In this document: piece after piece, positions 1 to 43,732 of the stretch | How positions within the stretch are numbered: the stretch's first letter is position 1 | Layout of the letters: every line of letters begins with the position of its first letter | From: Thermodesulfovibrionia bacterium | GTDB taxonomy: Bacteria > Nitrospirota > Thermodesulfovibrionia > UBA6902 | NCBI GenBank assembly: GCA_947259645.1 | Contig: CAMYND010000015.1 | Coordinates: 1-43,732 of the forward strand | Length of the DNA stretch: 43,732 bases | Reading direction: 5' to 3' | The notes under the pieces: generated by a model | The model's input: only the letters and a program-made list of their open reading frames with translations | Database searches by the model: none | Told to the model about the DNA's origin: nothing | Made by a program: the position numbers and the translations under genes

Positions 1-142
1 GAGGGGATTAGAGAGAATATTAAGGTTGAATAAAAATTATTGATAACTTTAACTTATTCAAATAATCCAGGCTGATAGAAATATATTTTCACAAAATATC
101 GGGAAGATTCGACTGTATTGTGAAGGGAGATATTTTCTATTG

Positions 143-799
143 TTACATCAGTTCCCTAAAATCATGAATGGTCATAAAGTTTTCAGATTTTTTCGATTCA
201 GCCTGCGAGCTCGCACTTGCCTTAAAAAGCAGATATTTAATTCCATACTTTTGGGCAGTGACGAGCACATCCTCTGTATCGTCAATAAATAATGATTTAT
301 CCTTCTCAAATTTCAGCTTTTTCTCAGCTTTTTGCCAGAATTCTATATATTCTTTCGGGTGACCTACATTAAAAGAACAGAGAACATCGTCAAAATAATC
401 ACCGATTTTTGTTTTTTTGAACTTGATTTTTACTGTTTTGAAATGGGCATTTGTGAGAAGATATATTTTTTTCTTCTGCTGTCTCATTAACTTGAGAAAC
501 TCTATTACGTGGGGATGAACTTCTATGAGGTGCCGTATCTGCTCTTTAAGTGCAGGAATATCAAGCTTCAGTTCCCGTGACCAGAAGTCAATATCGCACC
601 AGTTCAGAGTCTTTTCATGAGACTTATAGGTACTGTAGAGATAATCCTTGGCAGCACCGAATGACATGTCATGCTTTTCAGCATACTTTTCAGGCACAAG
701 GTGCCCCCAGAAATAGTCATCGAAGTACAGATCCAGGAGTGTGCCGTCCATATCGAGGAGTATGTACTTAAGTTGATTAAATGGTATCTTATTCTTCAT
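143..799 (-). CDS. HAD-superfamily phosphatase, probable GMP/IMP 5'-nucleotidase (YrfG-like)
   Basis: A haloacid-dehalogenase hydrolase of 218 residues, probably a cytosolic nucleotidase or other small-molecule phosphatase. Visible motifs: motif I DMDGTLLD at residues 16-23 (nucleophile D16, acid/base D18), motif II LLTNAH near 114-119, a conserved lysine in GHPKEY near 149, and motif III FIDDTEDV near 170-177. The cap of about 80 residues between motifs I and II fits the YrfG/GMP-IMP nucleotidase subgroup, but substrate cannot be read from sequence. It starts with ATG and is divergent from the gene at 880. Family certain, substrate inferred. Confidence 0.88.
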   Translation of the reverse strand: MKNKIPFNQLKYILLDMDGTLLDLYFDDYFWGHLVPEKYAEKHDMSFGAAKDYLYSTYKSHEKTLNWCDIDFWSRELKLDIPALKEQIRHLIEVHPHVIEFLKLMRQQKKKIYLLTNAHFKTVKIKFKKTKIGDYFDDVLCSFNVGHPKEYIEFWQKAEKKLKFEKDKSLFIDDTEDVLVTAQKYGIKYLLFKASASSQAESKKSENFMTIHDFRELM

Positions 800-879
800 C
801 AGGCTCCTTTACGAGAGTGAGATAATCAGAAGTACTTCAGAATCAGTATTGTAACATTTTTATATTTCCTTATTAATAT

Positions 880-1344
880 ATGGACCTGCCAACAACATTT
901 AAAGAATTAAAAGATTTATTTATTAGCGCGCAGACTCCTGAACTGTCTGAACTGGATGGTGAATATCTCGTTGACATGCTCACAATATTCCCCAGCCTGA
1001 AAAAATATTCACATCGCAAAATATTTTATAGAAGAAATGATATACACCAGGGCCACAACATAGTGTTTAATAAAAAATGGGGATATTTTCATCTTGAAGA
1101 GGGGCATTGCAGCGGTCTGGATAATAAAAATGCCGCGATAATAAACTATAATAGAAAAGAAAATCTTCCTCCTCTCCGGGGTATCAGGGACCATATCCGG
1201 TGTCTTGAAAAAGAAAGAACTTACATTGGAAGGTTTAATTACCTAATCTCAGGGAGGCTCTTTTTTCTGGGATATTTTTCTCTGGAGAAAATAAGGGATA
1301 ATCACAAAGGCACAAAGGGACAAAGATGCAAAGGGACAACGTGA
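880..1344 (+). CDS. Hypothetical protein, possibly DUF4334-like lipocalin-type
   Basis: A 154-residue soluble protein without signal peptide or membrane segment. The central pattern (a basic segment near 45-60, a KKWGYFHLEEGHC strand-like stretch, and a RDHIRC...TYIGRFNY...GYFSLEK ending) is reminiscent of GXWXG/DUF4334 lipocalin-like proteins; this is a weak impression. No clear Shine-Dalgarno precedes the ATG. The last 14 or so residues are encoded by a low-complexity repeat (CACAAAGG units, 1303-1340), so the original C-terminus may have been around residue 140. The gene overlaps the start of the downstream SDR gene by 19 bases in another frame. Confidence 0.55.
   Translation: MDLPTTFKELKDLFISAQTPELSELDGEYLVDMLTIFPSLKKYSHRKIFYRRNDIHQGHNIVFNKKWGYFHLEEGHCSGLDNKNAAIINYNRKENLPPLRGIRDHIRCLEKERTYIGRFNYLISGRLFFLGYFSLEKIRDNHKGTKGQRCKGTT
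1303..1340. repeat. CACAAAGG-type degenerate direct repeat
   Basis: Successive units cacaaagg, cacaaaggga, caaagatgca, aagggacaac form a degenerate purine-rich direct repeat spanning the end of the hypothetical gene at 880 and the start codon of the SDR gene at 1326. Repeats of this type are widespread and dispersed in several environmental Gram-negative lineages. Here one supplies both a C-terminal tail and a start region. Confidence 0.6.
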
Positions 1345-2237
1345 GAAGACTATTCGTCACGGGTGCCAGCGGTTTTCTGGGATGGAATTTGTGTAATGAG
1401 GCCAAAGAAACCTGGGATGTAACAGGGGTATTTCACACTCACCTTGTATCTCAGGAGAAGGTAAAATATATCAAGCTTGACCTCACTGATTACGCGCTGC
1501 TCAGGAAATCTTTCATTGATATCGCTCCTGATGCTGTAATTCACACAGCTGCTGCGGCAAGTCCAAACTACTGCCAGGAGCATCCATCAGAATCGGAAGA
1601 TATAAATATCAAGACATCAGCCAACCTTGCCGGACTCTGTGCAGATGCTGGCATTCCTTTTGTTCACACCTCTACAGACCTTGTGTTCGATGGCAGCAAT
1701 GCTCCATATAAGGAAGAAGATTCTGTGAACCCTCTCAATACCTACGCTGAGCAGAAAGTGCTGGCTGAGGAGGAGGTCTTAAAGCGGTATCCTGAAGCGG
1801 TTGTCTGCCGGATGCCTCTCATGTTCGGGGAGTCAAGCCCTGCCTATCAAACCTTCTTTCAGCAGATGGTCCATGCCCTGAGACAGGGAGATGAGCTGAA
1901 GCTCTTCATTGATGAATTTCGAACACCAGCCAGCGGCAGAACCGCATCAAAAGGCCTTTTGCTTGGTGCAGAGAAGGGAAAAGGTATATTGCACCTTGGC
2001 GGGCGTGAGAGAATCTCCCGCTTTAACTTCGGGCTGCTCCTCATGGATTCTCTTGGGATAAAAGAAGCGAATCTGGTCCGCTGCATGCAGAAAGATATTG
2101 CGATGTCAGCACCAAGAGCACCGGATTTGTCACTGGACAGCACAAAAGCTTATGCCCTGGGTTATAAGCCTATGCCGCTGAGGGAAGAACTGGCAAAGCT
2201 CTTCAGTCAGTCATATCGAGGTCGGACCTCGATATGA
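1326..2237 (+). CDS. SDR-family NAD(P)-dependent reductase, dTDP-4-dehydrorhamnose reductase (RfbD/RmlD) type
   Basis: Extended short-chain dehydrogenase of 303 residues with an N-terminal Rossmann motif VTGASGFLG (11-19), the TAAA strand after beta-4, an STDLVFDG strand matching RmlD proteins, and the catalytic pair Y140-x3-K144 in NTYAEQK. RmlD reduces dTDP-4-keto-rhamnose in the last step of dTDP-L-rhamnose synthesis; no other rml genes lie nearby, so the substrate could be another nucleotide sugar. The ATG at 1326 lies inside a repeat and lacks a good Shine-Dalgarno; a start one or two codons away is possible. The stop codon is the final triplet of a perfect palindrome (2211-2237) that also encodes the last residues. 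Confidence 0.85.
   Translation: MQRDNVRRLFVTGASGFLGWNLCNEAKETWDVTGVFHTHLVSQEKVKYIKLDLTDYALLRKSFIDIAPDAVIHTAAAASPNYCQEHPSESEDINIKTSANLAGLCADAGIPFVHTSTDLVFDGSNAPYKEEDSVNPLNTYAEQKVLAEEEVLKRYPEAVVCRMPLMFGESSPAYQTFFQQMVHALRQGDELKLFIDEFRTPASGRTASKGLLLGAEKGKGILHLGGRERISRFNFGLLLMDSLGIKEANLVRCMQKDIAMSAPRAPDLSLDSTKAYALGYKPMPLREELAKLFSQSYRGRTSI
2211..2237. terminator. Perfect 13-bp palindrome at gene end (family copy 1)
   Basis: TCATATCGAGGTC at 2211-2223 is exactly mirrored by GACCTCGATATGA at 2225-2237 with one central base. It overlaps the SDR stop codon and sits 25 bases from the stop of the convergent gene at 2262, so it could serve as a bidirectional terminator or mRNA-stabilising hairpin. No T-tract follows. 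The same element recurs at 11162-11188. Confidence 0.6.
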
Positions 2238-2261
2238 GCACTTTGTAAGAATGAGAGGGCA

Positions 2262-3365
2262 TTACCACTCAATCACGATCAGGAGAATGATCTCGATAAG
2301 AATTAATATGATAATGCCCCATTCAAGGAGATGTCCCCTTCTGGTCGATATCTCCTCATAGAGCATGTTGTAGGTATTGGTCACAACCTGGAGCTTTTCC
2401 TTGATGCTGTCCTCCCAGTCTTCGCTCCTGAAAAGCTCCATGGCTGTCCTGTAAATTTTTGCGTAATATACATCTTCTGTGACCTTCAGCGCGTTATGGA
2501 CCTTTTCAGTAACCTCAGTTAGCTCTGTTACGGTTGTTGTAATTTTCTTCGCGAGTTTTTCATGCGATCGGAGTTCAAAGATCGAGGCGCGCGTGCGTTT
2601 CGGAATTTCATTGTAGATTTTAGCAAGCTCTTTATCAAGGATATTGTCGTAGTACCTTAATTCCAGAATCTGGGCTGTAGCAAACTCCAGTATATCCAGG
2701 ATATCAAAGCTGCCCGAGGGTTCTATAACAAAGGCGTTGTCAAGATGAACAATAACCAGGTCATCCGGATAATAGCTGAAGCGGTGTTTCAGGGTTTCCT
2801 CCCGTGTGGATGAGCTGACATCCCGGGTTTCGTAGAGGAGCAGACGTGAAGGGTCATATTCAGCGAGAAAATCCGCTGACTCAACATCTCTGCTCATTTT
2901 CTCGATCATGAAGACCATATAGTCTTCAGAAAAATCTTGTTTCAGAGCGGGCCTGATAACAGCATTCCCCAGGTTGTTCACCAGCTGGATTATATACTCT
3001 TTTGCCTTGTCATCAATTGAATTGTCATTGTCAAGGGATTTTGTAACCTCTTCAAACTCCCGAAAGCCGGTTCCCGCGGGGATCGGCAGATTAAAAGCCA
3101 GAGAAAGTACACCAAAATCATACGCCTTTGCTATCACTGCAGCCTCAATGTCCCGGTTAAAAAGCTTCATGGAAAATCCAGGCAGTACAAATGATACAGG
3201 AGGGTCTGTAAATTCGAGGGCCTTCATATATGGATGTCTTGACAGACGCAGCCGTCTCACTCCTTCACTTGCCCGTGACTCAACGAGAGTGAGGTCAATT
3301 TCAGAGGCTACATCATAAAGCCTGTAAATTACTATCTTTCCTTTTGTTATCGTAAGATGTTCCAT
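2262..3365 (-). CDS. DUF155 / RMND1-Sif2 family membrane-anchored protein
   Basis: A 367-residue protein with the layout of the DUF155 (RMD1/RMND1) family: a mixed alpha/beta N-terminal part, a helical region rich in LEFATAQILELRYYD-like sequence, then a long helix and a single C-terminal membrane segment (about 347-365, a run of I, L and V) ending in two or three residues. That makes it a tail-anchored membrane protein. Eukaryotic relatives act at mitochondria (RMND1, mitochondrial translation) and in yeast septation/sporulation; the bacterial role is not established. The ATG is preceded by a weak Shine-Dalgarno. Divergent from tyrS, convergent with the SDR gene. Confidence 0.75.
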   Translation of the reverse strand: MEHLTITKGKIVIYRLYDVASEIDLTLVESRASEGVRRLRLSRHPYMKALEFTDPPVSFVLPGFSMKLFNRDIEAAVIAKAYDFGVLSLAFNLPIPAGTGFREFEEVTKSLDNDNSIDDKAKEYIIQLVNNLGNAVIRPALKQDFSEDYMVFMIEKMSRDVESADFLAEYDPSRLLLYETRDVSSSTREETLKHRFSYYPDDLVIVHLDNAFVIEPSGSFDILDILEFATAQILELRYYDNILDKELAKIYNEIPKRTRASIFELRSHEKLAKKITTTVTELTEVTEKVHNALKVTEDVYYAKIYRTAMELFRSEDWEDSIKEKLQVVTNTYNMLYEEISTRRGHLLEWGIIILILIEIILLIVIEW

Positions 3366-3465
3366 GGCTGCACCTCAATTACTCCAAAGTTAGCATATGT
3401 ATCTATGGGTATGCAACGTTGAATAACTTGCTTCTTATGTAAAAAATCCTGTATTCTTTTTTGTT

Positions 3466-4677
3466 ATGCACCCACAGAACATGGAAGAGCAGGTAAAAAT
3501 TATTCAAAGGGGAGCGGCAGAAATACTGCCGGAAAAAGAACTCCTCGTCAAACTCAACCGTTCACAGAAGAGCGGGAACCCCTTAAAGATAAAAGTCGGC
3601 TTTGATCCGACCGCCCCGGACATCCACCTTGGTCACACAGTTCTTCTTGAAAAAATGCGCCAGTTTCAGGACCTCGGGCATGAAGTCATTCTTATTATCG
3701 GAGACCTGACCGGTATGATTGGAGACCCCACCGGGCGGTCTGAGATCCGAAAACCATTAACACGGGAACAAGTGCTGAAAAATGCTGAGACCTACAAAGA
3801 GCAGGTCTTTAAAATTCTGGACCGGGAAAAAACTCATGTCAGGTTTAACAGTGAATGGCTTGCAGGAATGACCGCTATGGAAATCATCAAACTCCAGGCC
3901 AGGCAGACTGTTGCCCGCATGCTGGAGAGGGAGGATTTCAAAAAACGCTTTGCTGAACAGAGTCCTATCGGTATTCACGAATTCATGTACCCGCTGCTGC
4001 AGGGCCATGACTCAGTTGTCTTACAGGCAGACATTGAGATTGGAGGAACTGACCAGAGATTTAACCTGTTAATGGGCAGGGAACTCCAGCAAAATGAAGG
4101 GCAGGAACCTCAGGTGCTCGTTATTATGCCTCTCCTTGAGGGAACTGACGGGGTCAAAAAAATGTCAAAGAGTCTCGATAATTATATTGGCATATCTGAA
4201 GAGCCCAAAGAGATATTCGGGAAAATCATGTCCATCAGTGACGATCTGATGATCAGATACTATGAGCTCCTCAGCCATATTACGCTTGAAGAACTGAACA
4301 AGCTTAAAAAAGGAATCGAAAACGGAACAGTACACCCGATGGAAGCCAAAAAGTCCCTTGCAATGGAAATCGTTGCGAGATATTATGACGCCGGGACTGC
4401 GCAGAGCGCCCGGGAAGAGTTTGAGAATATATTCAAGAACAAGGGACTGCCGGATGATATTCCAGAGTATACCCTGAAAGATGGCAACGAGATATGGCTC
4501 CCGGGCATTATGAAAGATTCCGGTCTTGCCGCAAGCTCGGGAGAAGCCATCAGGCTGATAAAGCAGGGGGGGGTAAGCATAGACAGTGAAAAGTGGTCAG
4601 ACCCGAACAAGAAAATCCCGGCTGGTGAGTACCTCCTGAAAGTCGGGAAAAGACGGTTTTTAAAAATCGTGCCTTAA
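3466..4677 (+). CDS. tyrS: Tyrosyl-tRNA synthetase
   Basis: Class I aminoacyl-tRNA synthetase of 403 residues charging tRNA-Tyr. Visible signatures: the HIGH-type motif HLGH at 54-57 after [13 protein letters not shown] at 232-236, and a C-terminal S4-like RNA-binding domain (about 340-400, with [12 protein letters not shown] and the [11 protein letters not shown] end). Length and motif spacing match the TyrZ-type bacterial enzyme. No Shine-Dalgarno is visible before ATG 3466 or the alternative ATG 3481. A TTGCTT-N18-TATTCT promoter-like pair at 3428-3457 would place the start almost at the 5' end of the mRNA. No T-box leader is seen in the 100 bases upstream. Confidence 0.97.
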
Positions 4678-4690
4678 CTGTTTTTTAAAA

Positions 4691-4772
4691 CACAGAGACA
4701 CGGAGAAAAAGAGAAAAAATAATTAATTTTCTTTGTGTACTCCCTTAAGGTCTTTCTCTGTGCCTCCGTGTA
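4691..4772. terminator. Inverted CACAGAGACACGGAG repeat between convergent genes
   Basis: CACAGAGACACGGAG at 4691-4705 faces an inverted relative (TCTCTGTGCCTCCGTGTA, 4755-4772) across an A/T-rich centre, giving an imperfect hairpin between the convergent tyrS and mannose-1-phosphate guanylyltransferase genes. A bidirectional terminator role is inferred from position. A further copy of the sequence is at 8276-8293. Confidence 0.5.
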
Positions 4773-4803
4773 TGAATAAATATTTATTCTCTTTAACCCG
4801 GCT

Positions 4804-6216
4804 CTACTCTCTCCCAAAATCATCATCATAGCGGACAATGTCATCTTCTTCCAGGTATGGCCCTATCTGGACTTCAATTATATGAAGAGGAACTCTGCCC
4901 GGGTTTTCAAGGCGGTGTTGTGTTGTCTTCGGCACATACGTTGACTGGTTCTCCTCGAGAAAAATAGTCTGCTCACCATTGACGATCTTTGCTGTCCCCT
5001 GCACTACAATCCAGTGCTCACTCCTGTGATGGTGCATTTGCAGAGACAGTTTGGCTCCCGGGTACACAACGATACGCTTGATTTTGCTGTCGCCGTTTTC
5101 TTCGAGAATTGTGTATGTCCCCCAGGGACGGTATACGGTTGTATGTGACTTGTATTCTTTCCGGCCCTGTTTCTTGAGCTCATTGACAATAGACTTGACG
5201 TTTCTACTGTTGCCGAGATCTGATATAAATACTGTATCAGGGGTGTCAACCACAACAATATTTTCAATGTCACTGGCAACAATAAGCCTCTGATCCCCGC
5301 GCAAAAAACAGTTCTTCGTGTTCTGGTGAATCACGTCTCCCTCAAGTACATTCTCCCCTTCGCTTTTCGGCAGAAAATCATAGAGTGATTTCCATGACCC
5401 TATATCGCTCCACCCAAAGTCAGCGGGAAGGACAACTCCCTTCTTGGTTTTTTCCATAATAGCGTAATCAATAGAAATATCAGGGAGTGTGCAATACTGC
5501 TCCATTGTTATCTCAGTCTTCTGGGAAGTGAGTTTTTTTAAGGAGCTGAAGAGGTCCGGCTCAAAGGTCTTAAACTCCTTGACCATAACAGACGCTTTAA
5601 AGGCAAACATACCGCTGTTCCAGTAAAAGTTGCCTGCCTTCAGGTATTTTTCAGCAGTCTTCGCGTCAGGTTTTTCAACAAACCTTTTTACTGCACAAGC
5701 ACCTCCCTTGACCGCCCTGCCTCCTTCAATATATCCATATCCTGTTTCAGCATAGGCAGGCTTTATTCCAAAGGTAACAATCTGGTCAGCCGATGCCAGG
5801 GTAATTGCCTGCTGCAGACTTTCATGGAATCCTGCCACATCACTTATCACGTGATCGGAAGGGAAAACCAGAATAATTGCGTCTTTCTCTTTTTGCAGGA
5901 TAGTCATTGCAGCCAGCAATATGGCAGGTGCAGTATTTCTGCCGCAGGGCTCGGCAATGATCTTGCCCTCTGAAGAAACTCCTATCTCTTCAAGGTGCCT
6001 CGCTATCTCATAAAAGTGTTCAACACCGCACACAATCCGGACATGGTCTGCATCGAGCACAGGAAAAAGCCGGTTAATGGTATTCTGAATGAGCGAGTCA
6101 TCTCCCGCAAGATTAACGAGCTGCTTGGGAAAGAGTTCTCGCGACACAGGCCATAATCGTGAACCTGTGCCTCCTGCCAGTAATACCGGATAAATATTCA
6201 AAGACCTCTTTGCCAT
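4804..6216 (-). CDS. manC: Mannose-1-phosphate guanylyltransferase / mannose-6-phosphate isomerase (bifunctional, type II PMI)
   Basis: A 470-residue cytosolic bifunctional enzyme supplying GDP-mannose for surface polysaccharides. The N-terminal nucleotidyltransferase domain carries LAGGTGSRLWPVSRELFPKQ (about 14-33) and FVEKP near 190. The C-terminal cupin isomerase domain carries HHHRSEHW and the following G-rich strand (about 400-415), whose histidines bind metal. Length matches ManC/AlgA/CpsB. AAAGGA stands eight bases before the ATG. Together with the nearby nucleotide-sugar reductase it suggests glycan synthesis, but the genes are not co-transcribed. Confidence 0.95.
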   Translation of the reverse strand: MAKRSLNIYPVLLAGGTGSRLWPVSRELFPKQLVNLAGDDSLIQNTINRLFPVLDADHVRIVCGVEHFYEIARHLEEIGVSSEGKIIAEPCGRNTAPAILLAAMTILQKEKDAIILVFPSDHVISDVAGFHESLQQAITLASADQIVTFGIKPAYAETGYGYIEGGRAVKGGACAVKRFVEKPDAKTAEKYLKAGNFYWNSGMFAFKASVMVKEFKTFEPDLFSSLKKLTSQKTEITMEQYCTLPDISIDYAIMEKTKKGVVLPADFGWSDIGSWKSLYDFLPKSEGENVLEGDVIHQNTKNCFLRGDQRLIVASDIENIVVVDTPDTVFISDLGNSRNVKSIVNELKKQGRKEYKSHTTVYRPWGTYTILEENGDSKIKRIVVYPGAKLSLQMHHHRSEHWIVVQGTAKIVNGEQTIFLEENQSTYVPKTTQHRLENPGRVPLHIIEVQIGPYLEEDDIVRYDDDFGRE

Positions 6217-6386
6217 TACAGTAATCCTTTCATATTATTAAATTGTCCTGGCTGAACCCGGGGGCAGGGTGCCGTAAGAAAATATCATACGTGCGTATTT
6301 TAACATGTTTGGCGATTTTGTTATGAGATACTGCCCGAAAAGTAAGCCTGCGCTGGCTGAAGCAGGAAGATGAAGTCTTTAATTTC

Positions 6387-6683
6387 TTATGATTTAAACT
6401 CGGCCCAGCAATCCGCGTTTTCGACATTTAAGCTGATTACGTCAGAGACAGCCCTGTCAGCAGCAATGCTGTCTTTGCTCAGGTTTTCAAGCAGTTCTCT
6501 CGGCAGCTCAATCACGCACATCTTGTCTTTCTTGAGCAATTGAAAGCGGAATATGAAGGTTTTAAAAAAATAATATATACGGTACACAATAATCGTGGGG
6601 TCAATCTCTTTAATTTTCTGCTCTATTACATCATATGAAGGCACGTCCTTTTCTGTTACCATCGGGTCATCAGAGTCGTCCAA
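6387..6683 (-). CDS. Small hypothetical protein with TTG start
   Basis: A 98-residue reading frame with ordinary amino-acid composition and no membrane segment; no family recognised. The start is TTG at 6683, chosen because AAGGA lies a few bases upstream, whereas the internal ATG at codon 8 has no Shine-Dalgarno. The centre (about 45-68) reads FRFQLLKKDKMCVIELPREL, consistent with a short beta-hairpin/helix domain. The C-terminal half alternates acidic and hydrophobic residues. It lies alone between the mannose enzyme and the PPOX gene, on the same strand as both. Confidence 0.5.
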   Translation of the reverse strand: MDDSDDPMVTEKDVPSYDVIEQKIKEIDPTIIVYRIYYFFKTFIFRFQLLKKDKMCVIELPRELLENLSKDSIAADRAVSDVISLNVENADCWAEFKS

Positions 6684-6881
6684 ACTTTCCTTCTTTATGT
6701 GAAATGCTCAGCAACTTTTGCTGAAGTTATACTGCATCAGGGTCATATACTCCTCCTTCAGTATATCACTCTTTCTTTGGAATTCAATATATTTTTTCTG
6801 CCTTTATGCTTTGAGTCCATTAATCCGAATCACGAAAAAAGATCATTGATTAAACGCAACCGCGCCCTGGAAAGCCCATTT

Positions 6882-7304
6882 CTAAGCCTCCCATATTTCC
6901 GGGGTCATGATTCCCATTGTTCCAAATTCAATCCGAGAAGGGCGAATAATCACGATACAGTATTCAGGGTCATCAGGCCCTGTGAAGTAATTGCTCAATT
7001 CATCAAACCAGAATGCGTTGCGTTCACCTTCGTCAGTAGAAACTTCAGCGCTCCCCTGTACCTGCAGCCAGTTCTTTGCGGTTTCGAGACTTGTTACCCC
7101 GAGGGAAAGGTGTACGTTTGAATTATTTGTTATCTGGGCGATCTTTCTGGAACTCAGATGTGTGCAAAAGCGAAAAACCAGCCCCTTGTCAGCTCTCCCC
7201 ATGACATAACGAACCCATGGCTGTCCGCCCTCGGTAACAGTGGCAACATTTGTTAACTGCAATTCTCTGGCCGCATCAAAAATTCTCTCTCTTAATTCAC
7301 TCAT
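6882..7304 (-). CDS. Pyridoxamine 5'-phosphate oxidase-fold protein (general stress protein 26 type)
   Basis: A 140-residue split-barrel flavin-binding protein. The pattern LTNVATVTEGGQPWVRYVMGR (strands 1-2), then FCTHLSSRKIAQITNNSNVHLSLG and a C-terminal RPSRIEF strand is characteristic of the GsiB/general stress protein 26 branch of the PPOX superfamily, which usually binds FMN, F420 or heme. The reaction cannot be assigned. GGGAGGT precedes the ATG. It is probably monocistronic. Confidence 0.83.
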   Translation of the reverse strand: MSELRERIFDAARELQLTNVATVTEGGQPWVRYVMGRADKGLVFRFCTHLSSRKIAQITNNSNVHLSLGVTSLETAKNWLQVQGSAEVSTDEGERNAFWFDELSNYFTGPDDPEYCIVIIRPSRIEFGTMGIMTPEIWEA

Positions 7305-7452
7305 ACAAGACCTCCCACAAATATTTTATTTATTTACAATACCTTGGCAGACCATTACATTTTTTAGTATATCACAATCCGGAAAGGTCCATAATTAAAA
7401 AGAAGCGGAAACGCGGATACATTTCGATACTTTTTTCAGTCTTCGAGGGGCA

Positions 7453-8223
7453 TTATAAAGCAAACTCCGCCACCACCGGAGCATGGTCAGAAGGCCTTTC
7501 TGTGAGGCGCAATTCTTTATCTATCCAGGCCTGAATGGATTTATCAGCAAGCGGTTTTGTCGCCCAGATATGGTCAATGCGCCAGCCCTTTTTTCTTTGG
7601 ACAGCATTTTTAACACGGTAGTCCCAGAAGCTGTACTGCTCCCGACCCTGCTGGTGCATCCTGAATACATCAACAAAGCCCCACTTCCTTATTCTTTCCA
7701 GTGCCGCGTGCTCATCTGGATGATAACCAACCTGACCGAGCATTTTTCCGGGATCATGGACATCCATCGCCTCAGGCGCCACATTAAAATCACCTACCCA
7801 GAGCAGTGGTTTCTGTGCGCTGAAGTTGCGGTCAAAGTAATCGTACAGTCTCCTGAACCAGTCCAGTTTGTATCTGAATTTTTCTGACTGGGGCTCATAG
7901 CCCTGAGGAATGTAGGTGTTCACGATCGGCACGCCCTGTATCACCGCTGTGATTAAACGTGTCCCTTCAGCTTCATCATCAGTAAAGCCGATCTGTGCGC
8001 GTTCTACAGGCAGCCTGGTCAGAAGAGCAACACCATTATAGGTCTTTTCTCCCCGGAATACAGGGCTATAATCCATATCATGAAATGCCTGGGCGGGAAA
8101 GTCAGAATCAATAACCTTTGTTTCCTGAAGGCAGAGGACATCAGGAGATTCTTTTTCGAGCCATGTCAGGACAGACTGGAGGCGGACCCTGATTGAATTT
8201 ACATTAAAGGTGGCAACTTTCAT
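7453..8223 (-). CDS. xth: Exodeoxyribonuclease III
   Basis: Endonuclease/exonuclease/phosphatase-fold AP endonuclease of 256 residues for base-excision repair. It has the ATFNVNSIR start (N7), LQETK with the metal-binding E34, YIPQG, WVGDFNVAPEAMDVHDP (catalytic D and N) and the terminal SDHAPVVAEF with the catalytic His. Length is typical of ExoIII. It lies upstream of the PPOX gene and 146 bases downstream of uvrB on the same strand; the gap holds a CACAGAGACACGGAG repeat. No strong Shine-Dalgarno is seen. Confidence 0.95.
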   Translation of the reverse strand: MKVATFNVNSIRVRLQSVLTWLEKESPDVLCLQETKVIDSDFPAQAFHDMDYSPVFRGEKTYNGVALLTRLPVERAQIGFTDDEAEGTRLITAVIQGVPIVNTYIPQGYEPQSEKFRYKLDWFRRLYDYFDRNFSAQKPLLWVGDFNVAPEAMDVHDPGKMLGQVGYHPDEHAALERIRKWGFVDVFRMHQQGREQYSFWDYRVKNAVQRKKGWRIDHIWATKPLADKSIQAWIDKELRLTERPSDHAPVVAEFAL

Positions 8224-8275
8224 GTTCGGGTTTTCTGGTTACAATAGCACCATGCCATTTCCATGGATTGTTATT

Positions 8276-8293
8276 AAACACAGAGACACGGAG
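8276..8293. repeat. CACAGAGACACGGAG dispersed repeat, single copy
   Basis: AAACACAGAGACACGGAG between the exonuclease III and uvrB genes matches the left arm of the inverted repeat at 4691-4705. No partner arm is visible here, so it is unlikely to form a hairpin alone. Confidence 0.6.
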
Positions 8294-8369
8294 TATAGTC
8301 ACAGCATTAATATCCTCATAGTTGAGTCTTCTTCTAAATAATGTACAGACTTTCTCTGGCTAACGCAAA

Positions 8370-10382
8370 TCATGTCTTTATACCTAGAGCGATCTGCTGT
8401 TCTTTTATTGCCCGTATCCGGTCTCTCAGCTCTGTAGCCTTTTCAAAGTCCAGGTTTTCAGCGGCAGCCTTCATCTGTTCTTCCATCTTTTTCAGTTCAG
8501 ATTCGTCTGCATACTGAACTTTCTCTTCTGCAACTGACGGAACTGTCCAGTAGTCCGCCTCGTAAATTGAACTGAGTATGTTCGTGATCTCTTTTTTGAT
8601 GGAGAGGGGCGTGATGTTGTGCGTTACATTATAGGCCTCCTGGATTTTTCTGCGTCTCGTAGTTTCATCCATCGCCTTTTGCATTGATCCTGTGACAGTA
8701 TCCGCATAAAAGATCACCAGACCGTTCAGGTTCCGTGCAGCCCTGCCGCTTGTTTGAATGAGCGAACGGGCTGATCTCAGGAAGCCTTCCTTGTCAGCAT
8801 CAAATATGGCAACAAGAGAGACTTCCGGGATGTCAAGACCCTCTCTCAGGAGGTTTACACCGACAAGAACATCAAAGGTTCCAAGCCTGAGGTCCCGGAG
8901 AATCTCTATTCTCTCAAGAGTGTGAATATCAGAATGGAGGTACCTGGCCCTGATCTCTGCTTCAGCATAGTACTCTGTTATATCTTCTGCCATCTTTTTT
9001 GTCAGTGTCGTCACAAGAACTCTTTCCCCTTGTGATGCTCTTCTCCTGACCTCTCCCAGCAAGTCATCAACCTGGCCTGACACCGGCCTGAGTTCAATCA
9101 CGGGATCTTTGAGTCCTGTAGGCCTGACAATCTGCTGGATGATTCTACGCTTTGATTTATTAATCTCATACTCAGAGGGAGTTGCCGAGATATAAACAGC
9201 CAGATTTACCCTCTCCTCAAATTCATGAAATTTCAGAGGCCTGTTATCAAGAGCTGAAGGAAGCCTGAAACCATAATCAATAAGGTTCTGTTTTCGTGAC
9301 CTGTCTCCCTCATACATACCTCCTATCTGGGGAATTGTGGCATGAGACTCGTCAACAAAGAGCAGAAAATCATCGGGGAAATAATCAATAAGACAGCTTG
9401 AGGGTTCTCCCGGTGCTCTGCCTGTCAGGTGGCGTGAATAATTTTCTATGCCGTGACAGAAACTGAATTCTTTCAGCATTTCCATATCAAACCGGGTCTT
9501 CTGCTCCAGCCTTTTTGCTTCAAGCTCTTTTCCCTCCCGCAGCAGGTAAATGAGCCGTTCATCCAGCTCCCTGGTGATGGTTTTAATCGCCTTCTCGATT
9601 CTTGGCCTGGGCGTAATCCAGTGGCTGTTAGGAAATAATGAGGTCTTTGTCAGAGCTCTCAGGGCTTTTCCGGTAAGAGGATCAAACTCGGAAAGACCGT
9701 CGATGTCATCACCAAAGAACTCGACCCTGATAGCATTGTCACCGGAAAAAGAAGGGAATATTTCCACAACATCCCCCCTGACGCGGAATGTCCCCCTCTT
9801 AAATTCATCGCTCCTTTCATAGAGAATGTCAATAAGAGACCGCAGAAAATCGTCCCTGTCTATATGCATCCCCTCTTCAATGACGAGATGCATCCCAAGA
9901 TAATCCTCAGGTGCCCCGATGCCGTAGATACAAGAAACGGACGCGACAACAATGGTGTCGTTTCTTTCCATGACCGCCCGCGTGGCAGAGTGGCGCAATC
10001 GGTCAATATCGTCATTTATCATCGCATCTTTTTCAATGTACGTGTCTGATACCGGCAGATATGCTTCAGGCTGATAGTAGTCATAATAGCTCACAAAATA
10101 TTCCACAGCATTCTGCGGGAAAAAGGACTTGAATTCACCGTAGAGTTGCGCAGCAAGTGTCTTGTTATGGGCGATAACCAGTGCGGGCTTATTGATATTG
10201 GCAATCACATTGGCAACGGTATAGGTTTTCCCTGATCCCGTCACTCCAAGCAGTGTCTGGTGGACGAATTTTTTCTCTATGCCTTCAGTCAGTGCTTCTA
10301 TCGCAGCAGGCTGGTCGCCTTTGGGTTCAAACTCACTGACAAGACTGAACGCACCGTTATGATTGTTTTGAAAATCAGACAT
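8370..10382 (-). CDS. uvrB: UvrABC excinuclease subunit B
   Basis: A 670-residue helicase-like damage-verification subunit of nucleotide excision repair. Seen: Walker A GVTGSGKT (46-53), the [12 protein letters not shown] beta-hairpin region that probes the DNA, DESH-type Walker B (VDESHATIP), SF2 motifs V-VI ([13 protein letters not shown]-like and QTSGRAARN), and a C-terminal UVR motif (about 633-668) that contacts UvrC. AGAGGAT precedes the ATG at good spacing. Complete, with no anomalies. Confidence 0.98.
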
Positions 10383-10583
10383 ATTATCCTCTGACCGTCT
10401 GCAACCCTGTACATGGCAGCATGAACGGAATTAAATCTATTTTATCATGGAGCAAGGGAAACAGGGGTTCAGGGACATACTGAGTCAAGAAATGCCATGA
10501 ACTGAAACAGTTATGGATTTTATGAACAGATATTGCACAGCAAATATTGATTTATTCAAAAAAACAACTTTGATCGTGTCTGG

Positions 10584-11114
10584 TCATGCAAGCTTTGTTA
10601 AAGCTTTCTTGTAGACCTCAAACGCTTTTTGTCCAAAGAGCACAAAGCGGATAAGGAGTATGTCCTCATTTGATTTCAGATAGTTGATTGCGGTCTTCAG
10701 TGCGATCTCGGCCGCATCTTCCAGGGGATACCTGTAGGCGCCTGTACTTATGGACGGAAATGCTATGCTCTTCAGGCCCTTTGAGGAGGCAGTTTTCAGG
10801 GAGTTAGCGTAGGCATTTTCCAGCAACCGGGGTTCACCCTGGAGGCCGTCTCGGTATACAGGACCGACAGTATGAATTACATATCCAGCTTTGAGATTTC
10901 CCCCTGTTGTAATAACTGCCTCACCTGTTTCGCAACCACCGATGGTGACACATTCTTCAAGTATGCCAGGGCCACCTGCGCGATGTATTGCCCCGTCTAC
11001 ACCGCCCCCTCCCAGGAGTGACTTGTTGGCAGCATTCACAATTGCATCAGTATCCTGCCGGGTTATGTCCCCTTCAATGAGGGATATTCTCCCCTTATGT
11101 ATGGTGACTTCCAT
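10584..11114 (-). CDS. Macro-domain protein, O-acetyl-ADP-ribose deacetylase (YmdB/MacroD type)
   Basis: A single macro domain filling 176 residues. It has the ADP-ribose pocket signature VNAAN (26-30), the catalytic-loop GGGGVDGAIHRAGG (35-48, with D40), and ISTGAYRYPLEDAA near 125-138. This pattern is that of the MacroD/YmdB hydrolases that deacetylate O-acetyl-ADP-ribose and remove mono-ADP-ribose from acidic residues. GGGAGG stands before the ATG. It lies just downstream of a metallophosphoesterase on the same strand, separated by a palindromic repeat. Confidence 0.92.
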   Translation of the reverse strand: MEVTIHKGRISLIEGDITRQDTDAIVNAANKSLLGGGGVDGAIHRAGGPGILEECVTIGGCETGEAVITTGGNLKAGYVIHTVGPVYRDGLQGEPRLLENAYANSLKTASSKGLKSIAFPSISTGAYRYPLEDAAEIALKTAINYLKSNEDILLIRFVLFGQKAFEVYKKALTKLA

Positions 11115-11161
11115 TATGGCCTCCCTCTCCTGCTGTCATAATTTGTATAAATTATATCATC

Positions 11162-11188
11162 TCATATCGAGGCTCAACTTCGATATGA
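11162..11188. terminator. Imperfect palindrome at gene end (family copy 2)
   Basis: TCATATCGAGGCT (11162-11174) and AACTTCGATATGA (11176-11188) form the same palindrome as at 2211-2237 with two changes, one of which keeps a G-U pair. It overlaps the metallophosphoesterase stop codon, as the other copy overlaps the SDR stop codon. Confidence 0.55.
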
Positions 11189-12328
11189 TCTATTAACGAT
11201 ATCAATAATAGTGACCTCCGGAGTGGACAGGAACCGGACAGGGGGACCGGCTGTGCCGGTGCCACGGCTTACATAGATGGCGGAACCGCCAGAAAGTTGA
11301 GTAAACCCGGAGTGATGTTTGAAGAGAAACATTGTCGCAAGATTCATCGGGAATATCTGCCCTTTGTGAGTATGACCGGAAAGCTGAAGGTCAAAGAGTC
11401 CGGCACTCTTTTCTTCAACATCAGAGCGATGCTTTAGCAGAAGAGTAAACAGTTCAGGAGGAAGTTCTCCAAGCACCTCTTCTTCCGGTTTGTCTGATTC
11501 ACTATTCCCGGGTTTTCGCGCTTCACCTCCCTGAAAATCCATTCCCGCTATATTAATGGTATTGTTCACTGAAAGGCCTCTGTTCCTGAGCAGTTCAAAT
11601 CCCGCATCTGTGATAAATTTTGTTGTCTGCTTCAGCCCTCCGTACAACTCGTGATTTCCAATGACAGCATATTTACCCAGAGGGGCTGTTATTTTATTGA
11701 GCCTGTCTGCAAGGTGACTGATAAACTTCACAGGTCCGTCAACAAGGTCCCCTGTTGATATCAGAATATCGGGCTCTTCAGCTTCTATAATCCCTATCAC
11801 TTTCTCCAGCATGCTATCTCGCACAAGAATGCCCAGATGCACGTCGGATATCTGGGCTATCCTGATTTTACTTTCCCCTTTCGGAAGTTTATCAGTCCTC
11901 ATTTCTAACCGCTCTACTGTTAATCTTCGGGCTTCAAGGTATCCGATGAGAGTGATAACAAGTGAGAGAACAAGAGGGATGAAAAAAGCCATTTTCGGGG
12001 AGAATGTAAAGAGCGCCACTAAATCGGCTGCTGATGCTGTATAGAGTTTTACTGCTAAATTATAAAAATCAATGATCAGCCCTGCGGAAAAAAAAGGGAC
12101 AAGAAAGGCAAGCCACATAAACCCGATCCAGGAATATATCCTGATCCCTCTTTCAGACCCTCTATTCGCGTAGATGGGAATCAGGACCGGCGAAATAGTC
12201 AGAATAAATATGGCAAGGCCCAGAAAAGCGCTGAACGGAAATCCAGCTTCTGTTATATGCAGAATCTTAATAAAAGCATAGAGGTTTGACAGCGCGTAAC
12301 TAATTACAATAAACAGAAAAATACCCAT
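11174..12328 (-). CDS. Membrane-anchored metallophosphoesterase (YaeI/YkuE-like)
   Basis: A 384-residue protein with about four hydrophobic helices in the first 135 residues, followed by a calcineurin-type phosphoesterase domain. Metal-binding motifs in order: QISDVHLG, STGDLVDG, VIGNHELYGG and LSGHTHKGQI. The architecture matches YaeI/YkuE-type proteins, some of which hydrolyse UDP-diacylglucosamine or related lipid-linked phosphates at the inner membrane; the substrate here is unknown. No Shine-Dalgarno is visible before the ATG. Its last codons lie in a dispersed palindrome. Confidence 0.88.
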   Translation of the reverse strand: MGIFLFIVISYALSNLYAFIKILHITEAGFPFSAFLGLAIFILTISPVLIPIYANRGSERGIRIYSWIGFMWLAFLVPFFSAGLIIDFYNLAVKLYTASAADLVALFTFSPKMAFFIPLVLSLVITLIGYLEARRLTVERLEMRTDKLPKGESKIRIAQISDVHLGILVRDSMLEKVIGIIEAEEPDILISTGDLVDGPVKFISHLADRLNKITAPLGKYAVIGNHELYGGLKQTTKFITDAGFELLRNRGLSVNNTINIAGMDFQGGEARKPGNSESDKPEEEVLGELPPELFTLLLKHRSDVEEKSAGLFDLQLSGHTHKGQIFPMNLATMFLFKHHSGFTQLSGGSAIYVSRGTGTAGPPVRFLSTPEVTIIDIVNRSYRS

Positions 12329-12406
12329 ATTGTATTGTATACTTTTCCGGGATTAATCTATTCTTAAGATGAAAACTGATATCCCATGGGAGAGACACAG
12401 GATCGT

Positions 12407-15400
12407 TTACTTCGCTTCGCTCTGGGGAGTTTCCATCCGTATAAAAAACATCAGCAGCGATGGAATGACAAATACGGTAAATACTGTAGAAAGGGCCAGC
12501 CCACCAAGGATGACGCTGCCAAGTCCCCTGTACAGTTCTGATCCGGGACCGGGAGCGACAACAAGGGGCAGCATGCCGAAGATGCTCGTTGTCGCGCTCA
12601 TATATATGGGTCTCAGCCGTGATCTTGTTGATTCAACGACCGCCTCTTTATAATCCATATCATGAAAACGAATATTATTAAGCGCCTGATGGACAATGAG
12701 AATGGCATTGTTCACGACTACCCCGATCAATATAACAAAGCCGAGCATTGTAAGGATATCAAGGGGAGTTGGCATATGCGAGAACGCCTGAGAGTATGCA
12801 TTCACCATGCGCAGTCCCATTATACCCCCTGCTCCTGCAAGCGGCACCGTAAACATGATAATAAGGGGATAGATGAAGTTCCCGAACAGTGCTGACATAA
12901 GCAGATAGGATATCACTGCCGCAAGAACAAAATTCCATTGAAGGACCTGGCGTGTTTCCTTGAGCTTGTCAGCAACACCGCTCATTGATACATTCGTCCC
13001 TTTCTTGATCATGCCCATCGTACGGATCTGGGGTATTACCTTGTTATTAATGATATCCATTGCCTCTTCAAGGGGTATGTCAAAGGGCGGCGTTACCTGC
13101 AGGGTGAATGTCCTTTTCCGCTCAAGGTGCCGTATTTCCGTGATCCCTGCTGTTCGCACAAGTGAAGAGAAAGAGGAGACCGGCACTGTCTTGCCCTGAG
13201 GGGTTGCAATTGACGAATTGTACAGGGCCTCAGGCGTGGAAATATCCTTCTCAGACGCCTTGAGAACAAGGTCAATTTTTTTCTTTCCCTCCTCTTTGAA
13301 CTCGCCGATTTTTCTCCCGTCCATAAGCACGTCAAGGGTGACTCCAAAATCCTCCGCGTTCATACCGGAAGCACGGAGCCGGTCCCGCATCGGCACGAGC
13401 CGCACCTCAGGGTAAAGCAGTTCAAGTGAAGGCAGGGGCCGTATCTGGGCCGCTGGCATTTCCTTTTTGATAATCCCGAACATTGCGCCCGCAGCAGCAA
13501 CAAGCTGATTCACGTCATCACCGGTAACATCAACCTCAACAGTCCTTCCTCTGCCGAGCCTGGTCTGGAAAATTCCGGCCTGCATGCTGACGCCGAACAT
13601 GCCGGGAATAGCATTTATCTGCCTCATAAAAAGCGGGATGAGTTCTCCGGCCCGTTGTATCCGATCACTGGTAGCGCCTGCAATGTTGAACCTTCCGGAG
13701 GCAACATAAAACATGTTCTGGATCGAGGGCAGGCCTTCGTGGTCTTTTCCTACATGCTCTTTCGTAGCACTGAAAAACATGTCTCCGATCTCTTTATTCT
13801 CCTCATAGGAAAGGCCGGGGGGTGGTATAAGCAGACTGATCACGAGATTCCTGTTGCCCTGAGGGAGATACTCCATTTTTGGCAGAAGCATCCATGCTGA
13901 CAGGATAGATATGACCGTAAGGAGAAGGACAGTGACAATCCTCGATGTATTGCTGTAAATAGCAATATTTACCAGTTTCATAACTCCATTCACCAGTCTG
14001 GTTCCCAGGGTGGTAAGGACTGTTTTCTTATTATTTTTTTCTTTACTCCCGATCATAGTGAACAGTTTTTCAGACAGCATCGGTATCACCGAAACAGAGA
14101 CAAAGAGGCTCAGAATAACAGCGGAGCTGACCGCTATCGCGATATCTCTGAACAGCTGCCCTGCCTCTTCCTCAACAAAGACCACCGGCAGAAAAACAGC
14201 CACGGTAGTAAGCGTTGACGCCAGTACAGCCCCCCAGACCTCGCTGGCCCCGTCATAGGATGCCTGAAACGGGGTCTTTCCCATCCCCCTGTGACGGTCA
14301 ATGTTCTCCAGGACCACAATCGCGTTGTCCACAAGCATGCCAACGGCAAACGCGATTCCCGCAAGACTCACTACGTTCAGGTTTCTGCCGAGAATATTCA
14401 TTACAATAAATGTGCCGATAACACTTATCGGGATTGCCGTTGCAACGACGATGGTAGAGGACAGACTCCTGAGAAAAATCAGGAGAACTACGATCGCGAG
14501 AATTCCACCGATCAGGATGTTTCTCTTCACAAGATCAATGGCGCCCTGAATATAGGGCCTCTGGTCATAGACCCAGTCAAGATATATTCCCTCGGGCTCC
14601 ATCTTTTCGCTGTTCAGCCACTTGACTACCTTTTCCGTCCTGCTGGTCATATCAAGAATATTCGTACCCGGCTCAGGTTTAACACCGATTGCCATGCCGT
14701 CCTTTGAGTTATGAATCATGGCCACTGTCTTCTTTTCAAATCCGAAACTGACACTGGCAACGTCTGATACTTTGATTCTCCTGATCCCGTCAGACCAGAT
14801 GACTACATTTTCTATGTCTTCAGGAGACTGGAACTGGGCAATAGTCCTGATCCGGTAATTCCTTCTCCCCATACCCATTGTTCCGGCTGACACATCAATA
14901 TTTTCTTTCCTCAGTATGTTGATCAACCCTGAAGTTGTAAGACCGTGGGAGGCAAGCTTTCCGGGATCAACAATTATGTGCATCTGCCGTTCCTCTCCGC
15001 CGCCTATAAAGAGATCCGCTACTCCCTCAACACGTTCAAGGTACTGACGTACTTCATTTTCAAAAAAAGTCTTGTAGCTGCCGACCGGATTGGGATTGCT
15101 CTCCTCTGATTTCATTATTATCCAGATGACCGGTGATGTAGCCGCGCCTGTTGCATTAATAACGGGCTTTTCCACATTTTCCGGGTACGAGGGGACCTCA
15201 TTCATCTTGTTGGAAACCCTGAGAAGGGCCTCATCAATGCTTGTTCCTATTGAAAAGCGCAGGGTCACAGATCCCCTGTCATTGAGGGAGGAGCTCTCCA
15301 TTTCAGTCAGTCCGGGGATCCCCTTCAAAGCTTTCTCCTGTTCCTCAATCACATCGCGTTCAATCTCATAGGGGGTTGCACCGGGCCAGAACGTGCTCAC

Positions 15401-15538
15401 CTCAATCTCAGGCACCGTAACGTCAGGGCTGAGCTGATAGGGCATCTGAAACAGCCCTATCATACCGAAGAGAAGGATGAGTATCACACCCACGATCACG
15501 GTAACAGGTTTTTTTATTGAAAATTGTACAAGATCCAT
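12407..15538 (-). CDS. RND efflux transporter, inner-membrane pump (AcrB/HAE1-like)
   Basis: A 1043-residue resistance-nodulation-division pump: the N-terminal helix SIKKPVTVIVGVIL, two large periplasmic loops and two groups of six membrane helices. TM4 contains GMLVDNAIVVLENI, where the second Asp of the AcrB D407-D408 pair is Asn; this variant is common in RND proteins outside the AcrB core group. It is the last gene of the tetR-OMF-MFP-RND operon. No good Shine-Dalgarno is seen, and a repeat-rich 96-base spacer separates it from the membrane-fusion gene, so its translation may be set separately. Confidence 0.95.
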   Translation of the reverse strand: MDLVQFSIKKPVTVIVGVILILLFGMIGLFQMPYQLSPDVTVPEIEVSTFWPGATPYEIERDVIEEQEKALKGIPGLTEMESSSLNDRGSVTLRFSIGTSIDEALLRVSNKMNEVPSYPENVEKPVINATGAATSPVIWIIMKSEESNPNPVGSYKTFFENEVRQYLERVEGVADLFIGGGEERQMHIIVDPGKLASHGLTTSGLINILRKENIDVSAGTMGMGRRNYRIRTIAQFQSPEDIENVVIWSDGIRRIKVSDVASVSFGFEKKTVAMIHNSKDGMAIGVKPEPGTNILDMTSRTEKVVKWLNSEKMEPEGIYLDWVYDQRPYIQGAIDLVKRNILIGGILAIVVLLIFLRSLSSTIVVATAIPISVIGTFIVMNILGRNLNVVSLAGIAFAVGMLVDNAIVVLENIDRHRGMGKTPFQASYDGASEVWGAVLASTLTTVAVFLPVVFVEEEAGQLFRDIAIAVSSAVILSLFVSVSVIPMLSEKLFTMIGSKEKNNKKTVLTTLGTRLVNGVMKLVNIAIYSNTSRIVTVLLLTVISILSAWMLLPKMEYLPQGNRNLVISLLIPPPGLSYEENKEIGDMFFSATKEHVGKDHEGLPSIQNMFYVASGRFNIAGATSDRIQRAGELIPLFMRQINAIPGMFGVSMQAGIFQTRLGRGRTVEVDVTGDDVNQLVAAAGAMFGIIKKEMPAAQIRPLPSLELLYPEVRLVPMRDRLRASGMNAEDFGVTLDVLMDGRKIGEFKEEGKKKIDLVLKASEKDISTPEALYNSSIATPQGKTVPVSSFSSLVRTAGITEIRHLERKRTFTLQVTPPFDIPLEEAMDIINNKVIPQIRTMGMIKKGTNVSMSGVADKLKETRQVLQWNFVLAAVISYLLMSALFGNFIYPLIIMFTVPLAGAGGIMGLRMVNAYSQAFSHMPTPLDILTMLGFVILIGVVVNNAILIVHQALNNIRFHDMDYKEAVVESTRSRLRPIYMSATTSIFGMLPLVVAPGPGSELYRGLGSVILGGLALSTVFTVFVIPSLLMFFIRMETPQSEAK

Positions 15539-15550
15539 ATTTTTTTAAAA

Positions 15551-15631
<81 letters not shown>

Positions 15632-15634
15632 TTT

Positions 15635-16699
15635 TTATTGAATCATAACTGACTGTCCGGGCCGGAGTCTTTCATTGCCTTTCACAACAACGTTCATTCC
15701 TTCAGCCAGTCCCTCTCCACGAACGCCGACAGTCATTCCCTCGTAACCGATTACGGTCACTACGATCATACGGGCCTGGGAATCATCGACCGCGTAGACA
15801 ACATCGTTGCCGAATGAGGTGATAACAGCATCTCTCGGTACGATCAATGCTTTTTCTTTTATTCCGGTCGGTAGTGTCACCCGGGCTTCCATTCCTTCGA
15901 CCAGAGAGAGGCTGTTTTTTACTCTTATTTTTATTGGAAAGGTCCTCGTTGATATGTCACCCCTCGGTATAATGGCGATGACCCTGCCGGTCATTGTTTC
16001 TCCTCCGACAATTACCGTTACCTCCATCCCTTTCTTTATATACCCGAGCATTGACCCTGAGACTTCTGCGACAATATCTACAACTTTCTCCATCGCAATG
16101 GTGGCGACTGTGGCGCCTTCATTGAGCCACTCTCCTCTGTCAACATGTCTTTTGATAACTACTCCGTCAAAAGGTGCAGTAACCGATTTTTTCTCCAGTT
16201 CCACCTCAATTCGTTCTACATCCGCCTTGATGGAAACAGCCTTTTTTTCAAGGCTGCTCACTCCATATCGCCGTTCATCATACAACTGTTCTGTAATGAG
16301 CTGGGTTTCGAAGAGGTTTTCCGCCCTGCTCAGGTCACGGCCTGCCTTTTCCAGGTCTGCCATAATCTGTTCATGGTTGGCCCGCGCAGCCTGAAGGGAC
16401 TTTTCCAGAAGGTCTGAACTGAGACGGGCAAGGATCTTCCCCCTGGTAACTTTTTGACCCTCTTCAAAAGTTACGGATTCAACTTTGCCCCTAACCTCTG
16501 TGGCTACGTCAGATACTTCCTGGTAGTACACCGTTCCGACAAACTCACTCTGCGGCGCGACCATTCCGCCCGCAACTGCAGACACCACTACTTTTGCAGG
16601 AGGCATACCCTGCGGCTTTTCTTCCTCTGCGGTGAGCCGATTAAATATAGGCAACAGAATTAAGGCAACAAGTATGAAAATATATTTTTTCTTAACCAT
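15635..16699 (-). CDS. RND efflux periplasmic adaptor (membrane-fusion protein)
   Basis: HlyD/AcrA-family adaptor linking the inner-membrane pump to the outer-membrane channel. An N-terminal signal/anchor (KKKYIFILVALILLPIF) precedes barrel-sandwich halves around an alpha-hairpin (about 85-165, SLQAARANHEQIMADLEKAG and onward), then beta-barrel and membrane-proximal domains. I place the start at the ATG at 16699 (354 residues): GGAG stands nine bases before it, whereas the upstream ATG at 16714 has no Shine-Dalgarno. Second structural gene of the operon. Confidence 0.93.
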   Translation of the reverse strand: MVKKKYIFILVALILLPIFNRLTAEEEKPQGMPPAKVVVSAVAGGMVAPQSEFVGTVYYQEVSDVATEVRGKVESVTFEEGQKVTRGKILARLSSDLLEKSLQAARANHEQIMADLEKAGRDLSRAENLFETQLITEQLYDERRYGVSSLEKKAVSIKADVERIEVELEKKSVTAPFDGVVIKRHVDRGEWLNEGATVATIAMEKVVDIVAEVSGSMLGYIKKGMEVTVIVGGETMTGRVIAIIPRGDISTRTFPIKIRVKNSLSLVEGMEARVTLPTGIKEKALIVPRDAVITSFGNDVVYAVDDSQARMIVVTVIGYEGMTVGVRGEGLAEGMNVVVKGNERLRPGQSVMIQ

Positions 16700-16789
16700 A
16701 AAGGAATTCTCCATTTACTATACAGTCAATTTTTTGTTGTTATTTTCATAACAGATTATCTGCAACATTATTTCTTTCATTCACCATGA

Positions 16790-18151
16790 TCACTGATTTC
16801 CCGGCCCTGTTTCGCCGACTACTGTCTTTAACAGCGTTCCGGTCATCCTCTGCAACCTTAAGACTGAGAGCTGAGAAGCATACTCGGCGGTCGCCTGCTC
16901 TCTTTCTGCGGTAACAAGAAGCGTGTTTGCATCCATGACATCAACACTGTCAGCAAGGCCATACTGAAACTGCTTGGTAACGGAATTATAATTATCCCTC
17001 GCATATTCTACTTCAGCCCGTACCTGACTCAGAACTGCAACCTCTCGTTTCACAATCAGATAGGAATTTTCAACGTCTACGCCTATTAAGCGTTCAAGGT
17101 GAGAAAGCCGGTACTCAGCCTGCCTGGCCCTGGCCTTTGCCTCGCCGACCTCTGCCCTTCGCAGACCGCCTTCATAAATTGGAATATTCAGTTTCAGCAG
17201 ACCATACATTCTCTCTGTCAGCCCGAACGTGGAGGACGGCTCATTTTCCTGCCTCACGTACACACCTTCGATCGACAGGTCAGGCCAGTATGCACCCTGT
17301 GCTACCGACACTTCCTCCTTTGCAACATCTCTTTCTATGATTGCAGCGTTCATCTCAGCCCTTTCAGCGAGGGCTTTGTTTGTCAGGCATTCCAGTTCCG
17401 GCAGTGAACATCCTGCAATAAGAAAACCCAGGTCCGGGTCACCTGCTTCTGTTACAGTAAAGTACATACCGGGTTGCGGCTCTGAAACATCATACTCTTC
17501 GCTTAAATTCACAGACTGTGCAAGACGGGCTTTTGCAATGCTCAGATTATTTCCGGCTTTTATCAGATCTGACTGGGCACCGGCCAGCTCCGCCTCTGCC
17601 CTCAGAAGAACTGTTTTTGTAGCGGCTCCGACCTCAAGTCTTGTTCGGGCTGCATCACGATGCTTTGTCAGCCTTTCAACATTTTGCAGGGCAATCTCCA
17701 GAGCCTTCTTGGCCGAAAGAACGACGAAATATTCTGAGGCAACATTCAGCAAAAATTCTTCTTTAACTGCATCTAGCTCAGAGCTGCTTTGCCGTATACC
17801 TTCCTTTGCTATTCTGAAGTTCGTAAACTCTTTGCCGCTTAATGAAAAGGTTTGGCCCAACCGGAACCCCCATTCATTGGTGTAATCAGGCTGGAGCAAA
17901 AATTCGCCCTGACGTTTCTCCTTGCTGTACCGCGTATGGTCCCCAAATGCTGAAAAATCCGGCAGGAGCGTTGAAAGGGCCTTTTCTTTTCCCTGTTCTG
18001 ATATATAAAGGTCCTCTTCCGAAATTTTTATTGTCTCGCTTTTCTCAAGGGCACGTCTGTACAGGTCATCGAGTGAATATATACCTGCAAGCACGTTGTA
18101 TGGAGCAAAGACAAAAAAGAGAACGAATATAAAGCATATTTTATTTTTCAT
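16790..18151 (-). CDS. TolC-family outer-membrane efflux protein
   Basis: A 453-residue outer-membrane factor. The signal peptide at 1-22 (KICFIFVLFFVFAPYNVLA) is followed by SLDDLYRRALEKSETIK, typical of the TolC start, then two repeats of long alpha-helical hairpins with beta-strand insertions; YGLADSVDVMDANTLLVTAE marks the second repeat. It forms the channel for the pump encoded downstream. The ATG overlaps the tetR stop by four bases, with AAGGA just upstream inside tetR, indicating translational coupling. Confidence 0.93.
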   Translation of the reverse strand: MKNKICFIFVLFFVFAPYNVLAGIYSLDDLYRRALEKSETIKISEEDLYISEQGKEKALSTLLPDFSAFGDHTRYSKEKRQGEFLLQPDYTNEWGFRLGQTFSLSGKEFTNFRIAKEGIRQSSSELDAVKEEFLLNVASEYFVVLSAKKALEIALQNVERLTKHRDAARTRLEVGAATKTVLLRAEAELAGAQSDLIKAGNNLSIAKARLAQSVNLSEEYDVSEPQPGMYFTVTEAGDPDLGFLIAGCSLPELECLTNKALAERAEMNAAIIERDVAKEEVSVAQGAYWPDLSIEGVYVRQENEPSSTFGLTERMYGLLKLNIPIYEGGLRRAEVGEAKARARQAEYRLSHLERLIGVDVENSYLIVKREVAVLSQVRAEVEYARDNYNSVTKQFQYGLADSVDVMDANTLLVTAEREQATAEYASQLSVLRLQRMTGTLLKTVVGETGPGNQ

Positions 18152-18723
18152 GATACATCCTTTCTTAACCCGTTACTCATTACGTCAAAAAGAGATTCTC
18201 CCAGATCTTTCGGGGAACCTACCCCGAAAATAAGCTTCATCATTATCGCACCACGTATACCGGCAAAAATCGTCATCGCTGTTTTACTGGTATCGAGGGG
18301 CCGTATCGTCCCGTCATGAATGCCGTTAACCAGGATCGACTCCAGAAGCGCATGCTGCGTCCTGAAGAATTCATTCCGTAAAGGTTTAATAAACTGAAGC
18401 CTGTGCTCTCTGTAAAACATTGATATGAGCTGCTTCTTTTTCAGGGCAAAATCCAGGCAAAATAGAATATACTCATTTAAGGCATGAAGAGCCTCTTTGT
18501 CTGACCCGGCAATGGTTCTTGTCAGACCATCATAGTCCTTTGTCTGGTCCTTTATAAGCTCCCGGCAGAGAGACTCCTTGCTGCTGAAGCGCAGATAAAG
18601 GGCACCGACACTTATTCCTGCTTTCCTGGCAATATCCGTCATTTTGGTCTCAGAATATCCTTTTGAAGAAAATTGTTCAAGGGCAGTTTTCAATATTCTG
18701 GAATTAGTCACTTTTTTTTGCAT
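18148..18723 (-). CDS. TetR-family transcriptional regulator of the efflux operon
   Basis: A 191-residue repressor with the TetR N-terminal DNA-binding domain (residues about 8-55; helix-turn-helix MTDIARKAGISVGALYLRFSSKESL) and a helical ligand-binding C-terminal domain. As first gene of the efflux operon, downstream of a double palindromic operator, it very probably represses itself and the pump genes until a ligand binds. The ligand cannot be inferred. The start codon has no strong Shine-Dalgarno. Confidence 0.93.
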   Translation of the reverse strand: MQKKVTNSRILKTALEQFSSKGYSETKMTDIARKAGISVGALYLRFSSKESLCRELIKDQTKDYDGLTRTIAGSDKEALHALNEYILFCLDFALKKKQLISMFYREHRLQFIKPLRNEFFRTQHALLESILVNGIHDGTIRPLDTSKTAMTIFAGIRGAIMMKLIFGVGSPKDLGESLFDVMSNGLRKDVS

Positions 18724-18757
18724 CGGATTATTTTGGATTATTACGGTCTGAAATCAC

Positions 18758-18795
18758 AAAATGAATCATGGTTCACCTGAACCTTGGTTCATTTT
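18758..18795 (-). promoter_or_regulatory. Tandem TetR operator upstream of the efflux operon
   Basis: A 38-bp near-perfect palindrome (16 of 18 positions per arm) ending 35 bases before the tetR start. It contains two 14-bp units, TGAATCATGGTTCA (18762-18775) and TGAACCTTGGTTCA (18778-18791), two bases apart; the second is a perfect palindrome around TT. Such doubled sites are bound by two TetR-type dimers in QacR-like cases. Assignment to the adjacent regulator is inferred from position. Confidence 0.75.
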
Positions 18796-18865
18796 ATATC
18801 CGATCCAGCCCAATGTCAAGATGGAACAGGGAAAGAATAATCGTTAAAGCTGAGGAGGGTTACTG

Positions 18866-19819
18866 CTAACCTGCTGCAAGGTTTGCGGCAAGGTTATTGA
18901 CTGATCTGGCAAAACCTGATGCCGGAGCATTGACCATAACAGGCTTCATCTTATTGATAGACTGTTTCACAGAACTGTCGTCAGGAAGGTTCGCGACCAG
19001 GTGGCTCTGGACGCCCAAATATTTATCGGTCAACCCCTGGAGCACAGCACCCACATTAGCATCACCTGCTGTCTGGACCCTGTTGACGATGATATTTGGG
19101 GAAAACTCTGAAAGAACTTTTTTTGCGGACCGTACTGCATCTTCATCTATTTTGTCTGCAGCGCTGAAGAATTTTCCCATGGTGTTCAGGTGAGGATTGG
19201 CGTCAACATCTTTTGCTTCTTCGAGCAACTGGAGTACATCACCCGCCTTTTCAGATTTAAAGAGGAATCCGAGCCGTCTGAAGACAGAGGATTTAATGAA
19301 GCTGTATAAGTTCATGAGGGATGTAACTTCCGGTGTCGTGACGAAGAGCCCCTTATGGGCGATAAAGGAAAAGTCCACCACATTGTATGATGAGCCGGCT
19401 CCCAGATCAATGATTAAGATGTCGCTCTCAAGCTTTTGGAGATGATTAATGAGCTTTACTTTCTGCTGATAGGGCATATTCGCAATATTCGGAATCTGGC
19501 TGCCGCCGCAGATGAATTTGAGATTTTGTATCTCCGTTGATCTGACGACATCAGAAAGGTTTTTGACCTTTTTAAGAATAAAATCATCAAGGGTCTGCCC
19601 GGAGTCTCTCAGCCCAAGAAGCGCATGCAGGTTAGCAGCGCCGAGGTCAAGGTCGGCAAGTATCACTTTTTTCCCCATGGACGCGAGTGAAATGGCAAGA
19701 TTAGCCGAAATTGTGCTCTTCCCGACTCCTCCCTTTGGTCCTGCCACGGCAACAACTTTTAACAGGGATTTATTGTTATTATCCCGATTCTTTTGCTCTC
19801 CGTCCCTGTTGTCAAACAT
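18866..19819 (-). CDS. MinD/ParA-family ATPase (FlhG-like)
   Basis: A 317-residue deviant-Walker P-loop ATPase. It has Walker A GPKGGVGKST at 27-36 with signature K29 and P-loop K34, switch I-type ADLDLGAANLHALLG (55-69) and Walker B ILIIDLGAGSS near 130-140. The DLGAANLH motif and the ICGG strand resemble FlhG/FleN and MinD proteins, which set the number or place of flagella, division sites or cargo. The C-terminus (about 300-317) is a short amphipathic-looking helix that could touch membrane. GGGAG precedes the ATG. Upstream on the same strand are the receiver-like and actin-like genes, separated by a 287-bp gap with an inverted repeat. The positioning role is inferred. Confidence 0.88.
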   Translation of the reverse strand: MFDNRDGEQKNRDNNNKSLLKVVAVAGPKGGVGKSTISANLAISLASMGKKVILADLDLGAANLHALLGLRDSGQTLDDFILKKVKNLSDVVRSTEIQNLKFICGGSQIPNIANMPYQQKVKLINHLQKLESDILIIDLGAGSSYNVVDFSFIAHKGLFVTTPEVTSLMNLYSFIKSSVFRRLGFLFKSEKAGDVLQLLEEAKDVDANPHLNTMGKFFSAADKIDEDAVRSAKKVLSEFSPNIIVNRVQTAGDANVGAVLQGLTDKYLGVQSHLVANLPDDSSVKQSINKMKPVMVNAPASGFARSVNNLAANLAAG

Positions 19820-19924
19820 GCTGCTCCCTTCTTAATTCATCGTTGAGACGCACAGTTACTACCATATATTAATACGGCTTTGGGGGAGACAAACATTAGC
19901 TGAACCGCGCACTGAATCTGCTTC

Positions 19925-20095
19925 AATGACAACTGCCAAAATGAAAATTTCAAATAAAATCCCAATGACTAACAAGCCAAAATATCCATCAGATGAGTAA
20001 AATAGAACCCATGATAAGAAATTCAGGATGGGGCATTGGTTAATCTTTAGATTTTGTCATTCACTTGGCATTTGGACTTTGTAATTTGAGATTTC
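19925..20095. repeat. Dispersed inverted-repeat element, copy A
   Basis: The left part contains TTTCAAATAAAATCCCAATG and the right part GATTTTGTCATTCACTTGG, whose reverse complement resembles the left. Copy B at 42402-42530 shares both blocks and the same layout. It has no open reading frame and resembles a small non-autonomous palindromic element. It separates the ParA-type gene from the receiver-like gene. Confidence 0.6.
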
Positions 20096-20106
20096 TATAA
20101 ACAGCC

Positions 20107-20634
20107 TTATTCCAGATCAAGAAGGCGTTTCAGGTCCTCTTCAAGTGCCTCTTTGTCCTGGGAAGGCTGATCTTCATCAGGCTCCTTGTCTGCATCAACC
20201 GGCTTTTCTGATCTTACCGGTGGTTCCGGTTCAGGGCGGGGCTCTTCCACTGCAGGCTCAGAAATCCCCGCTTCTGTGGCAGACTGGAGTTCCCTCACCT
20301 GCGCGAGAATAAGGTGTACGTCAAGGGGATCGGGCAGGCAGGCATCTACTTTTGTATTGATAAACTCCACAGGAATGCCCTGAGTCAGGGCGGTGAGAAG
20401 AATTAATGACGAACCTGAAAAAACCTGTTTGGCCGATAAAAAGAATTCAAGTTCTTTTGTATAGTAGCTTTTCACATCAAGGATAAGAACAGAGGGGCCG
20501 CTGGCGCTGATTATGTTTTCCGCGTTGATGGTCTTGTCATGAAGCCGGACATCATAGCCTTTTTGCCGCAATGCATTAAATAGGATATTACCTCTTATTG
20601 ATTCAGCGGAAAAGATGAGTACCGGAACTGACAT
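20107..20634 (-). CDS. Degenerate receiver-domain protein with acidic Pro/Glu-rich tail
   Basis: A 175-residue protein: a receiver-like alpha/beta domain (1-118) and a disordered, E/P/D-rich tail (about 120-160) ending in a charged amphipathic helix (EALEEDLKRLLDLE). The likely phosphoacceptor strand is SVLILDVKS with D53, and LLTA (79-82) matches the conserved Thr strand. However, the acidic pair at the start is FSAES instead of DD, and the usual Lys-Pro is LPDP. Phosphorylation is therefore doubtful; a scaffold or pseudo-receiver role is more likely. It starts nine bases after the actin-like gene, so the two are probably co-translated. The function is inferred only. Confidence 0.75.
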   Translation of the reverse strand: MSVPVLIFSAESIRGNILFNALRQKGYDVRLHDKTINAENIISASGPSVLILDVKSYYTKELEFFLSAKQVFSGSSLILLTALTQGIPVEFINTKVDACLPDPLDVHLILAQVRELQSATEAGISEPAVEEPRPEPEPPVRSEKPVDADKEPDEDQPSQDKEALEEDLKRLLDLE

Positions 20635-20643
20635 GCAAATGTG

Positions 20644-21858
20644 TCAGGCTTCTGTCATTGCCATGATCAGCGCGCCCTTGGCCGTTGTATTCAGAGGATC
20701 ATCGGCAATGCGCACTTCTGAAATCTCAAGCGGAAGGCGGACGCTCTTGAGGGCGGTTTCAAAGCTTTCCCTGCATCCCTTCGGCATGCAGGTGCCGCCG
20801 CTTAATACGATTGGGATCGGTTCCGCTATCTTCGGTACTGTTTCCGAAGCAGAGATGACACGCTGGATGCTCTGAACCAGCGTCAGAATAGTGTCCATAT
20901 AGTAGACGTGGAGCGTTGTTTCTATTTTATCCTTTGGTATTGCTGTCAGGTCGAGGGACTCTTCCTTAATGCCTTTGATCTTCGTTGCTGACGTTCCTAC
21001 GTCACGGCCAACCATCGTGTCGATGTAGTCTCCGCCTCTCTGTATACTGAAGGTTATGACAGGAACTGAAAGGTAGGACAGGCAGACGTTGCACATTCCT
21101 CCGCCCATGCTGATTCCTATGCCGGTAAAATTATCTTCTGCAAGTTCAGACATAACAACAGCCATGCCTTCATTAATGGAGACCGGCGTGTAACCAAGAC
21201 TCTCAAGATACATTTTAATAATTGATTCATGTCCGGCCACATATGAGGTCCTTTCAATAGGCTCTCCGGGGATGCTGAAACAGATCGTCTCACCAAATGT
21301 CTTGGGCTTCTGGATCAGCGTGCTGATAATGGCCTGTATAATTTTTATCCCTTCATTTTCTTTTGGACTGAGGAGGCCTTTTTCAACGGGCCTTCGCGTG
21401 TTGGCGTTAAAGAGGTTTGCAAAGTCTTCAGCTGAGTATCCGATTATGTAATACTGTCCTTCAAGTTCAAAGAACATAACATCATTCTGGGTAAGAATCT
21501 TTTTGGTGAACTTTGACTGGGGGATGGTGAAGAACGCGTTGACCTGCTTCACCATATGAATTTTACGGCCTTTGTTCTGGGCCATAACAATGTTGCTGGT
21601 ACCAACATCGAGTCCGACAGGGCCGCTGGGGCTCTCTGCGTCCTCCCCTGTTTCTCTATCTTTTGAAACGACTTTTTTGTAGGAGGTATCTATCGCGGCG
21701 TCAATTTTTTTGTCTGATGCTTTCCCTGATTCTGACGCGTCTTTCACCGGTATCTCATATTTTGAGGCATCAAGAGATCCTTCCTCTTCATCTCCCCCTG
21801 CGTCAGCCAGCCGCTTCTTAAGCCTTTCGATTTCATCCTTGTAATCACTATCAGCCAT
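20644..21858 (-). CDS. Actin-like ATPase with N-terminal charged extension (MreB/MamK/ParM superfamily)
   Basis: A 404-residue actin-fold protein. Residues 1-78 are an extra charged segment that begins as a short coiled coil (SDYKDEIERLKKRLADAG). The actin fold then starts with phosphate-1 loop VGLDVGTSNIVMA (81-93). Phosphate-2 is GIGISMGGGMCNV (about 247-259), where the usual Asp before GGG is Ser-Met; the adenosine loop is VLSGGTCMPKG near 355-365. It is probably a filament-forming ATPase, but neither MreB (no mreCD), FtsA (no 1C domain evident) nor DnaK. GGAGG precedes the ATG. It heads an operon with the pseudo-receiver gene. Fold confident, role unknown. Confidence 0.85.
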   Translation of the reverse strand: MADSDYKDEIERLKKRLADAGGDEEEGSLDASKYEIPVKDASESGKASDKKIDAAIDTSYKKVVSKDRETGEDAESPSGPVGLDVGTSNIVMAQNKGRKIHMVKQVNAFFTIPQSKFTKKILTQNDVMFFELEGQYYIIGYSAEDFANLFNANTRRPVEKGLLSPKENEGIKIIQAIISTLIQKPKTFGETICFSIPGEPIERTSYVAGHESIIKMYLESLGYTPVSINEGMAVVMSELAEDNFTGIGISMGGGMCNVCLSYLSVPVITFSIQRGGDYIDTMVGRDVGTSATKIKGIKEESLDLTAIPKDKIETTLHVYYMDTILTLVQSIQRVISASETVPKIAEPIPIVLSGGTCMPKGCRESFETALKSVRLPLEISEVRIADDPLNTTAKGALIMAMTEA

Positions 21859-21977
21859 AAATGTAGCCTCCGGTATAACCGATCACTATGAAAGGTTATA
21901 TAAACTATACGACATTTAATCTGAATAACTTAATACAAAGCCGCTTTTTACAAAAAATAGTTTAGATAAGCTTAAGT

Positions 21978-22005
21978 TAAATAGTCTGAAATGTCAAGCC
22001 GATAT
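21978..22005 (+). promoter_or_regulatory. Putative sigma-28 (FliA) promoter, far upstream of the phosphorelay operon
   Basis: TAAA at 21978-21981 and GCCGATAT at 21998-22005, 16 bases apart. The FliA consensus is TAAAGTTT-N11-GCCGATAA. It lies about 310 bases before the REC-kinase gene, implying a long leader. The same 16-base spacing recurs at 40443 and 40604. Confidence 0.45.
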
Positions 22006-22145
22006 TTCCCTGTTCTTAAAAGTAGTTACTGTCTTTTTTCACGGATGCGCATCAAAAAGTTTTCCGTGCTGAGTGAATACAATTTTCAGCATAGTATTCA
22101 CCATTCTCGGGCATGCATGGTTTTCATCAATACTGGCTAAAGTAT

Positions 22146-22250
22146 GGAACCACAATGTCCGTAATGAGTAATTAAGTACAAGTATCGTGCAAAAATGCAA
22201 TTTACTTGAAAATCCTGTCTCGCAAGGGCAGTTCTAACTCTGCGGCTCCG
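22146..22250 (+). pseudogene. Possible decayed tRNA-Ser/Leu-like sequence
   Basis: GGAACC (22146) and GGCTCC (22244-22249) could pair as an acceptor stem with mismatches. CTTGAAA (22205-22211) looks like a tRNA-Ser(UGA) anticodon loop, TCTCGCAAGGG a long variable arm, and GCAGTTCTAACTCTGC a T-arm with one extra loop base. The anticodon stem is broken and about 16 extra bases precede it, so it cannot be a functional tRNA. Tentative. Confidence 0.22.
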
Positions 22251-22318
22251 GTGGTAAAGAGAGGCGCAGGAATGGAGGAACCGGCCACAATATTTAGCCG
22301 GGACAGGAGAAGGAAACA

Positions 22319-23782
22319 ATGGAAACCATACATGAAACATCTACTGACCACCTGATCAAGATTCTTTTTGTTGATGATGAAGAAAATGTTCTCCGGTCAT
22401 TGAGACGCCTCTTTGCAACGGACAATGTCTTTGATGTCAAACTGGCCAATTCCGGAAAAGAGGCCCTTGAAATCATAAAAAATGAACCCAATATCGGCAT
22501 CATAGTTTCAGACCAGAAAATGCCGGGAATGAGCGGCGTTGATTTTCTGGAACAGGCAAAAAATATCATTCCCGACGCCCCCAGGATGCTTATTACCGGA
22601 TATCCTGACATAAATGTCATGGAAGATGCCATGAACAGGGGCGGCGCCTGCATGTTCATAAAGAAGCCATGGGAAGACGAAAAACTGACCCAGGTTATCA
22701 GGGAAGCTGCGCAGCAGTTCATTCTGAAGAAGGAAAACAGGAGACTGCAGGATATAGTTTTGCAGCAGAATGATGAACTGCAGAACTGGAATTCTAAGCT
22801 TGAGCAGAACGTTGAGGAGCAGACCCGGGAAATAACACGGCTGCTGGAAAATGAGAAACTCTTGTCAGCAAGAGCAACCGCGGCAGCAAAGGCTGAAAAG
22901 GAAAAAGTAACAGAGCTGGAGCAGTCCTACGAAGAGCTTGAATCAATAGCCTCTGAACTTGACAAGGCGCGCAGTGACCTGGAAGAGGCAAACCGCGAGA
23001 TCAAGGAGGCTTCCATCCAGATGGTGCAGAACGAAAAGATGAGCGCCCTTGGAGAAATGACCGCGGGTGTGGCCCATGAGCTGAACCAGCCCCTGAATGC
23101 AGTGAAACTCATATCACAGGATATCCTCAGAGATATAGCAAAGGACAGGTTCGATAAGGAATACCTCGCTGATGACTTGAAGGAAATCGTCGGTGAAGTG
23201 GACAGGATGTCCACTATCATCGATCATATGAGGCTCTTCAGCCGGCGTACCGTGGACGACGGAGTAGCAGAAGCAGATGTCAACAGCGCTGTTGAGGGCG
23301 TTTTCAAATTGCTGGGCAAGCAGCTGACAAATCATAATATCCTGGTAACAAAGGATATGGCCCCTGATCTGCCCCCCGTTTCAATTGACCAGATCCGTCT
23401 GGAGCAGGTACTGGTAAACATTATTAATAATGCCCGGCAGGCCCTGGAATCATTCTGCAAGGAAGAGATGAAGATAGAGATACGGAGCTGCCTGGAAGAA
23501 AATAAAAAGGGAAATATGGTCGCCGTATATATCAAGGACAATGCCGGCGGTGTACCGGAAGATATAAAAGTGAAGATATTTGAACCCTTCTATACCACAA
23601 AGAGGCCGGGCAAGGGAACAGGCCTGGGACTGAGTATTTCCAGCAAAATCGTGGCAGATGCAAATGGAAAGATCAACCTGGATGTTGAAGAAGGAATTGG
23701 TTCAACATTCGGCGTGCTGCTTCCTGTCAGGGAGTCAACAGATGATGATAAATCAGATGAGAACCAGGACATCGCTGAATGA
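22319..23782 (+). CDS. REC-coiled coil-histidine kinase (cytosolic)
   Basis: A 487-residue signalling protein: a receiver domain (about 13-130; D19/D20, phosphoacceptor D65 in VSDQKMPG, K116) of the RpfG-like subtype, a coiled coil (about 135-235), a HisKA domain with H253 in GVAHELNQPLN, and an HATPase domain with NIINNARQAL, DNAGGVPE and GKGTGLGLSIS. No membrane segment, so it is cytosolic and probably takes phosphoryl input at D65. AGGAGAAGGA precedes the ATG. First gene of the six-gene phosphorelay operon; its kinase core is a paralogue of that encoded at 25059. Confidence 0.93.
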   Translation: METIHETSTDHLIKILFVDDEENVLRSLRRLFATDNVFDVKLANSGKEALEIIKNEPNIGIIVSDQKMPGMSGVDFLEQAKNIIPDAPRMLITGYPDINVMEDAMNRGGACMFIKKPWEDEKLTQVIREAAQQFILKKENRRLQDIVLQQNDELQNWNSKLEQNVEEQTREITRLLENEKLLSARATAAAKAEKEKVTELEQSYEELESIASELDKARSDLEEANREIKEASIQMVQNEKMSALGEMTAGVAHELNQPLNAVKLISQDILRDIAKDRFDKEYLADDLKEIVGEVDRMSTIIDHMRLFSRRTVDDGVAEADVNSAVEGVFKLLGKQLTNHNILVTKDMAPDLPPVSIDQIRLEQVLVNIINNARQALESFCKEEMKIEIRSCLEENKKGNMVAVYIKDNAGGVPEDIKVKIFEPFYTTKRPGKGTGLGLSISSKIVADANGKINLDVEEGIGSTFGVLLPVRESTDDDKSDENQDIAE

Positions 23783-23824
23783 GTCTAAGAAATATGGCTC
23801 GTAAGATCTGGAGGAATTGAAAGA

Positions 23825-25066
23825 ATGAAGGTAATGCTTATTGGTGACAAACCGGAAATCAGGGAGAAGATGAAAAGCCTGATTGATAAGGAAGGCTGCG
23901 AGACAATGCTTGCCTCGAACGGGCATGAAGGCATAGAGATCTGTGATAAAGAGAAGCAGGACCTGGTGATCACGGATTTAAACCTCCCGGGCATGGATGG
24001 GATAGAGATTATGCATTCGGTAAAGCGCCTGTCTCCAGAAACTGAAGTTATTCTGGTCACAGGAGACGGGGAATATGATACAGCAATCCAGGCCTTGAGA
24101 GAAGGGGCACTGGATTACCTCAAAAAGCCTGTGGATATTGATCAGCTGCTCCTTTCACTCGGGCGGTGCAGGGAAAAAAACAAAAAGAAAAAAGACACAC
24201 CTCTCATAACTTCGGTCCTTGTATTAGATGATGACAACGTCGCACGGAAAAAACTGGAGAGGATCATGGCCAAGGAAGGCTATAAGGTCATGTCAAGGGG
24301 GAACGGCAAAGAAGGCCTGGAGCTTTTCAAAGAACAGAAGATCGATATTATTCTCGCTGATCTGAAGATGCCGGGGAAAAACGGGATTGAGGTGCTGAAA
24401 GAGGCAAAGGCACTTCGCAGTGATGTAGAGGTAATCATGATTACAGGCCATGGTGATGAAGAGTCAGCTATCGAGTCGATGAGAGAAGGGGCAATAAATT
24501 TTCTCAAGAAACCGATTGATATTGAGCAGCTCCTCGCGGCCGTAGAAAAAGCAGTGGAAAAGTTAACCCTGCAGAGAAGCCTCGAATACAGGACCAGAGA
24601 ACTGGAGCTGACAAAAGCGGTATTAACACGAACGACATCAAACAAGGAGATAGTCCTTGACCTTACGGAAGGGATGGACGGTCCTGCAAAGGCATTTACC
24701 AGTGAACTGCTTGACTTTCTGCCAATGACTTTTTTCACGGCTGACAGCCAGGGGAATATCCTTTTCTGCAATAAAGGTTTTTCACGGCTCTTTGACCGTA
24801 CGCCGAAGGAGATCAGTGAAGACTGGCCTGAAAAACTGCAAAAAATAGGCATAGAAGGTGTGGCCTCCGATGATTTAAAAAACAGGATACAGGGACTCTT
24901 TGAATCTGACCTGAACAGGATAGAGGTGGTACCCTTGGGCACGTATGCCTTTATGCTTTTAACGAAAATTAAAGTGTTAACAGGTGATGGGGAAAACACC
25001 CTCGCACTGGCAGTACTGAGGGGCGAGAAAAAGACCGTCAAGGCAGGTGAAATAAACAATGGATGA
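23825..25066 (+). CDS. Tandem receiver protein with PAS-like C-terminus (REC-REC-PAS)
   Basis: A 413-residue protein with two receivers and no kinase. REC1 (1-118) has D51 in ITDLNLPG and K101, but its acidic pair is reduced to GDKPE (D8, K9). REC2 (about 130-250) is canonical: DDD at 135-137, D179 in LADLKMPG, LKKP. Residues about 295-400 form a PAS-like domain (LDFLPMTFFTADSQGNILFCNKGFS), possibly binding a small ligand. Its end overlaps the next gene by eight bases, indicating coupling. Likely a phosphoryl sink or adaptor between kinases. Confidence 0.9.
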   Translation: MKVMLIGDKPEIREKMKSLIDKEGCETMLASNGHEGIEICDKEKQDLVITDLNLPGMDGIEIMHSVKRLSPETEVILVTGDGEYDTAIQALREGALDYLKKPVDIDQLLLSLGRCREKNKKKKDTPLITSVLVLDDDNVARKKLERIMAKEGYKVMSRGNGKEGLELFKEQKIDIILADLKMPGKNGIEVLKEAKALRSDVEVIMITGHGDEESAIESMREGAINFLKKPIDIEQLLAAVEKAVEKLTLQRSLEYRTRELELTKAVLTRTTSNKEIVLDLTEGMDGPAKAFTSELLDFLPMTFFTADSQGNILFCNKGFSRLFDRTPKEISEDWPEKLQKIGIEGVASDDLKNRIQGLFESDLNRIEVVPLGTYAFMLLTKIKVLTGDGENTLALAVLRGEKKTVKAGEINNG

Positions 25067-26675
25067 TAAGAAAGTTCTGATTGTAGATGACGATGAAATG
25101 ATCCGGAGGCAGCTGGGAGAAGCGCTCCAGAGAAACTTTTTTAATACGATGCACGCCGGGAGCGGGGAAGAGGCATTAGAAATCGTCCAGAAAGAAAAAG
25201 TAGACGTACTTCTTGTTGATGTAAAACTTCCGGGCATGAACGGCCTTGAGTTGCTCAGAAAGGTCAAGGTCCAGTCACCAACAACAGAGGTCATCATTAT
25301 AACGGGCTTTGGAAATCAGGAAATAGCCATTCAGGCGCTGCGCCAGGGGGCCATCGACTATATTGAAAAACCGGTTGTGATGGACGAACTTAACGCTGCG
25401 CTCGGAAGGGCGATTGAGAGTATGAGAGAAAAGCAGGACCTGGTATACGAGAATACGATTCTGATTGTTGATGACGAAGAAACCCCTCTCAGGAGATTAA
25501 AACGGTCTCTGGACAAGGAAAATTACTCCACCTTCACCGCCACCAACGGGATGGATGGACTGGAAATTATCAATAACAATAAGATAGATGTGGTCATTAC
25601 CGATATAAAGATGCCCGGCATCGACGGACTTGAGCTCCTGAGCAGGGCCAAAAAGATGTATCCTGACATTGAAGTAATTGTAATAACCGGGCATGGCGAC
25701 CAAGAGGTTGCCGTTAGTGCCCTGAGGGCAGGCGCAATAGACTATTTGTGCAAACCTATCGACCTTGATGAACTGCTGCTTTCAGTTAACAAGACTGTAG
25801 AGAGGATCGGCCTGAACAGGACAAGCCTGTACAGGAACAGGGAGCTGAAGCTTTCAAAAGAGATCGTCTCCAAAATGAACGAAGAACTGGAAAGAAAAGT
25901 TACTGAACGTACGGAGAAGTTGAGCGAGACCCAGTCCCAGCTGATGCACACATCGAAGTTAGCAACTCTTGGCGAGATGAGCGCCGGACTGGCCCACGAG
26001 ATGAATCAGCCCCTCAACAGCATCGCTCTTACTTCTGAAAATCTCCGGAGGATGAAAGACCGGGACAAGCTGACTGATGAAAAGCTGGGCAGGGCGCTGG
26101 AGGATATTGAGGGCTCTGTGAGAAGGATGGCCAGGATAATAAACCATATACGGATATTTGCACGTCAAGAGTCACTTAAGTTCAGTGAAATAGAGGTCAC
26201 AGAGCCGATTGAGGGCGCCCTGAGCCTCCTTGGACAGCAGCTGAGGACCCATGGCATTAATGTCATAGAGGAATATGCCGATGACCTTCCCAAGATAACG
26301 GGAGAGCCATACCAGCTTGAGCAGGTCATCACCAATGCGATCTCCAATGCCCGCCATGCAATGGAAGAGAGAGAAGAGAAAAAAATTGAGGGGTATAAGA
26401 AAGAGCTTATCTTCAGGACAGCACGGAGGAACGGTGATGTCTGCATCTCTCTGACTGACAACGGCTCAGGCATGACAGACGAGCAGAAGGAAAAGATGTT
26501 TCAGCCTTTTTTCACGACCAAGGCCGTAGGAAAGTCAACAGGGCTGGGCATGTCCATAAGCTTCGGAATAATAGAATCCCATCACGGAAGTATTGAAGTA
26601 GACAGTGAACTCGGCAAGGGAACGACGGTCAGCCTGATCCTCCCTTTAAAACAGCCGGAAAAAAGTGAGGAATAA
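25059..26675 (+). CDS. REC-REC-histidine kinase (cytosolic)
   Basis: A 538-residue protein: REC1 (D54 in LVDVKLPG), REC2 (D182 in ITDIKMPG), a helical linker, HisKA with H313 in GLAHEMNQPLN, and HATPase with NAISNARHAME, DNGSGM and STGLGMSISFG. Both receivers look phosphorylatable. There is no membrane segment or sensor domain, so activity is presumably set by phosphorylation of its own receivers. Kinase core and order parallel the protein at 22319, suggesting duplication. Three bases separate it from the next gene. Confidence 0.93.
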   Translation: MDDKKVLIVDDDEMIRRQLGEALQRNFFNTMHAGSGEEALEIVQKEKVDVLLVDVKLPGMNGLELLRKVKVQSPTTEVIIITGFGNQEIAIQALRQGAIDYIEKPVVMDELNAALGRAIESMREKQDLVYENTILIVDDEETPLRRLKRSLDKENYSTFTATNGMDGLEIINNNKIDVVITDIKMPGIDGLELLSRAKKMYPDIEVIVITGHGDQEVAVSALRAGAIDYLCKPIDLDELLLSVNKTVERIGLNRTSLYRNRELKLSKEIVSKMNEELERKVTERTEKLSETQSQLMHTSKLATLGEMSAGLAHEMNQPLNSIALTSENLRRMKDRDKLTDEKLGRALEDIEGSVRRMARIINHIRIFARQESLKFSEIEVTEPIEGALSLLGQQLRTHGINVIEEYADDLPKITGEPYQLEQVITNAISNARHAMEEREEKKIEGYKKELIFRTARRNGDVCISLTDNGSGMTDEQKEKMFQPFFTTKAVGKSTGLGMSISFGIIESHHGSIEVDSELGKGTTVSLILPLKQPEKSEE

Positions 26676-26677
26676 AT

Positions 26678-29488
26678 ATGGCAAAGATATTAATTATTGA
26701 TGATGAAGAGATCATCCGAAGAAATCTCAGTGACATTCTGGAGATGGATGACCATGAAGTCTTCATGGCTGACTGCGGAGAAGCTGGCCTCGAAGAATTA
26801 AAGGACAAACATCCGGACGTCATGCTCGTTGATGTGAAAATGCCCGGCATGGACGGGATCGAGGTCCTGAAGCGGACAAAAGAGATAACATCCCACCCGG
26901 AAGTCATTATCATTACCGGCCACGGCGGCATAGAGACAGCGATAGAAGCGATCAGAGGCGGCGCTTTTGACTACATTACAAAACCTGTCAACTTCGACGA
27001 ACTCGAGATCACTATCGGACGGGCCCTGGAAAAGCAGAGCGTCCTCGTTGCAAACAGGCAGATGCAGGAAGAAACAGAGCGGCAGAAGGACGAGCTTCTT
27101 GTTGCAAAAGACTATACTGACAACATCCTCAAATCAATGGTCGACACATTGATTGTCGTAGACCCCGGCTGCATGATAAAGACCGTCAATCAGGCAACGC
27201 TTAATGTCCTCGGATATAAGGAAAATGAGCTCGACGGCAAGCCCGCGTCCCTGATTTTTGATGAAGAAATAGGCACCGGCATGCTTGAAACCCTTATCAG
27301 GGAAGGCTCAGCAGAAAACCTCGATATGCACTTCAAAACCAAAACAGGGGAGATCATACCGGTCAGTCTTTCCGGATCAGTGATGCGTGACAAAAAAGGC
27401 AATGTCACCGGAGCCGTTGCCATCTTGCGGGACATGAGTGAAGCCAGAAACCTTATGGAAAAAGAGAAAGAGCTTGCTGTTGCTGCCGCATCTGCCGGCG
27501 CCGAAAAGAAAAAGGCTGAGGAGTGGGAGTCAACGTTTAACTCCATTACAGACATGGTTTCGATCCATGACACAGACTTTACCATATTGAACGTCAACCG
27601 TTCCCTTGCAGAGACCTTTGAGATGAGCCCGGATGATCTTGCCGGGAAAAAGTGCTTCACCTTTTTTCACGGGGCACAGTGCCCTGTGGATGAATGTCCT
27701 GTTCAGGAAATGAAAGAGAAAAAGAAACCGTCAAGCAAAGAGTTTTATGATGCCCACCTCGGCATGTATATGGAAATGTCCGTGTCACCCGTGCTGGGAG
27801 AAGAAGGGGAACTCAAGGGTTTTGTGCATATTGCAAAGGATGTAACAGAACGGCACAAGGCAGGGGAGCAGCTCAAGCAGGCAAAAGAAGCAGCTGAAAG
27901 CGCAAGCATGGCAAAGAGCGAATTCCTCGCGAGCATGAGCCATGAAATCCGCACGCCAATGAACGGCATACTCGGGATGTCAGAGCTCATCCTCAAGACA
28001 GACCTCTCAGAGCGTCAGAAAAAATACGCGGAAATGTCACAACTCTCAGCAGAAAACCTCCTGGACATAATTAATGATATCCTGGACTTCTCAAAGATCG
28101 AGGCAGGGAAGCTCGACATTGAAGAAATTGACTTTGATCTGAGGGAAGTCATTGAGAACACCTGTAAAGTGCTCGGATTAAGGGCTGATGAAAAGAGGAC
28201 CAGCCTGACCGCTCATATCGCTCCTGATATCCCTGTGTGGATAAAAGGCGCACCCGGCCGTCTCAGACAGATCATCAACAATCTGGTGGGAAATGCCATT
28301 AAATTTACTGAAGACGGAGAGATCAAGGTCTCTGTCAAGCCTGATGCCCGGAAAACGCGGGGAAGAGATGGAAAAGATAAAAATGCCTTTTCCCTTGTTT
28401 TTTCTGTATCTGACACCGGCATCGGTATTCCTGAAGAAAAACTCGGAAATATTTTTGAAAGCTTTACACAGGCTGATGCCTCCACAACCCGGAAATACGG
28501 GGGGACCGGCCTTGGCCTCGCAATATCGCGCCAGCTGACCTCGTTAATGGGCGGAGAAATTCATGTGGAAAGCGAAGTGGGAAAGGGAAGCACCTTTCAC
28601 TTTACGATTCTGTTCCACCCTGCTGAACGAGAGATACCGGCCAATGCCGGAGCCGAGACCTCATCGTGCGCTGCGGAAGATTCAAATGCGGACAGGCCTT
28701 CTCTGAACCTTCTTCTCGTTGAAGACAACGCTGTAAACCAGGTTGTTGCCGAAGAGATGCTCCTTGGAATGGGGCAGAAGGTCACCATTACTGAAAACGG
28801 ACAAGAGGGTCTCGATAAGCTGGAAGAAGGAAACTTCGACATCGTATTCATGGATATTGAAATGCCGGTGATGGACGGCTTTGAGGCTGTTGCATGTATC
28901 AGGAATAACAGCAGCGGCAGCTACTCCCCTGACATACCGGTAATCGCGATGACAGCAAACGCGGTAAAGGGAGACAAGGAAAAGTGCCTTGACGCAGGAA
29001 TGACAGACTACATATCCAAGCCGCTGAAAATGATAGACTTTGAACAGATTCTTGACCGCTATAAGCCTGAAAACGGAAAGAGGGTTAACGAAGAAGTCAA
29101 GACAGAGCCGGAACAGAGGGAAGAAGAAAAAGAGATACAGATAGTGGACCTTGAGGCAGCCCTTGAGTCATTAGGCGGAAGCGAGAAAATTCTGAAAAAG
29201 ATAGCCGCTGTGTACTACAAAGACATCCCGAAACAGCTTGAAATACTCAGACAGGCCTTTCACGATGAGGACATGGTTTTGATCAGGCGGCAGGCCCATT
29301 CCATAAAGGGCGCTTCCTCTAATCTCCGGGCTACCCTCATGTATGACGCGGCCCGCGCAGTTGAGCTGACCGCTGCGGACGGGAACCGCGAAGAGGCTTT
29401 TGAACTCTCTAAGAAAATCGATCCTGCTTTAGAAAAAACACTGGCCGCCCTTGAAGAATCAGGAATGCTGGAGCTGGTAGTGAAATAA
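26678..29488 (+). CDS. Hybrid sensor kinase REC-PAS-PAS-HisKA-HATPase-REC-HPt
   Basis: A 936-residue multi-domain phosphorelay protein. Order: REC (D52 in LVDVKMPG), PAS1 (about 143-255), PAS2 (about 283-395), HisKA with H422 in [12 protein letters not shown], HATPase ([29 protein letters not shown]), REC (D726 in [11 protein letters not shown]) and HPt with H874 in [14 protein letters not shown]2 has three cysteines, C326-x8-C335-x4-C340, a possible metal or redox site. All parts of a His-Asp-His relay are in one chain. No membrane segment. It is followed five bases later by a free HPt that resembles its own C-terminal domain. Confidence 0.94.
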
Positions 29489-29493
29489 TCAGT

Positions 29494-29871
29494 ATGAAAT
29501 CTGCCGGAACTGACAGAAGAAGTAACTTTATTATTCTGGACCTCCCCGCAGCCCTCGCTGCAATAGGCGGGAATGAGGAGGTGCTGAAAAAAATGGCCTA
29601 TATATTCTATGAGGACATGCCCCGCGTTCTGGAAAAACTGAGGAAAGTCCTGGAAGATGAAGATGCCGCACTCATTATGAGGGAAGCTCACACCATCAGC
29701 GGCGCGTCATCAAGCCTCAAGGCAAACAAGCTGGCAGAAGTTGCCGTAAGGGTAGAACAGGCTGCAAGCAGAGGCCGGTACAGTGACGCATCCAGGCTGT
29801 TTGAAAGACTGGGAGTTGAACTTGAAAAAGTCCGAACTGCACTTGAAATAACAGGTATTCTGGACAGATAG
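29494..29871 (+). CDS. Free-standing HPt phosphotransfer protein
   Basis: A 125-residue histidine phosphotransfer domain. The phospho-accepting residue is H66 in REAHTISGASSSL. The Lys that normally follows in HxxKGxS is replaced by Ser (TISGAS); this Lys usually aids phosphotransfer, so kinetics may differ. The sequence aligns along its length with the C-terminal HPt of the preceding gene (DLPAALAAIGGNEEVLKK against [18 protein letters not shown]), so it looks like a tandem duplicate. Probably shuttles phosphate from the kinases to the single receiver encoded next. Confidence 0.9.
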   Translation: MKSAGTDRRSNFIILDLPAALAAIGGNEEVLKKMAYIFYEDMPRVLEKLRKVLEDEDAALIMREAHTISGASSSLKANKLAEVAVRVEQAASRGRYSDASRLFERLGVELEKVRTALEITGILDR

Positions 29872-29905
29872 GGCCCGGATACTTTAATAAAAAAAGGAGG
29901 AGAAG

Positions 29906-30307
29906 ATGAAAATCTTAATAGTGGAAGATGACTTAACAACACTGGAAATGATGGAAGGTATTCTATCAGAGCACGGCGACTGCGTGAAGGCGGAAAACGG
30001 CCAGCTGGGTGTAGATGCCTTTCAGGAAGCGCTGAAAAGCGGCAGCCCCTTTGACCTCGTCTGTCTTGACATACTCATGCCGGAAATGGATGGCCAGGAA
30101 ATGCTGAAACGGATACGGGACATAGAAAAGGATGAGGGCATAAATGCGGACAGGGAAGTCAAGGTTATTATGACCACAACCATGGATACGGCTGACCATG
30201 TTTCTGAAGCCTATTACAAAGGCGGCTGCACCTCTTATCTGATTAAACCTGTGGAGGCAAAAAAGCTTGTTGCGCTGCTGAAGGCCTTCGGTCTCGTCGC
30301 GGTCTGA
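29906..30307 (+). CDS. Single-domain CheY-like response regulator
   Basis: A 133-residue stand-alone receiver: acidic pair E7/D8/D9, phosphoacceptor D55 in VCLDILMPEMDG, the conserved Thr in IMTTTMD and Lys in YLIKPVEA. No output domain, so it should act by binding a partner, as CheY does. AAGGAGGAG precedes the ATG. Last gene of the phosphorelay operon; the promoter of the coiled-coil/dynamin cassette begins 160 bases downstream. Confidence 0.93.
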   Translation: MKILIVEDDLTTLEMMEGILSEHGDCVKAENGQLGVDAFQEALKSGSPFDLVCLDILMPEMDGQEMLKRIRDIEKDEGINADREVKVIMTTTMDTADHVSEAYYKGGCTSYLIKPVEAKKLVALLKAFGLVAV

Positions 30308-30469
30308 GAGTATGCTGACGGGTCTGCGTTGCTCAAAGTGCGGAAGTACAGCATAGCCTGCTTTGCCCCGGTAAGAGCAAATTTCCCGCATTTTCAGGAG
30401 GTACCGGGAACGCGATAATCTGAAATTGAGAATGGCTGATAGAGGCACTATATGAGAGAACTTACAGAT

Positions 30470-30496
30470 TAAGGTTTTTATAAAATATGTCGATAA
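30470..30496 (+). promoter_or_regulatory. Strong sigma-28 (FliA)-like promoter before the coiled-coil/dynamin cassette
   Basis: TAAGGTTT (30470-30477), an 11-base spacer, then GTCGATAA (30489-30496). This matches 14 of 16 positions of the enterobacterial FliA consensus TAAAGTTT-N11-GCCGATAA at exact spacing, 68 bases before the coiled-coil gene. It is the best such site in the window. Confidence 0.65.
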
Positions 30497-30564
30497 AGAC
30501 ATATGTTTTTGATAATTGATGAGGGGAAAGATCTGATAAATATTATGCAACAAGGTGGTATGTA

Positions 30565-32283
30565 ATGAATAACGGAAACGGTTTTTACATAGATGTGGTC
30601 AGCAAGTCCATCATATCAGGGCTGTCAGATGAAATAGGGCGTAACATAACAGAACAGATAAATGAGTTCATCAAGGAGTTCCTGAATAATGAATTCTCAG
30701 GCCTGATCGCTGAAAAAATAAAAACAGAGACTGACCGTCTGGGGCAGGCGCTTTCAGAAACAGAGAAAAAGACCCGCGCCTCTGTAGAAAATTCCAATAA
30801 AGATATAAAAGAATACATCGAAGACAATATAGGAAAAATCCTCAAAAAAGAGGACGGACAAAAGGCTGTACTCAGCGACGAAATAGCTGATATGAAAGAG
30901 ACATTGAGTACAGCAAAAAAAGAGCAGGATAAACTCCTCAAGGGAGTCATCGAAAATGAGCTCGTCGGCCTCAAGGACAAACTTGAAATCTCCCTCGAAA
31001 ACATGAAGGAAGATATCACCGTCTCGGGAAGTGATACCCGCTCCGCGATTACCAAGAATATCAGCGATATGAGGAGCTACTTTGAGGAGCAGATCGGGAG
31101 GACCCATGAGCGGGAAAAAAGTTCGATATTAAAAATTGTTGAACAGCTTCTTGACGGTTTGTCAGTGGTTAAGAAGGACATCTCGAAGTCCATGGAAAAG
31201 CTCATCAATGAAAAAGAGCAGAACGGGCAGCTGGAGGGAGTTATAGAAAAACAATTTTCCGGCCTCAGGGAAAAACTGGAATCCTCAATCAACACGATAA
31301 AAGAAGATATGACGGAACGGGGCGGTGAAACCCGCAGTCTTGTTACTAAATCCAACGATGAGATGAAGAGCTACTTTGAAGAGAACATCAAGAGTTTTCT
31401 CCAAAGAGAAAATGATTCATCCGGAAAAATCTCTGAGGAGATGCTCGATGGTATCGCAGATTTCAAACGGGACATCGAGAGATCCTTGTCTGAACTCATA
31501 GAAGAGAAAGGTCAGACCACCGGGCTTGACGACGAGCTCTATGAGATGAAACAGATCGTGAGCAAAACGAGAAAAGAGCAGAACGAGATGCTGAAGGGAA
31601 TCATCGAGAACCAGCTGATCAGCCTTACCAAAAGGGTGGGAAGCACTATTGAAGGTATACAACAGGGCATGTCAGGCATTGAAGACAAGACAAAGCAGCT
31701 GGTTATGCATTCCAACAAAGAAATAAAGATGTACATTGAGGACTATGTCGGGAAAAACAAGAATGATAAAAACACAAGCGAAGAAATCACGGCACAGCTC
31801 CTTGAGAGCCTGCAAGATATGAAGAAAGAAATCGAACAAAAGCTGGACAAACAGAGCAAGAAAGGCGCTGACAGCGACCTTGTCTACGAGGTGAAAGAGG
31901 CAGTAAACAAAGGGGACAAGGAACAGATTGAAATGCTGAAAGGGGTTTTCTATTCTGTTAAGCGCTTAACAACCGCGGCCAAGAAAGACCAGGAAGTGGC
32001 CGACAATATGGCAGCAGAGTTCCGCAGTTCCCTCGATGTGCTGTACGGACATATAAACCGCCTTGAAAATGAACGGGACGAGCTCGGGGTTGAGCTGATG
32101 AGGCTGGCTGGCGATGAATATCTGAAAACCCGATTCACAGAGATGGAAGATGAACTGGATAAGGCCCGGAACGCAGCAGAGGGATACCAGCAGGAGAACA
32201 AAGAGCTCCAGGAAAAACTGAAAAAATTCCAGAGCCTCTGGGAAAAAAGTAAAGAGAAAAAAAAGTCTCGTAGAGTCTCATAA
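30565..32283 (+). CDS. Large coiled-coil protein with internal repeats
   Basis: A 572-residue, highly charged, almost entirely helical protein without membrane segment or recognised family. A repeat of about 90-120 residues occurs four times, starting near residues 45, 134, 232 and 352 (each begins SGL/VGL/ISL, then a helix, a TRS-like turn, K-x2-DEMKSYFEE, and an LLDGL-x3-K-x-DIE helix). The segment LLKGVIENEL / MLKGIIENQL precedes units 2 and 4. Residues about 480-572 are a final coiled coil with a basic end (KSKEKKKSRR). The dynamin-like GTPase gene follows after 14 bases, so they are probably partners. A scaffold role is inferred. Confidence 0.85.
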   Translation: MNNGNGFYIDVVSKSIISGLSDEIGRNITEQINEFIKEFLNNEFSGLIAEKIKTETDRLGQALSETEKKTRASVENSNKDIKEYIEDNIGKILKKEDGQKAVLSDEIADMKETLSTAKKEQDKLLKGVIENELVGLKDKLEISLENMKEDITVSGSDTRSAITKNISDMRSYFEEQIGRTHEREKSSILKIVEQLLDGLSVVKKDISKSMEKLINEKEQNGQLEGVIEKQFSGLREKLESSINTIKEDMTERGGETRSLVTKSNDEMKSYFEENIKSFLQRENDSSGKISEEMLDGIADFKRDIERSLSELIEEKGQTTGLDDELYEMKQIVSKTRKEQNEMLKGIIENQLISLTKRVGSTIEGIQQGMSGIEDKTKQLVMHSNKEIKMYIEDYVGKNKNDKNTSEEITAQLLESLQDMKKEIEQKLDKQSKKGADSDLVYEVKEAVNKGDKEQIEMLKGVFYSVKRLTTAAKKDQEVADNMAAEFRSSLDVLYGHINRLENERDELGVELMRLAGDEYLKTRFTEMEDELDKARNAAEGYQQENKELQEKLKKFQSLWEKSKEKKKSRRVS

Positions 32284-32297
32284 CCTCCGAGGAACCA

Positions 32298-34859
32298 ATG
32301 ACCGATAAAGACGAACGAAAAATCAGGCATTTTCTTGACAATATTGAAGACATACTTGCCAGGCTTTCAAACCTGGGCCTTCCACAGTACAGCAGACGCA
32401 TTGAAAACCTTGAGAATAACATTAAGGCATTCTCAAAGCTTACCGTAAAAAGCGGCCTCGTCGGCATCACAAGCTCGGGTAAATCCTCCCTCCTGAACGT
32501 CCTTCTTGGAAGAGGAGAAAAGGTCCTCAAGGAACAGAGCAAGGCCACGACAAACATGATCGTTATCTCCTACAAATCTGAGGAGCCTGAACTGGAGATA
32601 CATTTTGAAGAAGGCGAGCCTGTTAAAAAGAGGGGCCCAAAGATACTCACCGAGTCGCTCTGGAAGTACACCTCTGAAGATGAAAACCCCCAGAACAAGT
32701 TTAACGTAAAATATATCAGGCTTGGGCTGCCCTCATTTCTTCTTGAGAGCGGCATTGAACTTGCTGACACGCCGGGACTGGACGCCCACGGCCATAAGGA
32801 ACATGAAGACCTTACGCTCCGTGAATTTCTGCCTCAGGCTGACCTGATCGTCTACCTCTCATCTATCAGAAGTCCAATGAAAGAGGCTGACAGGAAAACC
32901 CTCAACAAGATTATGGATGCTGATCAGCGGATTGTTTTTGTTCAGACATGCAAAGGCGCTGTTGTGGAGCGCAGCAATGAATCAGGAGGGTCAGAGTCTG
33001 TTGAAGAGCTTCTGGTAAAGTATAAAAAAGAGCTCCAGAAAGCGATCAGTCCCTATCCAAAATTAAAAGACTCCCCGATCGTCCAGGTCGAAACCACACA
33101 GGCATTAAAGTGCTTCAAGAAAAAAGATGAAGCCCGCTGGCAGGACTCAGGCATGGACGAATTAACATTTGTAATCAAGAATGTTACCAAGCAGCTGCAG
33201 GATGAGTACACCCTGAAAAACCTGAGAAAAACCGTTGATGAAGTCGGTATGCTGAACACACTCATACGGGACACGCTCAAGGAAGAGGGAGAAAAAGACG
33301 GAAGTCTGGAAGTCCACGAAAAGGACCTGAAAAACATCCGTACCTACAGCGAAAAGATAGAGAAGGACGCGAAAAAGATCGTGGTAAAGTGGAAAAAAGA
33401 GCTGGATGCTGCCGCGGTGTATAAAAAATTTAAGACCGAACTGTCAAAGGTGTATGGTGACCGCTACGACTTTAACCCGATGCATGACAAGGCATTTATT
33501 AAAAAGGCCGAGTCTATCAGCATGGAAACGCAGAAAATAAAAAATAACTGTCTTGCCGCCCTGGACAAATCACGGGAAACTTACAAAAAATGTTTTAAGG
33601 AAATGGGGCTCGATGTCCGGCGGGCTGACATCCAGAACATTACCAAGGGAGGATTTTTTCTCCCCAATGTACAGAAGAAGCGTGTATCAGACGCATTAGG
33701 CGGCGGAAAAGGTTCGGGAATGTCATTCTGGAAACAGAAAGACACAGCATCAGCCGAATACATAGACAAGAAGAAGTTCATAGACGACCTCGGGAAGTCT
33801 ATGAAGTATTTTTTTGAACCCCTGCTGAACCACCTTGAGTGGTGGCATAAAACCGTAACCTACACATTTGTCGAGCCCTTGAAGAATAAAATATCCGCGG
33901 CTGAAGACGACGTGAAGAATATTAAAAAGGGCTCTTCCTTTGACGATGATCAGCACCGAAACCTCACGATCATCAGTGAGGATATTGAAGATATATTCAG
34001 GGATGTTGAATACCTTTCCCAGCGGGGAGTTGCAGAGAGGAAAGTTGCCAGGTACACAAAGTCCGGAAGCGGGATAATCGCGGAGCAGGAACGCATGGAC
34101 TGCAAGAATGTTATTGCGCAGCTCTATAACCGTATTTTCGAAAATATGTTTCACTCATACTATATGAAGTGCCTCGCTGATTTTTCCTCTGAGCCTGGTA
34201 AAAAGATAGCCCTTGTGGGTCAGGACTTTGGTTCCCAGCTCAGCTTTCTGCGGCGGTTATTCCGCCTCAATGAAAGGGCTTTCAGACGTGTCCGTGAGAC
34301 ATCAGTGCCATTTACCCTGAACATGGGGGAAGATGGTGTCAGACTCCCTGACATTCCGGTTGACGGCGAACTAAAAGACCAGTTTTCCTTTTATGTGCTG
34401 GGAAGCAACAATGAGTCGCTTGATGCGGCCAGGAAATATGATATCTTTGAAAAAGCTGACATCATTCAGGTCATGGTTGATGACCTTCACCGGGTTGCAT
34501 CTGCCATCAGTGATTTAAAAGAGAGAAACATGCTTTTTGACCTGCTCAATCAACACAGAAATAAACTGCTTATGACCTATCCCCGGGCTGCCTACTTTCA
34601 AAAGGACAGACTCCATATACTGGTTGACGAAGCAGTGGCTGAAATAAACGGCATCTTTGCCCCTGACCAGATCCACTGGCTGATTTATGAAAATTTTGAA
34701 ATACGGTACAGCCACTTCAATGACCTCGCCCTGAAAATGATTCATTATAATCTGAAGCCTGATGAATGTATTCAGGAGTGGAAGAAACTGGGCATCCCCC
34801 TTGATGACCCCTTCAATGAGATGACATTGATAGAGCAGTTTGAGGAACTGGCTGCATAG
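32298..34859 (+). CDS. Dynamin-like large GTPase
   Basis: An 853-residue dynamin-family protein. G1 GITSSGKSS (56-64) follows strand LVG; G2 includes T84/T85 in SKATTNM; G3 is DTPGLD at 157-162, followed by the dynamin-type LREFLPQADLIVYL. G4 is atypical (VQTCKG, near 214-219, in place of TKxD). Residues about 300-850 are mostly helical, as in the bundle and stalk of bacterial dynamin-like proteins; no paddle or membrane helix is obvious. Bacterial relatives remodel or protect membranes. It lies between a coiled-coil gene and a glycine-zipper membrane protein gene on one strand. Family confident, role unknown. Confidence 0.9.
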   Translation: MTDKDERKIRHFLDNIEDILARLSNLGLPQYSRRIENLENNIKAFSKLTVKSGLVGITSSGKSSLLNVLLGRGEKVLKEQSKATTNMIVISYKSEEPELEIHFEEGEPVKKRGPKILTESLWKYTSEDENPQNKFNVKYIRLGLPSFLLESGIELADTPGLDAHGHKEHEDLTLREFLPQADLIVYLSSIRSPMKEADRKTLNKIMDADQRIVFVQTCKGAVVERSNESGGSESVEELLVKYKKELQKAISPYPKLKDSPIVQVETTQALKCFKKKDEARWQDSGMDELTFVIKNVTKQLQDEYTLKNLRKTVDEVGMLNTLIRDTLKEEGEKDGSLEVHEKDLKNIRTYSEKIEKDAKKIVVKWKKELDAAAVYKKFKTELSKVYGDRYDFNPMHDKAFIKKAESISMETQKIKNNCLAALDKSRETYKKCFKEMGLDVRRADIQNITKGGFFLPNVQKKRVSDALGGGKGSGMSFWKQKDTASAEYIDKKKFIDDLGKSMKYFFEPLLNHLEWWHKTVTYTFVEPLKNKISAAEDDVKNIKKGSSFDDDQHRNLTIISEDIEDIFRDVEYLSQRGVAERKVARYTKSGSGIIAEQERMDCKNVIAQLYNRIFENMFHSYYMKCLADFSSEPGKKIALVGQDFGSQLSFLRRLFRLNERAFRRVRETSVPFTLNMGEDGVRLPDIPVDGELKDQFSFYVLGSNNESLDAARKYDIFEKADIIQVMVDDLHRVASAISDLKERNMLFDLLNQHRNKLLMTYPRAAYFQKDRLHILVDEAVAEINGIFAPDQIHWLIYENFEIRYSHFNDLALKMIHYNLKPDECIQEWKKLGIPLDDPFNEMTLIEQFEELAA

Positions 34860-34950
34860 GTTTCATCAACAGTTTCAAATTTTTTTTACCCCCCTTTTCT
34901 TAATCTCCCTTTCATGCTATATTAATCTCGATAAGACAAGGAGGGGTCCT

Positions 34951-35322
34951 ATGGATGAGACAAAAAAGTCCACTACTACAAAAAAACCTCGTAATCGAGA
35001 GGACATAGCGATTGCATCTATGTCCACAGCAGCCGGGGCAGTTGCCGGGGGCGTAGTTACATCGTCACCCGCCATAGCTGTGGCTGGTACAGGCGGCCTT
35101 ACAGGATATGCAATAGGCCTTGGAAGTGTCTTAACCAAGGTAGGGTGCGGATCCGCCTTCGCAATCGGTGCATTCTCCGTAATCGCGGCAGGCCCTGTCC
35201 TGGGCGGTCTCTTCGGATACAGCGTGTACAAGGCTGTGAAGGACAAGCAGAGACAAAACGGTCAGAAAGCACGAACAGTTGTTGTTAAAAAGAAAAAACC
35301 CGTTTCTAACAAGACACAGTAA
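34951..35322 (+). CDS. Small glycine-zipper membrane protein
   Basis: A 123-residue protein with a basic, Thr/Lys-rich N-terminus (1-18), a glycine/alanine-rich hydrophobic region (about 20-94) able to form two or three packed membrane helices (AAGAVAGGVV, GLTGYAIGLG, AAGPVLGGLFG; many GxxxG spacings), and a Lys-rich cytosolic tail (95-123). The start at 34951 is chosen because AAGGAGG stands seven bases before it; the longer frame from 34840 lacks a site and overlaps the GTPase gene. It resembles glycine-zipper proteins in general only; a membrane anchor or substrate of the GTPase is an inference. Confidence 0.8.
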   Translation: MDETKKSTTTKKPRNREDIAIASMSTAAGAVAGGVVTSSPAIAVAGTGGLTGYAIGLGSVLTKVGCGSAFAIGAFSVIAAGPVLGGLFGYSVYKAVKDKQRQNGQKARTVVVKKKKPVSNKTQ

Positions 35323-35422
35323 TCAGGTATTCGGCGGTGTTCAATCAGGTACTGCATTGAATATCGACCCTGAGCAATCGTAACAGTGATCATTTAAGAG
35401 GTATTGAGAAAGGAGTTTTACT

Positions 35423-35635
35423 ATGTCTGCAGCAATCGGTATCGTGGTATTTATCCTATGGATCTGGGCCCTCGTCGATGTTTTACGGAATGATTTCAGG
35501 AATGGAAATAAAGTTATATGGCTTCTGACAGTAATCCTCCTGCCCGGAGTCGGCATTGTGCTCTACTTCCTCATCGGGCGCTGCCAAAAAGTCGGGAATG
35601 AGTGTGCAGTGACAGAGAGTACAAGTAACAGCTAA
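35423..35635 (+). CDS. Small two-helix membrane protein, PLDc_N type
   Basis: A 70-residue inner-membrane protein with helices at about 4-22 and 31-52 and the motif ALVDVLRNDF...NKVIWLLTVILLPGVGIVLYFLIGR, diagnostic of the phospholipase-D/cardiolipin-synthase N-terminal domain occurring alone. AAAGGAG precedes the ATG. Stand-alone copies are common and of unknown role. It ends the rightward cassette before a terminator-like hairpin. Confidence 0.85.
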   Translation: MSAAIGIVVFILWIWALVDVLRNDFRNGNKVIWLLTVILLPGVGIVLYFLIGRCQKVGNECAVTESTSNS

Positions 35636-35646
35636 CGCGAATACAA

Positions 35647-35670
35647 AAGGGGGAACAGCCGTTCGCCCTT
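35647..35670. terminator. Terminator-like hairpin between convergent genes
   Basis: AAGGGGGAAC and GTTCGCCCTT pair over ten positions with one G-G mismatch around the loop AGCC. The hairpin is flanked by CAAAA on the left and ACTTTATT on the right. It lies between the end of the PLDc_N gene and the convergent REC-kinase gene, so it can serve both. Confidence 0.65.
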
Positions 35671-35788
35671 ACTTTATTGCAACTCGATATATCTGGTTCT
35701 TTTATATGATCTTTTCTTTACCGAAAGAGTTATTGCTGATTGAATTAATAACGGATCCCTGTCGAAATCCTACTTATTTTATATAGCG

Positions 35789-37042
35789 TTACGATACCCC
35801 GGCCTTTTGCCCGGCAACAGGAAGCATCACCGTAACCGTTGTCCCCTTCTCTTCCTCACTTACAATACTGATCGTTCCTCCGTGCCGTTTAATAATTGCT
35901 TCGGTCATGGACAGTCCGGTGCCGGTTCCCGACCCTACCTGTTTTGTGGTAAAGAACGGGTTTAATGCCTGCCTCAGAACTTCCGGAGACATGCCATTTC
36001 CATTGTCAACAACCTGAAGGGAGATCTGCTCCTTTTTTTCGTTAAAAGAGCTCATGACCTTCACTCTGCCGTTGCCCTCAACAGCATCCAGGGCGTTTTT
36101 CAGAATGTGAAGCAGTACCTGGTTGATCTCGCTCGTGGAACACTCCAGGAGGGGGGTCTGACCAAGTTCCTTTACAAACTCAACAGCGTCCACATCCTCG
36201 GAGTTCAATATGGTTACAGCATCGTCAATACTCTGATTGATATCAAGGTGACCAACTGTTTCAAGGTCAACCCGTGAAAACCTTCTCATGCTGTTGACGA
36301 TCGTAATAATCCTCTCTACACCCCGCTCTACCCTGTCGAACTTCCTGTCCATGGAGTTTTTCATATGATCATAGTTCATGCCATCCAGCAACTCTTTGTA
36401 GGCTTTCCTGAGTTCGTCTTCAAGCGGCTGATCATCCCAGTAGTCAGCCACCCTGATCAGCTTTTCAATACTCTTTTTGAGAAATCCGATCGAGCTTTTT
36501 ACAAACCCGAGCGGGTTGTTTATCTCATGGGCGATACCTGCCGCAAGCGTCCCGATTCCTGCTATCCTGTCCATCTCTATCAGCTGCAGGTCTTTCTGCC
36601 TGAGCTGCTCGGTCTTAACCTTGATTTCCGAGATCTTCTGCTCAAGCATTGAATTCTTGGCACAAATATCCGCCTGCATCTTCCGTATCGAAAGGTGAGT
36701 GCGCACCCGCGCCTTGACCTCTGCCTTGTGAAAGGGCTTTGTTATGTAATCCACCGCCCCCAGTTCAAATCCCCGTGTTATGTCTTCTATATTCGCGTTT
36801 GCCGAGAGAAAGATGACCGGCACCTCTTTTGTTGCGCGATCCGCCTTTAATGTTTCGCACACGTTATATCCATCAATGCCGGGCATGATAATATCCAGCA
36901 GGATCAGGTCCGGGATCTCATCTTTAATCATACTCAGGGCTTCTTCACCGCTCTCTGCTACCCTGCATTTTCCCAGATTTTCCAGGAGTTTCTGAAGTGT
37001 CTTCCTGCTTACCAGCTCGTCATCAACTATGAGTATTTCCAA
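35789..37042 (-). CDS. REC-histidine kinase (cytosolic)
   Basis: A 417-residue protein: receiver (1-118; D7/D8, D50 in LLDIIMPGIDG, K102), coiled linker (about 120-160), HisKA with H172 in GIAHEINNPLGF and an extended dimerisation helix pair, then HATPase (ILKNALDAV, DNGNGM, GSGTGTGLSMTEAI). It has no sensor or membrane segment. Its kinase core resembles that at 40670, including the long insertion after the His helix. It lies 21 bases after the hybrid kinase gene; the three minus-strand genes form one operon. Confidence 0.92.
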   Translation of the reverse strand: MEILIVDDELVSRKTLQKLLENLGKCRVAESGEEALSMIKDEIPDLILLDIIMPGIDGYNVCETLKADRATKEVPVIFLSANANIEDITRGFELGAVDYITKPFHKAEVKARVRTHLSIRKMQADICAKNSMLEQKISEIKVKTEQLRQKDLQLIEMDRIAGIGTLAAGIAHEINNPLGFVKSSIGFLKKSIEKLIRVADYWDDQPLEDELRKAYKELLDGMNYDHMKNSMDRKFDRVERGVERIITIVNSMRRFSRVDLETVGHLDINQSIDDAVTILNSEDVDAVEFVKELGQTPLLECSTSEINQVLLHILKNALDAVEGNGRVKVMSSFNEKKEQISLQVVDNGNGMSPEVLRQALNPFFTTKQVGSGTGTGLSMTEAIIKRHGGTISIVSEEEKGTTVTVMLPVAGQKAGVS

Positions 37043-37063
37043 CGTCTATCCTCCACTATATAT

Positions 37064-39538
37064 CTATCGGCTTTTCACGTAATTTATTAAGCGGTTATAT
37101 TCCTCTTCCAGTTTGTCCAGCATTTCATCGCCACCCTTAAGTGAAGCTGAATCAGCTATATCCTGGAGTTTAAAGGCGACTCCGGAGAGGTCGTCTGCAG
37201 TCAGGATCCCTGATCCGCCCTTAATGGAGTGGGACTCTCTCCTCACTACTTCCAGATTATTATCGACGATCCCCTGCCGTATATTTTTAATCTGCCCCTC
37301 TGTTTTTTCCAGAAATTCGTTAAGAATTTCCGTGAGGAACTCCTCGTCATTGTCATACTGCTCAAGCGCCCGGTCGTAGTCCATGGGATCTTTTCCGGAA
37401 ACGTCATTCACATCTTTTTGTTCTGTCTCTCCGGACTTCCCTTCCGCGTCAGGGCCGGGAACCGATAATCCGCACTCTGGTCTGTCCGGTGCGGTCCATC
37501 TCACGATCATCGCAAGAAGATCTTCTCTTTTCACCGGCTTGGACAGGTAATCAATCATTCCTGAAGCCGCGCACCTGTCCCTGTCAGCCTTTGCGGTGTT
37601 TGCTGTCATGGCTATGATCGGTATATTCATACCCTTCTCAGCAAGATATGCACGTATTTTCTCTGTGGCTTCACAGCCATCCATGACCGGCATCTGCATG
37701 TCCATAAGAATAACGCCGTATTTTTTCAGCTTTACCGCTTCAACCGCTTTTTTTCCGTTTTCCGCAAGGTCAACAGTGTACCCTGCCTTGTGGAGGTACA
37801 TGGTCGTTACCTTCTGGTTGGTCGGGTGGTCTTCAGCAAGGAGAATCGGTACTTTCAGGTTCATTTCATCAGCAATGGTATAGCGTGTAATGAGGTCGCC
37901 ATCCAGCTGACCGCCCTTGTTGGCACAGCCCATAACCGCTGTCATGACCTTGAATATCTCTTCTTTGCCGATCGGCTTGGTGAGGTAACCCTGAATACCC
38001 ATTTCCTTGCACCGTTTACTGTCTCCCCTGATCCCGAGTGTTGTATTCATAACAATCGGGATATCTTTCAATAATTTATGTCCCCGTATCGCGGCAGCGA
38101 GGTCAAAGCCGTTCATCTTCGGCATTGCCGAGTCAGTCAGGACCAGGTCAAAACTCTCTCGTTCAAAGGCTGCGTCAATAAGCATTGACAGGGCCTGGTC
38201 ACCGTCTTTTGCCTCTACAGCTGTACACCCCCAGAAGCCGATATATTCACCCATGGTAGTCCTGCTGACATGGTTTGAATCCACAACAAGGACTTTCATC
38301 TCAACAAGATCAGACTTTTCATCAGGGCTCTTTTTTTCCTGGACAGGTTCTTTTTTAAGTAAAGCGGTAAACCAGAATATACTTCCACTGCCAGGCTCGC
38401 TTTCAACGCCGATCTCTCCGCTCATGAGCTCTACGAGCTGTTTCGAGATTGCCATTCCAAGACCAGTACCTCCGTAGTTCCGCGTTGTTGAACCGTCTGC
38501 CTGGACAAAGGGGTCAAAGATCACCTGCTGCTTCTCCTTCGCGATGCCTATTCCGGTATCTGTAACAAAAAAACGGAGCAGAATCGTATCGCCGTGGTCC
38601 TCAACCAGTTCCGCCTTGACAGACACATCGCCCTCAGCAGTAAATTTGAGGGCATTGCCGGCAAGATTCACAATTACCTGCCTGAGCCTGCCCGGATCTC
38701 CTATCAGCCGTGCAGGTATTTGGGGAGAGAGGTAGGACACAAACCTCAGCCCCTTCTGTTTTGCCCGATAGGTAAAACCATTGGTCATGTCCCGGAACAT
38801 GCGGCTGATGTCAAAATGCACTTCCTCCAACTCAAGCTTTCTCGCCTCTATTTTGGAGAAATCAAGGACATCGTTGATCAGGTCATGGAGTGCCTTTGCC
38901 TCGGAGTTAATGGTATAGAGGAGGTCTCTCTGATGATTGTCCAGCTGAGTGTCCATTACAAGATCGGCCATGCCGATGATCCCGTTTAAGGGTGTCCGGA
39001 CTTCATGGCTGATGTTTGCGAGAAACTCCCTTTTAGCAAAATTGGCCTCATCCGCGGCTTCACGTGCCTTGACCAGGTTACGCATATTTTTCTGATAGGT
39101 CTCTTCTATGGCCCTCACCTTCCGGTTCATCTGATTTTTCTGTACTGCCATAACTTTTTTGTCTTCTGTACGATTCCACTCTGACAGGAAAAGATCAACA
39201 GACAATCTGACAGCCTTTTCTCCATACCTGTCATCATCACTGCCTTTTAAAGCAAATAACAGAACGCCCTTTGGGTCTTTGACCAGAAGGGCATGGAAAG
39301 GGTCGCCGGAAGCTCCGCCATTGTTATCAGGGGCAGCGTCATTTACTGTTTCCGTGACCATACGATCTTCTGTTTCATCGGGCAGATCCAATGCATATCC
39401 TGCAGAATATGTTTTCCCCAGCTCTGAAACAAAACGGAACCCTCCTTCAGGGAACTGCCTGAGCAGCATCTCAAGCATCTGCTCAGTATCTTTTTCGCGC
39501 TCGTCTACTCCACCTGTTATTGTGTCAAGAATACCCAC
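37064..39538 (-). CDS. Hybrid histidine kinase HisKA-HATPase-REC-REC-HPt
   Basis: I start it at GTG 39538 (824 residues): GGAGG lies nine bases upstream and the start is four bases after the HDOD stop. The longer frame from 39589 overlaps that gene by 47 bases without a site. Domains: an N-terminal region of about 150 residues of unknown fold, HisKA with H178 in [12 protein letters not shown], HATPase ([28 protein letters not shown]), REC1 (D469 in [11 protein letters not shown]), REC2 (D613 in [11 protein letters not shown]) and HPt with H770 in SHSIKGGSG. No membrane helix. A complete relay in one protein. Confidence 0.92.
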
Positions 39539-39542
39539 AGTG

Positions 39543-40394
39543 CTATTCCTCCCGCTGGTCAAAAAGCTCCTTTGCCTTTTCCATCTCATCAGGCAGGGCC
39601 TTTACCAGCGCTTTATATTCATTAACATTACTGACAATGTATTGAGTCAGGTCAGGTGACAGCATGCCGTCCATTCCGGCTATGACTGTGTAGTTCAGCT
39701 CTGACACAAGGGCATCAGCAACCTGTATTATCGAGGCAGGACTGTCAGGAGAATGTTCCCCGTTCATCTGATGGTGTGACCGTATTCCTTCCTGCACACT
39801 CTCGGGCAGTCCCCATTCACGGGCCAGCAAATACCCCAGTTCACAGTGGTCTGTCCCGAGTATTTTCTGTTCATGTTCAGGAAATGTTCCGGAGCTTTTG
39901 TCGTATGTCTGACAGACCTCCAGAAAGAGCTCAGGCATGACCTGGTCCTCAACAATCAGCCCTATATCATGGAGAATACCGCAGAGGTAGGCATCCTCTC
40001 CGATGCGTCCGAAAATGAGCTCGGAAATCATCTTACTGCATATGCCCACAGCGGTTGAATGCAGCCACAGCCGTGCCCTTGAAAAATATTCCTCACCTGA
40101 ATCCTGTTCAAAAATGTCCCGCAGCGCTGAGGTGAAAATCATACCGTGAAGGTTTCTCATGCCCACAAGCATCAGCGCTCTTGAAATACTGTCAATAGTA
40201 TGCTGCTGACCGAAATAGGAACTGTTCGCGATTCGCAGAAGCCGAACAACAAGGGTCGGATCCATCTCGATGATCTTTTCAAAGTCCTGGACTGTGCTCC
40301 GGTGGTCTGAAAGGAGTCTGTTGAGACGAAGCGCCACATGAGGCAGGGTCTTCAGTTTTTTAAACCTGCCCAGTATTTTTTCCGCACTCTCCAT
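39543..40394 (-). CDS. HDOD-domain protein
   Basis: A 283-residue protein of the HDOD family (HD-related output domain). Seen: [11 protein letters not shown] start, [24 protein letters not shown] (about 38-61), [13 protein letters not shown], and the HD-type segment [10 protein letters not shown] with later HHQMNG. HDOD proteins are usually non-enzymatic signalling modules near chemotaxis, motility and c-di-GMP genes. First gene of the minus-strand operon with two kinases; a sigma-28-like promoter lies about 80 bases upstream. Confidence 0.9.
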
Positions 40395-40442
40395 AGCATG
40401 TGTGAATAAACTTATTTACTTCATTTTCTCAAATGGTTACAT

Positions 40443-40470
40443 TAAAGAACCTGTGCAGATCCTCCGATAT
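40443..40470 (+). promoter_or_regulatory. Sigma-28-like promoter, first copy
   Basis: TAAA (40443-40446) and TCCGATAT (40463-40470), 16 bases apart, reading toward the kinase gene at 40670. It is part of a 59-bp direct repeat whose second copy begins 161 bases further on. Its -10 element is one half of a TCCGAT...ATCGGA palindrome shared with a minus-strand promoter. Confidence 0.5.
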
Positions 40471-40472
40471 TA

Positions 40473-40499
40473 TTATCGGAACATACAGGATATTCCTTA
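40473..40499 (-). promoter_or_regulatory. Sigma-28-like promoter for the HDOD operon
   Basis: On the minus strand: TAAGGAAT (40499-40492), 11 bases, TCCGATAA (40480-40473), close to the FliA consensus. It reads toward the HDOD gene starting at 40394. Its -10 is the mirror of the plus-strand -10 at 40463-40470, so the two promoters face apart from one palindrome. Confidence 0.5.
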
Positions 40500-40603
40500 A
40501 GCTTTATTATGAGAGGAAAACAGGACGTGACGAACAACAGTTATAAGGGCGTTGCATGCACCGCACCTGCATGATATGAAATATGGGGGTTTAAAAATAG
40601 CAC

Positions 40604-40631
40604 TAAAGAAAATCTATAAACCCTCCGATAT
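40604..40631 (+). promoter_or_regulatory. Sigma-28-like promoter, second copy
   Basis: TAAAGAA (40604-40610) and TCCGATAT (40624-40631), with the same 16-base spacing as the first copy and 39 bases before the kinase ATG at 40670. From 40622 to 40662 it matches 40461-40501 at 30 of 41 positions. Confidence 0.5.
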
Positions 40632-40669
40632 AGTTAACGGAACGTAGAAACATTTCCTTGAGGTGATAA

Positions 40670-41521
40670 ATGATACAGAGTCATGATACGGACAATGGAA
40701 CAACCCGGACAGGTGAGAACCCCGAGGGGAAGGAAGCCCTCGACTCAAATCTCATTCACAACGCAAAAATGACCCTGATGGGTGAACTCCTTGCCGGCGT
40801 TACCCATGAGATAAAAAACCCCCTCGCCTTTGTCCAGGCAAACATGGGCAACTTCAGGAAGTTTCTCGACAAGCTCCTGAAGCTGATCGACACGTACGAT
40901 GATCTGGAGCTCCCAGATGAGACAAAAAAAGAGATCGAAAAAATAAAAACTGAGATCAATTACGACTATATCAAAAAAAGAGTCTCCGAGATGACCGACA
41001 GGTCCAAAGACGGTGTCGACCGCATATCAAAGATCATAACGGGCATTTCCAATTTTTCCCGGCGTGACACGGATAAGTACGAAGCCGCTGACATCAACAA
41101 CGCCATTGATACAACACTGGAAATCCTGTACCACGAATACAAGAACCGAATTGAGATTATCAAAGAATATGGGGATTTTCCACCCGCGGTCTGCAATATC
41201 GGCAAGCTGAACCAGGTTTTCATGAACATCCTGGTCAATGCATGCCATGCGATCGAGGATACGGGGGAAATAAGAGTAAAGACAAGCACTGAAAGCGGAA
41301 TGGTCTGCATTGCAATCAGTGATTCAGGAAGCGGCATACCTGAAGACGTGGCAAAAAAGATCTTTGATCCTTTTTTTACTACCAAACCTGAAGGCAAGGG
41401 TACGGGGATCGGTCTTGCGATAAGCCAGGAAATAATCAGGGAACATAAGGGCAGCATATCCCTGCAAAGCAGAGAAGGAGAAGGCACAACCTTTACTATC
41501 AAGGTTCCCCTGAAGCGCTGA
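40670..41521 (+). CDS. Cytosolic histidine kinase without sensor domain
   Basis: A 283-residue minimal kinase: a 30-residue N-terminus, HisKA with H46 in GVTHEIKNPLAF and an elongated helical hairpin (insertion about 70-110), and HATPase with NILVNACHAI, DSGSGIPED and GKGTGIGLAIS. No sensor or membrane segment, so it must be switched by a partner. Close relative of the kinase core at 35789. GAGGTGAT precedes the ATG. The REC-PAS gene follows after 75 bases with its own promoter-like sequence. Confidence 0.92.
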   Translation: MIQSHDTDNGTTRTGENPEGKEALDSNLIHNAKMTLMGELLAGVTHEIKNPLAFVQANMGNFRKFLDKLLKLIDTYDDLELPDETKKEIEKIKTEINYDYIKKRVSEMTDRSKDGVDRISKIITGISNFSRRDTDKYEAADINNAIDTTLEILYHEYKNRIEIIKEYGDFPPAVCNIGKLNQVFMNILVNACHAIEDTGEIRVKTSTESGMVCIAISDSGSGIPEDVAKKIFDPFFTTKPEGKGTGIGLAISQEIIREHKGSISLQSREGEGTTFTIKVPLKR

Positions 41522-41542
41522 ACACAGGCACAAAAAAATAAT

Positions 41543-41571
41543 CTGCCATGAAAATGAATTTGTTATATAAT
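41543..41571 (+). promoter_or_regulatory. Sigma-70-like promoter before the REC-PAS gene
   Basis: CTGCCA (41543-41548, 4 of 6 to TTGACA), a 17-base spacer and a perfect TATAAT (41566-41571), 25 bases before the start codon at 41597. It allows expression independent of the upstream kinase. Confidence 0.5.
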
Positions 41572-41596
41572 TGCAGGAAAAAAGAAGGAGGATGTT

Positions 41597-42385
41597 ATGG
41601 CCGATGATTCAAAGGTAACGATACTGTGTGTGGATGATGAACAGGACATTGTTGACAGCCTGTTCGACACCTTCATGGACTCTTATAATGTGAAGACCGC
41701 CTGCAGCGGGGCAGATGCATTGAAGATATTCGATGAAGAGGACATTGCCGTTGTGATAACGGACCAGCGGATGCCCGAGATGGAAGGCACAGAGCTTCTC
41801 GAAAAGATCCATGAAAAAAAGACGGCCTGCAAAAAGATCCTCCTTACAGGGTACGCGGATATCAATGCTGCCATCGATGCCATTAACAAAGGCTCTGTTG
41901 ACAAATACTTTTCCAAACCCTGGGATGATGATGAACTGACACGGGCAGTGGAGCACCTTGTTTCCATGTATGACTTTGATAAGTTCCTGAACCAGATGCA
42001 GAATGACGGGGACCGCATTACAAGAGAGATGAACTCTGTTAAATCCGCCTCAGTCGCTATAAGTGATTTTTTTGATAATTACCATATGGGGGTGTGCATA
42101 TTTGATGCAGACAACAGGGCTGCCTTTCTGAATAAAAAAGGATGTTCTCTCTTGAATTACAAAAATACCAGTGGCATAACAGGAATGGGGTTCAAAGACG
42201 TTTTCCTCGTTGACCCGGTCGCAAAAAAAGAATTTCAGCGCAAACTTTCGAAGGGTAAAGCATCACCGATAAAAATAGATGCACGAGAGAGCGACGGAAC
42301 AAAGACAGTACTTATCTCGAGCCTGGTCTTTGACGGAGGAGAAGGCAGCGACAAGGTCTGCGGCGTTGTTTTCATGAAAGAATAA
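41597..42385 (+). CDS. REC-PAS response regulator
   Basis: A 262-residue protein: receiver (about 7-125; DDE at 13-15, D56 in ITDQRMPEMEG, Lys in YFSKPWDDDE) of the RpfG-like subtype seen in the kinase at 22319, a short helical linker, and a PAS-like domain (about 150-260; FDNYHMGVCIFDADNRAAFLNKKGC). No DNA-binding or enzymatic output. AAGGAGGATGTT precedes the ATG. Probably the partner of the kinase encoded upstream. Confidence 0.9.
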   Translation: MADDSKVTILCVDDEQDIVDSLFDTFMDSYNVKTACSGADALKIFDEEDIAVVITDQRMPEMEGTELLEKIHEKKTACKKILLTGYADINAAIDAINKGSVDKYFSKPWDDDELTRAVEHLVSMYDFDKFLNQMQNDGDRITREMNSVKSASVAISDFFDNYHMGVCIFDADNRAAFLNKKGCSLLNYKNTSGITGMGFKDVFLVDPVAKKEFQRKLSKGKASPIKIDARESDGTKTVLISSLVFDGGEGSDKVCGVVFMKE

Positions 42386-42401
42386 GAATTCTGCATGAAT
42401 G

Positions 42402-42530
42402 AAAAATGTCAAAATTAAAATGTCAAATAAAATCCCGATGCCTTAATGACAAAACATACTGTAACATCAGTTCTTTGAACTTCAGATTTTGACATTCAAT
42501 TGGCATTTGAGCTTTGATATTTGACATTGG
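42402..42530. repeat. Dispersed inverted-repeat element, copy B
   Basis: Contains TGTCAAATAAAATCCCGATG on the left and GATTTTGACATTCAATTGG on the right, the same blocks as copy A at 19925-20095, plus several scattered TGTCAAA/TTTGACA words in opposite orientation. It lies between convergent genes and may help terminate both transcripts. No coding potential. Confidence 0.6.
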
Positions 42531-42571
42531 CAGGATGTATTCACACTATGTATAAGCGTATAAATCAGCTC

Positions 42572-43096
42572 TCAGGAACACGCAGTTAAATTCGGCTGAC
42601 CAAGACGTTCTTCAAATGATGTCTGAAGAAGGGTTGCGTACCGTTCGTTATTCTGCTTCAGCACTTCGGCGATCATCCCCTCCAGGGCCTTTCCGATAAT
42701 CGGGATCTTCACCTTGAGATTGATATCTACCGTGCGTCTGCTGTGCGATTCACCGTGATCATCCCAGACAACATTGATAAGACATGAAATTTTCTTCTGA
42801 AAAAAGTGGGGGATTACCTTTGTCCTGAAGGTCGCGGTACTGCTGTCCCACTCAGTTTCTTCAACAAAGGTCAGCATGTCCGGTGTTATGACCTTTTTTG
42901 CGATGGCAGGGATCTTCCCCTCCACGCTCCATTCTGTTTTTTTAAAGAACCTGTTGTCTGATTTCCTGAACTCGCACACTTTATAGGTTTTTACATTCTC
43001 GATCTGGTCCATGGGGACCGGGTCATCCCCCTCCTCAAGGATCGAAACAATGTCATCTTTGGGCCATGCAAAGGTGTGTTCTATTATGATATTCAT
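42572..43096 (-). CDS. DUF2505-type SRPBCC-fold protein
   Basis: A 174-residue protein with the layout of DUF2505, a START/SRPBCC-like lipid- or ligand-binding fold: an N-terminal strand IIIEHTFAWP, a run of strands with EWSVEGKIPAIAKKVI and EETEWDSSTATFRTKVIPH, and a long C-terminal helix (about 135-165) lining the cavity. Soluble, no signal peptide. GGAGACCGC stands before the ATG; a perfect TTGACA is about 55 bases upstream but without a convincing -10 at normal spacing. Function unknown for the family. Confidence 0.75.
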   Translation of the reverse strand: MNIIIEHTFAWPKDDIVSILEEGDDPVPMDQIENVKTYKVCEFRKSDNRFFKKTEWSVEGKIPAIAKKVITPDMLTFVEETEWDSSTATFRTKVIPHFFQKKISCLINVVWDDHGESHSRRTVDINLKVKIPIIGKALEGMIAEVLKQNNERYATLLQTSFEERLGQPNLTACS

Positions 43097-43385
43097 GCGG
43101 TCTCCTCTTCGTGTACGTATTTTACCTTAAAGCACAGTTCTTCCAAATGTCAAAGGTTGTCCTGCCCTGTTCATTTTCCTCTTTACACATGAACCGTAAA
43201 TGATTACAATGGTTGATAATTAGTATGCGGGAATATACCTGCTTCCCTGTTCAGGCAGAGCGGGGATGAACAGAAGTGCCATAATTTAAAAGATTTTTCA
43301 ATGTCATCCAGATGGTTATTTTTTGACTTCAGAATTCTTTTAAAATGCCGTAATAAATAGAATAACACTCTATGAAGGAGGTACC

Positions 43386-43732
43386 ATGAGAAACGTACCC
43401 ATGGATATGCTGGAATCCGGTGCGAACATTGTGAATGAAACAGTCAAGTATTCTTTGGCAACGGCTGAATATACCGGCCTTGTTTCACTGAGCTATGTTA
43501 AACGGGGCGGTGGTTTTATCATTGATCCGATCGCAAAGGTAACTGCGCCTGTAATCGACGCATCCGGCAAGGCCTGCAAGGCAACGGCAGAGGGGATCAC
43601 AACGGCCTATAAAAAGACCGCTGATGGTTTTGAATGGGCCTACAAAAAGACCGCCGGTGGACTGGGATGGCTTGTCGACGCCATACCAATGCCCGCACCC
43701 GGAAAGAGAGTCCGCGAGATCGAGGACAGGCT
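43386..43732 (+). CDS. Unidentified protein, 5' part only (runs off window)
   Basis: An open frame of at least 115 codons from ATG 43386, preceded by AAGGAGG at 43376-43382 and continuing past the window end. The visible part starts MRNVPMDMLESGANIVNETV and contains alanine-rich amphipathic segments with a short repeat (TAYKKTADGFEW then WAYKKTAGGLGW, about residues 76-99). No family recognised. The excellent Shine-Dalgarno and coding-like composition support a real gene. Confidence 0.7.
   Translation, partial: MRNVPMDMLESGANIVNETVKYSLATAEYTGLVSLSYVKRGGGFIIDPIAKVTAPVIDASGKACKATAEGITTAYKKTADGFEWAYKKTAGGLGWLVDAIPMPAPGKRVREIEDR

Follow-up and report, generated by a model that had tools for sequence, protein, structure and literature searches.

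A coiled-coil protein and a dynamin-like GTPase, encoded by adjacent genes, form a conserved pair that is nearly confined to magnetotactic genomes, with a Sumerlaeota genome as the exception. The pair was analyzed in a stretch of 43,732 nucleotides (hereafter the window) from a Thermodesulfovibrionia bacterium of the Nitrospirota (contig CAMYND010000015.1, positions 1 to 43,732). The gene of the coiled-coil partner (CC, 572 aa) is located at 30565-32283 on the forward strand and is followed, after a gap of 14 bases between the open reading frames, by the GTPase gene (853 aa, 32298-34859, forward strand). A single contig of 63 kb carries both this pair and a complete Nitrospirota magnetosome gene cluster. 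The pair is plausibly an accessory, two-component-linked machine of the dynamin type that tethers or remodels membranes in magnetotactic bacteria, a reading that falls only a little short of probable. Magnetosomes serve as model organelles of bacteria, and the pair touches on the shaping, maintenance and bundled arrangement of their membranes in deep-branching phyla. A unit of two genes that carries a clear signature and occurs in a defined magnetotactic subset, it lends itself to direct genetic and structural tests.

Domain architecture of the GTPase

The GTPase matches the Pfam family Dynamin_N with an E-value of 1e-17, over the cut-off. Together with the gene coordinates, this bears out an earlier sequence-only reading of the window, in which a coiled-coil gene and a dynamin-like GTPase gene were placed next to each other at a distance of 14 bases. 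The G domain spans residues ~50-285 and contains the motifs GITSSGKS, TT (84-85) and DTPG (157-160), which are invariant across 20 aligned sequences. Next come a helical trunk (286-627), in which a FFLPNVQKKRVS stretch is conserved near residues 453-464, and a C-terminal G-like domain of ~220 aa (~630-853) without a P-loop. The AlphaFold model obtained with the 20-sequence alignment (pLDDT 79, pTM 0.58) shows an alpha/beta domain at the C terminus, joined to the G domain by a long helical trunk, and its Foldseek matches include BDLP (5e-17), IniA (2e-15) and LeoA (2e-10), as well as Cj-DLP and mitofusin. Membership of the GTPase in the dynamin superfamily is secure, and GTP hydrolysis, nucleotide-dependent assembly and membrane binding would be expected of such a protein.

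The C-terminal domain is modeled by itself with a pLDDT of 91.5. Its best Foldseek match is EHD2 (4e-5), after which comes a long series of small GTPases and dynamins whose TM-scores are moderate, and G proteins account for nearly all of the 50 structural matches listed. The predicted fold is G-like, yet GKS/T is found at the P-loop position in none of the alignment rows, where the sequence reads GQDFGSQLS and similar, and the domain is therefore read as a putative pseudo-G domain. Within the trunk, the segment 447-487 is variable and predicted with low confidence. The FFLPNVQKKRVS stretch at its edge, hydrophobic and then basic, is invariant and may be a contact site for the membrane or for a partner.

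The closest solved folds are those of BDLP from Nostoc and IniA from mycobacteria, which share the dynamin G domain and the helical trunk with the GTPase at an identity of about 13-15%. In contrast to these proteins, the GTPase contains the additional ~220-aa G-like domain lacking a P-loop and is accompanied by a dedicated coiled-coil partner gene. The combination of G domain, trunk, P-loop-less G-like domain and dedicated coiled-coil partner adds a dynamin architecture to the bacterial set.

The coiled-coil partner and conservation of the pair

The CC of the host contains no proline and no cysteine, and 38% of its residues are charged. Judged by eye, a unit of ~100 aa is repeated in it about four times in degenerate form; a BLAST self-comparison of the protein does not detect these repeats. 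Its N-terminal motif YIDVVSKSIISGLSDEI is common to all partners: YxDxV...LS/A is present at the N terminus of every CC, with lengths ranging from ~140 to 1124 aa. A tail (AGDEYLK...) is common to one partner type.

The GTPase is single-copy in the host genome, and relatives of the host within its genus, family and order only contain proteins of ~600 aa that match the G domain alone. When GTPase residues 301-853 were searched against 230 genomes of the class, full-length homologues, 41-48% identical over that part, were found in 16 genomes, several of which carry two copies. In a GTDB scan with the GTPase alignment, matches were found in Ca. Magnetobacterium casense, Magnetominusculus xianensis, Magnetocorallium paracelense and other Nitrospirae bins, and also in one Desulfamplus bin and a Sumerlaeota sequence. 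Many of the matched Nitrospirae bins stem from collections that are known for their magnetotactic bacteria. In the GTPase tree, two conserved paralogous clades occur in one family, and the tree gives no firmly supported sister for the window sequence.

A CC gene adjoins the GTPase gene at 24 of the 26 readable loci, the exceptions being L056 and L036, the latter from a Ca. Magnetocorallium genome whose other locus carries two CCs. In the Sumerlaeota pair the GTPase is only 26% identical, the gene order is reversed and the genes overlap; its CC retains the N-terminal motif and has a C-terminal hydrophobic helix. Since the CC stays beside the GTPase and its motif is kept even in this reversed arrangement, the co-variation of the two is the best sign that both proteins work together. 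At one GTPase locus of Ca. Magnetocorallium paracelense (L045/L066) two CC genes are present, encoding proteins of 396 and 1124 aa. The tail of the 1124-aa protein is of the type seen in the other clade, and this protein may be the displaced partner of the other GTPase in this genome (L036/L075), which has no CC gene beside it.

Linkage to the magnetosome gene cluster

The magnetochrome domain (PF18509) was searched for because homologues of the GTPase came from Magnetobacterium, Magnetominusculus and Magnetocorallium, and it was found on the contig of the window itself, at 47369-47581. The magnetosome gene cluster occupies contig positions 43386-62289 and consists of man1-like, mamK, mamP, mamM, mamQ, mamB, mamA, mamE and mad23-26-like genes. 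The man1-like gene (contig 43386-43889, forward strand) begins inside the window, and mamK starts beyond it, at contig position 43960, some 9 kb 3' of the GTPase gene. MamK and MamM score 464 bits (cut-off 400) and 402 bits (cut-off 350), respectively, against their NCBIfam models. The cluster is collinear with those of casense, Magnetominusculus and others, and its order agrees with the published order from man1 to mad26, in which mad28 is found upstream of man1 (PMC8353452).

A Mad28-type actin-like protein is encoded at 20644-21858 on the reverse strand (Pfam Volactin, 2.6e-83). In three other genomes, its relatives (60-68%) directly adjoin the magnetosome cluster on the man1/mamK side. The neighboring genes for a hypothetical protein (20107-20634, reverse strand) and a MinD/ParA-like ATPase (18866-19819, reverse strand) are likewise found beside the magnetosome cluster in two other genomes (L116 and L117). 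The CC and GTPase genes are located between the mad28-type actin gene and man1/mamK, in a stretch of ~21 kb with many two-component genes. Part of this extended magnetosome region is an unusually dense phosphorelay array (22319-30307), in which receiver, kinase and Hpt genes lie directly 5' of the CC gene.

The position of the pair invites comparison with the chain network of MamK, Mad28 and Mad20/23/25/26, coiled-coil and cytoskeletal proteins that are encoded in the same clusters (PMC12748827). The pair is flanked by mad28-type and mamK genes of this network kind, but its CC differs from the network proteins in its signature motif and in its tie to a GTPase. A GTPase is not mentioned in the 2025 study of the coiled-coil and actin-like chain proteins (PMC12748827), and in the open literature, to which the survey was confined, no report was found that links a dynamin to the magnetosomes of these bacteria.

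The host is magnetotactic, and the other sampled members of its family have no magnetochrome domain. This suggests that the magnetosome cluster was gained horizontally, or was retained by the host alone, outside the two families that PMC9376291 names.

Co-occurrence with magnetotaxis

With the magnetochrome domain, a sequence feature, as the proxy for magnetotaxis, 23 of the 230 genomes of the class are positive, among them 13 of the 16 GTPase carriers. The remaining three carriers, from magnetotactic genera, have a completeness of 56-75%, while all carriers in the class that are at least 84% complete are magnetochrome-positive. Ten magnetochrome-positive genomes of the class give no GTPase match, so that the pair is accessory and not core. 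The tractable magnetotactic strains Magnetospirillum gryphiswaldense and Desulfovibrio magneticus RS-1 are not known to have it. Most genomes are bins, several of them from magnetic enrichments, and mis-binning could inflate the co-occurrence; this is less likely for the host, in which the single 63-kb contig bears both the pair and the cluster. Taken from these genome sequences, the link between the GTPase and magnetotaxis in Nitrospirota appears strong, which is not proof of function.

The pair could also be a general dynamin system for the cell envelope or polarity of large Nitrospirota cells, with lineage or habitat driving the association with magnetosomes and with hitch-hiking accounting for the position at the cluster. 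Most carriers come from one, almost entirely magnetotactic family (f18, counted as 19 genomes), where the pair is unlinked from the magnetosome cluster. In the complete genome G144 the two are 340 kb apart, and in most carrier genomes they are on different contigs. The pair is furthermore present in the Sumerlaeota genome, where no magnetochrome domain is found, and its family is therefore wider than magnetotaxis. However, the carriers outside f18, namely the host (family f1), G089 (family f9) and Desulfamplus, are again all magnetochrome-positive. With f18 excluded, the two carriers in the class both fall within the 7 magnetochrome genomes of ~211 (p=0.00095). In the order of Desulfamplus (Desulfobacterales) the single carrier of 389 genomes, with the GTPase on a contig of 3 kb, is one of 17 magnetochrome-positive genomes (p=0.044), and the combined p-value of both sets is 0.0005. 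Within the family of the host, GTPase and magnetochrome domain are both restricted to this genome, and 36 relatives have neither. An envelope function independent of magnetosomes is accordingly a serious alternative, albeit a somewhat unlikely one.

Linkage and co-occurrence are the two observations that suggest a role of the pair in magnetosomes. In the accessory membrane machine favored here, the fixed N-terminal motif of the CC would dock onto the GTPase, with the coiled-coil rod setting the reach or spacing. GTP-driven assembly at the membrane would then tether or remodel the magnetosome membrane or that of the cell envelope. Such a machine would help to arrange magnetosomes in chains or bundles; making the individual organelles would not be its task.

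Regulation and the relation to RdcA-RdcB

The CC gene is preceded by a candidate FliA (sigma-28)-type promoter, TAAGGTTT-N11-GTCGATAA, at 30470-30496 on the forward strand, at a distance of 69-95 bases from the CC start. The sequence-only reading had called it near-consensus, and indeed 14 of 16 positions agree with the sigma-28 consensus TAAAGTTT-N11-GCCGATAA. In the whole 3.41-Mb genome only three sites, this one included, match TAARNNTT-N11-GYCGATAA exactly. With at most one mismatch, this pattern is matched 25 times in the genome, compared to 6 times for the reversed pattern. The genome scan also places FliA-type sites 5' of genes that were recognized by eye as flagellin, FlgM-like and CheX-like genes; a FliA regulon therefore exists in the host genome, which makes the promoter credible. 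As a part of the system, however, the promoter finds no support in the comparison. Upstream scans of 19 homologous CC starts reveal no FliA-type site, and scans of the whole homologous loci yield 8 sites with at least 13 of 16 positions, compared to 11 for the reversed control, i.e. no enrichment. Control by FliA as a conserved feature of the CC and GTPase is thus not supported, and the strong site in the host is a species-level trait. From the earlier proposal of a membrane-remodeling machine tied to motility or cell polarity, the membrane machine stays plausible.

The two-component genes around the pair recur in part in Magnetominusculus. A histidine kinase encoded near mamK (40670-41521, forward strand) is 56% identical (E=2e-97) to the kinase whose gene adjoins the CC-GTPase pair there. 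The response regulator that follows it, with receiver and PAS-like domains (41597-42385, forward strand), is 48% identical over its full length (E=6e-72) to the regulator encoded directly upstream of the CC gene; in both cases these are the best matches within the own genome. A protein with receiver and histidine kinase parts (35789-37042, reverse strand) is 50% identical in its kinase half to the product of the third two-component gene in the Magnetominusculus neighborhood.

These genes and the FliA-type site are also what would be expected from a signaling GTPase that, with its partner, binds and regulates a sensor or response protein, is tied to the motile state by the promoter and does not reshape membranes. 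A precedent is found in Escherichia coli, where the dynamin-like GTPase RdcA (CrfC/YjdA) and its partner RdcB (YjcZ) belong to the FlhDC/FliA regulon and activate DgcE (PMC6510439), and where yjcZ has a FliA site (PMC4183435). The sequence-only reading had regarded known bacterial dynamin systems as lacking a set of this kind, a view contradicted by RdcA-RdcB, which combines a dynamin-like GTPase, an adjacent partner gene and flagellar regulation. The order of the genes is nevertheless different, with the GTPase before the partner, and RdcB is by sequence not a coiled-coil protein and is unrelated to the CC. In a profile comparison with RdcA, the alignment is limited to 74 columns in the region of the P-loop, and homology to RdcA beyond the P-loop was rejected, so that the parallel is a functional one only. 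Moreover, the FliA site is not conserved, and the loci L046-L054 have no kinase neighbors beside the pair. A purely signaling role is consequently improbable.

For the accessory membrane machine, expression of the pair would be tied to two-component signaling and, in the host species, also to late flagellar gene expression. In its most specific form, put forward only tentatively, the proposal makes the pair a dynamin-type machine, the first in a bacterial mineral organelle. The GTPase with its C-terminal pseudo-G domain, anchored by a CC of tuned length, would tether or remodel magnetosome membranes, or tie magnetosome bundles to the envelope, and would be switched on with the flagellar program in the host species.

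Other dynamin systems and neighboring genes

LeoA/LeoBC and Cj-DLP1/2 resemble the pair in having an operon-encoded partner, but there the partner is a second dynamin instead of a coiled-coil protein. LeoA is the closest curated family: the PADLOC LeoA model matches the GTPase with an E-value of 6e-17, while the LeoA/HP0731 family of NCBIfam (NF041922) gives 31 bits (E=1e-7), far below its cut-off of 325, which places the GTPase outside this family. An anti-phage or island system of the LeoABC or dynamin type, to which these matches and the sporadic presence of the pair could point, is highly improbable, since a LeoB/LeoC-type partner dynamin is absent (the LeoBC model gives only 0.06, and this to the coiled coil), the window contains no defense genes, viral or phage-borne copies number zero and two paralogous clades are conserved within one family. 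A phage or plasmid origin was likewise rejected; there is no phage match and no relative on a viral contig, and plasmids give matches to the G domain only.

The two genes 3' of the GTPase encode a glycine-zipper protein of 122 aa (ATG at 34954, to 35322), without a family match, and a PLDc_N protein of 70 aa (35423-35635; PF13396, E=9e-13). That all four genes form one membrane cassette, as the sequence-only reading had proposed, now has very little to recommend it. The genes are consecutive and on one strand, but the intergenic gaps around the two small genes measure 94 and 100 bases, and tblastn against all fetched loci finds homologues of neither outside the window itself. When the co-occurrence of homologues was checked, the larger cassette fell away, and the CC was what remained with the GTPase (24 of 26 loci).

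Other genes adjoin the pair elsewhere. In one of the paralogous GTPase clades present in Magnetominusculus and its kin (loci L050, L052, L054, L055, L068 and L071-L074), a third conserved gene without a Pfam match is found just 3' of the pair (335-360 aa, MAEIEG..DDFQQML.KLKQRVN). In MYbin3 (L047/L069), the CC-GTPase pair has a gene for a DUF697 (PF05128) membrane protein on one side and a similar gene on the opposite one, and the glycine-zipper protein encoded 3' of the pair in the window possibly has an analogous role.
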